A DNA stretch of 64,000 nucleotides from Blastocatellia bacterium (lineage in GTDB: Bacteria; Acidobacteriota; Blastocatellia; Pyrinomonadales; Pyrinomonadaceae): contig PMSM01000006.1 in assembly GCA_003168335.1 (NCBI GenBank), forward strand, positions 634,320 to 698,319, written 5' to 3'. The position numbers were made by a program, and so were the translations under genes. Below, piece by piece: positions 1 through 64,000 of this stretch. The notes beneath the pieces were generated by a model that saw only the letters and a program-made list of their open reading frames with translations, did no database searches and was not told the origin of the DNA. Position 1 is the first letter of the stretch. Each line of letters begins with the position of its first letter.

Positions 1-948
1 CCGGTCGTGACCTTGCACGATACTTCGATCAACGACAAATCGAAAATTCCGGACCAGGCCTATTCGGAGGTGGTTCTGCGCGATCTTAAGAAAAGCGGCT
101 TCCTCGAAGGCCCGTTCGTTACCACCAGGACAACCACGAAACGAGTGAAGCGAAAGCATTTCGATTTTCGATTCAAGCGCACTGATCGTCCTTTCAAGGA
201 AGTGATGGTTTACTTTCACATCGATCGAATTCAGCGACACCTGCAGGAGCTCGGTTTCAATAACGTGCTCAATCACCCGATTCCGGTCAATATAGATGGA
301 CAGCGCGATGACAACTCGCACTACAGTCCGTCTGAGAAGGATTTGACTTTCGGCACGGGCGGCGTTGACGACGCCGAAGATGCCGAGATCATACTTCATG
401 AGTACGGCCACGCCATTCAGGACGACCAGGTTCCCGGCTTTGGAGCTAAAGAAGAAGGCGGAGCGATGGGTGAAGGCTTCGGTGATTTCCTGGCGGCGAG
501 TTTTTTCTCGGACGTGAAGCCGAAAGAGATGAAGCCGACCGTCGGCAATTGGGATGCGACCGCGTACAGTGGAGACGAGCCTCCTTATCTGCGCCGGCTG
601 GACAGTAATAAGAAGTATCCTAAGGATCTGGACGGCGAAGTGCACGACGACGGCGAGATCTGGTCCGCTTGTTTGTGGGAGTTGCGCGGTATGCTCGGCC
701 GCCAGACGACAGAGCGTCTGGTTATCGCTCATCATTTCCTGCTTTCACGAAACGCCCGTTTCGAAGACGGAGCGAATGCCCTGATCACCGCCGATAAGAA
801 TTTGAATAAGGGCGCGAATGAAAAAGCGATTCGGGACGTGTTCGTTCGCCGCGGCATTCTGCCGAATCCCAAGCGGAAGAATAACCGGGCGGGGACACCT
901 TTTGAGGACATCCCGCGCCGTCGAAGTGTGAACGAAAGCTGGAAGTAG
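1..948 (+). CDS. M36-like (fungalysin-type) zinc metallopeptidase, 5'-truncated by window edge
   Basis: The reading frame is open back to base 1, so the gene starts before the window; a GTG at base 7 is only the first start-like codon visible. Counting from that GTG, HEYGH lies at about residues 131-135, giving the two histidine zinc ligands and the catalytic Glu. GEGFGD follows at 155-160, where Glu156 fits the third zinc ligand of gluzincins. The HDDGEIWSACLWELR block further on is typical of fungalysin-like (M36) and related thermolysin-fold peptidases. The protein is probably secreted and degrades protein outside the cell, but the signal peptide and propeptide would be in the missing part. 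The C-terminal tail is short, basic and Pro/Arg-rich, with no recognisable sorting domain. The family call is firm; M36 rather than another gluzincin family is an inference. Confidence 0.82.
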   Translation, partial: PVVTLHDTSINDKSKIPDQAYSEVVLRDLKKSGFLEGPFVTTRTTTKRVKRKHFDFRFKRTDRPFKEVMVYFHIDRIQRHLQELGFNNVLNHPIPVNIDGQRDDNSHYSPSEKDLTFGTGGVDDAEDAEIILHEYGHAIQDDQVPGFGAKEEGGAMGEGFGDFLAASFFSDVKPKEMKPTVGNWDATAYSGDEPPYLRRLDSNKKYPKDLDGEVHDDGEIWSACLWELRGMLGRQTTERLVIAHHFLLSRNARFEDGANALITADKNLNKGANEKAIRDVFVRRGILPNPKRKNNRAGTPFEDIPRRRSVNESWK

Positions 949-1002
949 CGGCGAAGTGTAAGGGCGGATCGGCTGGTTCGTCCTGGCGAAAGGAACAAAG
1001 CA

Positions 1003-1476
1003 TTGCGACGACGTAAGATCGACGGATGTCCGATAGCCGGCGCGCTCCAGTTGATTGGCGACAAGTGGACCATGCTGGTCGTGCGCGATCTGTCTGCGGG
1101 ACCCAAGCGCACCACGGAATTGCTCGAGGACCTGCATCCGATCAGCAGCCGCACCTTGATGGGCCGGCTGCGAGAAATGGAACAGGACGCGTTGATCTTA
1201 AGAAATAATTACGGTGGCTTGCCCCGGCGGGTCGAGTACGAATTGACCGAACGCGGCCGCCGTTTGATTCCGCTGCTGGACGCGTTGATGAAAGCGGGCC
1301 AGGCGCTGGATTGTAATGAATGCGAAGATCGAAAAGAGAGCGCTGGTTACTATTGCGACTTCTGTCCACTCTTGCGCGGCGACACAACAACGTTCATTGA
1401 AGAGCCGCCGCCGATTCGCGAACCGGCGCCCGAACCAATTCGCCGTCCGAAAGATGATTCTATTGTGTTGTTGTGA
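1003..1476 (+). CDS. HxlR-family winged-helix regulator with C-terminal CxxC-x10-CxxC
   Basis: The N-terminal part (residues 8-100) is a standard HxlR/MarR-like winged helix: Cys9 followed by PIAGALQLIGDKWTMLVV, then the SSRTLMGRLREME recognition-helix region and the wing ending in RVEYELTERG. It should bind DNA as a dimer. HxlR proteins usually end soon after this. Here the chain continues to 157 residues and carries Cys104, Cys107, Cys118 and Cys121 in a CxxC-x10-CxxC pattern, then a Pro/Glu-rich tail, which suggests a metal or thiol-sensing knuckle. The start is TTG, chosen because it precedes the conserved Cys-Pro motif by eight residues; no strong ribosome binding site decides it. The target genes are not evident; the nearest downstream genes are unrelated. 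Confidence 0.85.
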   Translation: MRRRKIDGCPIAGALQLIGDKWTMLVVRDLSAGPKRTTELLEDLHPISSRTLMGRLREMEQDALILRNNYGGLPRRVEYELTERGRRLIPLLDALMKAGQALDCNECEDRKESAGYYCDFCPLLRGDTTTFIEEPPPIREPAPEPIRRPKDDSIVLL

Positions 1477-1592
1477 TGCGGGAAGGCGAAGGAGGAAACG
1501 GACATCGCCGATCGTTTCGGCGGTTTGGCAAATAAATCCTAACCGGCTAATCATTTAGGGGAGTCCTTGTCACCCGCCTGAAAAAGTAACCC

Positions 1593-2594
1593 ATGCGAAG
1601 AACGCTCACAATTGTCGTCTTGATCCTCGGATTCTGCACTGCAACCCTGGCACAGTCCGACGAGTTCTCTCGGCTACCCACCGTTACAGTCGAAAAGAAG
1701 GTTAGCCTCCGCCGCGGTCCATCCACTAAACGGCTGCGTCTCAAAACGCTGCAAGCAGCCACCGAACTGAGAATCGTCGACGAGAATCCCAGCGCTGGAT
1801 TCTACCGCGTCATTCTTGGTAAAGGGCGGGTCGGCTGGGTTTGGTCGAAGAGTATTCACGCACCAACCGCGTTTCCGGCAAGAGCAGCAACTAACGCGCC
1901 CTGCGCGGACAGCTTTGCGAGTTGCCGGCCCGAAGGATGTGGAGCGCCTGGTTCGGACCAGGCCATTCTCAATTCAACCAAACGACGCCAACCATCAGAA
2001 TCGAATGCGCGGACCCTTTCTTTCGCTGATCTCAGAAGCTTGCAGCAGAAGGCGAACAATCTGGTGGGCCAGCACAACGAGTTGACCCAGGCCGAACGAG
2101 ATTCGCTCGTGAACCTTAGTGTAACCAGCAGCACCGTGCGTGAAGGAAAATTAGTAAAGGTGAGAGGATTCCTGGCCGCCGGTCTCGAGCCGCATGCGAA
2201 CACCAGCGGCGAGTCGGTGAATTGCAGACTCACGCAGAGTCAAAACAACGACTTTCATATTTCCCTTGTCGAGAGCGCGGGTGAGGACGAATTCAAAGGA
2301 ATAGTCGTGGAGATGATTCCCCAGGATCGAAATCCGGGATGGACCCTGGCTAAACTCATAAATGTAAGGCAGCAGGGAAAACGCGTGCTGGTTGTCGGCG
2401 CGCTTTTCTATGACAACATCCACATCGTAAACGACGATCCAAATCATCCCTTAGGAGGCCAGCCGAAGCGGGTCTCGCTTTGGGAGGTTCACCCGATCAC
2501 AAAGTTCTTCGTCTGCACTAAAGCTAGTAACAACTGCAGCGCAGGCAGTACCGGCGCCGGTAGTGGTTGGAAGCGCCTGGAAGATTTCCAATAG
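1593..2594 (+). CDS. Secreted SH3-domain protein of unknown function
   Basis: A cleavable signal peptide is clear: two Arg, a hydrophobic stretch, then TATLAQ at about residues 16-21. Residues 28-90 form a bacterial SH3-like domain (KKVSLRRGPSTK, then RVGWVWSKSIHAP), a fold that often binds peptidoglycan or mediates protein contacts in the envelope. The remaining 230 residues form an alpha/beta domain with conserved-looking blocks (VNCRLTQSQNNDFHISLVE, GALFYDNIHIVNDDPNHP, SLWEVHPITKFFVC) that I cannot assign to an enzyme family. There are several Cys in the second half, consistent with an extracytoplasmic location. It stands alone between the HxlR gene and the convergent thioredoxin reductase gene. 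Confidence 0.75.
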   Translation: MRRTLTIVVLILGFCTATLAQSDEFSRLPTVTVEKKVSLRRGPSTKRLRLKTLQAATELRIVDENPSAGFYRVILGKGRVGWVWSKSIHAPTAFPARAATNAPCADSFASCRPEGCGAPGSDQAILNSTKRRQPSESNARTLSFADLRSLQQKANNLVGQHNELTQAERDSLVNLSVTSSTVREGKLVKVRGFLAAGLEPHANTSGESVNCRLTQSQNNDFHISLVESAGEDEFKGIVVEMIPQDRNPGWTLAKLINVRQQGKRVLVVGALFYDNIHIVNDDPNHPLGGQPKRVSLWEVHPITKFFVCTKASNNCSAGSTGAGSGWKRLEDFQ

Positions 2595-2723
2595 TCCTGG
2601 TCAATGGCCTGCTGCGGTTCGTTCGGAACGACTTCACCCGTCGGCAAAATGATAATCCGATGATCGGGCGTGATGTGCTCGCCTTCTATGGTGATTCTTT
2701 CCCCGGTCGGCAAAAGTAATCGG

Positions 2724-3740
2724 CTAGTGACCCAGGAAGCGCTCGGCGTCAATGGCCGCCATGCAGCCGGTGCCCGCCGCGGTCACTGCCTGGCGATAGA
2801 CTGAATCCTGCACGTCGCCGCAGGCAAAAACGCCGGGGATGTTTGTGCCGGTTGAGTGACCGCTGGTGAGTATGTAACCAACCGGATCCATTTCGATCTG
2901 ACCCTTGAATAGATCCGTATTGGGTTTGTGGCCGATGGCCACAAAGACTCCATCACAGTTCAAAACGGATTCCGCGCCAGTCTCTACGTTCCGTAGATCC
3001 ACGCCGGTTACTCCCTGCTCCAGTGTGCCGATAATCGCAGCAACGTCGGTATTCCAGATGAACTCGATCTTGTCGTTGCGAAACGCCTTCTCCTGCATGA
3101 TTTTTGAAGCGCGCAGCTTGTCGCGGCGATGAATCACGAAAACTCGTTTGGCATAACGCGTGAGGAATGTCGCTTCTTCCATCGCAGTGTCTCCACCACC
3201 AATAACGGCCAGGTGTTTGTTGCGAAAGGCCGGCAGCGGTCCGTCGCAGGTGGCGCAGGCGGAAACTCCGTTGCCTCCGAAACCAATTGGCGTTTTGGCC
3301 TCGCCGGGAATGCCCAGCCACTTCGCTGATGCGCCTGAAGCGATTATCAACGTTTCGGCTTTTATTATTTTTTCGTCGGTATGCAGTGTGAACGGCCGCT
3401 CTTGCAGATCGACTTTCGTAATCCATTCTTCCAGAAATTCAGTCCCGAATCGCTCGGCTTGTTTGCGAAACTCGACCATCAAGTCCGGACCCTGAATGCC
3501 CTCAGAAAAACCTGGATAATTTTCGACATCAGTAGTGATCATCAACTGACCACCGGGTGTGGTCTGTTTCTCGGTATCTGCCGGCGCGTCGACGAGTAAT
3601 GGAGCGAGATTCGCTCGCCCGCTGTAAATTCCGGCAGTTAGTCCGGCCGGTCCTGAACCGATGATCACGACCTGACGGCGAAGTTCTTCTTTGGCCAAGC
3701 TGGGTTGGTCTCCTTCCGACCCGGTTTCGGGAAGTCTCAA
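2724..3740 (-). CDS. trxB: Thioredoxin reductase (NADPH)
   Basis: This is a low-molecular-weight, FAD-dependent thioredoxin reductase that passes electrons from NADPH to thioredoxin in the cytoplasm. The FAD-binding GSGPAG lies at residues 28-33, the redox-active CATC at 162-165, and the NADPH-binding GGGDTAMEEA at 181-190 with the HRRDKLRA specificity motif after it. The C-terminal GVFACGDVQD and QAVTAAGTGCMAA blocks complete the FAD domain. At 338 residues it carries about 20 extra N-terminal residues compared with typical family members, so the true start may lie nearer the GSGPAG motif. The gene runs convergently towards the SH3 gene and divergently from the hydroxyacyl-CoA dehydrogenase gene at 3832. 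Confidence 0.95.
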   Translation of the reverse strand: MRLPETGSEGDQPSLAKEELRRQVVIIGSGPAGLTAGIYSGRANLAPLLVDAPADTEKQTTPGGQLMITTDVENYPGFSEGIQGPDLMVEFRKQAERFGTEFLEEWITKVDLQERPFTLHTDEKIIKAETLIIASGASAKWLGIPGEAKTPIGFGGNGVSACATCDGPLPAFRNKHLAVIGGGDTAMEEATFLTRYAKRVFVIHRRDKLRASKIMQEKAFRNDKIEFIWNTDVAAIIGTLEQGVTGVDLRNVETGAESVLNCDGVFVAIGHKPNTDLFKGQIEMDPVGYILTSGHSTGTNIPGVFACGDVQDSVYRQAVTAAGTGCMAAIDAERFLGH

Positions 3741-3831
3741 AACACTGGAAATGTATTGGCGTTTTCGGTTGCGCGTATAGTATAACTAGGACTGTACGAG
3801 TTAGTCGAACCAGGCAGGCCCCAGCCAGACC

Positions 3832-4815
3832 GTGGCCTCAAATCAGGATCCACATTTCTCGGGTTCGGCCACGTTTGTCGAGAGCACGTTGATCACAAGC
3901 TCGGACGAAAATAATAAAAGGGCTTCGGCTCGCCCCATCCGGCGCGTTGCTGTGCTCGGCGCGGGCACGATGGGCCATGGCATCGCCCAGGTGGCAGCGG
4001 CGGCGGGCTATGCCGTGATTATGCGAGACGTTAATCCCGACGCGGTGCATCGCGGAGTGCAATCGATCGAACGGAACCTCGCCAAAGGAATTCAACTCGG
4101 CAAGTTATCTGAGCAGGATCGCGACGAGATACTAACGCGCATCAAGGGCACGACGCGACTGGAAGAAATTAGCGCCGCGGATCTGGTAATCGAAGCCGCG
4201 CCGGAGAATCTCGAGTTGAAGCAAAACCTTTTGCGCGAGGCAGAAGCTCTCGTGGATCGGGACTGCATTTTCGCGACGAACACTTCATCGCTTTCAATCA
4301 GCGAAGTTGCTGCGGCCTCATCCAGGCCAGAGAGCGTTGTCGGCATGCACTTTTTCAATCCCGTGCACATTATGCGTCTGGTTGAAATCGTCGTCGGCAA
4401 ACAGACAAGTCGCGAGGCGACCACAACGGTACGCGAGGTTGCCACGCGAATGAAGAAGGAACCGATCATCGTGCGCGATGTTCCCGGATTCGCGTCCAGC
4501 CGGCTCGGCGTGACCCTGGGACTCGAGGCCATGCGGATGGTTGAGCAGGGCGTAGCCAGCGCGCGCGACATCGACACGGCCATGGAACTCGGTTATAACC
4601 ACCCGATGGGGCCCTTACGACTGACCGACCTGGTTGGCCTTGATGTCCGTTTGAATATTGCTGAATACCTGCACGGAAAACTGGGCTCGGAAGCGTTTCG
4701 CGCGCCCGAGATTCTCCGGCGAATGGTCAAAGAAGGAAAACTGGGCAAGAAAAGCGGTGAAGGTTTTTACAAATGGAATGAGCAGGACACAGGCCAAAAG
4801 GCATATACTACGTAA
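3832..4815 (+). CDS. 3-hydroxyacyl-CoA (3-hydroxybutyryl-CoA) dehydrogenase
   Basis: It oxidises 3-hydroxyacyl-CoA to 3-oxoacyl-CoA with NAD(P). The Rossmann motif GAGTMGHGIAQ is at residues 43-53, and the NTSSLSISEVA and GMHFFNPVHIMRLVEIV blocks carry the catalytic His and the Asn that closes the active site. The C-terminal domain has the expected NHPMGPLRLTDLVGLD signature. The GTG start gives a 36-residue N-terminal extension not usual in the family, so a later start is possible; no in-frame ATG lies between them. With the enoyl-CoA hydratase at 5404 it supplies two consecutive steps of beta-oxidation or of butanoate metabolism. A TATAAC box near 3779 lies about 50 bases upstream. Confidence 0.93.
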   Translation: MASNQDPHFSGSATFVESTLITSSDENNKRASARPIRRVAVLGAGTMGHGIAQVAAAAGYAVIMRDVNPDAVHRGVQSIERNLAKGIQLGKLSEQDRDEILTRIKGTTRLEEISAADLVIEAAPENLELKQNLLREAEALVDRDCIFATNTSSLSISEVAAASSRPESVVGMHFFNPVHIMRLVEIVVGKQTSREATTTVREVATRMKKEPIIVRDVPGFASSRLGVTLGLEAMRMVEQGVASARDIDTAMELGYNHPMGPLRLTDLVGLDVRLNIAEYLHGKLGSEAFRAPEILRRMVKEGKLGKKSGEGFYKWNEQDTGQKAYTT

Positions 4816-4841
4816 GCTCCTTTGATTGAACCTGGGAGACA

Positions 4842-5249
4842 GTGAAGGCGACTGTGGCTACTGTTATGAGCACGCCGTATCAAAACGAAGAAAGACGCTT
4901 TGCGCTGCGCATGGCGCTGCGGCTTCCCATTGTCGTATCAGGGCGCTCGGAAGACGGCGCGGCTTGGAGCGAACCAACTGAGACCGATGATATCTCGACA
5001 TCAGGCGCGCTGTTTCATCTCAACCAGAAAGTGAGCATCGGAGAGAATCTCTATATCCGCGCCCACCGGCCTGATGGTTCTGCAACCGAAGCTACCGCCA
5101 CGGTGGTACGGCTTTCACCAGCCATCTATGGCACCGCGCGCGTCGGGGTGCAAATCGCCGAGCCAGCCGAAAACTGGACCCGCTTGTTTGTTTCCTGGGT
5201 CGCGGATGAACAAGCCGCCGCGCCCGGCGAATCACCATCGTCGACTTAG
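4842..5249 (+). CDS. PilZ-domain protein
   Basis: This 135-residue protein is essentially one PilZ domain, the family that binds cyclic di-GMP. An Arg-rich NEERRFALRMALR segment supplies the RxxxR-like element, and DDISTSGALF matches the D/NxSxxG element. The rest is a small beta-barrel ending in a disordered Ser/Pro tail. There is no fused output domain, so it is either a free adaptor that signals through a partner or a domain of an unknown regulator. The GTG at 4842 is preceded by GGGAG at suitable distance; an ATG eight codons later is an alternative. It lies 26 bases after the dehydrogenase gene and may be cotranscribed with it, though a metabolic link is not obvious. Confidence 0.8.
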   Translation: MKATVATVMSTPYQNEERRFALRMALRLPIVVSGRSEDGAAWSEPTETDDISTSGALFHLNQKVSIGENLYIRAHRPDGSATEATATVVRLSPAIYGTARVGVQIAEPAENWTRLFVSWVADEQAAAPGESPSST

Positions 5250-5256
5250 AACTTCA

Positions 5257-5364
5257 TAACCACCAAGACACAAAGAACACAAAGAGAAGACGCCGAAAAC
5301 TATAGTGTTTGTTTTCCGTCTATTCCTTAGCCTCCTTTGTGTCCTTTGTGTCTTTGTGGTTTAC
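5257..5364. repeat. Inverted-repeat element with CACAAAGxACACAAAG arms
   Basis: The left arm (about 5257-5287) reads ACCACCAAGACACAAAGAAC and on into ACAAAG. The right arm (about 5333-5363) is its reverse complement with only a few mismatches, ending TTTGTGTCTTTGTGGTTT. About 45 unrelated bases separate the arms. The structure is a MITE-like or large-hairpin intergenic element between the PilZ gene and the enoyl-CoA hydratase gene. It could also act as a bidirectional terminator. I see only one copy in this window. Confidence 0.7.
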
Positions 5365-5403
5365 TTTTTCTGAATTCAATCAACGGAAACTGGAGCCAGC
5401 AAA

Positions 5404-6189
5404 GTGACCCAAAGTTACGAGACGATTCTGCTTGAACGCCGCGATCGCGTGGCCATCGTTACCATCAACCGTCCGGAAAAACGGAACGCGCTGAATATTC
5501 AGACCCGCGCCGAAGGCGCCGCCATCCTGGATGAACTGCGCGCCGACGATTCCGTTCGCGTAGTCATACTCACCGGCGCTGGGGATAAAGCTTTTATCGC
5601 CGGGGCGGACATTGCCGAGTTCGCCGACCGCAGCGCGATCGACCAACGCGAAGTGATGCTGGAACGTTCACTGTTCAATGCCATCGATACCTTTCCGAAA
5701 CCGATCATCGCCATGGTTAATGGCTATTGCCTGGGCGGTGGCTGTGAAGTGGCCCTGGCCTGCGACGTGCGCATCGCCAGTGAGAAAGCTTCCTTCGGGC
5801 AACCAGAGATCAATCTTGGCATCATACCTGGCGGTGGCGGTACGCAGCGTTTGACCCGGCTGGTTGGCGAAGGCAAAGCGATGGAATTGATTTTGACCGG
5901 TGCGATAATTGATGCGCAGACCGCCTTTGCTATTGGCCTGGTAAATCACGTCGTGGCGGCAGATCAACTGGAAGCAAAGACGATGGAAATCGCTAACCGC
6001 ATGGCTGAGAAGAGTCCGATTGCTCTGCGCCTGGCGAAAGAGGCCATCCGCCTCGCCTCGCGTTCAAATCTGGACGAAGGCTTGCGCCGGGAAGTCGACC
6101 TCTTCGCGCTTTGCTTCTCGAGTGAAGACAAAGACGAAGGCGTCAAAGCGTTTCTGGAAAAACGAAAGCCTGATTTCAAAGGTAAATGA
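5404..6189 (+). CDS. Enoyl-CoA hydratase/isomerase (crotonase family)
   Basis: It hydrates trans-2-enoyl-CoA to 3-hydroxyacyl-CoA. The crotonase signature is intact: AFIAGADIAEF forms the first oxyanion-hole segment, GYCLGGGCEVALACD carries the first catalytic Glu, and FGQPEINLGIIPGGGGTQRL carries the second catalytic Glu and the CoA-binding glycines. The 261-residue length is normal for a stand-alone hydratase. The start is GTG. Its stop codon overlaps the ATG of the small downstream gene by four bases (ATGA), so the two are probably translated together. It fits functionally with the dehydrogenase at 3832. Confidence 0.94.
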   Translation: MTQSYETILLERRDRVAIVTINRPEKRNALNIQTRAEGAAILDELRADDSVRVVILTGAGDKAFIAGADIAEFADRSAIDQREVMLERSLFNAIDTFPKPIIAMVNGYCLGGGCEVALACDVRIASEKASFGQPEINLGIIPGGGGTQRLTRLVGEGKAMELILTGAIIDAQTAFAIGLVNHVVAADQLEAKTMEIANRMAEKSPIALRLAKEAIRLASRSNLDEGLRREVDLFALCFSSEDKDEGVKAFLEKRKPDFKGK

Positions 6190-6425
6190 ACCCAGGTGTG
6201 AGGCATCCCGACATGGCGAGCGAACTCGGAATGGAAAAGTGGTCGGTAGTGAGCGATCGCGGATGCGAAGCGACTGGCCTTACTCATGAAGACGCGCGAC
6301 GCCTCGTGCACCGCCTGGCGGGCGACGGCCGACACGGTCTTTGTATCATGAGTGACGAAGCGGCGAGCCGGATGGGCACGTTCAAGACCGAATCAAAATC
6401 GCCGAGAATTCCCGATACAGTTTAG
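6186..6425 (+). CDS. Small hypothetical protein, translationally coupled
   Basis: This 79-residue reading frame starts at an ATG that overlaps the stop codon of the enoyl-CoA hydratase gene (ATGA), the arrangement of translational coupling. It contains no signal peptide or membrane segment. The centre (WSVVSDRGCEATGLTHEDAR, then a short loop and HGLCIMSDEAASRM) looks like a small beta-alpha-beta unit with two Cys. I do not recognise a named family. Coding-like composition and the overlap are the reasons for calling it real. Confidence 0.55.
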   Translation: MNPGVRHPDMASELGMEKWSVVSDRGCEATGLTHEDARRLVHRLAGDGRHGLCIMSDEAASRMGTFKTESKSPRIPDTV

Positions 6426-6441
6426 TAGGTCTTCGATCATC

Positions 6442-6608
6442 GCGGCTTCGCCGCTGCACAGTGCGGTGAGGCTTGCCTCACCGTCAAGCTGTTCTTTTTA
6501 GTTTGAGGAGGCTGTGCCTCCGTCACAGTCGAGGCGTAGCCTCTCCCGATAATCTTATGATTGCCGGAAAGGCGGGGCCTTTCCGCGCTGGGGAGCGGCA
6601 GAGCCGCT
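6442..6608. repeat. Run of six short hairpins sharing a GGC-loop-GCC core
   Basis: Six palindromes follow each other in 167 bases: 6442-6454 (GCGGC-TTC-GCCGC), 6465-6482 (GGTGAGGC-TT-GCCTCACC), 6507-6521 (GGAGGC-TGT-GCCTCC), 6531-6543 (GAGGC-GTA-GCCTC), 6565-6585 (CGGAAAGGC-GGG-GCCTTTCCG) and 6594-6608 (AGCGGC-AGA-GCCGCT). Stem sequences outside the core differ completely, so these are not copies of one another in the usual sense. The last overlaps the stop codon of the quinone oxidoreductase gene. The block lies between two converging genes and may serve as transcription terminator or RNA stabiliser for both. Confidence 0.8.
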
Positions 6609-7599
6609 AATCGATCATCAATACCACTTTCCCGAAACTCTCATTCGACTCGATTCTCTGGTGGGCCGCGCTCACTTCTTCCATCTGAAAAACCTTGTCG
6701 ACTACCGGCCGGACCGCGCCGCTGGCGAGCAAAGGCACGACCTGCTCTGCGAATAGTCTGGTGGCGGTTGCTTTCTCTTCCAGCGAGCGGGTGCGCAAGG
6801 CGGTGCCCATGATCCGCAGTCGCTTGCTCATCGCTATTGAGAAATCTATTTCAGCCCTGGAGCCGCTGGTCGTGCCGACAAAAATCAAACGGCCTTTGGT
6901 TGCCAACGCCGCGAGGTTCGCTTTCAAGTAAGCAGCGCCGACGAGATCGAGGATGACATCCACGCCCGCGTCCATGGTCCAACGCTTCACGGCTGCTACA
7001 AACTCCATCGGATCGCCGATGGCAACAAACGACTCTGTCAAACCGAACTCTTTTGATTTTTCCAGTTTGTCCACGGTGCGTGAGGTGCCGTAAGCGAAAG
7101 CCCCCGCCGCCCGCACGAGTTGAATTGCCGCGGTGCCCACGCCTGATCCCGCCGCGTGAATCAAAACCCGTTCGCCCATCTGCACTCCACACTGAGTGAA
7201 CAGCGCGTCGTGCGCAGTCATGAAGACTTCCGGCACGGCCGCGGCTTCGGCCCAATCCAAATTTGGGGGAATCGGCGCGAGCGCGCTCTCGTGGACGGTG
7301 ACGTATTGCGCCTGCCCGCCGCCGCCGATGATGCCAAAGACTCGATCGCCGACTTTCCACCGGCGCACTTCATCGCCAACTTCAGCGACTTCGCCGGCGA
7401 ACTCAATGCCGGGAATGTCCTGTGGATAACCTTTTGGCGCCGGATAACGACCGAGGCGCTGCAAGATATCCGCGCGATTCAATCCCGCTGCGCGCACACG
7501 CACTCGCACGCGGTCGAGAGTCGCTCGGGGCGCGTCGGCGACCTCGCGAGTCTCAAGGCCTTCAACGCCGCCGAATGAAACGATTGTGACTGCTTTCAT
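6607..7599 (-). CDS. NAD(P)H quinone oxidoreductase, PIG3/QOR type (MDR superfamily)
   Basis: It is a zinc-free medium-chain dehydrogenase/reductase. The N-terminal catalytic domain has GLNRADILQRLGRYP and GIEFAGEVAEVG, typical of the PIG3 branch. The Rossmann domain has HAAGSGVGTAAIQLVRAAGA for NADPH binding. No structural zinc Cys cluster is present. It probably reduces quinones with NADPH in the cytoplasm, as part of redox stress handling. The start is placed at the ATG at 7599, because the sequence from there (MKAVTIVSFGG) matches the usual family N terminus. The eight codons upstream belong to repeat-rich DNA. Confidence 0.9.
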   Translation of the reverse strand: MKAVTIVSFGGVEGLETREVADAPRATLDRVRVRVRAAGLNRADILQRLGRYPAPKGYPQDIPGIEFAGEVAEVGDEVRRWKVGDRVFGIIGGGGQAQYVTVHESALAPIPPNLDWAEAAAVPEVFMTAHDALFTQCGVQMGERVLIHAAGSGVGTAAIQLVRAAGAFAYGTSRTVDKLEKSKEFGLTESFVAIGDPMEFVAAVKRWTMDAGVDVILDLVGAAYLKANLAALATKGRLIFVGTTSGSRAEIDFSIAMSKRLRIMGTALRTRSLEEKATATRLFAEQVVPLLASGAVRPVVDKVFQMEEVSAAHQRIESNESFGKVVLMID

Positions 7600-7635
7600 C
7601 TTAAGATCTGTTGCGCCTGGCACCGGCGCGGGCGA

Positions 7636-7738
7636 TGAGGTCAGTACCGGGAGCGGTAGCGACCGGGTCTCATTCTCACGACCTCGGGCTATTTGGAGTG
7701 TTAATACCCGGTCTCTACCGCTCCCGGTACTGACCTCA
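7636..7738. repeat. Pair of inverted REP-like units (BIME-like)
   Basis: Unit 1 at 7636-7668 and unit 2 at 7706-7738 are near-perfect reverse complements of each other. Each unit folds on itself: GGTC-AG-TACCG-GGAG-CGGTA-GC-GACC has an outer 4-bp stem, an internal loop and an inner 5-bp stem. This is the architecture of REP sequences, and two inverted units around a short linker form a BIME. The pair sits in the gap upstream of the quinone oxidoreductase gene and downstream of transketolase. A third unit lies inside the transketolase gene at about 8210-8240. Confidence 0.85.
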
Positions 7739-7860
7739 CCTGCCTGGCAGGCGATCTCTCTGCGCAGCGACTGTCTTTGGTAAAGCGCGAAGGGTGTCGA
7801 CAGTTAGCGGCGCGTACACGACATAGAATCGCCTTGAGCTCATGACGGACTGATCATCTC

Positions 7861-9906
7861 CTATAACAACGCCCGCGCCTGAATCAGCACATTCTCAACA
7901 TTGAACCCCAAATTCTTCATCGCTACCTCACCCGGCGCGGAAGCCCCGAAGCGATCGAGACAGATCACATCGCCCTTAAATCCGACCCATCGATCCCAGC
8001 CTTGCCGCACGCCGGCTTCGATCGCCAGACGCGCAGTGATCGACGGTGGCAGCACTTCATCGCGGTAGTCCTGTGATTGCTCTTCGAATAGTTCAGTGCA
8101 GGGCAGAGAGACGACGCGCGTGGGCACGCCATCTTTCTGCAATTCGTCGCGAGCGTCGAGGGCGAGTGAAACTTCTGAGCCGGTGGCGATCAAGATTAGC
8201 TGCGGAGTGACCCGGTCGCTACCGCTCCCGGTACTGACCGCGTCCGCGAGTACGTAGCCGCCGCGACGCAAACCTTCAGCGGGCGCGCAAACCTGGCGAT
8301 CGATTAGCGGCACTTTCTGTCGGGTCAATGCCAGGGCTGTCGGCGCATGCCGGCGCAGAATCGCCAGTCGCCACGCTTCGCGCACTTCATGCACGTCCGC
8401 CGGTCGAATCACAAACAGATGCGGGATCGCACGCAGCGCCGCGAGATGCTCGACCGGCTGATGCGTGGGGCCATCTTCGCCAAGCCCGATTGAGTCGTGC
8501 GTGAAAACATAGATGACCTGCACTTCCGATAGACATGCCAGCCTGATCGATGGCCGCATGTAATCTGAAAAGCACATGAACGTGCCGCCAAAAGGAATCA
8601 GCCCGCCGTTGAGCGCCATGCCGGTCATCGTCGCGCCCATCGCATGTTCGCGCACGCCAAAATGAAGAATGCGTCCATCGTAACTGCTCGGTTCAAAGCT
8701 GCCGCCGTCTTTGATGTCCGTGTTGTTCGACGGGCCCAGATCGGCCGACCCGCCAATCAGCATCGGCAGGTGTGGCGCCAGCGCATTGATCACCTGGCCG
8801 CTGGCCACGCGCGTCGCCATCGCTTCAGCGTTTTCAAAAGTCGGCAGATGCTTTTCCCAGTCCGCCGGCAATTCACCGCTTACGGTCTGTTGCCACAGAG
8901 CGCCAGGGTCCGAGTGTTTCTCTTGATACTTCGTGACCAGTTCTTTCCATTCACGTTCGAACTCTGCGCCGCGGTCGATCGCTTTTCGAAAATGCACCAG
9001 CGCTTCATCGGGCACGTAGAATTGCTTATCTTCGGGCCAGCCCAGATGTCGCTTGGTCTCGCGTACCGCTTCTTCGCCCGGCGGGTCACTGTGCGCCTTG
9101 CGCGTGCCCGCGGTCGGCATGCCGTAACCAATAATTGTCTTGACCGAAATTAATGATGGGCGATCGCCAACGGACTGGGCATCGCGAATTGCAGCTTCGA
9201 TAGCCGCGAGATCGTTTCCGTCTGCGACGGTCGAAGTGTGCCAGCCATAGGATTCAAATCTCTTCGTCATATCTTCGTTGAAAGCCAGGTCGGTAAAGCC
9301 TTCGATCGTGACATGATTGTCGTCGTAGAGATAAATGAGCTTGCCGAGTTTCAAATGGCCGGCGAGTGACGCCGCTTCCGCCGCCACGCCTTCCATCAAA
9401 TCGCCATCGGACACGATCGCATAGACGTAATGATCGATGAGCGAGAAGTCCTGCTCGTTAAATTTTGCGGCGAGGTGCGCTGCGCCCATCGCCATGCCGA
9501 CACCGTTGGCAAAGCCCTGGCCGAGCGGGCCGGTCGTAGTCTCGACGCCCGGCGTCAACCCGTATTCCGGGTGGCCCGGGGTCTTTGAGCCCCATTGGCG
9601 AAAGTTTTCGATATCATCCAGCGCCAAATCATAACCAGTTAGATAGAGCAGAGAGTAAAGCAGCATGCAGCCGTGGCCCGCCGAGAGCAGAAAGCGGTCG
9701 CGGTTTTCCCACTTTGGATTCCGTGGGTTATAGCGCATGAACTTTGTCCACAACACGTAGGCCATCGGCGCCGCGCCCAGAGGCAAACCGGGGTGGCCCG
9801 ACTTGGCTTTTTGCACCGCGTCAATCGTCAGCGTGCGGATGGTGTTAATGCAAAGTTGATCGAGTTCCGGAGTGGCTTCAGTTTCTTTCTGCATTCTGGC
9901 GCTCAT
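7861..9906 (-). CDS. tkt: Transketolase
   Basis: It is a thiamine-diphosphate enzyme of the non-oxidative pentose phosphate pathway that moves two-carbon units between sugar phosphates. The N-terminal domain has [16 protein letters not shown] and GHGCMLLY. The ThDP-binding segment is seen in [19 protein letters not shown] with the distal Asn in [22 protein letters not shown] and [16 protein letters not shown] are the pyrimidine-domain signatures. Length, 681 residues, is slightly above usual. The excess includes [10 protein letters not shown] near residues 556-566, encoded by a REP-like repeat. That stretch lies just before [10 protein letters not shown], at the entry to the C-terminal domain, a surface location in known structures. 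The FGGY kinase gene lies 158 bases upstream on the same strand. Confidence 0.97.
8210..8240. repeat. REP-like unit inside the transketolase coding sequence
   Basis: This stretch matches unit 2 of the intergenic pair at 7706-7738 over about 30 bases with very few differences (CCGGT, then TACCGCTCCCGGTACTGACC). On the minus strand it keeps the transketolase frame and encodes [10 protein letters not shown]. The same palindrome, GGTC-AG-TACCG with its complement, is intact. Confidence 0.85.
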
Positions 9907-9912
9907 GATTTT

Positions 9913-10030
9913 GGTTTCAGGTTTAAGGTTTCAAGGTTCAAAGTGTGTTTCGTCATTTTCGTGTGCTTTCGTGGATCGTTTTCCGCGGACAAAGACTCGA
10001 TCCACGAAATCACGCCAAACCGCACGAAAA
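9913..10030. repeat. Low-complexity GGTTTCAAGG stretch plus inverted repeat with TTCGTGGATC arms
   Basis: Bases 9913-9942 are a run of related GGTTTCAGG/GGTTTAAGG/GGTTTCAAGG words. At 9957-9979 the left arm carries TTCGTGTGCTTTCGTGGATC. It is mirrored at 9998-10029 by GATCCACGAAATCACGCC followed by a CGCACGAAAA end. The element separates transketolase from the upstream kinase gene. A related element in the opposite orientation lies at 13639-13712. Confidence 0.7.
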
Positions 10031-10064
10031 GAAGCCTCTGCAAAGTCATTTGAGAAACATTGGA

Positions 10065-11630
10065 CTAGATCAGTTTCCCGTAAAGCTTCTGCTGCCGTTC
10101 GATTGCCGCAGCATAACGCGCGTGCCGGGCCATGTCCGGTTCGCAAGCGGCGGCAAACTCAGGCTCGATTGTCTCGATACTGTCTATCTTGCCCGCAGCT
10201 TCGAGCGCGAGCAAGGCCGCGCCGCGACTTGAGGCTTCGCTGATTTCCGAAAGTTCAATTCGGCGTCCCAGTACGTCGGCAATCATCTGTGCCCAGGCCG
10301 TAGATGAAAGTAAGGCATTGCCCGTCGCGACGATCGTTGCCTGGGGTGCTACTTTGTCCAGGGCTTTGGCCAGCAGCGCGAATCGATAACAAACGGCCTC
10401 CATGCCAGCGCGCAAAATGTCGATTGGTTTAGTCTGCGCTGTGAGTCCGACAATCGATCCTTGTGCTGAAGTTGACCAGCCCGTCGCGCGCTCGCCGGAC
10501 CAGAACGGCAAGACGGTTAAGCCGTGCGCGTCAGGCTCCATCGCCGCCAGCGCCTGCTCCAGATCATCACCATCGTAATTTAACGAGAGCGTATCTTTCA
10601 TCCAGCGATAGAGGCCGCCACCGTCCGACAGGGCACCGCCGACCACAACCCGATCGCGATCGGCACGATAGCAAAACAATTCCGAAGGCAAAGCTGGAGG
10701 CGGATTTCCGGTAAAGAGAACGCGCATCGCCCCCGACGTTCCAATCATCAGCGTCACGCGGTCAGGAGCGGCGCAGCCCGCGCCTATGTTGTTCGCGGCG
10801 CCATCGCCGATTGCCGGGAACCAGACCGCGCCATCGAGCACGGGCCAACGAGAGACGTGGTCCACGAAACACAACTGAAATGTTTGGCCGGGCTGAGTAA
10901 TTTCAGGAAGCTGCTCGATCGAAATGCCCAATCCTTCGCAGAACTCTCGATCCCAGTCGCATCTGTGTTGATTGAAGAGTCCGGTCGCCGATGCCATCGA
11001 GACACTCGTATTTGCGTCGCCGAACAATTGCAGGAAGAGATAATCGGAAAACGACAGCCAGCGGACCGTCCTTTTGAAGAGTTCGCGGCGATCCTTCCTG
11101 AGCCACAAGAGCTTGGCGGGCCAAAAGCTCGGATGAAAACGAGCCCCGGTTCGCGGATGCACTTCTTGCTCGTTGAATTTCGACCTGAGTTCGTTTGCCG
11201 CATTCGCGGCGCGCGTGTCGGTCCAACCCAGCAGGGGCGTTACCGCCCGGCCTTTATTATCGATGCCCACCAGGCTGTGCCAAAAGCACGAGGTGGCAAC
11301 GTAATCGATGCGCGAGACGAAACTCTCGGCGCGCGCGACGGCGATGTCCAATGCGGACTCGACGAAATCGATCAGGGCATCAGCATCGGAATCAGTTCCG
11401 CTGGCCAAGTTAGTGAATTCATGGGAAAGCGAGACCTGCGAGCCTGCAATTTCATCTCCGCGGTTATCGAACAGTCCGGAGCGGACGCCGGAGGTGCCGA
11501 TGTCCAAAGCGAGCACGACCGGCCCTTCACGCTCGGCGCGCGGAGCCGCGAGTACCGAAAGGTCGACTTCCGGCCGCTCTTCGAGAACTGTTTCGTCGAG
11601 CACGGTGCTCATGCGATTGGCGCCAGGCAA
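10065..11630 (-). CDS. FGGY-family carbohydrate kinase (gluconokinase/xylulokinase-like)
   Basis: The protein phosphorylates a sugar or sugar acid with ATP. The phosphate-1 loop VLALDIGTSGVRSGLFD lies at about residues 39-55. Later blocks are YVATSCFWHSLVGID, GDGAANNIGAGCAAPDRVTLMIGTSGAMR (phosphate 2/adenosine region), LPFWSGERATGW and ATGNALLSSTAWAQMIADVLG, as expected for FGGY kinases. The substrate cannot be read from the sequence. Gluconate or xylulose are the best guesses, because the gene precedes transketolase on the same strand and both would feed the pentose phosphate pathway. The N-terminal 30 residues before the ATPase core are acidic and probably disordered, so a later start is possible. 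Confidence 0.88.
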   Translation of the reverse strand: MPGANRMSTVLDETVLEERPEVDLSVLAAPRAEREGPVVLALDIGTSGVRSGLFDNRGDEIAGSQVSLSHEFTNLASGTDSDADALIDFVESALDIAVARAESFVSRIDYVATSCFWHSLVGIDNKGRAVTPLLGWTDTRAANAANELRSKFNEQEVHPRTGARFHPSFWPAKLLWLRKDRRELFKRTVRWLSFSDYLFLQLFGDANTSVSMASATGLFNQHRCDWDREFCEGLGISIEQLPEITQPGQTFQLCFVDHVSRWPVLDGAVWFPAIGDGAANNIGAGCAAPDRVTLMIGTSGAMRVLFTGNPPPALPSELFCYRADRDRVVVGGALSDGGGLYRWMKDTLSLNYDGDDLEQALAAMEPDAHGLTVLPFWSGERATGWSTSAQGSIVGLTAQTKPIDILRAGMEAVCYRFALLAKALDKVAPQATIVATGNALLSSTAWAQMIADVLGRRIELSEISEASSRGAALLALEAAGKIDSIETIEPEFAAACEPDMARHARYAAAIERQQKLYGKLI

Positions 11631-11777
11631 AGACGAGCGAACTAATTGCTGATTACACGTGGGACTTGAAGCGCCAGCATCGCACAGGGTGAGTTAATTA
11701 GTCCAGCATTAGGTGTACCGGTCGTTCAGGATTTTTTCGTGGCGAATTTTGGGCTCGCAATGCTAATCTCTGAAACG

Positions 11778-11796
11778 CGCGGGCAGGATGCCCGCG
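11778..11796. repeat. Short hairpin CGCGGGCA-GGA-TGCCCGCG
   Basis: A perfect 8-bp stem with a three-base loop, followed by another imperfect GCGC-rich copy up to about 11820 (CGCGCAAGGATGCGGGCGC). It resembles the hairpin run at 6442-6608 in having a three-base loop inside a GC-rich core. It lies directly ahead of the zinc-ribbon gene, which is the reason to prefer the ATG at 11830 over the one at 11788 that sits inside the palindrome. Confidence 0.6.
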
Positions 11797-11829
11797 GACG
11801 CGCGCAAGGATGCGGGCGCACCTGAATCG

Positions 11830-12561
11830 ATGGAGGCACAAACCCTAAATTGTCCAAACTGTGGCGCGGCGATCTCATCTGACTCGCCGCAATGCCAGTA
11901 CTGCGAGTCAAAGCTTGCCACGGTCGCGTGCCCGTCATGTTTCGCCATGATGTTCATTGGCAGCAAGCACTGTCCGCATTGCGGCGCTGCGGCAGCACAA
12001 GCGACCGCCGCGGAGCTGCCGGCGTTGAAGTGCCCGCGTTGTCAGACGAAGATGACTTCGATCACTCTGGGCACCACCGCGATGCGCGAATGCGAGACTT
12101 GCGCAGGTCTCTGGGTAGAGGTCGCGGCATTTGAAAAAATTTCCGCCGATCGCGAACAGCAAGCCGCCGTGCTGGGCGCGGCCTCGCCGGCGCCGGCGCA
12201 TCAATTGCCGTCAGGCGACCCGGACAAAATTCGTTACGTGCCTTGCCCACAGTGCGGCCAGTTGATGAACCGGATCAACTTTGCGCGTTGCTCCGGCGTG
12301 ATCGTCGACGTTTGCAAAGGCCACGGCACCTGGTTCGATCGCGATGAACTGAGCGGGATTGTCCAGTTTATTCGCGGCGGCGGCCTGGACGTTTCACGGC
12401 AAAAGGAAAAAACCGAGCTCGAGTTTGAAAGACAACAATTCCGCACCGAACAAATGCTCGCCGCGCCGCGCTCGGATCTGCTCGGACTTCCGCACAGCGA
12501 TGAAGATCGCATCGGCGGGCTTTCAGCCGCGAGCGGTTTGTTGAAGTTTTTGCTTGGATAG
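11830..12561 (+). CDS. Zinc-ribbon protein with two TFIIB-type zinc fingers
   Basis: Three paired Cys knuckles lie near the N terminus (CPNCGAAI, CQYCESK, CPSC, CPHCG). Two longer modules of the zf-TFIIB type follow: CPRCQTKMTSITLGTTAMRE then CETCAGLWVE, and CPQCGQLMNRINFARCSGVI then CKGHGTWFDRDEL. Each can bind one zinc. The C-terminal 60 residues are charged, predicted helical (RQKEKTELEFERQQFRTEQ), and end in a Gly/Leu-rich tail. Such proteins are common in bacteria with no known role; binding of nucleic acid or protein is only a possibility. The ATG at 11830 is chosen because the upstream in-frame ATG lies in a palindromic repeat. Confidence 0.82.
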   Translation: MEAQTLNCPNCGAAISSDSPQCQYCESKLATVACPSCFAMMFIGSKHCPHCGAAAAQATAAELPALKCPRCQTKMTSITLGTTAMRECETCAGLWVEVAAFEKISADREQQAAVLGAASPAPAHQLPSGDPDKIRYVPCPQCGQLMNRINFARCSGVIVDVCKGHGTWFDRDELSGIVQFIRGGGLDVSRQKEKTELEFERQQFRTEQMLAAPRSDLLGLPHSDEDRIGGLSAASGLLKFLLG

Positions 12562-12648
12562 GTCGCGAACCTCAGACGTCGTTAAGTCCGGGAGATATCA
12601 CAAATGAATGAATTGGGATTTGAGCTCGCGAAGCGGGCGGAATATTAA

Positions 12649-12817
12649 TAGCCCACAGCGCGAGCTCTGGGTTAGCGAGCCACGTCAGAGTTGAGCCCGC
12701 GAACGCAGGCGGCATATTCGTTGCGGGAAATGTCGCCAGCCGCCATTTCGTTATGTCGCCCCTACAGGACTTGGACATCATTCTTGCTTCTTTACCCATA
12801 GCTTGCGCTGTGGGCTA
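12649..12817. repeat. Two-hairpin inverted element with TAGCCCACAGCGC arms
   Basis: The left part (about 12649-12675) reads TAGCCCACAGCGCGAGCTC then TGGGTTA. The right part (about 12792-12817) reads TACCCATAGCTTGCG then CTGTGGGCTA. Each part folds into its own hairpin and each is the reverse complement of the other, with about 115 bases between. Together with smaller palindromes around it, this fills the roughly 440-base gap between the zinc-ribbon gene and the DUF1990 gene. I see no reading frame in the gap with coding character. Confidence 0.7.
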
Positions 12818-13004
12818 CTGATATATCGTCGGCTTCGGCGACTTGTTGTCGCTGGCTTTTTTTAACCACCACATCCGCGGGCAAATTGGGCAATCAGCGA
12901 GTGCCTTGACCCGGTTACGGCTGCCGGTTCTATATCACCATGTTGTTGCAAAGTTGGCGCACCCCGTCAACTCTGCCGTTCGATCCGCACACTTCGAAAA
13001 TCCA

Positions 13005-13583
13005 ATGTTCCTAATCCATCGTCCTTCTCGGTCCGATCTTGAGGAATTCCTGGAAGCCTCACGCCATCTCCCGCTCTCCTACGATCCAATTGGCATCGCG
13101 AAACAATCTCCAGCTGGCTTCAAAGTCGATCAAGCGAGCGCCGTGATAGGTCACGGTCAGGAAGCGTTCGAGCGCGCCGGGATCGCCCTGACCGAATGGA
13201 AACACTTCGACCTCGGCTGGGTTGAACTGTGGCCACGCGGCGCTGCAATTGAACCCGGCACAGTCGTCGCCGTACTGGTCCATCACCTGGGGGTCTGGTC
13301 GCTGAACGGATGCCGCGTCGTCTATGGCATCGGCGATCTGCAGCGCGGGACTGACTTTGGTTTTGCTTATGGAACGCTAACCAATCATGCGGAGATGGGT
13401 GAAGAGATTTTTGAGGTCATGCTTGAGCCGGAATCGGAAAGCGTCATCTACCGAATTCGAGCCGTCTCGAAACCGCGCGCAGCATTAGCACGGATCGGTT
13501 ATCCCATCACGCGTGTTTTTCAGGAGCGCTTTCGTCGGGACTCGCTAATCGCCCTGCGACGAGCGCTCCGGGCAGGCGACTGA
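13005..13583 (+). CDS. DUF1990 family protein
   Basis: The 192 residues from the ATG at 13005 match the DUF1990 pattern: an N-terminal LSYDPIGIAKQ, then DQASAVIGHGQEAFERA, FDLGWVELWP, VVAVLVHHLGVWSLNGCRVVY and GFAYGTLTNHAEMGEEIFEV near the end of the domain. The fold is probably a lipid- or small-ligand-binding barrel, but no function is established for the family. The reading frame extends 54 codons upstream. That extension has a composition unlike the rest and runs into repeat DNA, so I take the ATG just before FLIHRPSRSDLEEFLEA as the start. Confidence 0.8.
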   Translation: MFLIHRPSRSDLEEFLEASRHLPLSYDPIGIAKQSPAGFKVDQASAVIGHGQEAFERAGIALTEWKHFDLGWVELWPRGAAIEPGTVVAVLVHHLGVWSLNGCRVVYGIGDLQRGTDFGFAYGTLTNHAEMGEEIFEVMLEPESESVIYRIRAVSKPRAALARIGYPITRVFQERFRRDSLIALRRALRAGD

Positions 13584-13638
13584 AAAGGGGTTTTGCCATG
13601 CTCTGTAAAAACGTCTAACTGAAGACGCGGAACAAGGC

Positions 13639-13712
13639 GATCCACTAAGCCACCCGAAACGGCACGAAACCGAAGGCCATGGTTTGAGTTACTTCGTGTA
13701 AGTTCGTGGATC
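13639..13712. repeat. Inverted repeat of the TTCGTGGATC family, second copy
   Basis: The left arm (13639-13669) starts GATCCACTAAGCCACCCG and ends GGCACGAAA. The right arm (13693-13712) reads TTCGTGTAAGTTCGTGGATC. The arms resemble those at 9957-10029, but the order of the arms is swapped, so this copy is inverted or circularly permuted relative to the first. It lies between two converging genes. Confidence 0.65.
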
Positions 13713-13768
13713 ATCTTTCTGTGGTCGTCAATAATCTCGTTACTTGAATCGTCTTCCCCAGGGCGTGG

Positions 13769-15571
13769 TTAGTTTGGCTCATCATCATCATCATCGTCAG
13801 CGTCCTCGGGACCCTTCAGTCGATAGATGTCGTAGTTCTTAAGACTCTCGACCTGTTTGAAGTTCTGTTCCACCGCCTCGGTCAAACGGTCCCTCTCCTG
13901 CTCGACCTGCGCGTCTTCATTCTGCAAATCCTGTTTGATGATCACCCAGCGGATGTTGCGGTCACGACAAATCTTGAGAATCTCTTCCGCGGAGTATGGA
14001 TTGACTGTGTGATCGAACAGCAGCACCGGGAAGCGCGGACGCCGGCCGGTCGTGTAATAAAAAGGATCTTCGCCGGGCAGGATCAGGATGCCTTCGTCGC
14101 GGGGAATCTCGCGCTCGGTGTAACGAACCAGTTCTTCAAAGTTGGGGATCCATTCGCCGCGCACCGCCAGCCCTTTCAACTGTGGCAGCGTCGACTGCTT
14201 GATCTCACCTTCGTCGACGTTGGCGTAATCCAGACGCTCGTGTGAACGGACGTAGAACCCGCCGGCGATGAGCAGCGACAACACGACCAGTGAGGTCAAA
14301 GGAATCGTCATCCATGACGACAGGTGCTTCAGGAAAGAAGAAAGTTCCGCCAGGATGATCGCCAGCAGAATCATGAACAGCGGCCAGATGGCGTAGGTCG
14401 ATCCCCAGAGCTGTTGCGACATGAAAGCCCCATGGATGGCGCCGATGATGATGAACGGTAGAACCAGCGATATGCCGCGCCGTCGCCTGACGCCGATGAT
14501 TGCCACGACGAAGGAGAAGATTAGCAGCACGGGCCAAACCGCCAACAAGCGGTCCGCCCTCTCTGACGAGTCGTGTTCGCGGAAAAGGTAAATCGCCGGC
14601 CAGATGAAAGGCGTGGCGATCAGCAAGGCTGACAGAAGCGCCTTCGGGCGAGCACTTTGGCGACTGCCTCGGCCACTGAGCCACAATAAGATAGCCCCGA
14701 CAGCAATGAACGCGATCCAAACCAGGATCATCTTGTCGGCATAGACACCGAGCATCTCAGCCGTTGCGGGCGTGCGGCGCTCGGCGGCAAACTGAATCGT
14801 CCAATGCCAGTAGTTCTTTAGGCCGGCGGTGAATTGAATCAGCAAGAGTGCGACTGCCAATCCCACCGCGGCGCCGGCCAGCGCCAGCACATACGCGCGC
14901 ACCGGACCCTGCCGCAAACGCTCGGCCACGAGCACTGCTATGAGTAAGACAGCCGCGGCGGCGAGGAATGCCAGTCCGGTATTCTGCTTCACAAATAACG
15001 GAATCACGACCGCGATCCCGGCGAACAGAGAGGGCGTCGTAGAAGACGGCTTAAGTTCGAGTCGTAGCAGCAGGAAAACACCGAGCAGGATGACGAACGT
15101 GCAATCGGGATCATAAAACGGGTGCGGAAAGATGCAATAGACCCCCAGCGGGATCAGCGGCAGACTCAGAAAAAATGCCAGCAAACGAGCATGAGCCACG
15201 GTGTGGCGCAAAACGATATGCAGAATGCGCCAGGTTAGTAAGGTCGACAATCCTCCGATGACCGCGCAGTAGGCAATGTGATGCCAGTAGACGCGTCCGG
15301 TTAGCTTGATTAGCGCGGCCTGAATCAGGAACGTCAGAGGCGCGTGGGCAAAGGGAAAGTCGCGGTAGGGAATGTCGCCCAGCGAAATGCGATATGAGTT
15401 TTCCAGGGTGTAGCTGAGATCCCAAAGGACTGCGAGGCGGGCGTTCTGCCAGACTACGACCGCGGCCGTCGCGGAGAAGAGAAACAAAGCCGCGAGGCGA
15501 TCAATCCACCGCCCAATCCGCGGTCGCGGCTGCGACGAAGCGACCGGGTCGGACGTTTCACCTGGATTCAT
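13769..15571 (-). CDS. GT-C type membrane glycosyltransferase (GT39-like), Asp-rich tail
   Basis: About a dozen hydrophobic segments fill residues 27-435, with an early acidic loop typical of polyprenol-linked GT-C enzymes (VLWDLSYTLENSYRISLGDIPYRDFPF, here split as an Asp motif followed by a conserved PYRDFPFAH). Residues 450-580 form a soluble domain outside the membrane. The enzyme would move a sugar from a lipid-phosphate donor onto a glycan or protein at the outer face of the inner membrane. The C terminus ends in a run of six Asp encoded by a CATCATCATC microsatellite on the plus strand. It is the last gene of a minus-strand series starting with the MBOAT gene at 20849. The exact substrate cannot be read. 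Confidence 0.75.
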   Translation of the reverse strand: MNPGETSDPVASSQPRPRIGRWIDRLAALFLFSATAAVVVWQNARLAVLWDLSYTLENSYRISLGDIPYRDFPFAHAPLTFLIQAALIKLTGRVYWHHIAYCAVIGGLSTLLTWRILHIVLRHTVAHARLLAFFLSLPLIPLGVYCIFPHPFYDPDCTFVILLGVFLLLRLELKPSSTTPSLFAGIAVVIPLFVKQNTGLAFLAAAAVLLIAVLVAERLRQGPVRAYVLALAGAAVGLAVALLLIQFTAGLKNYWHWTIQFAAERRTPATAEMLGVYADKMILVWIAFIAVGAILLWLSGRGSRQSARPKALLSALLIATPFIWPAIYLFREHDSSERADRLLAVWPVLLIFSFVVAIIGVRRRRGISLVLPFIIIGAIHGAFMSQQLWGSTYAIWPLFMILLAIILAELSSFLKHLSSWMTIPLTSLVVLSLLIAGGFYVRSHERLDYANVDEGEIKQSTLPQLKGLAVRGEWIPNFEELVRYTEREIPRDEGILILPGEDPFYYTTGRRPRFPVLLFDHTVNPYSAEEILKICRDRNIRWVIIKQDLQNEDAQVEQERDRLTEAVEQNFKQVESLKNYDIYRLKGPEDADDDDDDEPN

Positions 15572-15607
15572 TTATTCAGGATTTCCAGCCTCGAAACTTG
15601 CGTGCGT

Positions 15608-16882
15608 TTAGGAGGAGACGTTGGCCCACGGATGAACGTGTCCATTGCCCGCAACGGTTTCCGGAACACCATGTCCGTTCTGCATCACTCGGCGATAAGT
15701 CTCGACCATTAACGGAACCACGACCTTTGGGGAGAACAGCTTTTGATATCTCTCTTTAGCGGCTGCGCCCATCGTCCGCCGCAGTTCGGCGTCCTGGGCC
15801 AGTCGCAGCATCGCTTCGGCCAGCGCCCTCATATCGCCGGGCGGCACGAGGATGCCCGAGCCACCGCCGATCATATCCGGGATGCCGCCCACTTCTGACG
15901 CGATAATCGGTTTACCACAGGCCATCGCTTCGACGATGCTGTTCGGAGTGCCTTCGGTGAAGGAGGGCATTACAAATACGTCAAGACTCTCCATGAACGC
16001 GCGACACTCTTCCGGGTGCGTGTAGACTCCGTGATAGCGATATCGACTGGCTACGTCCAACGCTTTGGCGCGCGCCGCAATCTTCTGCCGTTGCGAGCCA
16101 TCGCCGGCGATGTTCAGACAGATGTTTTCGCATTGCTGGTGCGCAACTGCGAAAGCCTCCATCAAAACCATCGGGCCTTTCAGTTCCTCCATGCGCGCGG
16201 CGAAACCAAAAGTGATCTTGCCGGGCGCGGGTTGATGCGGCTTGCGACCATTGACGAACTCGTCGGACATGATGGGCAGAATCGAAAGGGGCCCGGGAGC
16301 TGGCAATTTTTCACGGCAGTGCTCAATCAGTCTAGGGGACAGCGCTGCGATCTCTGCGCAGAGGGGAAGGACCGAAGTGAATTGCTCGTAATAAGACTCG
16401 AAGTCCGGCGGATGATAAGGAATGCCGAGCTCCTGATAGATCACCGGGATACCGGCATCATGACCTGCCTGAATCATGACCATGGCGCTCGGGTCGGGAG
16501 TCATCACGTGGATCAGGTCAGCCTTTTGCTTTTCCATGAACTCGCGACACTGCCCATAATGGTGCGTGGCAAGTCTCGTTACCAACCTTAGCGTTCTTCT
16601 ACGAATAAACTGCCTCGAGCCCGGGAAAGTATTAAATATCTTGTAGGCCAGCTTGCGACCTGCGCTCATCGAAGTGTGGGCCAGATTCGAAGCAATCCAG
16701 GAAACAGGCACGCCTGCTTCCAGCAGGCGTTGGTAGTATTGGTCTTCTTCCGCGTGAAGATACATCAATAGGACCGAGACATCGTGTCCCGCCTTTTGTA
16801 ATTGCGAGGCGTAGGTAACCAGCGTCTCGTCTGAGCCGCTGATCGGACCATATATTTGACCTTTGCAGAGGATAATCCGCAT
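15608..16882 (-). CDS. Glycosyltransferase family 4
   Basis: This is a retaining GT-B glycosyltransferase. The N-terminal domain has the Gly-rich loop near residue 15 (GPISGSDETLVTYASQLQKAGH), and the C-terminal domain has FGFAARMEELKGPMVLMEAF, then MPSFTEGTPNSIVEAMACGKP, where the ExxxxxxxE motif binds the nucleotide sugar. The closing VGGIPDMIGGGSGILVPPGD is also canonical. The protein is cytosolic or peripheral to the membrane. It lies 37 bases upstream of the GT-C gene and 65 bases downstream of a GT2 gene on the same strand, consistent with one glycan operon. The sugar is unknown. Confidence 0.9.
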   Translation of the reverse strand: MRIILCKGQIYGPISGSDETLVTYASQLQKAGHDVSVLLMYLHAEEDQYYQRLLEAGVPVSWIASNLAHTSMSAGRKLAYKIFNTFPGSRQFIRRRTLRLVTRLATHHYGQCREFMEKQKADLIHVMTPDPSAMVMIQAGHDAGIPVIYQELGIPYHPPDFESYYEQFTSVLPLCAEIAALSPRLIEHCREKLPAPGPLSILPIMSDEFVNGRKPHQPAPGKITFGFAARMEELKGPMVLMEAFAVAHQQCENICLNIAGDGSQRQKIAARAKALDVASRYRYHGVYTHPEECRAFMESLDVFVMPSFTEGTPNSIVEAMACGKPIIASEVGGIPDMIGGGSGILVPPGDMRALAEAMLRLAQDAELRRTMGAAAKERYQKLFSPKVVVPLMVETYRRVMQNGHGVPETVAGNGHVHPWANVSS

Positions 16883-16946
16883 GGGTTTTTATCTTACCAT
16901 CATACGTACGACCTGTCCGGCTCTCACTCGGATCTAAATTTCAATA

Positions 16947-17891
16947 TCAAACGAAGCCAAAGACTTCCGGGATTCCCGCTGGCGGAAACCGGAAAATGCG
17001 ATGCTCCACAATGCGCATCAGCGTGAGCGGACTAAGCCGCGGAATAATCGAAAGATTCCGCAAGGGCTCACGCAGTCCCCCGCAGCGTAACGCGCGTGCC
17101 GATTCCCAGATAAGATGCTCAGCCATGTTTTCGGAGAATCTTTGCCACGCGGTCCGCTTCGTTCGCTTCGGCGCCCCGACAGCTCGCGGCAAGTTCATCC
17201 AACAATTTCGGAACTGCTGTACACTCAACGAAACCAGTCCCGCCGCCTGCGACGTGCCCTGTCCGGATACCGGCGTCGATCGCCGCCAAATGATCACGGG
17301 TGTTTCCAGGGCCATGATAGGATAAATCTCGGCGATACGCACCCACAAATCCCAATCGTCCGCTCCGGGAATACCGCCATCGAGCAAGCCAACACTGGAC
17401 AGGCACGAACGGCGAAACACCGCGCTGCCGCAGGGAATAAAATTTCGACTCAGCAGTTGCCAGAATATGTCTCCTTGCGGGCAGGTCGCCGGGTCCGAAT
17501 GACACCCGGGTTTGCCTTCCTGATCGCCCCAGATCGCCTGACCATAGATCAATCCGGCCTCCGGTTCTCGATCGAGAGCTTCGATCTGTGCGTCGAGAGA
17601 GCCAGGCAGGCGGGTATCGTCATCGTCAAGAAAGCTCAGGTATTCCCCATGGCTCGCAACTAATCCCACGTTGCGCGCTCCGGCCACGCGCTGGTTTCGG
17701 TCCACGCGCACATAGTTGATGCCCGAAAGATTCTTGCAAACACTGGCAGTCTCATCCGAAGAGGCATCGTCCACCACGACTATTTCGACATCACGGCCTG
17801 AGGCGCGCGCGCTCTCGACGGCGCTCGGCACAAGGTGGGGCCGGCTGTGCGTGGCAATGATGATGCTGGCCTTTGGGTTTGGATTCGTCAT
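16947..17891 (-). CDS. Glycosyltransferase family 2, paralogue of the gene at 23610
   Basis: The GT-A fold is clear: KASIIIATHSRPHL at the N terminus, EIVVVDDASSDETASVC, then GEYLSFLDDDDTRLPGSLDA with the metal-binding Asp cluster, and GADDWDLWVRIAEIYPI towards the acceptor side. With the ATG at 17891 the protein is 314 residues, almost the length of its paralogue at 23610-24557 (315), and both keep SRPHL, ESAR and VAGARNVG motifs. AAGGG stands six bases before that ATG, which is why I prefer it to the TTG at 17930. The C-terminal 80 residues are rich in Arg and lack transmembrane segments. Confidence 0.88.
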   Translation of the reverse strand: MTNPNPKASIIIATHSRPHLVPSAVESARASGRDVEIVVVDDASSDETASVCKNLSGINYVRVDRNQRVAGARNVGLVASHGEYLSFLDDDDTRLPGSLDAQIEALDREPEAGLIYGQAIWGDQEGKPGCHSDPATCPQGDIFWQLLSRNFIPCGSAVFRRSCLSSVGLLDGGIPGADDWDLWVRIAEIYPIMALETPVIIWRRSTPVSGQGTSQAAGLVSLSVQQFRNCWMNLPRAVGAPKRTKRTAWQRFSENMAEHLIWESARALRCGGLREPLRNLSIIPRLSPLTLMRIVEHRIFRFPPAGIPEVFGFV

Positions 17892-18149
17892 TAGACCCTT
17901 AGACATTGGCCTGATAGGCGGCGAGCGCAAAGAAACGTGGGATTAGAATGTTTCCTTCCTGATCAATTTTCGGACCCGCGATGTATCTACTCGACCCCAA
18001 GCCGCGCCAATAGACCTTTCAGGGGCAGTCCCTTATACGCGTCTGACATAGCGGGCGCAAGTATGTAGGCCGTAAAGCGTGAAAAATACTCTCACAAACA
18101 GCAGATATTCGCCACCCACAGGGCGCCGCACGGCCTTGAGGGGCTGCAA

Positions 18150-19283
18150 CTACTTGGGTCCCGGCAGCAGGTCAGCTGGAGGATCGTCCGTCAGATAGCG
18201 TTCGACTATTTCCTGCATGACGACCTGGGGTTGTTCTAATTCAACCTGTCCTGGATCAAAGTAGAACTGCCGGCGGTAAACGGCCCGGCTGAAATATTGC
18301 GAGAGAAACTGCGAGAGCCTGCCGGAGAACGAATCGCAGAATGCCAGCAAGCGCGGTAGATGGTGGTCTCGATGATTTGAAACCCTCGTCGGAGGAGTGC
18401 CGTTCGGCTCCGTTTGGACAACAAACCCAGGATCGCGGAGCTGAAGATCTTCTACTTCTTCGACGAACGAGCCGCTAAGCCCCAGCATTCTACCGAGGTC
18501 ACCGGTTGAGAAGGTGATCGTGGACGTGACGCAATCGGATTCCTGCAGGGGTTTCATTTCCGGAAAGTCATTCGCTAATTTCCTGACGATAGCTTGACAA
18601 GCCACCAGTGCGCCCATCGTGTTCCAGTGTGTGTCAGTCTTAAGGTAAACCCTGCGGGTTCGTTTCGCTTCAAGAAGCGGCGGCCTGAGATCAAGTATTT
18701 CAAGCTGCGAATTCTCTTTTAGGTAGGTGACTAGTTGATCCAACCTGGATTTCTGGTGGGAGGGGGTGCCGGCCGGCAGATATTCCGGATAAATGCTCTG
18801 CTTCTCAGGAGCGATAACGAACAGGTATCGAATTCCGCGTTGAGCAAGCCAGTCATGCCGAACTTCCAACGCTTGCTGCCAGCGGGCCAGTTGTTCGCTG
18901 GTGAAGAGCCTGTCAGATCCGGATTGGCTGAGCGATTGTTCGTAATTGGCATTGAAAAAGAGCCAGCCGTCTTTCCCGACGATTACTTGCGGAGAAACAG
19001 ATTCGCCCAGCCACCTAACCTTAACCAGCGCTTGGACGCGAATTAGCGGTCTGCGGAAACCGAAATGGTCATTGAAGTACAAGCCAAATCCGCTGGGGAA
19101 TTCGGCGAGCGCCCTTACGGTTAATGGCCAAGACGGCATCGGCGCCAAAGTGCGATACTCATCACTGGAAGTTGCCTGGCTTGGAAGTATCTCCATCGTT
19201 ATGAGGGGAGACAATAAAGCCCCCAGGAACAATCCTATCAATAGCCACTCTTCGATTGCCTGAATTCTCTGATCTTTGCGCAT
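18150..19283 (-). CDS. AlgJ/AlgX-like acetyltransferase partner (SGNH-type)
   Basis: One membrane anchor lies at residues 14-32. The rest is periplasmic. FPSGFGLYFNDHFGFRRPLIR and VIVGKDGWLFFN are signatures of the AlgX/AlgJ family. LKTDTHWNTMGALVACQAI holds the Asp-x-His catalytic pair, and FCDSFSGRL is in the place of the nucleophilic Ser. These proteins transfer an acetyl or other acyl group, delivered across the membrane by an MBOAT protein, to a polysaccharide. The MBOAT gene is directly upstream (19389-20849), so the pair forms a complete O-acylation device. An ATG one codon after a TTG is taken as start. Confidence 0.82.
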   Translation of the reverse strand: MRKDQRIQAIEEWLLIGLFLGALLSPLITMEILPSQATSSDEYRTLAPMPSWPLTVRALAEFPSGFGLYFNDHFGFRRPLIRVQALVKVRWLGESVSPQVIVGKDGWLFFNANYEQSLSQSGSDRLFTSEQLARWQQALEVRHDWLAQRGIRYLFVIAPEKQSIYPEYLPAGTPSHQKSRLDQLVTYLKENSQLEILDLRPPLLEAKRTRRVYLKTDTHWNTMGALVACQAIVRKLANDFPEMKPLQESDCVTSTITFSTGDLGRMLGLSGSFVEEVEDLQLRDPGFVVQTEPNGTPPTRVSNHRDHHLPRLLAFCDSFSGRLSQFLSQYFSRAVYRRQFYFDPGQVELEQPQVVMQEIVERYLTDDPPADLLPGPK

Positions 19284-19388
19284 CAATTATGAGTCAGAAC
19301 CCGAAACAGAGTAGAGGATCGCATATCTCGTGGCAACAAATCAGCTTCGGGTAGTGTCCTGGCTTCCACCTTGATTTCATCCGGCCGC

Positions 19389-20849
19389 TCAAAATCTGAA
19401 ATAGATGAACGGATTGTAAGTTCCCGCGGCCGAGAGGGCGACAGACGCAATAAAGATTGCCGCGAGGGCCGCGAGTCTTAGGAACCGCCCGGTTGTTTGT
19501 AGAATGACCACACGGGGATCTCTAAGTTCGGCGATGAGTTTTTCGGCCCAGTTTCGGGTTGCGCGAATAAACGGAGTTGACCCGAGCAGACCGATTACCA
19601 ACGCCAGCAGAAGTTGATTATTCAGGTACGCGCGCAAGCCTGATTGAACTGTCGCGGACCGGGTGAGCCCCGTCATCACGCCAAGAAAAGACAGAGCCTG
19701 GGGAACTGTTTCGGCGCGGAAGAAAACCCATCCCACCATCACTACCAGGATCGCATAGACGTGCCGGATAACTCTGGCTCGCCGGGTCATCCATTTCAAG
19801 AGGCACGCTCGCTCGCAGATCAGGAACGTCCCGTGGAACAATCCCCAGATGATGAAGGTCCTGCTTGCTCCGTGCCACAGTCCGCAAAGAAAAAATACTA
19901 TCAAGAGGTTTAGATAGAGCCGCCAGCGAGGCCCGCGCACGCCCAGCGGAAAAAACAGATAGTCCCGGAACCAGTTTGAGAGAGTGATATGCCAACGCCT
20001 CCAAAATTCTGTAATCGATTGCGAGATGTACGGGTAGTTAAAGTTTTCGGGGAAGTGAAAACCGAACATCCCGGCCAGCCCGATTGCCATATCTGAATAG
20101 CCCGAGAAATCGAAATAGATCTGGACTGTGTAACAAGTGACGCCCAACCACGCCACCGCTGGCGTCAATTGGTTGGACGGAGTCTTGAAGATCAAATCAG
20201 CCGTGACGGCCACACAATTGGCAATGAGCATCTTCTTCCCTAACCCGATGACGAATCTGCGGACGCCTTCGGCAAACCCAGCGCGGCTAAAGTGGCGCAT
20301 GGCGATTTCGGCGGCGATTTCGCCGTATCGTACTATCGGCCCGGCGATCAGGTGCGGAAACAGAGTCAGATACAAAGCAAAGCTTACCGGCCGTTTCTGC
20401 GCATTTATCTGGCGGCGATAGACGTCAATCACATACGACAGACCCATAAAAGTAAAAAATGAAATGCCGATGGGAAGATGTATGAAAGGCGCTGGCACGG
20501 CCTGACCAAATCGCCTGAGAACAACCTGGTTAAAATTGGCCGCGAGAAAATGAGTGTATTTGAAGACGACCAGGAGAAGAACGTTGCCGGCGATGGTGAT
20601 CGAGAAAACCAGTTTACGGTAGCGAATCTTTTGAAAATGCTCAACGCCAAGGCCACCGAAATAGTTGATCAGGACTGAGCTAACCAGAACCAGAAAATAC
20701 GAACCTTCACCCCAGGCGTAAAATACGAGGCTCGCTCCCAGCAGAAAGGCGTTTTTGGCAAACTTTGGCGAAAGAAAGTAGAGTCCCAGGACCACCGGAA
20801 GAAATAAGAACAGAAATAGTGGTTCGGTGAACAACATCGGGTTGGACAT
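19389..20849 (-). CDS. MBOAT O-acyltransferase, AlgI/PatA-like
   Basis: Around ten membrane segments span the 486 residues, the normal AlgI length. ISFFTFMGLSYVIDVYRRQI and LFPHLIAGPIVRYGEI are the N-terminal signatures. SITEFWRRWHITLSNWFRDY and GLWHGASRTFIIWGLFHG carry the conserved His residues of the MBOAT active site. It probably takes an acyl group from the cytoplasm (acetyl-CoA, or possibly an acyl-ACP) and passes it through the membrane to the AlgJ-like protein at 18150. It is the first gene of the minus-strand glycan run and is divergent from the ACP operon at 21111. Confidence 0.93.
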   Translation of the reverse strand: MSNPMLFTEPLFLFLFLPVVLGLYFLSPKFAKNAFLLGASLVFYAWGEGSYFLVLVSSVLINYFGGLGVEHFQKIRYRKLVFSITIAGNVLLLVVFKYTHFLAANFNQVVLRRFGQAVPAPFIHLPIGISFFTFMGLSYVIDVYRRQINAQKRPVSFALYLTLFPHLIAGPIVRYGEIAAEIAMRHFSRAGFAEGVRRFVIGLGKKMLIANCVAVTADLIFKTPSNQLTPAVAWLGVTCYTVQIYFDFSGYSDMAIGLAGMFGFHFPENFNYPYISQSITEFWRRWHITLSNWFRDYLFFPLGVRGPRWRLYLNLLIVFFLCGLWHGASRTFIIWGLFHGTFLICERACLLKWMTRRARVIRHVYAILVVMVGWVFFRAETVPQALSFLGVMTGLTRSATVQSGLRAYLNNQLLLALVIGLLGSTPFIRATRNWAEKLIAELRDPRVVILQTTGRFLRLAALAAIFIASVALSAAGTYNPFIYFRF

Positions 20850-21110
20850 CTTCGATAGTTGCCTCTGAGCTGAAGTTGTAACCGTCGAGTCCCAGCGATA
20901 AGCCCTACTGCTCTAATCCGATGGCGACTATGCTGAGGCCACCCCACGACCCTAAGCGAAGATGCAAAACCCTAACACATAATGCTTCAGATTAGCACTT
21001 GGATCATTTATCATTAACACGCTCATAAAACCCCTAAACGGACGATCGTCTTGCGTTCTGTCTTCGGGGTTTGAATTTGTGTTGCTGTCAAAGTCGTCGG
21101 CGACTCCTGG

Positions 21111-21407
21111 GTGCTAATTATTGGTAGACATTTGCCTGGGAGGATTGTTAAGAAATTGACTGATATGCTCTTGCCAAAAGAAGCTCACGATTTCTTAAAC
21201 GAGAATGCGCGGAGGCTGGGCGTACCCGCTCTGCAACCGACTGAGGATCTCTTTGCGTTGGGAGTGCTGGACAGTTTTGCGTTGGTCGATTTCATCGGCG
21301 TGCTCGAGCAAGCCTGTAACATAAGAGTTCCGGATTCAGATGTGAGCGTCCCGAACTTTCAGACCCTTGAGACGATTGAAGGTTATCTCGAAAAACATAG
21401 GGGGTAA
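21111..21407 (+). CDS. Acyl carrier protein
   Basis: A small acidic helical protein with the phosphopantetheine attachment site at Ser55 in GVLDSFALVDF. Most ACPs have DSL here; Phe at this place is an acceptable variant often seen in specialised ACPs. The 98-residue frame begins at GTG. The first 18 residues are basic and not typical, so translation may begin later, for example at the ATG at 21165, though no strong ribosome binding site settles it. It is followed after five bases by the KASIII gene and then an aminotransferase gene, so it is a dedicated ACP of this operon, distinct from the housekeeping one. Confidence 0.85.
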   Translation: MLIIGRHLPGRIVKKLTDMLLPKEAHDFLNENARRLGVPALQPTEDLFALGVLDSFALVDFIGVLEQACNIRVPDSDVSVPNFQTLETIEGYLEKHRG

Positions 21408-21412
21408 TCTCT

Positions 21413-22417
21413 TTGACAGCATTCATAATTGGATCGAGCTCTTTTGTGCCCGAGCGTGTCGTAACCAATGACGAGTTGGCCCCGAAGTTGGGACTTACCT
21501 CCGAGCAGATTCTTAGATCGTCGGGAATACTGCGTCGTCGTTGGGTCGAGCCAGGGACCGCCACCAGCTCGTTGGCGTCCGCGGCGCTGCGGCTGGCCCT
21601 GGACGATGCAGGTCTTGATTCAGGAAACATCGATTACCTGATCTTTGGTACGATGACTCCGGATCGTTTCATTCCCGGGTCTGCGTCAGCGGTACAAAAA
21701 AAGGCGGGCCTGCGCCACATCCCCTGCGTCGATATTCGGGCTACCTGCTGTAATGCACTTTATGGCCTGCAATTGGCCGCCGCCCTGGTCAAAAGCAGAA
21801 CGGCGAAACGTGTTGCCGTTTGTCTGGCTGACGTTCAATCCGTGTGGCTTGATCTCTCGCCGGCTGCCGCCAACATTTCAATGTTGTTTGGAGATGGTGC
21901 TTCAGCGCTGATAGTCGGGGGCGAAGAAAGAGAATCTTCCGTGGAGATTGTCGACGTGTTGCTGGCCACCGATGGAGCTTATGTGGATGATCTCGGCCTG
22001 CGATCGCCGGGCACTGAGTTTGGCGCCGGTGTCGCGCGTGACCTCACGCCGGAACAGTGCCGGCCGCATATGAAGGGACAATCGGTTATCCTTCAGGCTT
22101 CACGGCGGATTGCGTCTGCCTGTCGAGAACTGCTGCAGCGCAACAACCTGGGAATAGAACAGGTACGCTGGATCGTTCCGCATCAGGCGAACTCTAACCT
22201 CCTCGCTCAGGTGGCCAGAGCGTTGAATTTTCCCGTTGAAACTGGAGGGGTTATTTCGATCCTCGAAAATTTCGGCAACACGTCATCAGCTTCGATGGGC
22301 ATGGCGCTTGACAACTTGCGCCGTTCACAGCGTCTGCAACCGGGAGACTATCTCTTGTTGCCTGGCTTCGGAGCCGGTTTCACGTGGGGGGCCGGCTTGT
22401 GTCGATCATTGGTTTAG
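21413..22417 (+). CDS. 3-oxoacyl-ACP synthase III (KASIII/FabH-like)
   Basis: The thiolase-fold triad is present: Cys112 in RATCCNALYGL, His in WIVPHQANSNLL, and Asn in LENFGNTSSASM. The enzyme condenses a starter acyl-CoA with an extender on an ACP, or transfers acyl groups. It begins with TTG five bases after the ACP gene stop, preceded by a GGGGG box. Being paired with its own ACP and a sugar aminotransferase gene, it probably makes a short acyl or 3-oxoacyl/3-hydroxyacyl group for attachment to an amino sugar. A general role in fatty acid initiation is less likely, because no other fab genes are near. Confidence 0.9.
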   Translation: MTAFIIGSSSFVPERVVTNDELAPKLGLTSEQILRSSGILRRRWVEPGTATSSLASAALRLALDDAGLDSGNIDYLIFGTMTPDRFIPGSASAVQKKAGLRHIPCVDIRATCCNALYGLQLAAALVKSRTAKRVAVCLADVQSVWLDLSPAAANISMLFGDGASALIVGGEERESSVEIVDVLLATDGAYVDDLGLRSPGTEFGAGVARDLTPEQCRPHMKGQSVILQASRRIASACRELLQRNNLGIEQVRWIVPHQANSNLLAQVARALNFPVETGGVISILENFGNTSSASMGMALDNLRRSQRLQPGDYLLLPGFGAGFTWGAGLCRSLV

Positions 22418-22420
22418 TCG

Positions 22421-23593
22421 TTGTCCATTTCAAGGCCGGCGGCGACCGGAAAAGACTGTGAAGTCAATATTCGCACCAAAGGAGTCCCGGTTATTCAAGT
22501 ACCTTTCGTTGATTTGAAAGCTCAATATGCCGGCATCAAGCCTGAGATCGACGCCGCTATTCAACGCGTCGTTGACGGCGCCGGCTTTATTCTGGGTGAG
22601 GAAGTTTCGAACTTTGAACAGGCTCTCGCCGCTACCGTTGGCAGCAGGGACGCCGTTGGAGTTTCTTCCGGCACCGGGGCGTTGCTGCTCGCTTTACTGG
22701 CGGTTGGAGTTAAGCCGGGCGACGAAGTGATAACCACCGCCCATACTTTTATCGCAACTGCCGAAGCCGTTTCGCGAATTGGGGCGCGTCCGGTCTTTGT
22801 AGATATCGATCCCCGCACCTACAACATAGATCCAAATCAAGTTGAAAGTGCGATTACGGAACGCACGAAAGTAATCTTGCCCGTCCATCTTTATGGCCAG
22901 CCGGCCGAACTGAAACCGCTGCGAGACATTGCCAACCGTCACAGACTCGTATTGATCGAGGATGCCGCGCAAGCGATTGCCGCGGAGTACGATGGCCAGC
23001 GTTGCGGCAGCATCGGCGATCTCGCTTGCTTTAGTTTTTATCCGAGCAAGAATCTCGGGGCATACGGTGATGCCGGAGCGGTCACCGGCAACGACGAGAC
23101 ACTATTGGCCAAAGTGAGAAAATTGCGAGACCACGGCCGCATTTCGAAGTATGAGCACGATGAACTCGGCTTCGGTCAGCGAATCGATGCCATCCAGGCG
23201 GCGATTCTGGGGGCGAAGCTGCCTCATCTGGAAGCGTGGACCGAGGCCCGACGCTCACACGCTCGTCTCTATAACGAAGTGCTGTCCGGCGCCGATGTCG
23301 AGACACCTTTTGAATCTCGAAATGTCCGCCACGTCTATCATCTCTATGTAATTCGGACAGCACGCCGCGACGCCCTGCTGCAGCACCTCAAAGAGAAAGG
23401 AATCGACGCGGGCATACACTATCCAATACCGGTCCACCGTCAGCCCGTTTACCTGAAGCTTGGCTATGGAGAAGTTTCGCTGCCGGCCACGGAACAGGCC
23501 GCCGGAGAGATCCTTTCGCTGCCGATGTACCCTGAACTCCGCGGGGAGCAGATCGAATATGTGGCTCAGGCGGTGAGCGAGGGAGCGCATTAG
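22421..23593 (+). CDS. DegT/DnrJ/EryC1/StrS sugar aminotransferase
   Basis: This PLP enzyme converts a keto-sugar nucleotide into an amino sugar. VPFVDLKAQYAGIKPEID is the classic N terminus, EDAAQAIAAEYDGQRCGSIG the cofactor region, and FSFYPSKNLGAYGDAGAV holds the Schiff-base Lys at about residue 209. HYPIPVHRQPVY and LSLPMYPELRGEQI close the domain. The start is uncertain. The TTG at 22421 adds 24 unusual residues. An AAAGGAG box at about 22479 is better placed for an ATT codon at 22493, just before the conserved VPFVDLK, so a rare ATT start should be considered. It is the third gene of the ACP-KASIII operon. Confidence 0.92.
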   Translation: MSISRPAATGKDCEVNIRTKGVPVIQVPFVDLKAQYAGIKPEIDAAIQRVVDGAGFILGEEVSNFEQALAATVGSRDAVGVSSGTGALLLALLAVGVKPGDEVITTAHTFIATAEAVSRIGARPVFVDIDPRTYNIDPNQVESAITERTKVILPVHLYGQPAELKPLRDIANRHRLVLIEDAAQAIAAEYDGQRCGSIGDLACFSFYPSKNLGAYGDAGAVTGNDETLLAKVRKLRDHGRISKYEHDELGFGQRIDAIQAAILGAKLPHLEAWTEARRSHARLYNEVLSGADVETPFESRNVRHVYHLYVIRTARRDALLQHLKEKGIDAGIHYPIPVHRQPVYLKLGYGEVSLPATEQAAGEILSLPMYPELRGEQIEYVAQAVSEGAH

Positions 23594-23609
23594 GTGCATC
23601 GCGACCTGA

Positions 23610-24557
23610 TTACCCCTGATGATCTCGAGGCGTCACGAACAGTCGTTGCGCTAGCTTCTTATAGGCGCTGGGGCGCGTTGCGCGTAAAGGACTAAGTCGA
23701 AGAGCGCTCAGAATATTCTCGCAAACGGCTCGATATTCGCCACGTGTTACGTGCCTCAGGGCGCTCCAAAGCAAAGTGTCCGCACAGCGGTTAATGGCTC
23801 GCCGGCGAATTTCGCGACGCTTGCTCGCGGTGGCGCTCCTGGCCCTCGGTAGTTCGAAAAGTGTTAACTGATGGCGGGCGGCCCTTAGCAGTTGCGTGGC
23901 TTGAGATGAAGAGCCTTGCGCAGAGGATGGAGTTGGTTGGCGGTACACTCCGATTGGTTGATCGATAACGAGCACAGGATAAATTTCCGCGATGCGGACG
24001 AAAAGATCCCAATCGTCAATGCCGCCGAGACGGGGATTAAGCAAACCTACCCGCAGGAGACATTCTTTGCGAATCAGAGTGGACAGCGGCATTACCGGGA
24101 AGTCCAGTTCCAGGAGTTCCCAAAAAACGTCCCCGGAACTTTGACTGGGAAGAAAGGTCTCACCAGTGGTCCGATAATCCTGATTGGCCATGACCATCGC
24201 GCCACAGACGAACCCGGCTTGCGGATTTGCGTCTAACGCTTCGACCTGAAGGTCAAGCGAGCCCGGCAACCGCAGGTCATCGTCATCCAGAAAGGCCACG
24301 TACTGGCCCGTGCTTTCCAGAATTCCAACATTACGCGCGCCGGCCACGCCCTGATTTCTTTCCAAACGAATGTATTTGATACCTGTCAGACTCTGACAGA
24401 CGGAAGCAGTGCCGTCGGTGGAAGCATCATCAACCACGATGATCTCTACATCCGAGCCTGCCTGACGCGCGCTCTCAACCGCCTGGGGCAGCAGATGCGG
24501 ACGACTGTGGGTTGGGATAATGACACTGACGGTCGGCAAACCGCTTTTGAGTTCCAC
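23610..24557 (-). CDS. Glycosyltransferase family 2, paralogue of the gene at 16947
   Basis: The GT-A signatures are intact: VSVIIPTHSRPHLLPQAVES at the N terminus, DVEIIVVDDASTDGTASVC, then GQYVAFLDDDDLRLPGSLDL, and GGIDDWDLFVRIAEIYPVLV. It shares order, spacing and many exact blocks with the protein at 16947-17891, including the Arg-rich tail, so the two arose by duplication. It converges on the aminotransferase gene and lies 41 bases downstream of the exporter ATPase gene on the same strand. Confidence 0.9.
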   Translation of the reverse strand: MELKSGLPTVSVIIPTHSRPHLLPQAVESARQAGSDVEIIVVDDASTDGTASVCQSLTGIKYIRLERNQGVAGARNVGILESTGQYVAFLDDDDLRLPGSLDLQVEALDANPQAGFVCGAMVMANQDYRTTGETFLPSQSSGDVFWELLELDFPVMPLSTLIRKECLLRVGLLNPRLGGIDDWDLFVRIAEIYPVLVIDQPIGVYRQPTPSSAQGSSSQATQLLRAARHQLTLFELPRARSATASKRREIRRRAINRCADTLLWSALRHVTRGEYRAVCENILSALRLSPLRATRPSAYKKLAQRLFVTPRDHQG

Positions 24558-24598
24558 TTAATAGAAGATATCCGGGACCGAGCGTTGCGGCAAGGGAA

Positions 24599-25450
24599 CT
24601 AGCCTGCTCCCAGCGGAGTTGGCACCGTCAAGCCCTTGTCGTCCGAGTTCGTTCCGATGGTTGGGGTCTGGAAATTCTTGTTTGGGGGACTTTCAGCGCC
24701 GTATTGTGCGAGCGTCGCGTGCATGTCGGCTCCCTCAGTAAGCCGGCCCCCGTTAACCACAAAAACACGGTTGCAGAGTTGTTTGATAGCCTGCAGGTTG
24801 TGACTGACAAAAAAGACAGTTCGCCCTTCGCTGTGCACCTGTCTCATTTTCTCATAACACTTCTTCTGAAAACTCGCATCCCCTACCGCCAGCACTTCAT
24901 CCAGGATCAATACGTCCGGTTCGAGATGAACCGCCACGGCAAACGCCAGTCGCAGGTACATCCCCGACGAGTAGAATTTCACCGGGATGTCGAGGAACCG
25001 TTCAACTTCGGAGAAGTCCACGATCTCGTCAAACTTGTGCGTTGTCTCGGCGCGTTTCATTCCTAAGATCGCCGCATTGAGAAAGATGTTTTCGCGGCCC
25101 GTCAAATCAGGATGAAAACCCGTCCCGATTTCCAACAGACTCCCGACGCGACCATAGATATCGACTTCGCCTTCGGAAGGCTTGGTGATTCGCGAAAGGA
25201 TTTTAAGCAAGGTTGACTTGCCGGCGCCGTTGGGCCCGATGATGCCGACAATCTCTCCGGGCGCGACCTCGAAGTTGACGTCGCGCAGCGCCCATAGTGT
25301 GTCAGTCTTCGAACCGTTGCTATCGGAAACGCGCGCCCACGGCCACTTGAGAGAGCCCATCAGCGCCTCGCGCAAGGTGGGATGAGTGTTTCGTGACTTG
25401 CGCAGTTGATAGCGCTTGCTCAAATTTCTGACTTGGACAATGGTCTGCAT
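24599..25450 (-). CDS. ABC exporter ATPase for polysaccharide (Wzt/TagH-like), short form
   Basis: The nucleotide-binding domain has Walker A GIIGPNGAGKSTLLK, a Q-loop region with RVGSLLEIGTGFHPDLTGREN, the signature YSSGMYLRLAFAVAV, and Walker B DVLILDEVLAVGD followed by the H-loop VSHNL. LLEIGTGFHPDLTGRENIF is specific to the polysaccharide and teichoic acid exporter branch. After the domain only about 35 residues remain, so there is no carbohydrate-binding C-terminal domain of the kind found in O9a-type Wzt proteins. The permease gene ends seven bases upstream, so the two form an operon. Confidence 0.93.
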   Translation of the reverse strand: MQTIVQVRNLSKRYQLRKSRNTHPTLREALMGSLKWPWARVSDSNGSKTDTLWALRDVNFEVAPGEIVGIIGPNGAGKSTLLKILSRITKPSEGEVDIYGRVGSLLEIGTGFHPDLTGRENIFLNAAILGMKRAETTHKFDEIVDFSEVERFLDIPVKFYSSGMYLRLAFAVAVHLEPDVLILDEVLAVGDASFQKKCYEKMRQVHSEGRTVFFVSHNLQAIKQLCNRVFVVNGGRLTEGADMHATLAQYGAESPPNKNFQTPTIGTNSDDKGLTVPTPLGAG

Positions 25451-25457
25451 CTCTTCT

Positions 25458-26369
25458 CTAGATCACGTCTGCGAATTCGTCTTCCATCCGCCGAAAGACA
25501 TGCGCGGAATAAATCAGCAGCGTCAGGGTAATAAGGGCAGAGATCATCAGGCCGCTGCGATTGAAAGGAAGTCCAAAGAGACACGCGCGAAAGTTCTCGA
25601 TAATACCGGCCAGCGGATTTAACTCATAAACTATTTTCCACCGTGGCGGCACCAGAATCGACGGGTAAACAATGGGCGAGACAAACATCCAAAGCTGGAG
25701 CATCACGGGTATCATGGTTCCTACGTCGCGATACTTCACATTGATAGACGATAACAACAACCCGATCGTGATAGCCAGGATCGTTAGATGGGCAACCAGC
25801 AGGGGCAAAACCAGGAGAGCCCAGGTCGGATGAATGTGGTAATAGACCAGCAACCCGGCAAGGATGACAAAGGCAATCAAGAAATCTGAGAGCCTGACGG
25901 CGACCATGGCGGCGGGAATCAGTACCCGCGGAAAATAAACCTTGGTGATCATCGATGCGCTCGCCACCAGGCTGAAGCTGCTGCTGGCGACCGCGTTGGA
26001 AAAAAAGGTCCACGGCAAAAGTGCCGCGTAAAGAAAAACTGGATAAGGCATGCCCGGCGTTGGGACGCGAACAAGCATTCCCAGAAATACCATAAAGATC
26101 AGAGTCATGAGCAGCGGCTGCAGAATGACCCACAACGCGCCCAGCAACGTTTGCTTGTAGCGCACCTTAACGTCGCGCCACACGAGAAAGAAGAACAGCT
26201 CCCTGTGCGCCCACACGTCACGCAAATCAATGAAAGACCAGGGCCGGCTCGGTCTGATCTTGATCAGCGGTTCTTTCGGCAGGATCGATGAAGAATAAGA
26301 GCTCTCGGGCAACATTGGTGTCCTGTTCGGCAAACGTGCTGCGCTGACACCCGGGTTCTCGATGCTCAT
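25458..26369 (-). CDS. ABC exporter permease for polysaccharide (Wzm/TagG-like)
   Basis: This ABC-2 type permease has about six membrane helices between residues 60 and 290. RELFFFLVWRDVKVRYKQT at the cytoplasmic N terminus is a family hallmark, as is PVMLQLWMFVSPIVYPSIL in the last third. Together with the ATPase gene seven bases downstream it should export an undecaprenyl-linked glycan across the inner membrane. The first 40 residues are Ser/Pro-rich and probably disordered. It is the first gene of its minus-strand group; the 160 bases upstream show no other gene. Confidence 0.93.
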   Translation of the reverse strand: MSIENPGVSAARLPNRTPMLPESSYSSSILPKEPLIKIRPSRPWSFIDLRDVWAHRELFFFLVWRDVKVRYKQTLLGALWVILQPLLMTLIFMVFLGMLVRVPTPGMPYPVFLYAALLPWTFFSNAVASSSFSLVASASMITKVYFPRVLIPAAMVAVRLSDFLIAFVILAGLLVYYHIHPTWALLVLPLLVAHLTILAITIGLLLSSINVKYRDVGTMIPVMLQLWMFVSPIVYPSILVPPRWKIVYELNPLAGIIENFRACLFGLPFNRSGLMISALITLTLLIYSAHVFRRMEDEFADVI

Positions 26370-26530
26370 ATCGTTACGTTAGTTCTACTGGCAGGGAATG
26401 CCCGACAGGTTATTTGATCAGACCGCATTGAAATAGCAGAGGCCAGCCATGACTCCCAAACCTAATTTGACGGCCGAAGAAACCGGGTTAGTTTATCCGG
26501 CGGCAAAACTGGGCGTCAAGGAGTGGCGAG

Positions 26531-27823
26531 CTAGTCTTGCGGACGCTTCGGCGTCGGCTTTGGCGCGGCTTCGAGACGCGTTATCTCGCTGACAGCCAAA
26601 GTGTATTCGCGAGACGGTTTTGTGCTGTTCTCTTTGACCCACCGGAGATGTGCTAACGCCAATTCGCGCTGACCCAACAATGACGCATCCATTCCGACGT
26701 AGACGCGCGCACGCACTTCGGTTTTCTTATCCTTGTCGACTGCCAGGTTGAGTAGCTCTGGTGCGGCCATTTCATGTCGCAAATACCTCATTAACAAATA
26801 AGGCCAATCGGACGTGTCGAAGTCCAGCGCGTGCGCATCAATGAAGGCCTTAGCCTCACCGTTCTTGCGGGCTTGTCTGAGACCGAAATAGCCGACGATT
26901 ACCATGTATAGCCGGAATTGGCCACTCTCGTCCGCCCGCGTGAGCCGCAGATAATCAACGGCATCAGCATAAGCAGAATCGCCTTTTGCCTGGTACAAAT
27001 AATTCCAGGCACGATCATAGTACGCCGGAGCCAGCTTGGGACTGATTGCAATTGCCTTGGTGAACTCTGAAATCGCTGCCTCGAGTTCGCCCTTGTTGCT
27101 GCGCGCGATGCCGCGCGAGCGATAGGCATCCGCATAATTGGGATTCAGCGCGAGAGCTTTGTCGAAGTCGGCCATCGCCCCATCGAGATCGTCCTGCTGG
27201 ACGCGGACGTCACCGCGCCCCCGGTAGGCCTCAGCATAGTTAGCATCCAGAATAATGGCTCCATTGAAGTCGGCAATAGCTCCTTCTAAGTCATTGCCGG
27301 CGTGACGAGCAAGGCCGCGACCACTGTAAGCGTCCGCTTTGGGATCGAGATCAATGGCTTTGTCGTAGTCGGCAATCGCGCCGTCATAGTCGGCTCTGGA
27401 GAACCGAGCGCGGCCACGGTTAGCATAGGCTGGGGCACTTTCGGGATCGAGCTCAATCGCCTTGTTAAGGTCAGCCATTGCCCCATCGTAATCGCCTTTC
27501 TGGTAGCGAGCATGGCCGCGATCATTGTAGGTCCTGCCAAACGCCGGATTGAGATCGATGGCCTTGTTATAGTCAGCGATCGCTCCGTCATAATCACCCT
27601 TGGACTCGCGAGCGTTGCCGCGAACCATGTAGGACGGCCAAAATCCCGGATCGAGAGCAATGGACTTATCGAAATCGGCTAGGGCTCCGTCGTAATCGCG
27701 ATGGTTGTAGCGAATGAGGCCGCGGGCGTTATAGTCGACGGCAGACTGCGGAGTCGTCTCCTGCGCCATCGCGGCATTCACGACCACGAACAGCAAGACT
27801 AATAAGCAACAGAAACGACGCAC
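26531..27823 (-). CDS. Secreted TPR-repeat protein
   Basis: A signal peptide (hydrophobic residues 5-18, then NAAMAQ) precedes about eight consecutive 34-residue TPR units, several nearly identical at the DNA level: DYDGALADFDKSIALDP, DYDGAIADYNKAIDLNP, DYDGAMADLNKAIELDP and so on. The last 130 residues contain helical segments that no longer match the TPR consensus. TPR scaffolds bind peptides or other proteins; here in the periplasm, possibly in assembly of the neighbouring glycan or export system. The start is GTG. The high similarity among repeats suggests recent internal duplication. Confidence 0.88.
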   Translation of the reverse strand: MRRFCCLLVLLFVVVNAAMAQETTPQSAVDYNARGLIRYNHRDYDGALADFDKSIALDPGFWPSYMVRGNARESKGDYDGAIADYNKAIDLNPAFGRTYNDRGHARYQKGDYDGAMADLNKAIELDPESAPAYANRGRARFSRADYDGAIADYDKAIDLDPKADAYSGRGLARHAGNDLEGAIADFNGAIILDANYAEAYRGRGDVRVQQDDLDGAMADFDKALALNPNYADAYRSRGIARSNKGELEAAISEFTKAIAISPKLAPAYYDRAWNYLYQAKGDSAYADAVDYLRLTRADESGQFRLYMVIVGYFGLRQARKNGEAKAFIDAHALDFDTSDWPYLLMRYLRHEMAAPELLNLAVDKDKKTEVRARVYVGMDASLLGQRELALAHLRWVKENSTKPSREYTLAVSEITRLEAAPKPTPKRPQD

Positions 27824-28085
27824 AACTTTAGTCCTTCAATCAAAAAGGTGCTTGCCTTAATTCTGGTTATTGTACTTCATGCGCGCTCTCAACGCGTTCG
27901 GAACCGGTAGAGGAAAATCGTGGGTTGGAATACGCGGGCTCTACATCGCGGCATGAGGACGGACCCCACGTTCCGCGCACGCTACATATCTCGGGGGCCG
28001 CTCCTTTCCGAAACGGCCCACCGAGGTTTAGCAGCTGCTCTTCAGACGCTAACCCGTCGCTCTAATTTCTGGCGGCTTCAAGAAA

Positions 28086-28895
28086 TCAATGCAGGGTGCC
28101 AAAACCGCTAGTGTAGGTTCCGACTTGCGTACAAGGGCAGCCAGTCCCAGTCCCTGACACTTGAGTTCCGTTCTGCGTCACGTTGGCGTACCAGGACGTG
28201 TTGGCCGGCCCGAGGACCCAGACATTAAACAGCGGGCCGGCGCCGGGACTGACCACCGAAAACGCGGTCCCATTGAAAGTGATGGATCCGTAGGCTACGG
28301 TAAGAAGCGCCGTAGCTACACTAGCGGGGTTACTCTGGTCCGCGCCCGCACCACTAACGCTTGCCCCAACGGTATTACCCGTGATTATGCAATTATAGAG
28401 ATCCGCCTTTGAATTTACGAGGCTGATTCCGGTAGCCAACTGCGTGAACTTACAGTCGTGAACCTCCAGCTTGCCGCTGTTGTGCTGAACGCCAGTGGTG
28501 CCCGCAGCATTTGCCCCGTTGAAGTTTATGTTGCGCAAGACTACCAGATCGGTCGCGCCGGCGCTGATGGTAAAGCCAGCCGTGCCCGTCGCCGCGACGA
28601 CGAAAGCCGTCGCGCCAGGAACCGCCGCGATCGTGATCGCCTTATTGATGGTAAGCGGGCCGTACCCGGCTGTGTCGAGCACAATCAGTTCGCCCCCGGC
28701 AGTAACCGCACCAATCGCCACCGCGAACGTCTTGCAGGGAGTGGCTTGAACGCAATTTGCGCCAATGTTGCCATCGCTGCCGGTGCTCGAGACAAACGCC
28801 CGCAGCACAGTCGCCTGCGCTGCCGCCGCAAAAGTCATAATCAACAGAGACACTGCCAGAGTGGTCAGGGTCCATTTCATCTTCTTCATCTTCAT
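28086..28895 (-). CDS. Secreted beta-helix protein, array member A1
   Basis: The protein has a Lys/Met-rich start (MKMKKMKW), a hydrophobic signal sequence and cleavage near AAAAQA. A conserved N-terminal domain follows (TVLRAFVSSTGSD, then GANCVQATPCKTFAVAIGAV with two Cys that could pair). Residues 60-200 carry short repeats with regularly spaced Asn and hydrophobic residues (LRNINFNGANAA, KLEVHDCKF, ADLYNCIITGN), the mark of a right-handed parallel beta-helix. The C-terminal 80 residues differ from those of its neighbours. It is probably an extracellular structural or carbohydrate-binding protein. No catalytic residues of pectate lyases are recognisable. A GGAG box precedes the ATG. Confidence 0.85.
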   Translation of the reverse strand: MKMKKMKWTLTTLAVSLLIMTFAAAAQATVLRAFVSSTGSDGNIGANCVQATPCKTFAVAIGAVTAGGELIVLDTAGYGPLTINKAITIAAVPGATAFVVAATGTAGFTISAGATDLVVLRNINFNGANAAGTTGVQHNSGKLEVHDCKFTQLATGISLVNSKADLYNCIITGNTVGASVSGAGADQSNPASVATALLTVAYGSITFNGTAFSVVSPGAGPLFNVWVLGPANTSWYANVTQNGTQVSGTGTGCPCTQVGTYTSGFGTLH

Positions 28896-28977
28896 TTCTC
28901 CTTAAAAAATCTAGAGTCGCGCAGGCACTTTGTGCCGGCGCCGAGTTCGCGGTCAGACTAACGGCTAGAGGGAAAGC

Positions 28978-29007
28978 ATATTAATCGCAGGACCCATGAC
29001 CCGTCAA
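28978..29007 (-). promoter_or_regulatory. Conserved promoter upstream of beta-helix gene A1
   Basis: Read on the minus strand, TTGACG is followed after 18 bases by TAATAT. The same pair and spacing recur upstream of A2 and A3, inside an otherwise only partly conserved block, which supports a functional sigma-70 type promoter. About 80 bases of leader separate it from the ATG. Confidence 0.65.
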
Positions 29008-29044
29008 CGTAATGAACCGGGCGCGAGAAACAATGCGCAACTCT

Positions 29045-29075
29045 CTGCCGGCCGCTCCACTTCAGGAAGCGGCCG
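29045..29075 (-). terminator. Hairpin downstream of beta-helix gene A2
   Basis: GCCGGCCGCT and AGCGGCCGGC form a perfect 10-bp stem with an 11-base loop, about 50 bases past the A2 stop codon. There is no good T-run, so it may be a stabilising hairpin rather than an intrinsic terminator. A degenerate copy lies at about 31175-31217, upstream of A3. Confidence 0.5.
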
Positions 29076-29122
29076 GCAAACAGAAGATCGGAAGGGCCAG
29101 ATCTTGATTCCCGAGCGTCCGC

Positions 29123-29923
29123 CTATCTTACGTTCTGGAGGTTGTTGAAAAATCCTACCTGAGCACAAGGGCAGCCTGCTCCGCTCCCGTTGAAAAGAGT
29201 GGTGTTACCCACCACGCTGGTGGTCATACCGTTATTTGGCGCTTGAACGTAGATATTAAAGACCGGGTTCGTGCCGGGATTGATGATCACAAATACAGTG
29301 CCATTGAATGTGATGCTGCCGCCACTAATTGTAAGAAGCGCTGCCGCCGCCGGACCGCCCTGGGTGTCGGTGCCTGTCCCACTGACGCTGACTGCATTGG
29401 TATTTCCCGTTAGTATGCAGTTATAGAGGTCCGCCTTGGAATTTACCAGGGTGATTCCGGTAGTCAACTGCGAGAACTTACAGTCGTAGACCTCCAGCTT
29501 GCCACTGTTGTGCTGAACGCCGGTGGTGCTCGCAGCATTTGCCCCGTTGAAGTTTATGTTGCGCAAGACGACCAGGTCGGTCGCGCCGGCGCCGATGGTG
29601 AAGCCAGCCGTGCCCGTCGCGGCAACGACGAAAGCCGTCGCGCCAGGAACCGCCGCGATCGTGATCGCCTTATTGACGACAAGCGGACCGTACCCGCTCG
29701 TGTCGAGCACGATCAACTCGCCACCCGCAGTAACCGCACCAATTGCCACCGCGAACGTCTTGCAGGGAGTGGCCTGAACGCAATTTGCGCCAATGTTGCC
29801 ATCGCTGCCGGTGCTCGAGACAAACGCCCGCAGCACAGTCGCCTGCGCTGCCGCCGCAAAAGTCATAATCAACAGAGACACTGCCAGAGTGGTCAGGGTC
29901 CATTTCATCTTCTTCATCTTCAT
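29123..29923 (-). CDS. Secreted beta-helix protein, array member A2
   Basis: The first 125 residues are almost identical to A1, including the MKMKKMKW start, the signal peptide and the paired Cys motif NCVQATPCKTFAVA. Similarity remains strong through KADLYNCILTGN and then falls sharply; the last 85 residues are A2-specific apart from a CPCAQVG motif shared with A1 (CPCTQVG). The beta-helix repeat pattern is the same. It has its own promoter (30000-30029) and ribosome binding site. The pattern of constant front and variable end suggests a common export and folding module with divergent surfaces. Confidence 0.85.
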   Translation of the reverse strand: MKMKKMKWTLTTLAVSLLIMTFAAAAQATVLRAFVSSTGSDGNIGANCVQATPCKTFAVAIGAVTAGGELIVLDTSGYGPLVVNKAITIAAVPGATAFVVAATGTAGFTIGAGATDLVVLRNINFNGANAASTTGVQHNSGKLEVYDCKFSQLTTGITLVNSKADLYNCILTGNTNAVSVSGTGTDTQGGPAAAALLTISGGSITFNGTVFVIINPGTNPVFNIYVQAPNNGMTTSVVGNTTLFNGSGAGCPCAQVGFFNNLQNVR

Positions 29924-29999
29924 TTCTCCTTAAAAGAATTTAGAGTCGCGCACGTGCCGGCTCGGAGTTCGCGGTCATGCTAACGGCTAGAGGGAAAGC

Positions 30000-30029
30000 A
30001 TATTAATCACAGGAGGCATCGCTCGTCAA
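30000..30029 (-). promoter_or_regulatory. Conserved promoter upstream of beta-helix gene A2
   Basis: On the minus strand TTGACG, 18 bases, TAATAT, as for A1. The spacer sequence differs in about half its positions while the two hexamers are unchanged. Confidence 0.62.
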
Positions 30030-30141
30030 TTTAATAGATCAGATGGGTGAGCTCAGTTAGTAGGAGCACTACCCTTCAGACTAATAATGGATCGAAGAAG
30101 AATTTGCGAAAATTACCTGGAGGGCACAATCCTAAAGGGAG

Positions 30142-30179
30142 GCTCCGCCGTCCGCCCCAGGAAGAGCGAGCGACGGAGC
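30142..30179 (-). terminator. Hairpin downstream of beta-helix gene A3
   Basis: GCTCCGCCG pairs with CGACGGAGC (one G-U pair) about 35-70 bases past the A3 stop. On the minus strand it is followed by TCCCTTTAGG, a weak T-run. A similar hairpin is found in the equivalent place after A4, within a duplicated stretch of about 150 bases. Confidence 0.5.
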
Positions 30180-30213
30180 AGACCCAAACAACTCAAACTG
30201 CGAACGGACCGGT

Positions 30214-31029
30214 CTAATGCAGTCCGGTGCTCATTGTGTAGATCCCTGGGGCTGCCAGACAAGTGCCCGTGACGAAAGTACAAGTAGAATTAGACGTATT
30301 CCCCGCGAGGTTAAGGGTAGCGCCCCCAGTGGAGAAGACGAAGATATTGAAAAGGGGATTCATGTTTCCGTTAACGCCAGGATTATTCTGCTGGGTCCCT
30401 ATGGTATTGAAGGTGATGTTCCCTCTATTGATGCGCACCTGCGCTACTGCCACTGTGGCATCTGGCAGAGTGCCTTGACCAGTGGAATTCACTCCCGTAC
30501 CACAGCCGTGTATATCGCAATCAATGAGGTCCATTTTCGCGACGCAATCCACGCCAATAGTCAATTGCTGAAAGGTGCAGTTTTCGACAATTAGCAGGCC
30601 CGAGTTATGCCTAAGTCCGGTGGTGTTCGCGGCATTTGCCCCATTGAAGTTAATATTGCGCAGCTTAACCATGTCGGTGGGACCGGCGCTGATGGAGAAG
30701 CCGATACTGCCCGTCGCCGCGACCACGAAAGCCGTCGCGCCAGGAACCGCAGCGATCGTGATCGCCTTATTGAGATTAAGCGGGCCGTAGCCGGCTGTGT
30801 CGAGCGCGATCAATTCGCCCCCGGGAGTAACCGCACCAATCGCCACCGCGAACGTCTTGCACGGAGTGGCTTGAACGCAATTCGCGCCAAGGTTGCTATC
30901 ACTGCCGGTGCTTGAAACAAACGCCCGCAACACAGTCGCCTGGGTTGCCACGGCGGAAACCATAATCAACAGAGTTGCCGTCAGGGCAATCTGTGTACAT
31001 TTCATCTTCTTCATCTTCTTCATCTTCAA
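30214..31029 (-). CDS. Secreted beta-helix protein, array member A3
   Basis: It starts MKMKKMKKMKC and has a signal sequence distinct from A1, A2 and A4 (ALTATLLIMVSAVATQA), but keeps TVLRAFVSSTGSD and NCVQATPCKTFAVAIGAV. From MVKLRNINFNGANAA onward it is almost identical to A4 and different from A1 and A2 (HNSGLLIVENCTFQQLTIGV, MDLIDCDIHGCGTGV). The beta-helix pattern with Cys-containing turns is evident. It has its own promoter at 31107-31136. A noncoding block 3' of this gene (about 30084-30240) is repeated 3' of A4 (about 31270-31440). Confidence 0.85.
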   Translation of the reverse strand: MKMKKMKKMKCTQIALTATLLIMVSAVATQATVLRAFVSSTGSDSNLGANCVQATPCKTFAVAIGAVTPGGELIALDTAGYGPLNLNKAITIAAVPGATAFVVAATGSIGFSISAGPTDMVKLRNINFNGANAANTTGLRHNSGLLIVENCTFQQLTIGVDCVAKMDLIDCDIHGCGTGVNSTGQGTLPDATVAVAQVRINRGNITFNTIGTQQNNPGVNGNMNPLFNIFVFSTGGATLNLAGNTSNSTCTFVTGTCLAAPGIYTMSTGLH

Positions 31030-31106
31030 TTCTCCTATAGAAAAATTTAGAGTGGCGCAGCACTTTGTGCCGGCACCGCGGTCAGACTAACGGCTAGAGG
31101 GAGAGC

Positions 31107-31136
31107 ATACTAATTGCAGGACCCACGACCCGTCAA
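31107..31136 (-). promoter_or_regulatory. Conserved promoter upstream of beta-helix gene A3
   Basis: On the minus strand TTGACG, 18 bases, TAGTAT. It lies in the roughly 375-base gap between A3 and A4, which otherwise holds the leader of A3, a degenerate GCCGGC hairpin and the 3' hairpin of A4. Confidence 0.6.
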
Positions 31137-31331
31137 CATAATGAACCAGGCGCGAGAACAAGGCACAACTCTCTGCCGGCCGCCCGTGTAGAGCGGCCGA
31201 CATGAAGCAGCCGGCAGAAAAGCCCAGGAGATGAAAGACAGTAGTGCTCCGTTAGTGGGGGCACTTGAGACTAATAATGGATCGAAGAAGAATTTGCCAA
31301 AACTACCTGGAGGGCACGATCCTAAAGGGAA

Positions 31332-31368
31332 GCTCCGCCGGCCGCTCAGAAAAAGCGGGCGACGGAGC
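31332..31368 (-). terminator. Hairpin downstream of beta-helix gene A4
   Basis: GCTCCGCCG and CGACGGAGC frame an AT-containing loop with a further CCGCTC/AGCGGG inner pairing. It is the counterpart of the hairpin at 30142-30179 in the duplicated 3' block. Confidence 0.5.
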
Positions 31369-31403
31369 ACAGACCCAAACAACTCAAACTGCGAACGACC
31401 GGT

Positions 31404-32198
31404 CTAATGCAGTCCGGAGCTCATTGTGTAGATCCCTGGTCCTGCCTGACAATTCGAGCCCGTGCAAGCAGAAGCAGTTGTATTCCCCGCGAGGTTAAGG
31501 GTAGCGCCCCCAGTGGAGAAGACGAAGATATTGAAAAGGGGATTCATGTTTCCGTTAAGGCCGGCATTATTCTGCTGGGTCCCCACGTTATTGAAGGTGA
31601 TGTTCCCTCTATTGACGCGCACCTGCGCTACCGCCACTGTGGCATCTGGTAGAGTGCCTTGACCAGTGGATTGAACTCCCGTGCCGCAGCCGTGTATGTC
31701 GCAATCAATGAGGTCCATTTTTGCGACGCAATCCACGCCAATAGTCAATTGCTGAAAGGTGCAGTTTTCGACAATTAGCAGGCCTGAGTTATGCCTAAGT
31801 CCGGTGGTGCCCGCAGCATTTGCCCCATTGAAGTTAATATTGCGCAGCTTAACCATGTCAGTCGCGCCGGCGCTAACGGCGAAGCCGATAGTGCCCGTCG
31901 CCGCGACCACGAAAGCCGTCACGCCAGGAACCGCAGCGATCGTGATCGCCTTATTGATGACAAGCGGGCCGTACCCGGCTGTGTCGAGCACAATCAGTTC
32001 GCCCCCGGGAGTAACCGCGCCAATCGCCACTGCGAACGTCTTGCAGGGAGTGGCTTGAACGCAATTTGCGCCAATGTTGCCATCGCTGCCGGTGCTCGAG
32101 ACAAACGCCCGCAGCACAGTCGCCTGCGCTGCCGCCGCAAAAGTCATAATCAACAGTGACACTGCCAGAGTGATCACTGTCCATTTCATCTTCTTCAT
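31404..32198 (-). CDS. Secreted beta-helix protein, array member A4 (mosaic)
   Basis: The ATG at 32198 has a GGAG box seven bases upstream and gives the MKKMKW start shared by the array; the frame is open 19 codons further but that part is not conserved. The signal peptide and first domain (LAVSLLIMTFAAAAQA, SSTGSDGNIGANC) match A1 and A2. From about residue 100 (MVKLRNINFNGANAAG) to the end it matches A3 instead. A4 is therefore a recombinant of the two types, or A3 is. Unlike A1-A3 it lacks the conserved TTGACG promoter block: upstream similarity ends within about 15 bases of the ribosome binding site. Confidence 0.85.
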   Translation of the reverse strand: MKKMKWTVITLAVSLLIMTFAAAAQATVLRAFVSSTGSDGNIGANCVQATPCKTFAVAIGAVTPGGELIVLDTAGYGPLVINKAITIAAVPGVTAFVVAATGTIGFAVSAGATDMVKLRNINFNGANAAGTTGLRHNSGLLIVENCTFQQLTIGVDCVAKMDLIDCDIHGCGTGVQSTGQGTLPDATVAVAQVRVNRGNITFNNVGTQQNNAGLNGNMNPLFNIFVFSTGGATLNLAGNTTASACTGSNCQAGPGIYTMSSGLH

Positions 32199-32641
32199 CT
32201 TCAATTCTCCTTTGAATGGATTTCGGGCTGAACCTGATCCGTCGGAATCAAGCAAAAAGTGTTCGCTGGATGGCGTACTCTACACCAGGTTGGCAGGTAA
32301 ATGCCAAGCTCACACGCCTCGTTTCTCAACTTCGTGTCTTTCACGCCCGTCGCGGTCAGCGTGTCTCTCCGCTCGTGTTAGCCAGCAGGCCTCTGCATAC
32401 GCGATGGTTCAGCGCCATTTCGTATGCACTCTGGCGAAGCCTGCTCGGGCAAATGGGCAAGGGGTCTGTTGACGTTTGGGTTTTCGACGATCAGATCAAT
32501 CGCTGATCCGAAACGAGTCCGTTACGAACTTCAAACCGAGGGCTTCCGGCACCGAGACTTCTTCTGCCCTATCCTCGACGGTGGAATCGAGGTGTCTGGC
32601 CGGAATGTATGCGTCTTTTGCTACTTTGGTATAATGCCCCG
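32199..32641. other. 443-base gap between beta-helix A4 and the sulfotransferase-like gene
   Basis: No coding frame with family similarity is visible on either strand. A TATAAT hexamer at about 32630-32635 stands only six bases before the ATG at 32642, and no clear -35 box is seen at the usual distance. If it is a promoter, the transcript would start at or next to the ATG and be leaderless. The rest has no recognisable repeat. Confidence 0.45.
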
Positions 32642-33244
32642 ATGATTCGGAGCCATGTGGTTATTAGCGGCACGGGGCGGGCGGGAACTACGTTCTTAAT
32701 CCAGCTCCTCACCCACCTCGGGCTGGATACGGGTTTTGACGTCAATACCCTCGAGCTGTTTCCGATCGCCCGCGCCGGCCTTGAAATGGATATTCGCGCG
32801 CCCAATGCGCCCTATATCATCAAGAACCCTCATATCTGCTTTTTGGCCGAAGAAGTGCTGGCATCATCGGTGCGGATTGAGCATGCCATTATCCCGGTCC
32901 GCCAGTTCGAGGCCGCAGCCGCGAGCCGCATCCACGTTCAAAAGCTGGCCACGGGAAATGTGAATGGAAAGGATCGGGTACCGGGCGGCCTCTGGATCAC
33001 AGACAAGGCTGACGAACAGGTGGGCGTGCTTCGCTTGCAGTTCACGCAACTGATTGAGGTACTTGTCCGCCACGACATTCCGATAACTTTCTTAGCGTAT
33101 CCGCGGCTTGTTCGCGATCCTGATTATCTATATGGAAAGCTCAAATTTCTATTGGGCGATATCGGTCTGGCGACCTTTCAAGAAGCGTTCAATGGACTTG
33201 TTCGGCCAGAGTGGATACACCAGTTCAACGGGGACGACCGATAG
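32642..33244 (+). CDS. Sulfotransferase-like P-loop protein
   Basis: The N-terminal VVISGTGRAGTTFLIQLLTHLGL fits the 5'-phosphosulfate-binding loop of sulfotransferases, where Arg and Thr residues hold PAPS. A later VRQFEAAAASRI may correspond to the 3'-phosphate-binding segment. At 200 residues it is shorter than most family members. The ATG at 32642 is chosen because it precedes the P-loop directly; the frame is open for 11 more codons. It could sulfate the glycan made by this locus using PAPS from the enzyme encoded at 42575. A kinase-like role is possible, so the specific function is only moderately certain. Confidence 0.65.
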   Translation: MIRSHVVISGTGRAGTTFLIQLLTHLGLDTGFDVNTLELFPIARAGLEMDIRAPNAPYIIKNPHICFLAEEVLASSVRIEHAIIPVRQFEAAAASRIHVQKLATGNVNGKDRVPGGLWITDKADEQVGVLRLQFTQLIEVLVRHDIPITFLAYPRLVRDPDYLYGKLKFLLGDIGLATFQEAFNGLVRPEWIHQFNGDDR

Positions 33245-33319
33245 GGCGGCTCGAATAACGAAGCGGCGTGGCCGCTCAAACACCATCAAGCAATATTTTA
33301 TCCTTAGACCCCAATTCGT

Positions 33320-34060
33320 TTACTCTTTCAATTTTACAGATAGCTCGATCATCTTCTGATTTCGCGGGTGGTTCCAATCGTCTATGAGCCTGGCCGATAG
33401 ACCGGAAATCTCAGCCAGCCATTCGATTTCGCGAAATGAATAGTGAAAAGGGTCGGTGTCGAAGTTTGTGACGGTTCCTCCGGGTTGATGTTTGATGGTC
33501 GCAATGTGCCCCGGAAATGGCGCCAGGAAGAAGGTAGAAAAAAATGTGCCGTCAGACTTTAGGGCCTTACGAGTTTGCACAAAGCACCGGACAATGAGGT
33601 TCATATCTAAATGCGTGAAGACTGATTGAGCGATTGCAAAGTCGAAGGATATTCCGAAGCGATCAAACTCGAATTTGTCATTTACTAATAGATGCGGCTG
33701 TTTGCTTGTTAGGCCTTTCTGCTCAAGTTCGTGCTTCCCAGCCTCAACCAGGGATGCATTTATATCGACTCCGTAGTAATTGCCTGAATCGAGATACTCG
33801 ATAATGGGAATCCCACATCTAAGTGCGCCACATCCAATGTCCAGTAGTCTATGGTGAGGCAATAGCCCGCTCTGTCGCAAGAACTCAAACTGCAGAGCTC
33901 CGATCTCGTGCCACAAGCCGCCCACGAAAGTCCTGTGTTCGCCCGCTGCTATTTCTTCCGGCGTCAGCTGGCGTTCGTAGAAATCATTAATAGCTTTCAT
34001 AAGTCTGCGTCGTACGAAGATGTGATTTTGCAGCTTCGCAGAATTCCATCTCCAAATCAC
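33320..34060 (-). CDS. Class I SAM-dependent methyltransferase
   Basis: Motif I is LLDIGCGALRCGIPI at about residues 72-86, and motif II follows in NYYGVDINASLVEAGKHEL. FAIAQSVFTHLDMNLIVRC and TFFSTFFLAPFPGHI are post-motif regions typical of small-molecule or sugar methyltransferases. The GTG start overlaps the stop codon of the upstream fused glycosyltransferase by four bases (GTGA), so the two are translationally coupled. An in-frame ATG 20 codons later is an alternative but lacks a ribosome binding site. It probably methylates a sugar hydroxyl or carboxyl group of the glycan. Confidence 0.85.
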   Translation of the reverse strand: MIWRWNSAKLQNHIFVRRRLMKAINDFYERQLTPEEIAAGEHRTFVGGLWHEIGALQFEFLRQSGLLPHHRLLDIGCGALRCGIPIIEYLDSGNYYGVDINASLVEAGKHELEQKGLTSKQPHLLVNDKFEFDRFGISFDFAIAQSVFTHLDMNLIVRCFVQTRKALKSDGTFFSTFFLAPFPGHIATIKHQPGGTVTNFDTDPFHYSFREIEWLAEISGLSARLIDDWNHPRNQKMIELSVKLKE

Positions 34061-36177
34061 ATGATCCCCCGCTCCTTAAGCCGGGATTGAACAAGATCCC
34101 AATCGTTGGGAATGACATTGAGCGCTGAGTAGAGAATGAATTCAACTGCCGAGAACGACGTGTGAGTGAATCTCGCCACCGCCTGATCGTAATTGTCTCT
34201 GAGCACGCGCGATGTTGGATCGAGTCCGATCACGACGGTCAGGCCGCTCGGCGGGGTCGCGATGGTAAAGATATCCAGGTCGGGCCGGTAGTGTTTAAGA
34301 CAGAGCACTGTCTTCCAAACATCACCCGTGTAGAATTTCCTTTGACGATCAGGCCTCTGGGTGGGCTCATCCAATGGGACTGTGTCGTGGATCAGGACGA
34401 CCGAGCGAGGACCACAGACAGCCTCGATGTTCATAAAATCTTTGAGTGACTGTTGAAAGACATGAAGTCCGTCGATGAAAGCCAACGCCAAAGGCCGAGC
34501 GTTCAGCAACGGCGCCAACCTGCGCTCGCTAAAAAATACATCGCTGGTCTCACAGAAAATGTGGGTTTCAGCCTTGAGCGGCGCGTTGATTGTCGGCTCG
34601 GGGTCCACGCCCACGGCCAGGGTCGGCGGCCGCGCATAGGCAAGTGATTGGCCGCGGGCGATTCCGATCTCGAGATAGGTTTCGGGCTCGAGCGCGCCAT
34701 GCAGGCGCTCAAGCCAAACCAGATAGTGATCTCCGGGCATGCTCAGTTTGGAAAGCCCCAGGTGAGCTTGCACCAGGTCGTCATCAAAGTTGAGCGCCGC
34801 TCGATATTCCGAGGCCGATTCATTCCCCTTGCCGAGCACCCGGTATGCTTCTCCGAGGGCGAGGTGAAACTCGGCTCGTCGATCATCGGGGGGCATCCTG
34901 GTCCGCAGCCAGGGACCGGCGTGAGCCAGTAATCTCTGGGGCTCAATTTCATCGGGAGCGTAATGACGAGCAAGGCGGGCGACCGCGGCTGATGCTTCAA
35001 ATCGCCCGGCCCGGAACTCTGCGTGTGCCAGATCGACGAGGGCAGCGATGCCGGGATCCGCGGGCCGATCAATGGGCGCGATGGACCACAGACTACGATC
35101 GAATGAACTTCCGAGAGGCCCGCTATTCTCACGCGGGATCGGATCCAGTGCCGCCCGCACCAGGTGGGCAAGTGCCGGGCGAGGCAGAGTGCCGACATAA
35201 GTCGGCCTGTCTTGCGTAGGGAAGGCCCATGGCCGCCCCCGGATAGTTTCGTATTGCCGGCCCCAGCGCCGAAGTGTGTCGGGGAAAAGATCAATGTCGG
35301 AAGCGGTAGCTATGCCGCCGTGAATTTGATGAAAACTGCCTTCGCCCAGCAGCACCACAAGTTCAGCATTTGGCAGCTCGAGCGCGCGGCGATAAATATC
35401 GAGATTGACGAGACCGCCACCGGGCAGATCAAAACGCTCGTCAACGCCCTCAAGCATCTCCCACAACTCGCGCCGGAGAAATAGAGCATTCGACTCCGCG
35501 ATCGGAAGCAACCATCCGTTGATCGAAGAGTTGGCTACTGTTCCGATCTCGAAAAGACGATAACCGTCGGCCGGCCAATCGATCGATTTGAGCAAGGCGT
35601 CTTCACGTCTCTTATCGTAACCACTTTCCTGAGCCCACCTTTGATCGTCGAGCCCGAGAAACCAGCCGATTGAGGCCACGACCGCGCGGTCATAGAGGCG
35701 GGCTCCGTGAAGCGCGAAATGTAGCAGGCCCGGCGTCACCATGCGCGCGCCATCGATCATCACACCGATGATTTCACCACGGGCCTCGGCGATTCCTCGA
35801 TTGACGGCCAGCGCGGGCGATGGTGGGGCGGGGTCGATACGGATCAAGCGGAAGTTGCCGGAGCGACCCTCGATCATCCCGGGATCGAACGGAGGATCCG
35901 AGCCGTTGTCGACGACGATTACTTCATAGTCGCCAGGATCAATATGGCGCTGGTAAGCGGCTGAGAGTGAGTGCAGCGTCCGGGGTGCCTCGCGCGGCAT
36001 GTTGTAGACGACCACGACCACCGACAGCTTCGGCTTGCGTTCGAATCTCTCAACCAATCGTATTGATTTCCTTGTAGCTTGATACCGATGGCTTAGTTCG
36101 GACGCCGGAATAATAGCATACGAACTTGGCGTTCTCTTGAAGCGCCAGCGGTCTCGTACGCGCCACCTGCAGATCAC
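34057..36177 (-). CDS. Fused GT2 glycosyltransferase - TPR - methyltransferase
   Basis: Three parts are seen in 706 residues. Residues 50-300 are a GT-A glycosyltransferase (LSVVVVVYNMPREAPRTL, then YEVIVVDNGSDPPFDP and GEIIGVMIDGARM, with a shortened DxD-like site). Residues 385-495 are helical repeats of TPR type (FHLALGEAYRVLGKGNESAS). Residues 505-690 are a methyltransferase-24 type domain (ETYLEIGIARGQSLAYA, LALAFIDGLHVFQQSLKDF, VVLIHDTVPLD). The start is GTG with an AAGGG-containing stretch before it. A single protein could add and then modify a sugar, with the TPR part holding a partner. The downstream methyltransferase gene overlaps its stop. Confidence 0.82.
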   Translation of the reverse strand: MICRWRVRDRWRFKRTPSSYAIIPASELSHRYQATRKSIRLVERFERKPKLSVVVVVYNMPREAPRTLHSLSAAYQRHIDPGDYEVIVVDNGSDPPFDPGMIEGRSGNFRLIRIDPAPPSPALAVNRGIAEARGEIIGVMIDGARMVTPGLLHFALHGARLYDRAVVASIGWFLGLDDQRWAQESGYDKRREDALLKSIDWPADGYRLFEIGTVANSSINGWLLPIAESNALFLRRELWEMLEGVDERFDLPGGGLVNLDIYRRALELPNAELVVLLGEGSFHQIHGGIATASDIDLFPDTLRRWGRQYETIRGRPWAFPTQDRPTYVGTLPRPALAHLVRAALDPIPRENSGPLGSSFDRSLWSIAPIDRPADPGIAALVDLAHAEFRAGRFEASAAVARLARHYAPDEIEPQRLLAHAGPWLRTRMPPDDRRAEFHLALGEAYRVLGKGNESASEYRAALNFDDDLVQAHLGLSKLSMPGDHYLVWLERLHGALEPETYLEIGIARGQSLAYARPPTLAVGVDPEPTINAPLKAETHIFCETSDVFFSERRLAPLLNARPLALAFIDGLHVFQQSLKDFMNIEAVCGPRSVVLIHDTVPLDEPTQRPDRQRKFYTGDVWKTVLCLKHYRPDLDIFTIATPPSGLTVVIGLDPTSRVLRDNYDQAVARFTHTSFSAVEFILYSALNVIPNDWDLVQSRLKERGIM

Positions 36178-36207
36178 GTCGCCGGACCCTTCAAGAACAA
36201 AAAACCA

Positions 36208-36251
36208 CCCCTGCCGCCTACTCGTTGATGTGACGAGATGGCCGGCAGGGG
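36208..36251 (-). terminator. Intrinsic terminator of beta-helix gene B1
   Basis: CCCCTGCC and GGCAGGGG form the outer stem, CTCGT and ACGAG an inner stem. On the minus strand a run of six T follows the hairpin. It lies about 30 bases past the B1 stop codon. Confidence 0.8.
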
Positions 36252-36282
36252 CAAATTTCTAACTAACCGGTTTCCTTTGGGT

Positions 36283-37236
36283 CTACTCGGTCTGACCTGT
36301 GCCCGTGCTCGGGAACGCGACTCCTCCGGTTTGGTTGTTTCCGTACGAGGACACCAGTCCGCCGCCCGTGGCGACCGCCAGTCCCGCGTTATTCGCCTGA
36401 TTATTCAGCGCCGTGGTGTTCGAGACGCGGATGATCGAGCTGGCTGTGGTCGCCGAGAAACCAACGACGTTGTTCGACACCAGGCAGTGGTCACAATTGA
36501 CATCCGTCGTGCCGCCCGCGGTCTGTTGCGCGGAGATGCCGGCGGTGGTGTTCTGGCTGAACACTGAGTTATAGATGGTGGCCCTCACGTTGCTCCCGGC
36601 AAAAAACCCGGTCGCGTTCTTCTGCATGCGTGAGTTGTTTATGTGCACGTTGATTTGAGTCGCGCCACTGCTGGGATTGACGCTGATGGCGCTCCCGGTG
36701 CAGTTCTGAATCGTCGTGTTGTTGATTTCCAGTTGGCCGCCGCCGGCGCGGCTGTCGTCAATCCCGTTCCCGGGCGCTCCGTTCTGACCCGAAATGAAGC
36801 AATTTTCGACGAAGACGGTGGTGGCAGCGATTATGTTAACACCTCTGAGTCCGGTGCCCGCGCCTTGAATGGAGAGCCCACGCAAGGTCACTGCTTTGCG
36901 CACATCGGCGGGATCGGTAATGTTGATGGTGACACCGTTAGTTACCGAGTTAAGGATGCTGCCCAGACCTGTCATGCTGCCTTCGAGAGTGATTGACTTG
37001 ACGATGGTCACGGCGCCGAATCCACCTGGATCGAGACAGTCGATCTCGCCGTCCTTGGCCGTCTTTGAGATGGCGCCGGCAAAGGTCTTGCAGGGCGCGG
37101 TGCGGCTGCACGGATTGACGTCGTCGCCAACGCCGGATACCCAGGTGCGCGTTGCCTGTGCCTGGGCCAGCGACGCAAAGCCAAGGGTGAAAACTAGAAC
37201 TACTAATGCGTTAATAGTGAACCGAAACTTGTTCAT
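36283..37236 (-). CDS. Secreted beta-helix protein B1
   Basis: The 317-residue protein starts MNKFRFTINALVVLVFTLGF with cleavage near AQAQA. The next segment, RTWVSGVGDDVNPCSRTAPC followed by KTFAGAISKTAKDGEIDCLD, carries Cys that may pair. Residues 60-300 show the hydrophobic/Asn ladder of a right-handed parallel beta-helix (ITLEGS, RGLSIQGAGTG, VFVENCFISGQNGAPGNG, INNTTIQNCTGSA, VHINNSRMQKNATGFF, TIYNSVFSQNTTAG). It is about 93 percent identical by eye to B2 and only generally similar to the A family. It is probably an extracellular passive structural or glycan-binding protein. Confidence 0.86.
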   Translation of the reverse strand: MNKFRFTINALVVLVFTLGFASLAQAQATRTWVSGVGDDVNPCSRTAPCKTFAGAISKTAKDGEIDCLDPGGFGAVTIVKSITLEGSMTGLGSILNSVTNGVTINITDPADVRKAVTLRGLSIQGAGTGLRGVNIIAATTVFVENCFISGQNGAPGNGIDDSRAGGGQLEINNTTIQNCTGSAISVNPSSGATQINVHINNSRMQKNATGFFAGSNVRATIYNSVFSQNTTAGISAQQTAGGTTDVNCDHCLVSNNVVGFSATTASSIIRVSNTTALNNQANNAGLAVATGGGLVSSYGNNQTGGVAFPSTGTGQTE

Positions 37237-37483
37237 TTGGAGTCTCCTTCTTCTGCTCTAAGTGATAAGTTAACGGGATGGCCACCAGTAGAACACGGAT
37301 CCGTTCCGCCCACTGTTTGCGCTCAATTCCCTTATTTCCTGAGGGCCGCACTTTGTAAGACCGACCCTGGTTCTCTCTTGAACGCTGGCATAATAGCACA
37401 GGACATCCAGCGTCATCTGGAACGCTGAAGCGTGTCCTCCCCGGGCGGGGCGGTCTACCTCCGCTCCGAATGACGAAAAAAGC

Positions 37484-37526
37484 CCCTGCCGACCTACTCG
37501 CGAAAATGACGAGATGATCGGCAGGG
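37484..37526 (-). terminator. Intrinsic terminator of beta-helix gene B2
   Basis: CCCTGCCGA and TCGGCAGGG form a 9-bp stem with an inner CTCG/CGAG pairing; on the minus strand a T-run follows. It is a homologue of the terminator at 36208-36251, with compensating changes at the base of the stem, and lies inside the 323-base gap between B1 and B2 together with the leader of B1. Confidence 0.8.
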
Positions 37527-37558
37527 ACAAATTTCTAACTAACCGGTTTCCTTTGGGT

Positions 37559-38512
37559 CTACTCGGTCTGACCTGTGCCCGTGCTCGGGAACGCGACTCC
37601 TCCGGTTTGGTTGTTTCCGTACGAAGAGACGAGTCCGCCGCCCGTGGCGACCGCCAGTCCCGTGTTATTCGCCAGATTATTCAGCGCCGTGGTGTTCGAG
37701 ACGCGGATGATTGCGCCGGCTGTGGTCGCCTGGAAGCCAGCGACGTTGTTCGACACCAGGCAGTGGTCACAATTGACATCCGTCGTGCCGCCCGCCGTCT
37801 GTTGCGCGGAGATTCCGGCGGTGGTGTTCTGGCTGAACACTGAGTTATAGATGGTGGCCCTCACGTTGCTCCCGGCAAAAAACCCGGTCGCGTTCTTCTG
37901 CATGCGTGAGTTGTTTATGTGCACGTTGATTTGCGTGCTGCCACTGCTGGGATTGACGTTGAGGGCGTTCCCGGTGCAGTTCTGAATCGTCGTGTTGTTG
38001 ATTTCCAGTTGGCCGCCGCCGGCGCGGCTGTCGTCAATCCCGTTCCCGGGTGCCCCGTTCTGACCCGAAATGAAGCAATTTTCGACGAAGACGGTGGTGG
38101 CAGCGGTGATGCTAACACCTCTGACTCCGGTGCCCGCGCCTTGAATGGAGAGCCCACGCAAGGTCACTGCTTTGCGAACATCGGCGGGATCGGTAATGTT
38201 GACATTGATACCGTTGGTTGCCGAGTTAAGGATGCTGCCCAGACCTGTCATGCTGCCTTCGAGAGTGATTGACTTGACGATGGTCACGGCGCCGAAGCCA
38301 CCCGGATCGAGACAGTCGATCTCGCCGTCCTTGGCCGTCTTTGAGATGGCGCCGGCAAAGGTCTTGCAGGGCGCGGTGCGGCTGCACGGATTAACGTCGT
38401 CGCCGACACCGGACACCCAGGTGCGGGGCGCTTGCGCCTGAGCTATGGAAGCAAAGGCGAACGTGAAGATCGCGATTGCCAGGATGTTGATAGTGAGCCG
38501 AAACTTGTTCAT
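37559..38512 (-). CDS. Secreted beta-helix protein B2
   Basis: From the ATG at 38512 the protein is 317 residues, identical in length to B1, and starts MNKFRLTINILAIAIFTFAF. The two proteins differ at roughly 20 positions, mostly in the signal peptide and in a few exposed turns (for example EINNTTIQNCTGNALNVNPS). The reading frame is open 62 codons upstream, but that part is the untranslated leader, whose homologue is also present before B1. A GGAG box stands upstream of the ATG. The block GGCCACCAGTAGAACACGGA, at 38545-38584 here and at 37278-37317 before B1, marks the duplicated promoter region. Confidence 0.86.
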   Translation of the reverse strand: MNKFRLTINILAIAIFTFAFASIAQAQAPRTWVSGVGDDVNPCSRTAPCKTFAGAISKTAKDGEIDCLDPGGFGAVTIVKSITLEGSMTGLGSILNSATNGINVNITDPADVRKAVTLRGLSIQGAGTGVRGVSITAATTVFVENCFISGQNGAPGNGIDDSRAGGGQLEINNTTIQNCTGNALNVNPSSGSTQINVHINNSRMQKNATGFFAGSNVRATIYNSVFSQNTTAGISAQQTAGGTTDVNCDHCLVSNNVAGFQATTAGAIIRVSNTTALNNLANNTGLAVATGGGLVSSYGNNQTGGVAFPSTGTGQTE

Positions 38513-38642
38513 TTGGAGTCTCCTTTTTTTCCTTTGAAGTTGGGGTGGCCACCAGTAGAACACGGATCCGTTCCGGCCACTGTTGCGCCGAGTCTTCCCA
38601 TTGTTGCCGAAAAAAGCGTTTTCATCAAACCGCTTGAAAAAA

Positions 38643-39029
38643 TCAATTGTCGCCACCGCAATCGCGGGCTGTGTCGTTGGTAATTGTCCAGGTGGCACTA
38701 TCGCCGCAGGTCACGACCGTCGAAAGAAAGCAGCCGTCCTGATCCTCGCCAATGACCTTCACTTGCTGTTGATCGCACGCAACGTTATTGAGTGCAAACG
38801 ACTGGCCAGGTGGAATGGTTGCGTGGTCCAGTTGGTTGCTGCTCCAGTCGTCAGTGTTCACGGGCGAGAGATAGACATTGCGAATTTCTCTGTTCGAATT
38901 ATTCACAATATTGACCGAGGTCGTTTGCGTTCGCGCACTTGACAGCAGCGGTACCGCAATAACAGCCAAGAGTGCAACACATATGATAATTAGGCCGCGG
39001 GGATTACGCGTGCCATCTGAGTTTTTCAT
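38643..39029 (-). CDS. Small secreted or membrane-anchored protein, unknown function
   Basis: A hydrophobic segment (LIIICVALLAVIAVPLL) at residues 13-29 acts as signal peptide or anchor. The mature 95 residues form a beta-rich domain (VNIVNNSNREIRNVYLSPVN, then DDWSSNQLDHATIPPGQSFA) with four Cys. The pattern of a short beta-sandwich with an NxDDW loop recurs in unnamed secreted proteins that I cannot assign to a described family. It lies between B2 and the HYR gene on the same strand. Confidence 0.65.
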   Translation of the reverse strand: MKNSDGTRNPRGLIIICVALLAVIAVPLLSSARTQTTSVNIVNNSNREIRNVYLSPVNTDDWSSNQLDHATIPPGQSFALNNVACDQQQVKVIGEDQDGCFLSTVVTCGDSATWTITNDTARDCGGDN

Positions 39030-39106
39030 TTCGTACTCCTCTCAACAGCGTTCGACGTAGGCGGACGCGAGATACGCCCGCCCGGTTTATCTCACAGCCC
39101 TTCAAG

Positions 39107-42100
39107 CTACGGGCCGCAATTGCTCGTGACGGTGTAGTGCGGCCCACTGTCCACGGCTGTCTCGCCCGGGTTATGTGGCACTACGACCTTCGCCGTAGCC
39201 GTGGCAAAGTGGCCTGACGCATCTGTCACCTTAAAGTAGATGGTGTACACCCGGCCGTTACCGCCACCTTCACGCTCAGACCGCAATTGTACCGACTTGC
39301 AGTTGGAAGCAATGACAATATCCTTCAGAGTGTTGCCTGAGCCATTGCCATTCTCCGCCTCGTCACTGGTGACCTTAGTGATAACAACGCTGCCCACGGT
39401 AATGCTCGTATCGCACTGGTCGCTGGCGCTGGTCACAAAGTCAGCAACCCCGAAGGTGTGATAATCATGGTTCGGCGGCCACATCGAAGGTGTTTGGCCG
39501 TTCAGTGTGATCGTTGGGTCAAGCGTATCCTGCACGATCACCGTCCTGCTGACCTGGGCCGCCGGATTACCCGCGGCGTCGGTCGCATTGTAGTTGATTG
39601 TATACGTGCCTACGGTGTTCGCATCAACCACTCCGGAAGCGGTGGCCGCGAAGTTGCCGCAGTTGTCATGAGCCGTCGCACCGGGATCGACAAAAGTGGT
39701 GTGACATTCGACATACAGTGGATTAGCTCCGTCAACCGTGATCGTCGGTGGCGTAGTGTCGTGCACCGTGACGTGTTGCGTAACTGACCGCGTGGTACCG
39801 CCCGCATCCGTCGCGGTATAGACCACGTTAGTCGTTCCCAACGGGAACTGATTACCCGCTGGCACCCCGCTGCGTGTGACCGTAACCGAACAGTTGTCGG
39901 TGGCGGTGGGGGGTGTACCCAGCTCGGCATCTGTTACCAGGACGGTGCAAGTTGTGTTACCTGGACCGGTCGAGCGGTCTACGTCCGGAGGCGCGGGGGA
40001 TATTGTTGGCGGCGTCACATCATGCACATGGACCTGTTGGGTCTGAGTCGAGACGTGTCCGTTGCCGTCGTCATAGTGCCACGTGATCGTGAAGTCACCC
40101 TGCGTGGTGTACGTCAACGGATCGCCGGTCGTGCCGGCAACGGTTCCGGTACACGCATCGGTTGCCGTCGGTACTGTCGTAACTGTCGCCGAACACTCGC
40201 CCGTGAGCGGCGGCAGCAGCGCCACGTCAGGCACCGGTGGTGATGTGTCGGTGGTGACGTTTATCGTCTGATTCTGACTGGTCGTATTACCGTGCCCGTC
40301 ATCGTACACCCAGTGAACCACGTATGTGCCGGGGACCTGGTAGGTGACCGGGTCCGCAGTCGCCCCAGATATCAGTCCACAGTTGTCGGTGGCCGTCGGG
40401 GCTTCAAAAACCACCTTGGGCCCGCTCGGAGTCTGGATCGTAGTCGGCACGCCAGCCGACGCTGAACAGTCATGGGTGATGGTCGGCAGTGTTGCCAGAG
40501 TCGGTGTAGGCGGCGTGTGATCCTCAACGTTCACCGTGAAGGTGGAGTTCCCGCCGGTGGTATCCGAGCAGGTAACCAGCGTCTCACCTACGGCAAAGAA
40601 CGATCCGGATGCGTGGTCGCAACTAATTGGGGCGACGCACTGAGCGTTGCCCGTTGGGGTAGCAAAGCTGACATGGGTCCCGCACGCATTGGCATCGGCA
40701 GTCGCGACAATCGGCGCCGGCACGGTCACCCTACAGCCCGAGTCCGGGGTGATCGTCACGGTGAAGTCGCATGAGGCAGAGTTATTTCCGCTGTCAGTCG
40801 CGGTGCAATGGACAGTTGTAGTTCCGGAGAATGAGTCGCCCGAATTGTGGTCGCAAGAGACAGGTGCACTACCGCTGTTATCGGCGGACGTAACATTAAA
40901 GGTGACAGTCGCCGACCCCGAACCAGGAGAACTCTCGAACCTGGCAATGTTCGCCGGACAATTGATTGTAGGACTCTCAGTATCGTTGATTGTCACTGTG
41001 AAGGTGCATGTTTCACCAGACTCAGTCGAAGCCGTGATGACCGAGGTTCCGATCGGGAATAAATAGTCGTTCGTCTGCGGATCGGGAGCCGCCGTCATGC
41101 TGACTGATCCGCAAGTTCCTGTAGTAACCGGTGACGGGAAGTCTGCACTGTGTATGACGTGGCTGCCAGTGCCGGGATCCTGGTCGAAACTAATAGAGGT
41201 GGGGCAAACCAGACTACACTCCGACGGGCTGCCCCCGGCTGTAATTTCGAATTGAGCGGTCGACGTATTGTTGCTGTTATCAGAGTCCGGTGTGGGACTG
41301 GAAACGGTCGCCGTTGTCAGCACGGTGCCGGCGCTTCCGCCAACTTGATAAACGGCGGTGAATTCCGACCGCTCGCCATTGGCCAGACTCGCTATCGTGC
41401 AGTCGTTTGCAGCCGCGGGAGCGCAGGCCGGGCCGGTTTGCTGCGTGAAAGATACCAGTGTTGCACCACTCGGGACGGAATCAATCAAATGAACGTTTTG
41501 CGCGGTGTCCGGCCCAGCGTTGGCCACTATCAAAAGAAAAGCAATGCTGCCCCCGGTTGGGACTGATGCGTCGCCGTCGCGCACAATCTTCTGAACCAAA
41601 ACGTCGGCAGTGACATGCGCCGTGTCGTGTACCGTGAAGGTCGCAGTCTGGCGTACTGCCCCGTTTGAACGAAGCAGGTTCACCCTCCACGTCCCGATAG
41701 AAGTGGGCGTGAAGTGATACTGGGTTGTGTCATCCGTAGATGCGACATCCAACTGCTGGATCAAGCCGGCAGAGTCTAGCCAGGCAACGTGCCACGGGAA
41801 CAGGGAGATGGGCACACCGGTCGCTTTCGCACATACCGCCTCGCCCAAACTAAAGTCCGTCTTCGGAGTCGAGCAATCAGACGCGAGATAGGTCGCGATT
41901 CCTTCCGGCAAAGGTTCCGTTACCCGCAAAACCGGTTGGAAGCTTGACGGCGACCGCGCGAGAATGGAATTCGAAGTCATCGGTGCGGGCGCTCCAGAGG
42001 GAAGACTCGCCTGCGAGGAACCGCGGGCCGGCAAAGAACTCGAGCGCGCCGAATAGAATGGTACCGCCACCGCGGCTATCGCGATAATGAAAGCACTAAT

Positions 42101-42154
42101 GAGGACAAGCGAACTCAGGCGCGTGGAATATCGGTGGTCGTTCCGGTTTTTCAT
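39107..42154 (-). CDS. Large secreted HYR/DUF11-repeat surface protein
   Basis: A membrane-spanning signal segment lies at residues 13-35. Residues 85-175 are an Ig-like domain; 180-305 a DUF11-like domain (VQKIVRDGDASVPTGGSIAF, ANAGPDTAQNVHLIDSVPSG). Two or three HYR domains follow to about 560 (VTINDTESPTINCPANI, TVHCTATDSGNNSASCDFTV). From 560 to 900 come repeated units beginning DTTPPTI or DTSPPVPDVALLPPL, each with a TDNC or TDAC motif. The final 100 residues hold YTIYFKVTDASGHFATATAKV. It is probably an adhesion or matrix protein. No sortase or Por-type sorting signal is apparent at the C terminus. Its leader at 42260-42408 is discussed separately. Confidence 0.88.
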   Translation of the reverse strand: MKNRNDHRYSTRLSSLVLISAFIIAIAAVAVPFYSARSSSLPARGSSQASLPSGAPAPMTSNSILARSPSSFQPVLRVTEPLPEGIATYLASDCSTPKTDFSLGEAVCAKATGVPISLFPWHVAWLDSAGLIQQLDVASTDDTTQYHFTPTSIGTWRVNLLRSNGAVRQTATFTVHDTAHVTADVLVQKIVRDGDASVPTGGSIAFLLIVANAGPDTAQNVHLIDSVPSGATLVSFTQQTGPACAPAAANDCTIASLANGERSEFTAVYQVGGSAGTVLTTATVSSPTPDSDNSNNTSTAQFEITAGGSPSECSLVCPTSISFDQDPGTGSHVIHSADFPSPVTTGTCGSVSMTAAPDPQTNDYLFPIGTSVITASTESGETCTFTVTINDTESPTINCPANIARFESSPGSGSATVTFNVTSADNSGSAPVSCDHNSGDSFSGTTTVHCTATDSGNNSASCDFTVTITPDSGCRVTVPAPIVATADANACGTHVSFATPTGNAQCVAPISCDHASGSFFAVGETLVTCSDTTGGNSTFTVNVEDHTPPTPTLATLPTITHDCSASAGVPTTIQTPSGPKVVFEAPTATDNCGLISGATADPVTYQVPGTYVVHWVYDDGHGNTTSQNQTINVTTDTSPPVPDVALLPPLTGECSATVTTVPTATDACTGTVAGTTGDPLTYTTQGDFTITWHYDDGNGHVSTQTQQVHVHDVTPPTISPAPPDVDRSTGPGNTTCTVLVTDAELGTPPTATDNCSVTVTRSGVPAGNQFPLGTTNVVYTATDAGGTTRSVTQHVTVHDTTPPTITVDGANPLYVECHTTFVDPGATAHDNCGNFAATASGVVDANTVGTYTINYNATDAAGNPAAQVSRTVIVQDTLDPTITLNGQTPSMWPPNHDYHTFGVADFVTSASDQCDTSITVGSVVITKVTSDEAENGNGSGNTLKDIVIASNCKSVQLRSEREGGGNGRVYTIYFKVTDASGHFATATAKVVVPHNPGETAVDSGPHYTVTSNCGP

Positions 42155-42259
42155 TTGCTTCTCTCCTTATGGCTTTCGATACAAAACAGATGGCGGTGGT
42201 CGATTTCTTGTCCTAATGAGATACCTGAGGCAAAAAGAAGATGGGTTAATACCTCATTT

Positions 42260-42408
42260 TTGACGTTTCGTCAACAAGATTTATCGCTACGGTCATTGAA
42301 TTTGTTCATACTTGCCATAAATCTTTCCTCCGGCGGGGTTCATCCGGTTAACTCTCCGCCGCTGCGGCAATTCCCACGGGTCGGTTCTCGGCGAGAGTGA
42401 TAAATCTT
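42260..42408 (-). promoter_or_regulatory. Structured 5' leader of the HYR gene with alternative pairings
   Basis: On the minus strand the order is AAGATTTATC (42408-42399), a GC-rich region in which CTCTCGCCG can pair with CGGCGGAGAG, a CCGG/CCGG hairpin, then AAGATTTAT (42325-42317), then GATAAATCTT (42285-42276), and a short TTGACG-AAA-CGTCAA hairpin (42274-42260). The third segment can pair with the first or the second but not both. This is the layout of a switch. It does not match any riboswitch class I know. The rest of the 420-base gap, towards the sulfurylase gene, has nothing I can name. Confidence 0.45.
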
Positions 42409-42574
42409 CGCTTGGAAGCCGTGCTGAGGTTCCCGATTCCAAGTCCCCAGGCGTGGTGCGCCGTTCAATTTCAGAAGGCCTTCGCCGGCTTTAGCAAAGC
42501 GCCCGCGAGCCTGGTCCGAATTGGGCTCAAACTAGTTTTGTCTTAGTCGGGAGTCGCCCTCGATCGAACTTCTT

Positions 42575-44296
42575 CTATTTGCGAACAAAACCCCGCCGTT
42601 GCAAAGAATCCAGAATCAGTCGCGCGTTGGCCTCGGCCGAATTGCGGGAGGTGTCCAAAGTGATCTCAGGATTGAGTGGCATCTCGTACGGATCATCGAT
42701 GCCCGTGAAGTTCTTGATTTCTCCCCTGCGCGCCTGGGCATAGATGCCTTTGGTGTCGCGTTGTTCGCATACCTCCAAAGGTGTGTCGACAAAGATCTCA
42801 ATGAAGCGATCGGCGCCCACCAGGTTACGCACATCATTACGCGTCGCGCGATACGGACTGACAGCAGCGCAGACAGCCACGCCGCCATGCCGGACAATTT
42901 CTGAGGCGACGAAGCCAATGCGTCTGATGTTTATGTCTCGATCTTCTTTGCTGAATCCAAGTCCCTTGGAAAGATTCGTGCGCACAACGTCGCCATCCAA
43001 TACAGTTGCCTGACGCCCGTGTTCGAGCAATAACTCAGTCAGGATTTCAGCGGTAGTTGATTTGCCCGCACCGCTCAGTCCGGTAAACCAGATGCAGACA
43101 CCCTGCCGGTGACGGGGCGGATAGGCCTCCCCCAGGATCTGCGCGATCTCGGGGCGGGTGAACCATTCCGGCAGGGCTTTCCCTTTGTTCAAATAGTCTT
43201 CACGAACTTGAGTGCCTGAAAGAGTTGTACCCCTGGCCGGAGGCGAAATCCTCGACGTCTCCTCGTAACGATCCTCTGCCGGCAAATAAACCAGTTCCTG
43301 GAAAGGGATGACGCCTACGCCGAGCTCCTGACTGAATTGCTCAACCATCTCTTGCGCATCATAGGGTCCATAAAATGGCCGGCCGGCAGAGTTTTTCCCA
43401 GGGCTCGCGTGGTCACGACCAACGATCAAATAGTTCGCGCCATAGTTGCGCCGAATCAGCGCATGCCATAAAGCCTCTCTCGGTCCGGCCATCCGCATGG
43501 CGAGCGGTAGTAGCGCCAGCAGGATTCGCTCCTTATCATAGTAGCGTTCGGCCAGCACCTTATACGTTCGCACGCGAGTGTAATGATCGATGTCGCCCGG
43601 CTTCGTCATCCCGACGACCGGATGCAGGAGTAATACTCCATTCACTTGAACGGTGGCGCGCTTGGTCAACTCCTCATGCGCCCGGTGCAAGGGATTCCGC
43701 GTTTGGAAAGCGACGACGTTCGCATTCTCGAGGCCTGCAAGCCTGGCTCGTACTTCTGCCGGCGTTAGCCGCAAGTCCAGAAAGTCGTAATACCGCGGGA
43801 GGTCTAACACGCGCAGACGGCCGGAAATATTCAACTTGCCCCAACGCTGCATCTCGGCCACCAAAGGGTGCTTTGGATCCGTCGTGCCGAAGATCTTCTC
43901 TGAGGTTTCTTCTAAGTTCCAGTCATAGATCTCTTCGATGGTCAGGATGGCGAGCAATTCATTTTTTGAATTCCGAAGTGCAACATCGCGATCCAGATGT
44001 ATATCTGAACTCGCATTTACCGGCAGGGTTACGGGAATTGGAAAGATATGCCCGCTACTCAGACGCACCTCATCAAGGATGCAGCGATAGTCCCGCTCGC
44101 CCACAAAGGAATTGAGCGGAGAAAACGCACCACAACTGAGCAATTGAAGATCACAAACTGAACGATCAGAGATCTGAATCGAAGGAAGATGATTCGCATA
44201 TTCTCTGAGCTCATCCCTCGCTTCGGGAGGCACTGTCAGGTCGATCAGTTTCTCGCCATACGGTGGAATCAATTTGAAACCAGGTGCTTCTGTCAA
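42575..44296 (-). CDS. sat/cysC: Bifunctional sulfate adenylyltransferase / adenylylsulfate kinase
   Basis: It makes PAPS from sulfate and two ATP. The N-terminal sulfurylase (residues 1-385) has QTRNPLHRAH at 198-207 with the HxxH-type nucleotide site, LLLHPVVGMTKPGDI and VGRDHASPGKNS. The C-terminal APS kinase (395-573) has the P-loop GLSGAGKST at 406-414, DGDVVRTNLSKGLGFSKEDR and FVDTPLEVCEQRDTKG. Both active sites look complete. The TTG start overlaps the stop codon of the sulfotransferase gene upstream, so PAPS supply and use are translationally coupled. No cysD/N, cysH or sulfite reductase genes are near, so the product is probably for sulfation rather than assimilation. Confidence 0.95.
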   Translation of the reverse strand: MTEAPGFKLIPPYGEKLIDLTVPPEARDELREYANHLPSIQISDRSVCDLQLLSCGAFSPLNSFVGERDYRCILDEVRLSSGHIFPIPVTLPVNASSDIHLDRDVALRNSKNELLAILTIEEIYDWNLEETSEKIFGTTDPKHPLVAEMQRWGKLNISGRLRVLDLPRYYDFLDLRLTPAEVRARLAGLENANVVAFQTRNPLHRAHEELTKRATVQVNGVLLLHPVVGMTKPGDIDHYTRVRTYKVLAERYYDKERILLALLPLAMRMAGPREALWHALIRRNYGANYLIVGRDHASPGKNSAGRPFYGPYDAQEMVEQFSQELGVGVIPFQELVYLPAEDRYEETSRISPPARGTTLSGTQVREDYLNKGKALPEWFTRPEIAQILGEAYPPRHRQGVCIWFTGLSGAGKSTTAEILTELLLEHGRQATVLDGDVVRTNLSKGLGFSKEDRDINIRRIGFVASEIVRHGGVAVCAAVSPYRATRNDVRNLVGADRFIEIFVDTPLEVCEQRDTKGIYAQARRGEIKNFTGIDDPYEMPLNPEITLDTSRNSAEANARLILDSLQRRGFVRK

Positions 44297-45081
44297 TTTG
44301 TTACACCAACAGCTTCGCGGTAGTTAGCTTCCTGGCACAGCATCTGGTAGAGATTCGAGATCGCCGGATCAACCATTTCGTCAACTGGGCTTTCACGAAA
44401 CCGGTGATGACGAAGCTTCTCTGAAATCGCAAGAATGCTTCGCTCAATCATTTCCGTTGAAGGCGAAATTTCCAGAAAACTCAAGACCCGTCGTAACTCT
44501 GCTTCCGCATCCTGAAAGTACGACTCGTAATGGGTGACGATGCGATCTGTAGGAAGCGTAGAAGTGACTATGTTCTGGTTATAGATCAGCCATAAGTTGA
44601 GGCCGGTCGCATTCGGCGTGTATTCGCGGTCGCGCAATGAGTAAAATACCTCGCCAGGATTTCTGACGCACAGAACGACTTTCAGTTTCGAACCGGAGCC
44701 ATCCCAAAAAGGGATGGTGAGCCCACCCAGGCTGATCCAAAAAGGAAGCGTCAGACTCGTGCGCGGATCTTTCCATCCCCAGGGTTCATGATTTCGAAAT
44801 TCTTCCAGCAACGTTTCAGCCTTGGCGCGCAGACAACTGAATCTTTCATCTTCCGCCCAGCCATCCGTGACGATCGGCGGCAGATCCCACCTACCACCCA
44901 GTTTCGCAAGCAGAGCATCGTTTAGAGTTAAGAACTTTTGATTCTCCCAATAGCCGCTGCGATTGTCGTGCGTTGCGGGCATCAGATCCTGTTCTGCTCC
45001 CAGGTACAGACCGCAAAGGCGCAATAGATTAGCAACCAAAGAGGTGCCTGATCGATGCATTCCCGTAATGCAAACCGGCAT
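44293..45081 (-). CDS. Sulfotransferase family protein
   Basis: The PAPS-binding loop CITGMHRSGTSLVANLLRLC begins at residue 4, with GMHRSGTS at 7-14. Later PWGWKDPRTSLTLPFW and VLCVRNPGEVFYSLRDR carry the residues that contact the 3'-phosphate of PAPS. 262 residues is a usual length for bacterial carbohydrate sulfotransferases. The gene is directly upstream of the PAPS-forming enzyme with overlapping stop and start. It would transfer sulfate to a sugar of the surface glycan in the cytoplasm, before export. The acceptor is unknown. Confidence 0.88.
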   Translation of the reverse strand: MPVCITGMHRSGTSLVANLLRLCGLYLGAEQDLMPATHDNRSGYWENQKFLTLNDALLAKLGGRWDLPPIVTDGWAEDERFSCLRAKAETLLEEFRNHEPWGWKDPRTSLTLPFWISLGGLTIPFWDGSGSKLKVVLCVRNPGEVFYSLRDREYTPNATGLNLWLIYNQNIVTSTLPTDRIVTHYESYFQDAEAELRRVLSFLEISPSTEMIERSILAISEKLRHHRFRESPVDEMVDPAISNLYQMLCQEANYREAVGVTN

Positions 45082-45475
45082 TAGTGCGTTCCCCGCTGTT
45101 CAGCTCCCATGAACGTGCGCCGGCAGGCCAGGCTCTGCTGCTTCAACCATTCTAAAAAGCCGTGATCTTCTCTTTCGTCGCTAACACACATCGCGCTGAC
45201 GTCTTGTGTCTCTTGTTTTCGGCCAGTCGGCCTGAGCTAAGCAGGAATACCAGTTGACTCTGGATCCTGAGATTATGATAAGCCGGAAAGATAGTCCTTC
45301 CCTCAAAGGAGACCCTTGGTGTCTCTTATATATCTTGCCCGGCCATCGCTATGCAACCGCGGACGAGTCCACGGCACCACCAGATACTCTCTAATAATCT
45401 CTTACGATCCTGGTTGTTAAAGCGATTAGCACGGTATAGCATAGGCCAAGTCCAGGAAGCTAAGCGATTCGACGG
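45082..45475. other. 394-base divergent gap between sulfotransferase and giant glycosyltransferase genes
   Basis: This should hold two divergent promoters. I see no convincing -35/-10 pair, palindromic operator or RNA gene. Short AT-rich stretches occur at about 45275 and 45430-45445 (TATAGCATAGG). No frame here has coding character. Confidence 0.4.
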
Positions 45476-48400
45476 ATGCCCAAGTTCAACCCTCTCGATC
45501 ATCCCATCTGCTTTTCCTATCCACTGAGGCTTTCGGCAACGGCTGAGGTCGCACACGTGTCGTTCGCGATGACGCTCGTGGATCTCCTGCGACCTCGCAC
45601 GATTGTAGACTTGGACGCCACGGATGGAATCTTGTACTCCGCGTTTTGTCAGGCAGTCCGAGAGCTGAGCCTGGAGACTCGCTGTTATGGTACCAGCACC
45701 GGCCATCCCGCGGGCGACGACTCGAAATCTAAGGCGGCGTTCGCAGATTGGAAAAAAGCGCACGACGATTTGTACGCCGGCTTCTCTCGCCTAATCCCGC
45801 AAATAATAACCGACGGAACCGACCTCTTCGCTCAAGACTCAATCGACCTGTTACATCTCAATGGTGAGTGGTCATACGAATCCGCCAGGCTTGAGTTTGA
45901 GAAGTGGCTGCCAAAACTCAGTGAAAGGGGCGTCGTCCTTCTAAGCCGCACTAGCTTTCATAAGGGCGAGCATGGAATTTGGAAACTGTGGGAAGGGCTT
46001 AGACCCAAATATGAGCATTTTGAATATGGGCACGATGGTGGATTGGGACTTATCGCTATCGGTGCAGATGTTCCTTCAGGCCTCCGACAATTATTAGATG
46101 CTCGCGAACCAGAGATCTCATTAATAAGGGAATTCTTTCGCCAACAGGGACAGCGATTAAGACATGGGGCAAACGGCGAGGGAGAACTGTCAAGCAACCG
46201 TCATGGGCTCCAGGCAAGAGAGAGAGCGCTTGAGCTGCTGTCGGCCGGCTTGGCTGCGAGAACCAAAGAGGTCGACGAGCGAAAAAGAGCTTTCGATTCA
46301 ATTTTGGCTGAACTGCAAGCGACCCAGCGAGTTTTCCAAATAGCGGAAAAGTCATTGGCGGAAACGCGCGAGGAACTCGATGCCACGTCATCTGACCTTG
46401 AAACTACCTCCGGCCGGTTAGAGTCGATCCTTCAGTCCCGGGCATGGCTATGGGTAACTCGCTACGGTCGAATTAAGAACTGGCTACTCGGACCGCCATC
46501 GTTGCAGCCATTCGGTCTGGGCTTAAGAGCAGGCATCGATACCAGGATTCCCGAGGATATAACTGTTGGTAAAGGAAGCGCCCTCTACATTTCAGGGTGG
46601 TGTTATCACGCCGAACAAAGAATCAGGAGCGTACACATATTAGTCGCCGGAAATAAGCATCCTGTAAAAGCATCGCGTATGGCGCGCGAGGACGTCCTAG
46701 ATGATCAGTTTCCCGATCCAGACAGGCTGGGTAACAGCTACCGAAGCGGTTTTTGGACAATCCTCAGTCTTCCGGAAATCGGGGAGCCGGTCGAGGCGCC
46801 ACTCGCGCTGCAGGTAACTTTGGCTGATGGGTCGATTTGCCAGGAAGAATTAACTGTCTTAAAACTCAGACCGGAAAGCGAGAGCCCGAAGCGGCTTTCC
46901 CTGCCAGGGCTCAAAGCGAATGTTGCTGAGCCTTTGGTGGCGATCTGCATGACGACCTACAATCCGCGGATTGATCTTTTTGTCAGGCAAATTCAATCCA
47001 TAATCAATCAGACTTACACGAACTGGGTATGCGTAATCAGTGATGACGATTCGCGTCAGGAGATCCTCGAACAGATAAGAACGATCAGCAGCCGCGACAG
47101 TCGATTTTATGTTTTCCAGGGTTCGGCGAGATTGGGCTTTTATCATAACTTTGAAAGAAGTATCTCCCTGGCCCCCAGCGAAGCCGAATTCATTGCCCTT
47201 TCGGACCAGGACGATTTCTGGCATCCGGACAAGCTGCAAACGTTGCTGTCCCAATTCGATGACCAGACCACGCTGGTTTATTCCGACATGAATATCGTCG
47301 ACGACAATGGAACGCAGCTCGCCACGACTTACTGGACCACGCGACCGAACAACTATAGAAACTTTGCTTCGCTGCTAATGGCGAACACCGTCACCGGCGC
47401 GGCATCAATCTTTCACCGGCGCCTATTGCCTTATATTCTTCCGTTTCCTGAAAAGATTGGCAGCCCTTATCACGACCACTGGATCGCGTGCGCGGCTCTT
47501 GCGGTGGGCGAGATCAAGTACGTCGATCGGCCCTTGTATGACTACGTTCAGCATTCCGGTAATGCTCTTGGGCACTATGTGCCGGAAAGAAGAAACCTGC
47601 GGCAAAAGGCTCGAGGTGCAGCCTTGGCGCTGATGTACATCAAGAATTGGCTATGGGTGAGCCTCGCGAATTGGAAAACGGTCTATTTTTACGATCTGAT
47701 GAGGGAGCAACTCATGTGTAAGGTGCTTGAACTCAGATGTGAGCAGCATCTTACAAAGGCCAAAAGAAGAGCCCTCTCGCTTATAACGCACGTAGATGAA
47801 TCGCTCTTGGCTTTCGCCTGGATGGCGACCCGCGGACTAAAAGACGGCGGCCGCCGTCGTGAGACGCTGGGCGCAGAACGAGTCTTTCTGCTCGCCACGA
47901 TATGGAAGGAGTATGCATACTTCAGACTATGGCTCGGCGATGGCGCAGTCGAGCGTAAACGTGCGATTGCCGCTCCGCCGGAAACGAGTGTCAAACCGCC
48001 GCCCTTGGTGCAGAAATTCGCGCAGGTTCAGTTCACACAACAAAAGATTGCCCCTCTCGCACTAAAGGCGTCTGCGACTGCCACCAGGCGGCTAAACCTG
48101 CTAATTCCCTATATTGATCTAAAACACTTCTTTGGCGGTTACATTACAAAACTTAATTTGGCCCGCCGTCTGGCTGAGGCAGGATTCAACGTCCGAATCA
48201 TTATTGTCGACATCTGTGACTATCTGCCGTCGGTGTGGAGACGCCAACTACAATCCTACGACGGCCTCGAGCGGCTCTTCGACAAAGTGGAAACTGTCTA
48301 TGCTTATGACCGCTCAAAGCTTTTGGAAGTAAGCGCAGATGACGTATTCGTCGCCACCACTTGGTGGACAGCTCACATCGCCCACCACGCCGCGAACGCT

Positions 48401-49273
48401 TTACAAAAATCCAGATTTATTTACTTAATCCAGGAGTACGAACCATTCACTTTTCCAATGGGAACGTTTGCCTCGCTCGCTCACCAAACCTACAGCTTTC
48501 CGCATTACGCAATTTTTTCGACCGAGTTACTGCGCGACTATTTTCGGAGAAATGAAATTGGCGTTTTCTCCACGGGCGTTGCCAGCGGCGAGCAAGATTC
48601 CATCTCATTTCAGAACTGCATTACTTCGGTCGGTGAAGTGAGGCGGGAAGACATCGCGGGCCGGACCCCCAAAAGGCTGCTCTTCTATGCACGTCCTGAA
48701 GCTCATGCTGCGCGGAATATGTTTGAGATAGCTACTCTGGCTCTGTCCGAAGCAATCCGCTCGGGATATTTTCAAGGGGAATGGGAATTCTATGGCATAG
48801 GAACCGTGGGACCAATCGCGAAGGTAGAACTAGCGGATGGCATTCACATGACATTGCTGCCACGTCAAAGCCAGGAGGATTATCGCGACATACTGCGGCA
48901 GCACGATCTCGGATTGAGCCTTATGTACACTCCACATCCTAGTCTGGTGCCGATCGAAATGGCGGCGGCGGGAATGCTGGTCGTGACCAATACCTATGCG
49001 AACAAAACGCAAGAGCGGCTGAGCGAGATTTCCTCCAACATCATCGGCGCGGAACCGACTATTGAAGATGTAACACTCAAGCTGAAAGAAGCGGCAACTA
49101 ATATTGAGGACTATGATCGCCGCGTAAAAGGCTCAGAGGTGAGATGGAGCACGAATTGGCATGAAACATTTAGCGAGGCTTTCATGGATCGCGTTGAGGA
49201 TTTCGTGAGGACTGTGCGTAATGATACAAGTGAGGGTAACAGTCTCGTTAGTCCCAGGGGAGTCGATGGGTAA
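45476..49273 (+). CDS. Giant multidomain glycosyltransferase: methyltransferase-like, GT2 and WsaF-like GT
   Basis: Four parts are seen in 1265 residues. Residues 15-215 are a methyltransferase-24-like fold (TIVDLDATDGILYSAFCQAV, IDLLHLNGEWSYESARLEFE) whose motif I is degenerate, with LDATDG where GxGxG is expected. Residues 235-320 are a coiled coil ending in SRAWLWVTRYGRIKNWL. Residues 360-465 are a small beta domain. Residues 480-720 are a GT2 domain (VAICMTTYNPRIDLFVRQIQ, DDDSRQEIL, FIALSDQDDFWHPDKL). Residues 870-1235 are a GT-B enzyme of WsaF type (LIPYIDLKHFFGGYITKLNL, YLIQEYEPFTFPMGTFASLA, LSLMYTPHPSLVPIEMAAAG). One chain could add two sugars in sequence, as capsule or S-layer glycan synthases do. 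Confidence 0.88.
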   Translation: MPKFNPLDHPICFSYPLRLSATAEVAHVSFAMTLVDLLRPRTIVDLDATDGILYSAFCQAVRELSLETRCYGTSTGHPAGDDSKSKAAFADWKKAHDDLYAGFSRLIPQIITDGTDLFAQDSIDLLHLNGEWSYESARLEFEKWLPKLSERGVVLLSRTSFHKGEHGIWKLWEGLRPKYEHFEYGHDGGLGLIAIGADVPSGLRQLLDAREPEISLIREFFRQQGQRLRHGANGEGELSSNRHGLQARERALELLSAGLAARTKEVDERKRAFDSILAELQATQRVFQIAEKSLAETREELDATSSDLETTSGRLESILQSRAWLWVTRYGRIKNWLLGPPSLQPFGLGLRAGIDTRIPEDITVGKGSALYISGWCYHAEQRIRSVHILVAGNKHPVKASRMAREDVLDDQFPDPDRLGNSYRSGFWTILSLPEIGEPVEAPLALQVTLADGSICQEELTVLKLRPESESPKRLSLPGLKANVAEPLVAICMTTYNPRIDLFVRQIQSIINQTYTNWVCVISDDDSRQEILEQIRTISSRDSRFYVFQGSARLGFYHNFERSISLAPSEAEFIALSDQDDFWHPDKLQTLLSQFDDQTTLVYSDMNIVDDNGTQLATTYWTTRPNNYRNFASLLMANTVTGAASIFHRRLLPYILPFPEKIGSPYHDHWIACAALAVGEIKYVDRPLYDYVQHSGNALGHYVPERRNLRQKARGAALALMYIKNWLWVSLANWKTVYFYDLMREQLMCKVLELRCEQHLTKAKRRALSLITHVDESLLAFAWMATRGLKDGGRRRETLGAERVFLLATIWKEYAYFRLWLGDGAVERKRAIAAPPETSVKPPPLVQKFAQVQFTQQKIAPLALKASATATRRLNLLIPYIDLKHFFGGYITKLNLARRLAEAGFNVRIIIVDICDYLPSVWRRQLQSYDGLERLFDKVETVYAYDRSKLLEVSADDVFVATTWWTAHIAHHAANALQKSRFIYLIQEYEPFTFPMGTFASLAHQTYSFPHYAIFSTELLRDYFRRNEIGVFSTGVASGEQDSISFQNCITSVGEVRREDIAGRTPKRLLFYARPEAHAARNMFEIATLALSEAIRSGYFQGEWEFYGIGTVGPIAKVELADGIHMTLLPRQSQEDYRDILRQHDLGLSLMYTPHPSLVPIEMAAAGMLVVTNTYANKTQERLSEISSNIIGAEPTIEDVTLKLKEAATNIEDYDRRVKGSEVRWSTNWHETFSEAFMDRVEDFVRTVRNDTSEGNSLVSPRGVDG

Positions 49274-50066
49274 TTCATCAGCTAACATTTATGATCTGAT
49301 GCCGCCCGAAGAACTGATGTTCGTGGGAGGCGGACTCGATAATTTCATGGTCATCGGAGAGGCCTTTGTCCGCGACTTCCAAACTCGTTGCCGTCTGCAG
49401 CCGAACGAGAGAGTGCTCGATGTCGGCTGCGGCGTTGGTCGAATCGCGATACCGCTGACCGCGTTCCTGAACAGCGAAGCCCGCTACGAAGGCTTCGACG
49501 TCGTTCCAGAGGGTATCGAATGGTGCCAGAAAAACATCAGTTCGCGTTACCCGAATTTTCACTTTCGCCTCGCCGATATCTATAACAAGCAATATCACCC
49601 GTCGGGCACACAAGCTTCGAGATATCGCTTCCCTTATGAAGACTCGTCATTTGATTTCATTTGTCTCGCTTCGGTTTTCACGCACATGCTTCCCAAAGAC
49701 ATGAAAAACTACTTCCGCGAAATTTCGAGAGTCCTAGCGATCGGCGGGCGATGCATGATTACATTTTTTCTGCTGAACGAAGAATCTCTGACGGCGCTGA
49801 ATGCCGGGAAAAGCACGCTCAGTTTCGATCACCGTTTTCGACATTATCGAATTCACAGTCTGGAAACACCTGAGGGCGCAATCTCCTATGACGAGAAGTG
49901 TGTTCTAAAACTCTACGGGGTTAATGCATTGGAAATCGAACCGCCGATTCTGCATGGTGTATGGTCCGGAAGGGATTCGGCATACCTGGGCTATCAGGAC
50001 ATCATTATCGCGCACAAAACCGAACAGGGTCTGCTGCAAAAAGCAAAGTCATTCTTTCAATCTTGA
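49266..50066 (+). CDS. Class I SAM-dependent methyltransferase
   Basis: The ATG at 49266 follows GGGGAG at the right distance and overlaps the end of the giant gene by eight bases; an upstream GTG-type start is not needed. Motif I is VLDVGCGVGRIAIPL at about residues 48-62, motif II YEGFDVVPEGIEWCQ, and SFDFICLASVFTHMLPKDM with a later GGRCMITFFLL complete the fold. It is probably a sugar O-methyltransferase acting with the glycosyltransferase encoded just before it. The two are almost certainly cotranscribed. Confidence 0.87.
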   Translation: MGNSSANIYDLMPPEELMFVGGGLDNFMVIGEAFVRDFQTRCRLQPNERVLDVGCGVGRIAIPLTAFLNSEARYEGFDVVPEGIEWCQKNISSRYPNFHFRLADIYNKQYHPSGTQASRYRFPYEDSSFDFICLASVFTHMLPKDMKNYFREISRVLAIGGRCMITFFLLNEESLTALNAGKSTLSFDHRFRHYRIHSLETPEGAISYDEKCVLKLYGVNALEIEPPILHGVWSGRDSAYLGYQDIIIAHKTEQGLLQKAKSFFQS

Positions 50067-50090
50067 GTTTCACAATTCGTTATACTCTTG

Positions 50091-50921
50091 ATGATTAAGA
50101 TTCTCTTAAAGGAATCTCGTGACGATCTCAGGACGTTACTTGGAAAACGCGAACTGCGGCGCGGCTTGCTTACTGGTTCTTTCAATTTTGGCTTTTGCCC
50201 GATTTGTGAAACCAAAACTGTCTTCATAATCCGCAAAGACTGGCTGCGCGATTTCTATCATTGCGCGCGGTGCGGCAGCATTCCGCGCTGGAGAGCGCTC
50301 GTTTATGTATTGCAGACTTATTTTCCAAACTGGCGAGAGTTGCGAATGCACGAATCGTCGCCCGGCGGCGCTTCTTCCGAGAAGTTGAAACGCGAATGTC
50401 AGAAATATGTGGCGTCGCACTTCTTTTCGGACGTCGCCCCGGGACGGATGAAGGATGGTTTTCGGTGCGAGAATCTCGAGCAGCAGACATTCGCAGATGC
50501 AGAATTTGACTTGGTCGTCACTCAGGACGTATTTGAGCACATTCTCAATCCCGGGCAGGCATTCTCTGAGATCGCCCGCACTCTGAAACCGGGCGCCGCC
50601 CATGTTTTCACTGTTCCCTGGTATTACTGGAAACCAACGCTGGTAAGGGCCGTCGAGGAAAACGGCGCCATCCAACATTTAGAGAATCCGGATTATCACG
50701 GAAATCCGATCGATCCGAATGGTTCACTGGTGGTTACTGAGTGGGGCCGGGACTTTTGTGATTTCATTTACAAACACTCAGGCATGACCACAACGGTGGT
50801 GCGAATCCAGGATAAGTATCGTGGCATTCAGGCGGAGTTCATCGAAGTGTTCATTAGTCGAAAGCCCGTCGAAAAAGATGCGCCGATTAAGAACGAGTCG
50901 GCAGATATGGAAACTGGATAA
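50091..50921 (+). CDS. Class I methyltransferase with N-terminal zinc ribbon
   Basis: Residues 35-65 contain CPICETK and, 22 residues later, CARCGS, a zinc-ribbon arrangement often found at the front of methyltransferase-11 proteins. The catalytic domain lacks a clear GxGxG loop but has FDLVVTQDVFEHILNPGQAF and SEIARTLKPGAAHVFTVPWY, the usual distal motifs. A TATACT box (about 50081-50086) lies a few bases before the start, so a local leaderless promoter is possible. A TTG one codon upstream is another start. It lies 24 bases past the previous methyltransferase gene. Confidence 0.8.
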   Translation: MIKILLKESRDDLRTLLGKRELRRGLLTGSFNFGFCPICETKTVFIIRKDWLRDFYHCARCGSIPRWRALVYVLQTYFPNWRELRMHESSPGGASSEKLKRECQKYVASHFFSDVAPGRMKDGFRCENLEQQTFADAEFDLVVTQDVFEHILNPGQAFSEIARTLKPGAAHVFTVPWYYWKPTLVRAVEENGAIQHLENPDYHGNPIDPNGSLVVTEWGRDFCDFIYKHSGMTTTVVRIQDKYRGIQAEFIEVFISRKPVEKDAPIKNESADMETG

Positions 50922-51095
50922 CGCACTTGATTGCCAAGGTCCGAGAATAGATCCGGGCGCGTTGACTACCTGCGTGGTTTTAAGTAATGGCATATGGCTT
51001 TAGTAAGCTCAAACGCCTTTTTCAAGTAGTGGAATCACGTTGAAGCTTGAAAAAGGGACGAAGAGTTTCACTGGTAAGTAAGATACGCGAACACC

Positions 51096-52049
51096 ATGAA
51101 AGACCTGTTGGGAAAATCCAGTCGATATGTATCGAGACTGAAAAGCGCCGCGCATCGACGCCGGATGAACCGCCAGCAGGAGGAAGTCGTGGCCCTGGCT
51201 TCTTCCGCCCAGCGGCCCGACCTGGCATTCGGCAGGTTGAGTGACGAGTTGTGGCTGTGGGCGAATACCGCCGGTTACCGAGAACACCAGGTGATCCGAG
51301 ACATCCTGCCGGCCATGCCGGATGAAAAGACGCAAGCGCGATTCACCGGACTTCAAGGCGATGAAACGATGGTTCGCGCATTTGACGCTTATGCTCTCGT
51401 CAAACAGCTCTGTGAAAAATATGTGGGCCGGATTTCCGCGTTGCAATGTATTCTGGACTTTGGCTGTGGTTGGGGCAGAATGGTGAGATTCTTTCTCAAG
51501 GATCTCGATCCTTCCCGAATCTGGGGGGCCGATTGTCTCAGCAGCATCATCGAGGTCTGTCAACAAACTAATAGGTGGTGTAATTTTCGCGTCGTTGAAC
51601 CGCTGCCTCCAACCACTTTTCCGGACGAGATGTTCGATTTGATTTACAGCTATTCGGTCTTCTCTCATCTTTCAGAAGATGCTCATAAGAAGTGGCTGCT
51701 TGAGTTCAATCGCATCCTGAAACCAGGCGGCCTGCTTATTACTACCACAAGGGGACGCCAGTTCATTGAGTACTGCCATACCTTGAGAGAGCTGGACGCT
51801 TATCCGCCGCAGGCAGTCGCTACGGCATTTCCAAACACTGAGCAAACTTTGTCTGACTACGACAACGGAAGGTATTGCCATCATCCCCTCGGCGGCGGCG
51901 ATATCCTGGATGCCTCTTTCTTTGGAGAGACTTGTATTCCAAAAGGCTACGTCCTGGATCAGTGGACGAGGGATTTCACTTTCCTGGAATATATTGAGGG
52001 TCCTGATCTGCACTCACAGAATACTATCGTGGTGAAGAAATTCACTTGA
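51096..52049 (+). CDS. Class I SAM-dependent methyltransferase
   Basis: Motif I is ILDFGCGWGRMVRFFLKDL at about residues 125-143. MFDLIYSYSVFSHLSEDAH and RILKPGGLLITTTRGRQFIE are the later motifs. The N-terminal 100 residues are helical (QRPDLAFGRLSDELWLWANT, then a segment ending in QGDETMVRAFDAYALVKQLC) and probably bind the acceptor. The ATG at 51096 gives a basic first 25 residues, perhaps peripheral to the membrane. It converges on the methyltransferase gene at 52064. Confidence 0.87.
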   Translation: MKDLLGKSSRYVSRLKSAAHRRRMNRQQEEVVALASSAQRPDLAFGRLSDELWLWANTAGYREHQVIRDILPAMPDEKTQARFTGLQGDETMVRAFDAYALVKQLCEKYVGRISALQCILDFGCGWGRMVRFFLKDLDPSRIWGADCLSSIIEVCQQTNRWCNFRVVEPLPPTTFPDEMFDLIYSYSVFSHLSEDAHKKWLLEFNRILKPGGLLITTTRGRQFIEYCHTLRELDAYPPQAVATAFPNTEQTLSDYDNGRYCHHPLGGGDILDASFFGETCIPKGYVLDQWTRDFTFLEYIEGPDLHSQNTIVVKKFT

Positions 52050-52063
52050 ACTTCACCGGCCGA

Positions 52064-52834
52064 CTACTTAGACATCACACAAAGCGACTGACCTATAGTT
52101 CCCAAGCCTTTCATCGCTACCCCGTTATCGAAAACTACCGGCTCTGGTAGTGGAATGTTCGCCTGGTCACCGTCATGAATAAGTTCAACCTTGAGGCCGA
52201 GATGATTTGCCCAGACACCTATCGCATCTTTACCGATGAAGATCGTTAGCGGTTGACGCCCGGCACGCACGTCGACTGTTGCTGACTCAAAAAGATCCCA
52301 ATGAAGTGGTACGGTGAAATCGAGAAAAGAAAAAATAATCTTTCCCCCAGGTTTCAAAACTCTTTTTGCCTCGCGCAGATAGACGTAGGTCTGTTCGTGT
52401 AACAAATGAGTAAAGACCGAGAAGAAACAGACCATGTCGGCGGTTCCTTCTTTCTCTGGAATGTCGAACCCCTCAGTGACCTCAAACCGCCAGTCTTTGC
52501 GCCGGACACTCTGTCGCGCGAAATTCACCAGGTTTGGCTCGATATCAACTCCCAGATACTTACCTTCAAAACATTGTGATAGAGGCTGGGCCAGGCGGCC
52601 CGAGCCGCAACCGACGTCGATAAGATACGCATCGTCTTCGAGGCCAAAGTGCTTAAGCGTGGCGACCTCAAGTGTGCCCAGGGCTTTGAACTCGCCGCCG
52701 ACGGCAAGCTCCATAGCCTGATCATGACGATAGCTCCGCATCAGTGTCTTCACGACCGCACGATATCTTTTGTTGGCCGAAACGGTGGGGCCCGCGGTGG
52801 TCTTTGGCGGCGTTCGCCGCTGGAACAACTTCAT
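52064..52834 (-). CDS. Class I SAM-dependent methyltransferase
   Basis: Motif I is LIDVGCGSGRLAQPLSQCF at about residues 72-90, motif II YLGVDIEPNLVNFARQSV, then ADMVCFFSVFTHLLHEQTY and AKRVLKPGGKIIFSFLDF. The C-terminal third (VWANHLGLKVELIHDGDQA) forms a short cap. 256 residues and a basic N terminus are similar to the other free-standing methyltransferases of the locus, but motifs differ enough to show they are not recent copies. Confidence 0.87.
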   Translation of the reverse strand: MKLFQRRTPPKTTAGPTVSANKRYRAVVKTLMRSYRHDQAMELAVGGEFKALGTLEVATLKHFGLEDDAYLIDVGCGSGRLAQPLSQCFEGKYLGVDIEPNLVNFARQSVRRKDWRFEVTEGFDIPEKEGTADMVCFFSVFTHLLHEQTYVYLREAKRVLKPGGKIIFSFLDFTVPLHWDLFESATVDVRAGRQPLTIFIGKDAIGVWANHLGLKVELIHDGDQANIPLPEPVVFDNGVAMKGLGTIGQSLCVMSK

Positions 52835-52965
52835 TGGATTGAAATCTCTCCGGCTTTATTAAGAGCAGTAACTTCGACGAACATTAGCAAATTCAACGCG
52901 GCTGTCACCCTGGCGCAGCTCTATTGTACTGACTCTATGATGAGGAAACATCTCTTGATCTTGGC

Positions 52966-54570
52966 TTAACCGGCATTGGCCTCCGCCTGAGCTGAGGCAC
53001 TCGAGTCGATTCGCCAGAGGGTTCTCAGCAAGTAAATGAGCAGGCCGGCAATTATTAGCAGGGTCGGCACAATAAACCAGGGGCTCGGGAAAAAGGGATG
53101 TATCTGGAGAAGTCTGTTCCACGAGAGCAAAGACCAGCCCGTACCAGTGTATATTCGGGGCATAACGTAAAGTGTGCCGATCAGTTCTGCACTGACATAG
53201 AACGCCAACAGAATGTGACCAAACCAAAAAGCAAATCTTGCTCCCAACCACAGTGCCGCCTGATACACAAGTGCGGTCCACGCCGGCAGGGCGATCATAA
53301 AGTATGAAGGTATGATTATGGGAGCGCCATAATCAGCGAGACTGAGCGTCGCAAAATAGGCCAGGCCCACTACCATAAAGATCACCGTGCAGGCAAAAAC
53401 AAGCAGATCACCATCATCGCTAAACAGGTATTCCAGCCGGCGAGATGGGGGCCGCTTAGCCCATCCGCGCATTAATCCTGTGCCAAGAACCAGGAGCCAA
53501 AACAAATACATGACCGCCTTGTACGGGACATCGACCAAATTGTGTGTCGGAACATTGCTCCATCCGCTCGACCAGAGATCGCGGGTGAAAACCCATTGAC
53601 GAAGCTGCGTACTCCAACCAACTTTGAAAAAGTAGGACAAAATCCAGAAGGTGCTTTTTCCCTGGAGATCCCGATGTTGAGCCATCAGATAGAATCCACC
53701 ACTTGTTACATAATTGCGGTAGAGAAGCGGCACCAGGAAAAGGAGCAGTATACCTGCGCATGCGGCCAGGGTCTTGAGTGAAGTACGAAGACTGAACTTA
53801 TGCCGATAAGCGCAGAACAATACTCCGACGAACACCACCGGTATCATCGTGAACATGGTGGCCTTGGCCAGAATCCCCAGACCCAGACAACAGGTAGCCA
53901 GCGTAAGGTAACGAAGAGGTCTCTTCCTAATCGCGCTAATTAGGTAATAGAGCGTCAGGGCTCCAAAGAGGATTGATAAGGAGCAGTTACTGACTCTTGC
54001 CGCCGTAATCAGGTAGAGGGGATAGGTCGCAACCAACAGGGCAATAATTAGTCTGTGTCGAAGGTTGGGAATGCTCTTGGCAAGTGTTTGCAGAAATATG
54101 AAAACGGCTGCCGCCAGAAACAAGACATTGATCAAGCGCAAGGCGTAAATCGGAGCGAGTTCGCCCAGCCGTGAAAAAATAATCCAAAATGGGAGCGCTA
54201 CCACGTAGTACAAAGGTCCCTGTTGGGCTTCGTAGAGTGGGGTGTGGGGCTGGCTATCTACAGTCTCGTTCTGTGTCTGATCCCAAAAGGTATCGTAGGT
54301 CTTCGTTCCCCATCGCCAGGTTTGCTGATTATCGAGGGAGGCATGAGGGTACCGCCTGAGCATCCCTGCCATGGAAGGAGGAACGGTACTCTTGCCATAA
54401 ATCGGCAGTTCCCGGTTTTCCCTGAGGTAAACGATGTAGGCAATGTGCTGATATTCATCCCAACCTTCGAAGGGAGGTAGAACGCACAGCAGGAACACGC
54501 CGCGAACCAGTACCAGCAACGCGATCGCGATGGATATTCTCTTCCACTCAAGTAATTTGGGTTTGGACAT
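52966..54570 (-). CDS. GT-C type membrane glycosyltransferase
   Basis: Around 12 hydrophobic segments run through 534 residues. PPFEGWDEYQHIAYIVYLRE at residues 32-51 contains the acidic pair found in the first outer loop of polyprenol-phosphate-sugar-dependent GT-C enzymes. A soluble loop region follows the first helix (PHASLDNQQTWRWGTKTYDT) and may bind the acceptor. It is not closely related to the GT-C protein at 13769. It probably adds a sugar at the periplasmic face of the membrane. Confidence 0.75.
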   Translation of the reverse strand: MSKPKLLEWKRISIAIALLVLVRGVFLLCVLPPFEGWDEYQHIAYIVYLRENRELPIYGKSTVPPSMAGMLRRYPHASLDNQQTWRWGTKTYDTFWDQTQNETVDSQPHTPLYEAQQGPLYYVVALPFWIIFSRLGELAPIYALRLINVLFLAAAVFIFLQTLAKSIPNLRHRLIIALLVATYPLYLITAARVSNCSLSILFGALTLYYLISAIRKRPLRYLTLATCCLGLGILAKATMFTMIPVVFVGVLFCAYRHKFSLRTSLKTLAACAGILLLFLVPLLYRNYVTSGGFYLMAQHRDLQGKSTFWILSYFFKVGWSTQLRQWVFTRDLWSSGWSNVPTHNLVDVPYKAVMYLFWLLVLGTGLMRGWAKRPPSRRLEYLFSDDGDLLVFACTVIFMVVGLAYFATLSLADYGAPIIIPSYFMIALPAWTALVYQAALWLGARFAFWFGHILLAFYVSAELIGTLYVMPRIYTGTGWSLLSWNRLLQIHPFFPSPWFIVPTLLIIAGLLIYLLRTLWRIDSSASAQAEANAG

Positions 54571-54653
54571 CGAATCAGTTTTCGTTATGCGCCCGGTGCG
54601 AACGAAACAACCGGGAGAGAGTTGACCTGGAAAAAACTGTACTGCGTGCTCAA

Positions 54654-55511
54654 CTACCTACTAGCGTTAGCGGGCTGAGCAATAACGTTGACGCTGCTTC
54701 CGTCTGCAACCATCGCGTCGAGTCGATCTACGTCCATCGGCAAGGGTCGGCGGGAGACCTCGTCATTCAGTAAGTAGTCAGCTGCGGTAAGTATTCTCAG
54801 CAGTTCTTCAAGACTTTCACCGGCCTCACGAAGAGCGTACGGCGCGAGCTCCATCACAATCACCGGCCTGTGGGTCTTCAGGATATGCGCCGCTCCCCGC
54901 AGCACGTGACATTCGTAGCCGTCCACATCCAACTTGATCAGATCAACCCGCTGGATTGAATGCGTGACAACGTAGTCATCAAGCTTCATAGCTGCGGTGC
55001 CTAAGGTGTCCTTTGCCGCTCCGCAATGCTTCTTATGCAGGTTGCTACCTTCCTTCAAAGGCCAACTCGAATATATAGCCTCCGGTACTGATTCTGTAGA
55101 GCTGTCAGTAAGGAACATTTGCTCGACTACTACCCCGCTTGCCAATTGGGTGTTGAGTTCCAGATTACGCACTAGTTTGGCATGAGCAAAACCAGTCGGT
55201 TCGAAGGCAAACACTCGGCCAGTTTCACCGACAAGCTGGGCCATGGGTAAGGTGTGAGCTCCGATATTGGCTCCAATGTCGATGACAACATCGCCGGCAA
55301 GAATCGATTCTTCCAGAACCCGCGTTGTGGCCGGCTCAAAGCAGCCAAAAGTATAGATTGCTAAATCGATTCCTTCATCAAGATCAAGCGACCATGTAAT
55401 ACCCCGGCGGCTGACTGTTTGCACGGTCCCTTTTCGCCGGGCTCGGCTCAAAGAGACGATGGGTAGCCTGAGTGCTTTAGCCAATGCAATCTTGTGTCGA
55501 GTCCGAAGCAT
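54654..55511 (-). CDS. FkbM-family methyltransferase
   Basis: Motif I DVVIDIGANIGAHTLPMAQL, followed by GRVFAFEPTGFAHAKLVRNL and VDLIKLDVDGYECHVLRGAA, is the FkbM pattern; HRPVIVMELAPYALREAGES completes it. FkbM enzymes O-methylate sugars or polyketides. The ATG at 55511 has AGGA seven bases upstream; a TTG eight codons earlier is less likely. The gene is followed on the left by the GT-C gene at 52966, on the same strand, with a gap of about 80 bases. Confidence 0.9.
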   Translation of the reverse strand: MLRTRHKIALAKALRLPIVSLSRARRKGTVQTVSRRGITWSLDLDEGIDLAIYTFGCFEPATTRVLEESILAGDVVIDIGANIGAHTLPMAQLVGETGRVFAFEPTGFAHAKLVRNLELNTQLASGVVVEQMFLTDSSTESVPEAIYSSWPLKEGSNLHKKHCGAAKDTLGTAAMKLDDYVVTHSIQRVDLIKLDVDGYECHVLRGAAHILKTHRPVIVMELAPYALREAGESLEELLRILTAADYLLNDEVSRRPLPMDVDRLDAMVADGSSVNVIAQPANASR

Positions 55512-55646
55512 GATAATTCCTAATAGAAAGCGCAAAACATCGGCGCGCTTTCAAATCCGTGGCAATGCTTGTGGGCTGAAGGTTGACCGCTTCTGATTTT
55601 CAAATAAATAGTATCACGGCTCGGGGCTGCCATCATTTTCTAATTA

Positions 55647-56465
55647 TTAATCATTTCGCGTCGTGAGCGTTTCGTCGCCACCAGGGTTCTGGGTTTTCAC
55701 TAATACTATCCGAGCAAACATCGCCCACGAGTTCATCCAGGGCTGTAAGAGCTTTTCCAGAAAGCACCACGTCCTGAAACTCCAACCAGGCATCAGGCTG
55801 CGCTGGGAAACTCCACCCGACAACAAATAACGAAAGGGCATCATCGGCTTAATCGACTTAATCTCCAAGGAGGGAAACTCGCATCTGAACTTCGCCTGGT
55901 CTCGTTCGAACAGTATCCACGGCAATGCGCCGTTGGCATCTGACAACGGCCCGTTCGAGGGAAAGTGCCAATGACTGGCATCCGGCTCAAACGGCTCGTG
56001 ATGCAGCCGCGTATAAATCTGGAGCGACCACGGTGTCACCCAGGGCTCAATCATAACTATTGAGCCTCCCGGTCGAATACATCGGATTGCCTCGGCAAAG
56101 AAGTGCCGCACATTCGGGATATGATGCAGCACGTCGGTCATCACAATTGCCCGCAAGGCGTCGTTGGCAAAAGGCATCTGCATAGCATTTAGCGCTACTC
56201 GAATTTTCCGGCACGGAAACATCTCCGATGTGACCAGTCCTGGAACATAATCGCTCATGAAGCCCGCGCCTGAACCGATTTCCAGAACGGGGCCTGGTCC
56301 CGCCGGCAACTCTTCTGCCACGCTCTGGTACCATTCATCATAGATCAAATGAAGGAAGCGCTTTTCACTAATGAGGCGGCGCCTAAGATCGGTGGTTTGC
56401 GGATCATTGATGTCGAACCCCCGCGTCAAAGGATGAGCCAGCCATGCCTTTAGCAGCGAAGTCAT
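55647..56465 (-). CDS. Class I SAM-dependent methyltransferase (methyltransferase-11 type)
   Basis: Motif I is VLEIGSGAGFMSDYVPGLV, then AIVMTDVLHHIPNVRHFFAE and CIRPGGSIVMIEPWVTPWSL. The ATG at 56465 follows GAGGGAAG and stands nine bases past the stop codon of the upstream fused enzyme, so the frame extension further upstream is not used. PWVTPWSLQIYTRLHHEPF recurs in methyltransferases linked to glycosyltransferases of O-antigen loci. It is probably cotranscribed with the gene at 56474. Confidence 0.87.
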   Translation of the reverse strand: MTSLLKAWLAHPLTRGFDINDPQTTDLRRRLISEKRFLHLIYDEWYQSVAEELPAGPGPVLEIGSGAGFMSDYVPGLVTSEMFPCRKIRVALNAMQMPFANDALRAIVMTDVLHHIPNVRHFFAEAIRCIRPGGSIVMIEPWVTPWSLQIYTRLHHEPFEPDASHWHFPSNGPLSDANGALPWILFERDQAKFRCEFPSLEIKSIKPMMPFRYLLSGGVSQRSLMPGWSFRTWCFLEKLLQPWMNSWAMFARIVLVKTQNPGGDETLTTRND

Positions 56466-56473
56466 TTCTTCCC

Positions 56474-57970
56474 TCAAACGAACTTGATTCGCCGAGCGGC
56501 GAAGACCACCATCTTCAGGAGCAACCAACCGTGACTCCAGCGCTGTATGTTTGTGGTTCCATACGTGCGGTCGCGGTAGCGGATGGGCAAGTCTACAATC
56601 TTCATGTTTTGTCTCGCGGCGCCGAACAACAGGTCAAAGTCGCCAAACGGATCGAACTCGCCAAAGTAGTCCCGGTTCGCGGCGATCTCTTCATAACCGT
56701 CTTTCCAGAGAGCCTTGGTCCCGCACAGGGTATCTTTCAAGGTCTGTTCCAAAAGCCAGGAGAACACCAGGCTGAAGCATTTGTTGCCAATCATATTGAG
56801 AAAGCGCATCGCCTCCTTCTCCAATGGGTACACAAGACGTGAGCCGTTGGCAAAGTCGGCCTTCCCCGATACCAGCACTTCCAGGAATCTCGGTAAGTCT
56901 TCGGGCGGTACTGTTAGATCGGAATCGAGAATCATCAGCACATCGCCGCTCGCATGCGCGAACCCTAAGCGAACGGCGTCACCTTTCCCCGTTCCCGTCT
57001 GCTTCAGCAAGAGGCATCGCCTCTCAGGGTGATCGAGAATCGCTTGCTCAATCATTTGATAAGTATCGTCGGTTGAGCCCCCCTCGATGAAAATTAGTTC
57101 CGAACCTGTACCCATCTCTGGCGTGCGGGAAAAAATACTCGCGATGTTACCCGCTTCGTTGCGTGCGGGAATGATAATCGAGACGGACGGTTCTTTCACG
57201 ATAGGGTGGCCCGCAGGATTGGGTCGCGCCACGAGCATATGTGTCAATACCGCGCTGTTGAATGGCCAGATCCTGGCGAGATAACGATTGGCCAAAGTTG
57301 AAACCAACGGCAAAGACAAAGGTAGCAGCACCTCTTTGCGATGTCGGATGACCTCGAGGTTCGCCAGGGCGAGCAGCCCGGTCACGTCTTCTACGGTCAA
57401 CCAGTTCTGAGCCATGTTTGGTCTGGCCAGCCGAAGTCGCCGCGCCAGGCGGAGAGGAAATTCCCAAAGCTGGTTGTAGAGATTGACGACCACGCGCGTG
57501 TGCGGCAAGGATAATCGACCGACCAATTCCAGGACTCTCTGAACATCCCAGAGGTCATTAACCAGGTCGGAAAGGACAATGACGTCGAACTTCTCGTCGA
57601 GGTCAAGCTCGTGGGCATTGGCTTCGATGAAGCGTAGTTCAGGATACTTCTGACGTGCGCGGTCAAGCATTTCACCGGAAAAGTCCACGCCGACGCCAAC
57701 CACCGGCTCAAGGGCGGCCAACAAGTCGCCCTGGGCGCAGCCGATTTCCAAAACCCGCTTGCCCTTCGGAACCAGATGTCTATAAAGTCCCGCCAGCCGA
57801 CGCTGATATGCGCCGCCCAGTCCTTTGTGCCGGTCCATCCAACGCGCTACCTGGTCCCAATGCGCGACGCGATCCAGGGTGTAGCGGGCAGCTGCATCCA
57901 TGGCCTTGCATTCGGCCGCCGCGTTTTTGGCAGCCGCAAATTCTGTCCGACTTATCTCTTCAACTTTCAT
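56474..57970 (-). CDS. Fused methyltransferase - GT2 (dolichol-phosphate mannose synthase-like)
   Basis: Residues 60-215 are a class I methyltransferase (VLEIGCAQGDLLAALEPVV, FDVIVLSDLVNDLWDVQRVL). Residues 262-490 are a GT-A enzyme of the polyprenol-phosphate-sugar synthase type (VSIIIPARNEAGNIASIFSR, LIFIEGGSTDDTYQMIEQAI, ILDSDLTVPPEDLPRFLEVL, KDTLCGTKALWKDGYEEIA, PIRYRDRTYGTTNIQRWSHG). There are no membrane helices at the C terminus. The GT2 part could charge undecaprenyl phosphate with a sugar, supplying the GT-C enzymes at 13769 and 52966. The methyltransferase part might modify the same sugar or the lipid carrier. Confidence 0.88.
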   Translation of the reverse strand: MKVEEISRTEFAAAKNAAAECKAMDAAARYTLDRVAHWDQVARWMDRHKGLGGAYQRRLAGLYRHLVPKGKRVLEIGCAQGDLLAALEPVVGVGVDFSGEMLDRARQKYPELRFIEANAHELDLDEKFDVIVLSDLVNDLWDVQRVLELVGRLSLPHTRVVVNLYNQLWEFPLRLARRLRLARPNMAQNWLTVEDVTGLLALANLEVIRHRKEVLLPLSLPLVSTLANRYLARIWPFNSAVLTHMLVARPNPAGHPIVKEPSVSIIIPARNEAGNIASIFSRTPEMGTGSELIFIEGGSTDDTYQMIEQAILDHPERRCLLLKQTGTGKGDAVRLGFAHASGDVLMILDSDLTVPPEDLPRFLEVLVSGKADFANGSRLVYPLEKEAMRFLNMIGNKCFSLVFSWLLEQTLKDTLCGTKALWKDGYEEIAANRDYFGEFDPFGDFDLLFGAARQNMKIVDLPIRYRDRTYGTTNIQRWSHGWLLLKMVVFAARRIKFV

Positions 57971-58490
57971 GAAACCTATGCCGCGAACGATCTTACCCTA
58001 CTGTCTTGATCGAGTCAGAATTTAGTAATACATCCGCTGAAGTGGTGTCAGCAACAACAGGCCCAAATTCGAGCGATAGTATGCTTCAGCCGAGAGTTGA
58101 GGACAACACCTGCTTCTCGGAACCTGGCGCCAGGCAACGGTACCGAGCCGGGATTAGTAATTCCGTAAATCAGATGAGCAAAAGCCGAGAAGAAACATCA
58201 CGTGGCGCGATCCAAGCTGGGTGAAGTGAATCGAGTGAACGTTTTTGTAGCGAGTGCTCACCGGAGCAAGGCAGCGATTCCAGCGCATTATTTTGCCTGA
58301 AGGCCTACGAAGCGACGGGCAAGCTTGGGAACCGCCACAGTTTGTTTAGCTTTGGCTGGTTCGCAATATTCGGGTCGCGGATTCCATTCCAACCGGGCAA
58401 TTGCCTTTCATCCAGTGAGGATTGCCCACATCAATAGTATTGTTCACTCGTTGACGTTGTCTTGGGTGCCTTCCAGAAAGGTTTGGGATT
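57971..58490. other. 520-base gap without recognisable genes
   Basis: It lies between the divergently oriented fused enzyme gene and the 3' end of the tRNA gene. Frames of 60-70 codons are present but have no coding character. I see no repeat, hairpin with T-run or known RNA. It must contain the promoter of the 57970 gene. Confidence 0.4.
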
Positions 58491-58566
58491 TGGTGGAGCC
58501 GAGGGGGATCGAACCCCTGACCTCATGAATGCCATTCATGCGCTCTCCCAGCTGAGCTACGGCCCC
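58491..58566 (-). tRNA. tRNA-Ala (anticodon GGC)
   Basis: On the minus strand the 76 bases fold as a complete cloverleaf: acceptor GGGGCCG/CGGCTCC with one G-U pair, D arm GCTC-AGCTGGGA-GAGC, anticodon stem CATGA/TCATG around loop ATGGCAT (anticodon GGC), T arm AGGGG-TTCGATC-CCCCT. Discriminator A and the CCA end are encoded. Confidence 0.96.
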
Positions 58567-58716
58567 GTCCTGGTCTCGGCCAACCCGGCCGATGTCAGTG
58601 CGTGCAATGATAGAGGAGAACGAGTCGCGATACAAAGTGCGCGCAGAATTGAATAACGATCTGATTAGCACCTGGCTGTTACGAAACTCAGCCAACTACT
58701 CAGGAAGATCGTCCGG

Positions 58717-59640
58717 CTACTCCTCAGACGCCTGGCCCTCGGTCAGCGACTTGGCTTCGATGAAGATGTGTTGTATTTCCGGGTGCTGATCTCGAATCTT
58801 TTTTTCCAGTCGATTCACCGCGGCCGCGATCCCTTCCGCCTGCAAGTGTTTTTTGAAACCTATATCCAGAGTGAGCAGCACGTCGCTGGGACTGAAGTGC
58901 ATCGTGAGTGATTTTCTGACTTCCTCAACCGCCATGTCGTTGCCGGCGATCGAGCGAATACTTGCGAGCACCGCGGGGTCAACACCCTCTCCGATTAACA
59001 AGCCCTTACTTTCGAACGCCAGAAATCCCGCTACCACCGCGAGGAGGGCGCCAATGACGATCGAGGCAACGCCATCCAGATAAGGATTGTTAAGCAGATG
59101 GCCCAGAAATATTCCCAGGAAGGCGACCAAGAGTCCCAGCAGAGCTGCCGTGTCTTCGAAGACAACCGTGAAGGTCGCCGGGTCCTTGCTGGTCCGGATC
59201 GTTTCGAACACTCCCTGGCCGGCCATCTCTTTTCGAAAGGCCTGGTACGCAAAGTAAAAAGATATGCTTTCAAAGATGATGGCAAAGCCGAGCACCAAAT
59301 AATTCCAGATTGAGTGGTGCACCTGCGGATGAGCGAGGTGAGTGACGCCTTCATAAACCGACATGCCGCCGCCGAGCGCAAAGATCAAAATCGCTACCAC
59401 CAACGACCAGAAGTAGAGTTCCATGCCATGGCCGAATGGGTGAGTGGCGTCGGCCGGTTTCTTGCTCATGCGGAGCCCGAGTAGCAACAGTCCGCCGTTT
59501 CCCGTGTCGACGAGGGAATGAATCCCCTCTGAAAGCATGGCTGAGCTGCCCGTAAAAAAAGCGGCAGTCAATTTGGTCGCGGCGATGGCAAGATTGCCGG
59601 CAATCGCGGCGAGGATTGCGGTCCTGGATTCAGTGCTCAT
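58717..59640 (-). CDS. Cation diffusion facilitator (CDF) family transporter
   Basis: It exports a divalent metal such as zinc or cobalt in exchange for protons. Six membrane helices are seen. GSSAMLSEGIHSLVDTGNGG contains the HxxxD metal site of helix 2, and ATHPFGHGMELYFWSLVVAI the His-rich segment of helix 3; DTAALLGLLVAFLGIFLGH is helix 5 with its Asp. The C-terminal cytoplasmic domain (residues 215-300) has the ferredoxin-like fold. The ATG at 59640 is selected: the frame is open 86 codons further, but those run through two repeat elements (59718-59793), giving Pro/Ser/Arg-rich residues foreign to the family. Confidence 0.92.
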   Translation of the reverse strand: MSTESRTAILAAIAGNLAIAATKLTAAFFTGSSAMLSEGIHSLVDTGNGGLLLLGLRMSKKPADATHPFGHGMELYFWSLVVAILIFALGGGMSVYEGVTHLAHPQVHHSIWNYLVLGFAIIFESISFYFAYQAFRKEMAGQGVFETIRTSKDPATFTVVFEDTAALLGLLVAFLGIFLGHLLNNPYLDGVASIVIGALLAVVAGFLAFESKGLLIGEGVDPAVLASIRSIAGNDMAVEEVRKSLTMHFSPSDVLLTLDIGFKKHLQAEGIAAAVNRLEKKIRDQHPEIQHIFIEAKSLTEGQASEE

Positions 59641-59717
59641 GCGTTCAGGAGAAGTTAACACACGAGCGGACACCGCTGGCAGTTTGAAAGTTCTCAGCCG
59701 GATTAGCGCTTCCTGGT

Positions 59718-59793
59718 AGCCGTCTTCAGACGGCTTAAGGAACAGGTAACGCTCTTTTCTCCCTCTCCCTCTGGGAGAGGGTTGGGGTGAGGG
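59718..59793. repeat. Two palindromic repeats upstream of the CDF gene
   Basis: AGCCGTCT-TC-AGACGGCT at 59718-59735 is a perfect 8-bp hairpin. CCCTCTCCCTCTGGGAGAGG followed by GTTGGGGTGAGGG at about 59761-59793 is a second, distinct repeat with an 8-bp palindromic head. Both lie in the leader of the CDF gene and are read through by the open frame. Confidence 0.7.
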
Positions 59794-60003
59794 CCTGAGC
59801 GAGAACCTGTTTTGATCTAGTGCTGCAGGTTTTGAACCAGGCTGCAAGGCGTCATCTTCATTGGTGGGACTGAAACTGAACCAGTACCTGCAAGACACAT
59901 CCGTTGTTGTGCCGCTCCCTTACCCCCTATAATTCCTTCGTCCTGGAAATCAGCGCTCACTCGAAAAATAAAACAAGAAATTATTGGCAGAGACTCTTAC
60001 GCT

Positions 60004-61869
60004 ATGCCGGCTGGAAAAACATCGCTCTACTACCTCTTCGTTCTGCTGCTTTTGCTACCTGGCACAGGCTCAACTGTCATGGCGGCCGAGCGGTGGTCCA
60101 CAAAACTCGATGGCAAGGTGCGCTTCTATCAATCGACTGAGCTGGGCGTGCTGATCGTCGGCACTGAGAAGTCTCTGTATGCCGTGGACGGAGAGACCGG
60201 CGACGTGATGTGGCGGCGCAAGAACGTTAAGCTCGATGAAACTGATGTCGCGCCGGTGCCCGGCACCGACATCGTGCTGCTGAATCTTGAATCCGGCAGC
60301 AAGACGCGCGTCGAAGCCCTCGACGTGATGACCGGCTCTCCCCTTTGGCGCAGCGACAAAGTACGCGGCGCCGTGATGCAGATGGCACTGGATCAGAATG
60401 CCAACCTGCTGGCCGTCGTCCTGGTCCGCGATGCGCGCGGGAAAGCTAAACAGGGATTCAAGCGCAAGCCAGTTATTCACGTCTTTGACATCACCAATGG
60501 CGAAGAGCTTTGGAAACGCGAACTCGAAAGCGAAGTCGAGATGATGCCGGCGCGCTGGAACGACAACGACGAAGTTCCTTACACCCTCGACAACTATCGC
60601 CCGCCGGTCTTTCTCGACAATCGCCTTTATGTTTTCTATGAGGGATTGACCTCACTTGACGCGCACACCGGACGTGATCGCGAGCGAGACAAGTTCCGGG
60701 TGAACGAAGAAGGGTTGGCGCTGACTGAGGCCGATCCGGTTGCGGACGAACGCAATGTCTACACTTCAGGACGCGGAAAAGTGCGCGCCATCTCGCGCCT
60801 GGACGGCGATGAAGTTTGGTCAGCAAAAGATCTCGGCTCAGTACCCGAGATGATTCTGACTCGCGAAGTCTTGTACGCACGCACGGGCGGTCAATTCGCG
60901 CGTCTGGAAGACGGTGAAACAATTGAGCGCGGGCCTTACGGAATCAGCGCCATCGATCTCGAAAAAGGAAAAGTTCTCTGGCGCTACAAAGGAGCCGACA
61001 AAGGAATTACCAACGTGGTGATGCCCGATGCCGGCACGCTGGTCGTGGCTGATCGTGACGACCTGATGGTCATTGACGCGCGGACCGGAAAGCGGCGCAC
61101 GAAGATTTCGCATCAAGTGGAAAAGGCTGCCTTTGTGCTGTTGAATGAACGCGGCGAAGCGGTCGTGGGCGGCAAGAACGAAATCGCTGCGTTTGATTTG
61201 GTCAGCGGCCGCAATACCTGGCGTTCGCGCCACAACCCGCCGGGGCGTGGTCTGCTGCGAACGGTGGCGGCAATCTCTGCCCGGGCGGCGGCGCTCTATT
61301 TCCGCTATGGCAGCGCCGCCTCGTCTGCTTTTCGCGGGGTGCAATTGCTCAACACTTTGAACGGACTGCGCACGGGTCTGACTTTGCACGAGGCGCTGCC
61401 AAGTCTGACCACGCTGGCTGCCAACAAAGCGAGCGAATACGCTCGAAACCGGGCCGGCGAATATGCGCGCGAGCGGATCTCAACTTTCGGAATCCTGGCG
61501 CGCGCACGCGAGTTATCCGGGTCACGCCCGCGGGTCGCTGTGCCTCAGCCAGCAATTGACGCGCGCTCGGCAGATGTCGAAGATCGACTGCTCGACAAAC
61601 TCGATCCCGCGCATCAGCTAGAGCGTCTGTCACGTTTCCTATTGCGCACGCGCCGGTTGGCAGCGCTGCGCGGGGAGTGGATGTACTTTTATACGGACCT
61701 CGGGCGTGGCAATGGTTTGGCCGGCGTTAACGTCAACACGGGAGCAACTGAGCGCTCAATCCGCATGAGCGCGCCGGACAGTCGTTTCCTGAGCGACGAA
61801 TTATTTCAATTGCTTTTTGTCTCGCAGGATAACCGCATGCTCGCGTATGCTCTGAACGGTCAGGATTGA
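60004..61869 (+). CDS. Secreted PQQ-like beta-propeller protein
   Basis: A signal peptide (hydrophobic residues 9-22, GSTVMAAE) is followed by a repeat domain in which each blade has a TGxxxW motif: VDGETGDVMWRRK, LDVMTGSPLWRSD, FDITNGEELWKRE, IDLEKGKVLWRYK, FDLVSGRNTWRSR. This is the BamB/quinoprotein propeller fold, without the residues needed to bind PQQ, so a scaffold role is likely. Residues 430-550 are an unusual Arg/Ala-rich helical insertion (NKASEYARNRAGEYARERIS), after which a last blade closes the ring. Location is periplasmic or outer membrane. Confidence 0.83.
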   Translation: MPAGKTSLYYLFVLLLLLPGTGSTVMAAERWSTKLDGKVRFYQSTELGVLIVGTEKSLYAVDGETGDVMWRRKNVKLDETDVAPVPGTDIVLLNLESGSKTRVEALDVMTGSPLWRSDKVRGAVMQMALDQNANLLAVVLVRDARGKAKQGFKRKPVIHVFDITNGEELWKRELESEVEMMPARWNDNDEVPYTLDNYRPPVFLDNRLYVFYEGLTSLDAHTGRDRERDKFRVNEEGLALTEADPVADERNVYTSGRGKVRAISRLDGDEVWSAKDLGSVPEMILTREVLYARTGGQFARLEDGETIERGPYGISAIDLEKGKVLWRYKGADKGITNVVMPDAGTLVVADRDDLMVIDARTGKRRTKISHQVEKAAFVLLNERGEAVVGGKNEIAAFDLVSGRNTWRSRHNPPGRGLLRTVAAISARAAALYFRYGSAASSAFRGVQLLNTLNGLRTGLTLHEALPSLTTLAANKASEYARNRAGEYARERISTFGILARARELSGSRPRVAVPQPAIDARSADVEDRLLDKLDPAHQLERLSRFLLRTRRLAALRGEWMYFYTDLGRGNGLAGVNVNTGATERSIRMSAPDSRFLSDELFQLLFVSQDNRMLAYALNGQD

Positions 61870-61930
61870 GTGCAGTGTCGCGATTTCAAAGATGTTTAGT
61901 CAAACCAGGAACTTAAGGAGAGAAAAGATC

Positions 61931-62482
61931 ATGACCGGAAAAAGTACTTTGCTTCCAATGGTTCTTCTCATGACACTCGGTTTCTGTGGCAAGGTGCTCG
62001 CTCAACAACCGGCGGTTCATTCGATCCAGAGCGTTGCGAACCAGACAGTGACTGTCGCCGGCTCGTTGACAGACGGCGTCAAGCTTAAAAGTCTGGCCTG
62101 GGCTTCAATGAGTTCAAACGCTTGTTTCCCCGCGACGCAAAACGCGAAGTTCACGGGGAATCACGTCTTTTTTCTGACCGACCTGCCGCCGCATTCGATC
62201 ATGACCATTACGGTCAAGCCCGGGAACGCCAGTACAAACTTGAGTATCTACGGCTATCAGATCGCGCCGAACAGAATAGTTCTGCCGGAAGACCTGCGAT
62301 CCTGTGTGAGCTGCGAAGCCGACCATAAATGGGATTATCCGAAGCGCGGTCAAACTCAAACAAGTGCGCGAACGATCCGGTTCAATGCGATTGGAAACTC
62401 GTACAAAGTCTTTATTGGGATCGCCGGCGCAAACGGTTTGACTGAAGGCGATTTCACTTTGGAAGTCAGCTTGAAACAATAA
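61931..62482 (+). CDS. Secreted protein of unknown function
   Basis: The ATG at 61931 has AAGGAGAG about nine bases upstream and begins a clear signal peptide ([19 protein letters not shown]). The mature part of about 160 residues is beta-rich with Cys in NACFPATQN and [16 protein letters not shown]. It may be a small beta-sandwich of the kind found in secreted pre-peptidase C-terminal domains (TFSLEV-like ending [11 protein letters not shown]). I do not recognise it further. It lies 60 bases after the propeller gene and could be its partner. Confidence 0.7.
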
Positions 62483-62534
62483 CACCAGAGAAATTGTCAT
62501 TGCCTCGGCTTGCGCCGGAGGCCCGGGACTGCCT

Positions 62535-62930
62535 TTGAAACGAATCACCAAACCACAACACCCTGATCAGGGCGAGAAGCAGATCGAACGCGTGCGACGC
62601 ATTTGCCTGGCGCTGCCTGGCGCTACGGAAAAACTCTCGCATGGCGAACCCACCTTCTTCGTTAAGAAGGTATTTGCAATGTGCTCAAACAACCATCACC
62701 ACGATGGGCACATTGCGGTAGTGATACCCGCGGCAATCGGCATCCAGGAGATGCTGATCAAAACTTCTCCAAAGAAGTTCTACCGGCCGCCTTACGTCGG
62801 AGTCAGCGGCTGGGTGGGCATCGAGCTGAATCGCGTCAGCGACAAAGAACTGGCTTTTCATATCAATGAAGCCTGGCGACTGATCGCGCCAAAGAAATTA
62901 CAGGACGAGTGGGCGGCAGCGGCAGAATGA
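62535..62930 (+). CDS. MmcQ/YjbR family protein
   Basis: The protein matches the family across its 131 residues: [20 protein letters not shown] near the start, [35 protein letters not shown] in the centre, and [18 protein letters not shown] at the end. The fold is a CyaY-like DNA-binding type by structural comparison; function is not established. The start is TTG, placed 15 residues before the conserved helix; no better codon is available. Confidence 0.85.
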
Positions 62931-63121
62931 GATCAGTACCACCTGCGTGGTGACGATTCGGGACCCTGAAGGCGTCAGATTCGCGCTCTATGCTCAGTGC
63001 GGACAAGATGTCCACGTCCTCACATTTCTTTTTGAAACGAAACCCCTCTCGTGTTCGTTAGAGCAGCCAAGATCCTTCGATACTAAGCGGACTGCTTGAG
63101 TCGCTGCAGGAGAAAGCCGGA

Positions 63122-64000
63122 ATGAAACGAAGAGCACTATTCAGCCTGATTGTCTTTAGTTTGCTGCTGCCCGCGGCAGCGTCACGGACACGCCAGTCCA
63201 GCTCGAACGTGGCGGTCCCGTCGGCGGCGGTCACGATTCCATTCGAGATGGTCAACCGGCATATCATCCTGCAGGTTTCGGTCAACAACTCTCGTCCGCT
63301 CTCGTTCGTTCTGGACACCGGCGACAGGTTCGCGATTGTCGATCTGGACCGCGCCAGAGAACTGGGCTTGAAACTCGAAGGACAGGTGCAAATGAGTGGC
63401 GCCGGAGCGGGGACCACGACGGGCTCGCTCGTAAAGAATTCGTCATTTACTATTCAGGGCCTGGAGGGCTTTTCGCAACCCGTTAACATGGCTTTGCCGG
63501 TCAAGAGAATGGCGTCGCGGCTGGGGCAGGACTTTGACGGAATAATCGGCAGCGAATTCATCAAAGAGTTTGTGGTCGAAATCGACTATCAGGCAAAACT
63601 GATCAGGCTTCACGACAAAACTGCGTTTAGTTATTCGGGGCCGGGAGAAAGCATTCCCGTCAAACTGAACTCAGCGGGCCACCCAATCATTGAAGGTGAG
63701 GTGACGCCGACTGGAAGCGATCCGGTTAAGGGCAAGTTTGTTCTGGATCTCGGATCCGGCGGAGCCCTGGCGTTGTACAGCCCGTTTGTCATCGAGCATC
63801 ATCTCCTCGGCCCGGCGGTAAAAACCATCAAGGCTCTGGGTGTCGGCGGGGCCGGCGGGGCCGTCACCGGCCAGCTCGGCCGCGTCTCTGAAATGAAGAT
63901 TGGCAGGTTCCGCATCAGCAATCCCATTACTTTGTTCTCGGAAGATAAGCAGGGGGCCCTGGCCAGTTCTGCCATCCTGGGCAACGTCGGCGAGCAAATC
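63122..64000 (+). CDS. Retropepsin-like aspartyl protease family protein, 3'-truncated by window edge
   Basis: The frame opens at an ATG preceded by AGGAG and continues to the end of the window (293 codons seen, no stop). A signal peptide (LFSLIVFSLLLPAAAS) leads into two related half-domains. The first has RPLSFVLDTGDRFAIVDLDR with a DTG active-site motif, the second VKGKFVLDLGSGGALALYSP with DLG in the equivalent place. FDGIIGSEFIKEFVVEIDY is the hydrophobic-hydrophobic-Gly block that supports the first active site. The family is periplasmic or secreted. Loss of Thr in the second motif may weaken or abolish activity there. Confidence 0.82.
   Translation, partial: MKRRALFSLIVFSLLLPAAASRTRQSSSNVAVPSAAVTIPFEMVNRHIILQVSVNNSRPLSFVLDTGDRFAIVDLDRARELGLKLEGQVQMSGAGAGTTTGSLVKNSSFTIQGLEGFSQPVNMALPVKRMASRLGQDFDGIIGSEFIKEFVVEIDYQAKLIRLHDKTAFSYSGPGESIPVKLNSAGHPIIEGEVTPTGSDPVKGKFVLDLGSGGALALYSPFVIEHHLLGPAVKTIKALGVGGAGGAVTGQLGRVSEMKIGRFRISNPITLFSEDKQGALASSAILGNVGEQI

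Follow-up and report, generated by a model that had tools for sequence, protein, structure and literature searches.

The window, by which we mean the whole 64,000-nucleotide stretch of genome G000 that was analysed, contains a transketolase gene and, in the gap between it and an oxidoreductase-like gene, two inverted copies of a 30-base imperfect palindrome that together form an intergenic REPIN (Table 1). A further single copy lies in frame within the transketolase gene, where it supplies the codons GTC AGT ACC GGG AGC GGT AGC GAC CGG GTC, and the ten residues that it encodes directly precede a 13-residue stretch of the protein. An earlier note on this DNA had described a palindrome within the gene that repeats an intergenic unit and encodes ten in-frame residues just ahead of a conserved block, and both observations hold in the intact reading frame, with the copy in the gene matching the left intergenic arm at 30/30 bases and the right arm at 29/30. 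The range that the note gave for the element (8205–8245) proved slightly wide, and the intergenic unit that it placed at 7706–7738 is present but does not stand alone, since the second, inverted unit makes it part of a hairpin doublet, which as single-stranded DNA folds at -43.4 kcal/mol (z -11.9).

Table 1. Positions of the features described in the text; positions without a contig or locus name are those of the window.
Feature	Position	Strand	Remarks
Left arm of intergenic REPIN (REP family A)	7639–7668	+	Inverted repeat I1
Right arm of intergenic REPIN (REP family A, one base different)	7706–7735	-	Inverted repeat I1
Transketolase gene	7861–9906	-	Intact ORF, 681 aa; TIGR00232, PF00456, PF02779, PF22613
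Single REP element (family A), GGTCAGTACCGGGAGCGGTAGCGACCGGGT	8210–8239	-	In frame within transketolase gene; ten codons 8209–8238
Exact 20-mer GGTCAGTACCGGGAGCGGTA	7639–7658	+	
Exact 20-mer GGTCAGTACCGGGAGCGGTA	7716–7735	-	
Exact 20-mer GGTCAGTACCGGGAGCGGTA	8220–8239	-	
Inverted pair I2	12629–12837		44-nt arms, 121 nt between
Direct repeats	28338–32222 and 36197–38584		About 1.0–1.3 kb apart, 80–93% identical over long stretches
RAYT-like (Y1/HUH) ORF	G000 C1:30783–31259		Flanked by inverted pair of family A REP
Contig starts or ends inside a REP copy	G000 C3:6, C7:6, C10:6, C12:286976		
Complete REP doublet read through MutS2	G005 C23:1600301 (L375)		One short and one long arm
Tandem repeat of AAAGTCC (7 bases) in transketolase loop	L037 (G014) 3142–3243		Related genus

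The exact 20-mer shared by these copies is found at three sites in the window, and shuffled sequences give an expectation of zero. Gly/Ser-rich loops are common in proteins, and one might resemble the repeat by coincidence, or the match might arise from an assembly artefact; we give this reading practically no credence, as it is refuted by the DNA identity to the two intergenic copies, by the shuffles and by the occupation of the same site in independently assembled genomes.

Further matches to the transketolase protein in G000 are weak (about 26–32% identical), so that the cell apparently has just this one transketolase gene, the only full one found in G000 as judged by sequence. A pseudogene or a second transketolase is ruled out by the intact frame and by the low identity of these other matches. 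The named relatives of the gene come from MAGs with the labels Acidobacteria gp4, Blastocatellia and Pyrinomonadaceae, and we assign the window to this lineage accordingly.

In the Pfam assignment, the pyrimidine domain ends at residue 533, and the REP site falls between this point and most of the C-terminal domain. A predicted model of the protein (mean pLDDT 85.9, lower near the insert) places the REP peptide in a coil between strands 551–554 and 570–574, in agreement with a surface loop, and the tolerated surface loop put forward in the earlier note is consistent with this prediction. The REP peptide adds a Gly/Ser-rich loop that is probably harmless to the enzyme.

The repeat family and its candidate transposase

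In the G000 assembly (5.16 Mb, 14 contigs), the REP core occurs in 98 copies at ≤3 mismatches while the reversed control pattern gives 0, and chance similarity is ruled out by this control together with the shuffles. A pattern built on the right half of the unit adds a sister family starting with TACAGAACC. As single-stranded DNA, one REP unit folds at -7.4 kcal/mol into two stems of 4 and 5 pairs with a GGAG loop. When 85 copies were compared for their spacing, 22 '+ -' doublets of 92–97 bp were found, and other close arrangements numbered 0. The copies are mostly extragenic, with 11/135 in G000 lying confidently inside genes as called by our own codon score. REP copies are present in 36 of the 60 related genomes searched, at 82 to 210 per other member of the genus, while G020 and G011 have many copies of a sister variant, GCCTGCGG; a search of a plasmid collection returned no match. 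Contigs C3, C7, C10 and C12 of G000 each start or finish inside a REP copy, indicating that the repeat probably broke the assembly. Also, the window holds a second inverted pair, I2, which looks like another REPIN-like family.

A RAYT-like gene of the Y1/HUH type, itself flanked by an inverted pair of family A REPs, is present in G000. Its score against Pfam Y1_Tnp is 21.9 bits, just under the cut-off of 23, and its assignment therefore leans on the score, the motif and the flanking repeats together. The frame of this copy is disrupted near its end, before the conserved C-terminal helix, so present-day mobility in G000 is unproven. The equivalent in the congener G001 is an intact 170-aa ORF that contains an NHAH motif and is bordered by that genome's own GATAG variant of family A, and G020 carries an intact 169-aa RAYT-like ORF flanked by doublets of its GCCTGCGG variant; at several other loci, a RAYT-like gene is similarly paired with its own REP variant. 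To judge from these sequences, a RAYT-like enzyme would most likely be what spreads the REPs.

With its short palindrome, high copy number, inverted doublets of fixed spacing, mostly extragenic location and palindrome-flanked RAYT-like gene, the family is a REP/REPIN family. REPINs and their recognition by RAYTs (TnpA-REP) through GTAG have been described (PMC3116915; NAR 2021, PMC8266576). Cleavage of the single-stranded element by the RAYT at a CT or CA dinucleotide is characteristic of GTAG-type REPs, and in P. fluorescens SBW25 just 14 of the commonest 16-mers (1,067 occurrences) overlap genes (Bertels and Rainey 2011, PMC3116915). The repeats reported here resemble those systems in all of these features, including the hairpin formed by the doublets, but differ in two respects. 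The nearly invariant GTAG is located 3' of the predicted stem, with a weaker ATGAG in the 5' flank, and no clear unpaired GTAG 5' of the stem, the usual position of the tag, was found in the G000 family; additionally, a visible minority of copies lies in frame within core genes.

In-frame copies in other genes

Eleven sites in G000, transketolase included, are confidently in frame, a confident site being defined as one where an ORF runs across the copy and shows codon bias on either side of it (our own coding score, uncurated). The remaining genes encode AlaS, an AlaX-like protein, MutS2, a CO-dehydrogenase-type FAD subunit, a VWA protein, a GH57 protein, an NtrY-like kinase, a DUF1385 protein, GcvPB and one hypothetical protein. 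The proposal of the earlier note that this REP family can enter genes while keeping the frame is thus supported by ten other genes, and the genome-wide search that it suggested returned about a hundred other copies in G000, among which are these ten. In the congener G005, the same uncurated score gives about 14 in-frame sites, including AddB- and MetH-like proteins as well as a complete doublet read in frame through MutS2.

When orthologues are aligned, relatives show gaps or other REP-like inserts at these loops, except that the surroundings of the DUF1385, VWA and NtrY-like loops are too variable for a clean gap. A clean empty site with a target duplication was sought for the AlaX-like gene, where the insert exceeds one REP and no footprint was readable. 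In the AlaS ORF (L072), at about residues 296–330, a family A REP in the antisense frame occurs together with a second repeat-like peptide, GVPPVNHAQDARAT, and AlaS relatives carry PPATAGG-type peptides at the same loop that resemble the sister REP read in antisense.

We compared the reading frames used at 21 sites, namely those not shared between G000 and G005, pooled and counted by hand. Twelve use the Gly/Ser frame seen in transketolase, seven read SVPGAVATG, two read PVATAPGTD in antisense and none uses the fourth open frame. Under equal chance, 19/21 sites in sense frames has a p of about 0.0002 and 0/21 in one open frame a p of about 0.002, in counts that include a few borderline G005 sites, use thresholds of our own choice and do not separate insertion bias from selection. 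Selection against damaging frames may account for this bias.

In-frame REPs are already known from other bacteria. Di Nocera et al. 2013 (PMC3733652) reported them in genes of several species, repair genes included, with recB of two Xanthomonas carrying a REP at about the same site. Like those intragenic GTAG/CGTC REPs, the copies described here sit in frame, singly or as dimers, in known proteins that are unrelated to one another; here, however, the phylum and the sequence are different, and one site can be followed through six species and its age examined at the DNA level. Rickettsia palindromic elements, which the earlier note had cited as the established precedent, are described as about 150 bp long and in frame in conserved proteins (Ogata et al. 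2000, 2002, as cited in PMC10969869). This precedent is valid but not the sole one, given the in-frame REPs of PMC3733652. The two groups are alike in being palindromes that are apparently tolerated in conserved proteins, and the copies studied here are likewise absent from orthologues without the element; by the size and host described for the Rickettsia elements, they differ from the present unit, which measures 30 bp, or about 95 bp in doublet form, and has a RAYT-like gene associated with it. Searches of the open-access literature turned up no description of such in-frame REPs from Acidobacteriota, and the present family is a further case of phenomena already known. In-frame palindromes extend beyond Rickettsia and the catalogued species to core enzymes of one lineage of soil acidobacteria, with a probable transposase beside its own palindrome.

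The transketolase insert across the genus

In transketolases of relatives beyond the genus, the residues at the REP site are few or unrelated, and the alignment check proposed in the earlier note came out as anticipated, with distant transketolases, solved structures included, lacking these residues at the insertion point. The solved structures 8cip and 3hyl align with a 7-residue gap at the REP peptide, although part of this length difference is not attributable to the REP, because the length of the linker varies over the family even without REPs; the same variability indicates that the site tolerates insertions. In a related genus (G014), the same loop holds a 7-base tandem repeat. Compared to the outgroups, the sequence is an insertion, as the earlier note claimed, but it is not private to G000, being common to the whole genus at the same site: a REP-derived insert was found in 6/6 species in which the gene is assembled (G000, G001, G003, G004, G005 and G006). 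It is nearly intact in G001 and G004, is of a longer REP type and contains a nested stretch in G005, and is degenerate in G003 and G006. The right junction of the insert is identical in G000, G001, G004 and G005. The incomplete G002 genome yielded no such transketolase.

We hold with high confidence that the insert is a REP/REPIN unit, a miniature non-autonomous mobile DNA, likely spread by a RAYT, that landed in a tolerant loop of transketolase. A cognate RAYT (REP-associated tyrosine, Y1/HUH) transposase would spread the units, one of which would have entered the coding sequence at the loop between the pyrimidine-binding and C-terminal domains. Such an insert could have survived because 30 bases preserve the frame, the frame used is free of stops, the peptide is small, polar and Gly/Ser-rich, and the loop tolerates changes in length; the peptide would be neutral for the enzyme.

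The inserts are more alike than the gene around them. At four-fold sites, the transketolase gene of G000 is 0.44–0.56 identical to those of its congeners, whereas the inserts match the G000 copy at 25–29/30 bases (omitting the nested stretch of G005); at third codon positions, 9–10/10 match in the insert against a gene mean of 4.9–5.8. Neutral decay of one old insertion is therefore no explanation. Third codon positions account for just 2/13 of the differences from the G000 copy, and since the differences are mostly nonsynonymous, a peptide-level account of the conservation is ruled out. Retention of the insert in six species and the preference for the Gly/Ser frame across genes might suggest that the peptide is adaptive, for instance as a flexible linker that tunes transketolase, but its residues differ among species, the outgroups manage without it and unrelated proteins carry the same peptide, which makes an adaptive role highly improbable. 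The similarity of the inserts instead points to renewal, by reinsertion or conversion, or to constraint at the level of DNA.

Renewal would mean that the loop has been repeatedly occupied, each species' copy having been replaced or re-inserted after the split, via RAYT or gene conversion, which refines rather than competes with insertion of a RAYT-spread REP. The occupation of all six species by inserts far more alike than the synonymous sites would fit, as would the longer REP type at the site in G005 and the adjoining intergenic REPIN, whose position is not conserved among species. Further, the GATAG variant makes up 41/90 copies in G001 and 7/66 in G000, and the transketolase copy of G001 carries GATAG; these frequencies and this copy favour renewal. 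Caution is advised by the common right junction, which fits one ancestral insertion, and by the consensus of a species' own genome being strictly nearest to its transketolase copy in just 3/5 testable species, the consensus strings having been read by eye off partial lists; moreover, the signal is limited to 30 bases per species. Taken together, we regard renewal as a serious but tentative reading, with a chance slightly short of even.

A single ancestral insertion held similar by the constraint of a DNA or RNA hairpin, not of the peptide, would account for a site common to all six species and for differences that so rarely fall at third codon positions, as these argue against peptide-level selection. 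The degenerate copies of G003 and G006 and the nested stretch in the G005 unit speak against such a constraint, and we consider it unlikely, though appreciably less so than an adaptive peptide.

Extending the renewal of RAYT-spread REPs to the genus, certain loops of essential proteins could be docking sites that are refilled repeatedly by each genome's current REP variant, an idea that we advance tentatively, placing it just below the balance point. If true, a transposase-driven repeat would keep supplying core enzymes with linker sequence. With its differing copy types, the six-species transketolase site makes the choice between one old insertion and renewal a testable one.

Elsewhere in the window, two regions of long direct repeats (Table 1) probably represent a tandemly repeated gene family.

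Follow-up and report, generated by a model that had tools for sequence, protein, structure and literature searches.

Mosaic fronts and diverged backs in a tandem array of secreted beta-helix genes from a Blastocatellia bacterium

How did four adjacent genes for secreted beta-helix proteins in a Blastocatellia bacterium (Pyrinomonadaceae) come to share their front and back parts in different combinations, and does the array resemble the systems that diversify surface proteins? The genes lie at 28086-32198 of the window, the whole 64,000-nucleotide stretch of DNA that was analysed (assembly GCA_003168335.1, contig PMSM01000006.1). All four of the secreted beta-helix genes reported in the first-pass annotation were found there as intact ORFs on the minus strand, each preceded by a ribosome-binding site. 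The assembly is a draft in 14 contigs. The array contains the following features.

28086..28895, minus strand: A1, secreted beta-helix protein of 269 aa (ORF and predicted model)
28978..29007, minus strand: promoter-like TTGACG-18-TAATAT, 5' of A1 (consensus match only)
29123..29923, minus strand: A2, secreted beta-helix protein of 266 aa (ORF)
30000..30029, minus strand: promoter-like TTGACG-18-TAATAT, 5' of A2 (consensus match only)
30074..30155, minus strand: A3 3' flank, 93% identical to 31264-31345, the A4 3' flank
30214..31023, minus strand: A3, secreted beta-helix protein, ATG start (TTG at 31029 possible), A5-like signal peptide
31107..31136, minus strand: promoter-like TTGACG-18-TAGTAT, 5' of A3 (consensus match only)
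31404..32198, minus strand: A4, mosaic with an A1/A2-type front and an A3-type back

A1, A2 and A3 each have a copied promoter-like site; the region upstream of A4 resembles that of none of the other copies. The spacers between the copies (227-377 bp) hold no ORF of at least 100 aa wholly inside, and hence no immunity gene beside each copy. A search of the genome for the family gave 7 matches, every one with an open frame. A fifth, unlinked copy (A5) lies on another contig and has its front in common with the array; this copy and a tandem pair of distant paralogues (B1/B2) had been overlooked in the earlier reading.

The overall observation of a mosaic array was confirmed by sliding identity, site counts and discordant half-trees. 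As had been noticed at first, A1 and A2 are alike until a variable end, with identity falling from 100% at the 5' end to 51-56% at the 3' end; A4 has the signal peptide and first domain of A1 and A2 (95-100% identity to either in the first 150 bases, 38-57% in the back) and has its second half in common with A3 (90-98% over most of the back, 74-76% at the extreme 5' end and 79-83% at the extreme 3' end). In site counts, the A4 front differs from A1 at 9 of 241 sites and from A3 at 38 of 241, and the A4 back differs from A3 at 38 of 450 sites and from A1 at 214 of 438. Identical stretches of 101-161 bases link the fronts of A1, A2 and A4. Synonymous divergence between A1 and A4 steps from 8% in the front (6/79, columns 1-300) to 53-69% (19/36.5 in columns 301-444 and 58/84 after; Fisher 2e-7), and between A1 and A5 the synonymous differences rise from 19/79 to 23/34.5 (Fisher 4e-5).

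The proposed trace of recombination or gene conversion was examined by comparing the trees of the two halves, and these differ significantly. The front tree sets A1 and A2, together with A4, against A3 and A5, and the back tree sets A3 and A4 against A1 and A2; by AU tests, the tree obtained from one half is rejected for the other, in both directions (p=0.017 and 0.003). A two-tree model gains 158 AIC units, with the best break at column 345, followed by 300 and 285, and triplet permutation tests reach their floor of p=0.00025 (1 in 4001) and do so too when restricted to third positions. The partition 181-300 by itself fails to separate the topologies, and columns 267-345 give mixed signals. 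A1-A4 thus carry both signs of gene conversion, a synonymously closer tract and discordant trees. The position of the switch in A4 relative to the conserved segment LRNINFNGANAA is as follows.

31812..31847, minus strand: codons of LRNINFNGANAA in A4 (A4 residues 118-129)
31857..31958, minus strand: switch zone in A4 (alignment columns 244-345, residues 81-114)

The segment is as invariant as had been described for the four copies, its protein sequence being identical in A5 as well (five of five copies). The switch had been placed near this segment, at about residue 100, and this needs revision: the switch zone of A4 lies upstream of it, and the synonymous differences within the segment already set A1/A2 apart from A3/A4. 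Since its synonymous sites are of the back type, LRNINFNGANAA is part of the back block and can be ruled out as the exchange point.

By predicted fold, A1-A4 would belong to the right-handed parallel beta-helix (pectin-lyase-like) superfamily. Two AF2 models (pLDDT 70.8 and 70.6) are confident up to about residue 180, with low-confidence tails. Among the 50 structural matches listed, the A4 model aligns with pectin-lyase-type beta-helix enzymes and phage tailspikes over 165-211 residues (Z 13.7-16.9). The predicted fold is thereby common to pectin methylesterases, PL6 alginate lyases and tailspikes, at only 6-20% sequence identity to A4 in those matches. A profile match to the coils of mannuronan epimerase (2pyg) has an E value of 5.2e-5, and Foldseek alone gave nothing for A1 at E <= 0.001. 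PF13229 is present in 17 of 25 family members, and none of A1-A4 matches it at E <= 1.

The array stands in a putative locus for surface polysaccharide, with the following neighbors.

24599..25450, minus strand: Wzt-like ATPase, short form (283 aa)
25458..26369, minus strand: Wzm-like ABC-2 permease
26531..27823, minus strand: TPR protein between A1 and Wzm
39107..42154, minus strand: HYR/DUF11/Ig-like surface protein of 1015 aa, a neighbor in relatives too

The family is part of a recurrent block with an HYR/DUF11 surface protein and a Wzm/Wzt-type exporter, which is new here. Among 38 family-positive genomes, Wzm lies within 15 kb in 20, always on the same strand and downstream of the beta-helix gene, and HYR lies within 15 kb in 19. 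Literature searches on Wzm/Wzt with beta-helix or HYR, and on Acidobacteria or Pyrinomonadaceae/Blastocatellia with beta-helix, returned nothing describing the family or the block in the titles and abstract beginnings of the matches listed; the same holds for searches that combined gene conversion with beta-helix proteins or with tandem paralogues. With the recurrent block of HYR protein, beta-helix protein and O-antigen-type exporter, a role in surface polysaccharide biology can be put to the test for a secreted family so far uncharacterised.

The array probably represents a lineage-specific family of putatively glycan-associated surface proteins whose fronts have been homogenised by gene conversion. 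A tandem family of right-handed beta-helix proteins would have expanded by duplication within the surface-polysaccharide locus, and its back parts would first have diverged into an old A1/A2 type and an old A3/A4 type. From then on, the fronts (signal peptide, N-terminal cap and first coils) would have been copied repeatedly between the genes, the unlinked A5 among them, by homologous recombination, for which short non-reciprocal gene conversion tracts of ~200-340 bp are the simplest form, while the diverged backs would have ceased to recombine. Most likely all copies are expressed in parallel; a uniform front would safeguard export and folding, and the backs may offer different surfaces for binding or processing the exported glycan. 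The A4 back and 3' flank are of the A3 type and its upstream region is unmatched, which suggests that an internal tract was copied into A4. The direction of conversion is less firm, and A3 may instead have gained an A5-like front. A further step is possible though rather doubtful: that the family is a so far unnoticed partner of ABC-exported surface polysaccharide and that the lineage holds a recombination-buffered glycan-binding repertoire, secretion and N-terminal folding being maintained by conversion of the fronts and the backs being free to recognise different glycans.

Alternatively, the front could be an inherited backbone onto which different 3' ends were imported, as in polymorphic toxins and effectors with constant N-termini, but this is unlikely. 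The A1-type and A3-type backs are only about half identical, next to nearly identical fronts of A1, A2 and A4, and no donor of the A1-type or A3-type tails is left in the 96 other genomes searched, both of which would fit imported ends. However, homology continues beyond the switch (69% identity between A1 and A5 across residues 2-181; 38% between the A1 and A3 tails, E 5.5e-6), the back block takes in the 3' flank common to A3 and A4, and the upstream region of A4 is distinct, so that copying of an internal front tract explains A4 more simply than exchange of an end. Of the constant front with exchangeable ends that the first-pass annotation had proposed, the recently shared front stands; the two types of end are old diverged homologues rather than modules that are freely exchanged. 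According to the available part of PMC3482391, polymorphic toxins and the Amoebophilus APD1/APD2 effectors combine a conserved front with C-terminal parts that diverge and may be used in parallel, as in the array. The array backs, in contrast, resemble variants of a single beta-helix protein that have drifted apart rather than swapped effector domains, and, unlike the toxin loci, the array has no sizeable ORF between copies.

It is quite improbable that the array is a store for varying a surface protein within a population by dedicated antigenic or phase variation. The mosaic structure, secreted products and surface locus are compatible with such a system, and families of complete, recombining copies with variable and constant parts do exist, the array resembling in this respect Neisseria Opa in the available text of PMC4534519. 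There, a CTCTT repeat in the Opa signal-peptide code switches the genes off and on, whereas the starts of the array genes contain no frame-shifting repeat, only an in-frame 9-nt unit of which A3 has one extra. In pilE/pilS and vlsE, as far as the same text goes, one expression site is combined with silent copies and mosaics arise by segmental gene conversion, as in the array; here, by contrast, all copies are intact, with promoter-like sites before A1-A3, no cassette-type copy lacking a promoter or ribosome-binding site was seen, and no silent partial copy was found among the genome matches. The one RVT_1 match in the genome, on contig C10, scores 28.9 bits, below the cut-off of 29.6, and has an in-frame stop; a diversity-generating retroelement is thus ruled out. 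In the A1/A2 tails, 53 of 97 differences involve the base A, a substitution spectrum that does not decide on a retroelement. The suggested likeness to surface-diversifying systems was not borne out in its testable hallmarks (silent cassettes, frame-shifting repeat, reverse transcriptase), and B1/B2 have the opposite pattern. The exchange is real and is better read as ordinary gene conversion within a local family than as a dedicated surface-switching machine. The available part of PMC13061034 describes gene conversion in M. tuberculosis PE/PPE/ESX, with many events over 151 isolates and tracts likewise copied between secreted-protein paralogues; here, in contrast, conversion is inferred from mosaic trees in a single genome.

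A single tree with a strongly constrained front and a fast-changing back would dispense with recombination altogether. The front protein is indeed strongly conserved family-wide, an 87-base front stretch having a median between-genome nucleotide identity of 0.82 (898 pairs). Yet the topology changes, beyond mere rate, with one tree rejected by the AU tests and the triplet signal holding on third positions. As a control, synonymous differences were compared in 1200 between-genome pairs of the family, with medians of 0.71 for the front and 0.70 for the remainder; the front is therefore not generally frozen at synonymous sites, and this reading is very improbable. Part of the front/back contrast may still be a family trend, because some between-genome pairs also have a lower front (0.18 vs 0.48 for G025/G073, 0.25 vs 0.48 for G031/G427). 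An assembly chimera among repeats, conceivable from the exact stretches shared by the A1, A2 and A4 fronts and the draft state of the genome, is hardly credible, since A4 is no join of existing copies, with its 9 front differences from A1, 38 back differences from A3 and unique upstream region.

Neither 6 other genomes of the genus nor 96 others of the family yielded an orthologue of A1-A4: the best E values in the A-type search were 1.3e-19 (the 6 other same-genus genomes) and 8.2e-28 (395 other genomes of the phylum), and the five A copies themselves score 9e-129 or better in the same comparison. No relative was present in 72,556 plasmid records, and none of 143 viral pattern matches was confirmed. 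A scan of genome contigs gave 7 pattern matches with 1 weak relative, a 581-aa protein of a Burkholderiales MAG. The array is a clean single-genome case in which recombination keeps a secretion front uniform while the rest of a surface-protein family diverges.

The second tandem pair lies upstream of the array.

36283..37236, minus strand: B1, distant paralogue, 32% identical to A1, in tandem with B2
37559..38506, minus strand: B2, distant paralogue, 35% identical to A1

The signal peptides of B1 and B2 have diverged, and their mature part and 3' flank are ~95% identical, a polarity opposite to that of A1-A4, which counts in favor of another conversion tract of other polarity. Family pairs in other genomes were compared for similar front tracts. 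The G123 pair, with 87 of 90 bases in common in one block of the mature front, is a possible case, but its genome uses mostly G/C-ending codons, as seen in one front, and identity between genomes goes up to 0.94 in a similar 87-base stretch (with a pattern that missed the second G123 copy). The G181 pair is intermediate, with a synonymous difference of 0.37, and those of G115 and G034 have differences of 0.77 and 0.84, without closeness.

Searching the genome of this Blastocatellia bacterium at the protein level returned seven matches, with frames open in all of them: the tandem genes A1-A4 and three further copies.

28086-32198, minus strand: A1-A4, four ORFs of about 264-271 aa each, encoding secreted beta-helix proteins
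Contig C1 of the same genome: A5, a close fifth copy, 69% to A1 over residues 2-181
36283-38506: B1 and B2, two distant copies forming a tandem pair

Each of A1-A4 has a ribosome-binding site and encodes a lysine-rich start and a hydrophobic stretch with a Gln-Ala-Thr junction at its end. The start of A3 (31000-31030) carries one extra in-frame 9-nt unit (GATGAAGAA) relative to the other copies. A promoter-like TTGACG-18-TAATAT or TAGTAT occurs at equal position in the upstream sequence that A1, A2 and A3 have in common, so each may be transcribed separately, the promoter-like sites being consensus matches only.

When the codon alignment was compared in 90-base windows, the 5' ends of A1, A2 and A4 were almost the same and that of A3 differed; further on A3 paired with A4 and A1 with A2. 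With A5 included, the tree of columns 1-300 placed A4 with A1/A2 and A3 with A5 and rejected the back tree (AU test, 0.017), and the tree of columns 301-534 placed A3 with A4 and rejected the front tree (AU, 0.003). Columns 181-300 by themselves did not separate the topologies; in the tail (columns 535-933), A3 and A4 were together in the three best trees, with varying placement of A5. A two-tree model with one break gained 92 log-likelihood units and improved the AIC by 158, with the best break at column 345, followed by 300 and 285. In addition, triplet permutation tests identified A4 as a mosaic, A1/A2-like on the left and A3-like on the right, and third positions alone agreed. The discordant front and back trees bear out the first-pass annotation in that the array carries a trace of recombination, which almost certainly took place among these genes. 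The switch point which it placed near LRNINFNGANAA was not upheld, since the codons of this segment, conserved as it is at the protein level, already split in back-type fashion.

In A4, A1-like sites extend from about column 18-27 up to column 244, followed by mixed sites at 267-345, delimiting an internal tract of ~200-340 bp with a blurred left edge, columns 21 and 26 being A3-type. The A4 leader across the start is closer to A3 than to A1/A2, the 3' flanks of A4 and A3 have 93% identity, and the region upstream of A4 matched no other copy. This unique upstream region, the A3-like 3' flank and the internal position of the tract fit non-reciprocal copying into A4. Alternatively, A3 may have acquired the front of an A5-like gene, given that the signal-peptide region is common to A3 and A5.

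Between A1 and A4, synonymous differences amounted to 6/79 sites in columns 1-300, 19/36.5 in 301-444 and 58/84 beyond 444; the corresponding counts for A1 against A5, which is unlinked, were 19/79, 23/34.5 and 72/86. Family-wide synonymous freezing of the front is not supported, because other genomes would show it and the median synonymous difference of between-genome pairs (n = 1200) was 0.71 for the front against 0.70 for the remainder. In a minority of these pairs the front difference was below that of the rest, which may reflect a weak family trend toward lower front difference. A4 is not just existing copies fused in assembly, because both its front (9/241) and its back (38/450) differ from the nearest copies. 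Front conversion is probably the form that recombination took: the tandem family would have arisen by duplication and gene conversion would have homogenised its fronts, in the setting of a conserved surface-polysaccharide neighbourhood.

B1 and B2 show the reverse pattern, with diverged signal-peptide code (39/60 identical in the worst block) and a nearly identical mature part and start of the 3' flank (88-100% per 60-base block, ~95% overall). Tracts can therefore occur in different gene parts, which argues against a mechanism built for constant fronts. The feasible tests gave no support to the proposed likeness of the array to surface-diversifying systems. In another genome (G123, L111:2023-7856), two beta-helix genes on either side of a large HYR-like gene are identical at 87/90 bases in one mature-front block and have much lower identity outside it; this closeness may be explained by codon bias.

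Models of A1 and A4 built from 25-row alignments had mean pLDDT values of 70.8 and 70.6; their confident part ends near residue 180, and the remainder is poor. Foldseek with the A1 model gave no match at E <= 0.001; rhamnogalacturonan lyase, pectate lyase and pectin methylesterase came out on top. A second comparison, with A4, listed 50 matches with Z scores of 13.7-16.9, among them tailspikes, pectin methylesterases and alginate lyases. These models support a predicted beta-helix fold, and the matches carry no function assignment. The 25-member profile weakly matched two mannuronan C5-epimerase chains. In a Burkholderiales MAG (L043:5698-7443), a predicted product of 581 aa combines a proline/alanine-rich leader with a comparable front motif.

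Among 97 genomes of the same taxonomic family (completeness at least 85), the front profile matched in 38, with seven matches in the own genome and at most four in any other. No A-type copies were found in six other genomes of the genus, and the A1 and A4 tails had no match in the 96 other genomes searched. In a search covering 396 genomes of the phylum, matches beyond the own genome reached an E value of 8e-28 at best, versus 9e-129 or lower for each of the five copies.

The region around the array is a surface-polysaccharide locus with glycosyltransferases, methyltransferases, ATP sulfurylase/APS kinase, a sulfotransferase and the following pair, of a kind that serves polysaccharide O-acetylation.

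18150-20849: AlgX-like and MBOAT genes

In the own genome, the array sits between B1/B2 and TPR-Wzm-Wzt. In two same-genus genomes (G003 and G005), the beta-helix gene adjoins an HYR/DUF11 protein gene, with the exporter genes Wzm and Wzt downstream; in a third (G001) it adjoins HYR, without Wzm in the stretch fetched. Among the matches listed, Wzm lay within 15 kb of the beta-helix gene in 20 of the 38 profile-positive genomes, always downstream on the same strand, and HYR within 15 kb in 19 of 38, two genomes (G007 and G031) probably representing one contig counted twice. No Wzm was found on the same contig in the remaining 18 among these matches, which says little because many of them are draft assemblies split into hundreds of contigs. 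It is conceivable, if somewhat doubtful, that the beta-helix proteins act together with the exported glycan. The block at 24599-42154, made up of the HYR/DUF11 protein gene, the beta-helix genes and Wzm/Wzt, recurs in relatives on a single strand. The Wzt-like ATPase (24599-25450) may be without a C-terminal domain, because it has 283 aa versus 424 and 432 aa in two same-genus genomes. At 42575-45081, an ATP sulfurylase/APS kinase fusion overlaps the sulfotransferase gene, and these two genes suggest that the surface glycan may be sulfated.
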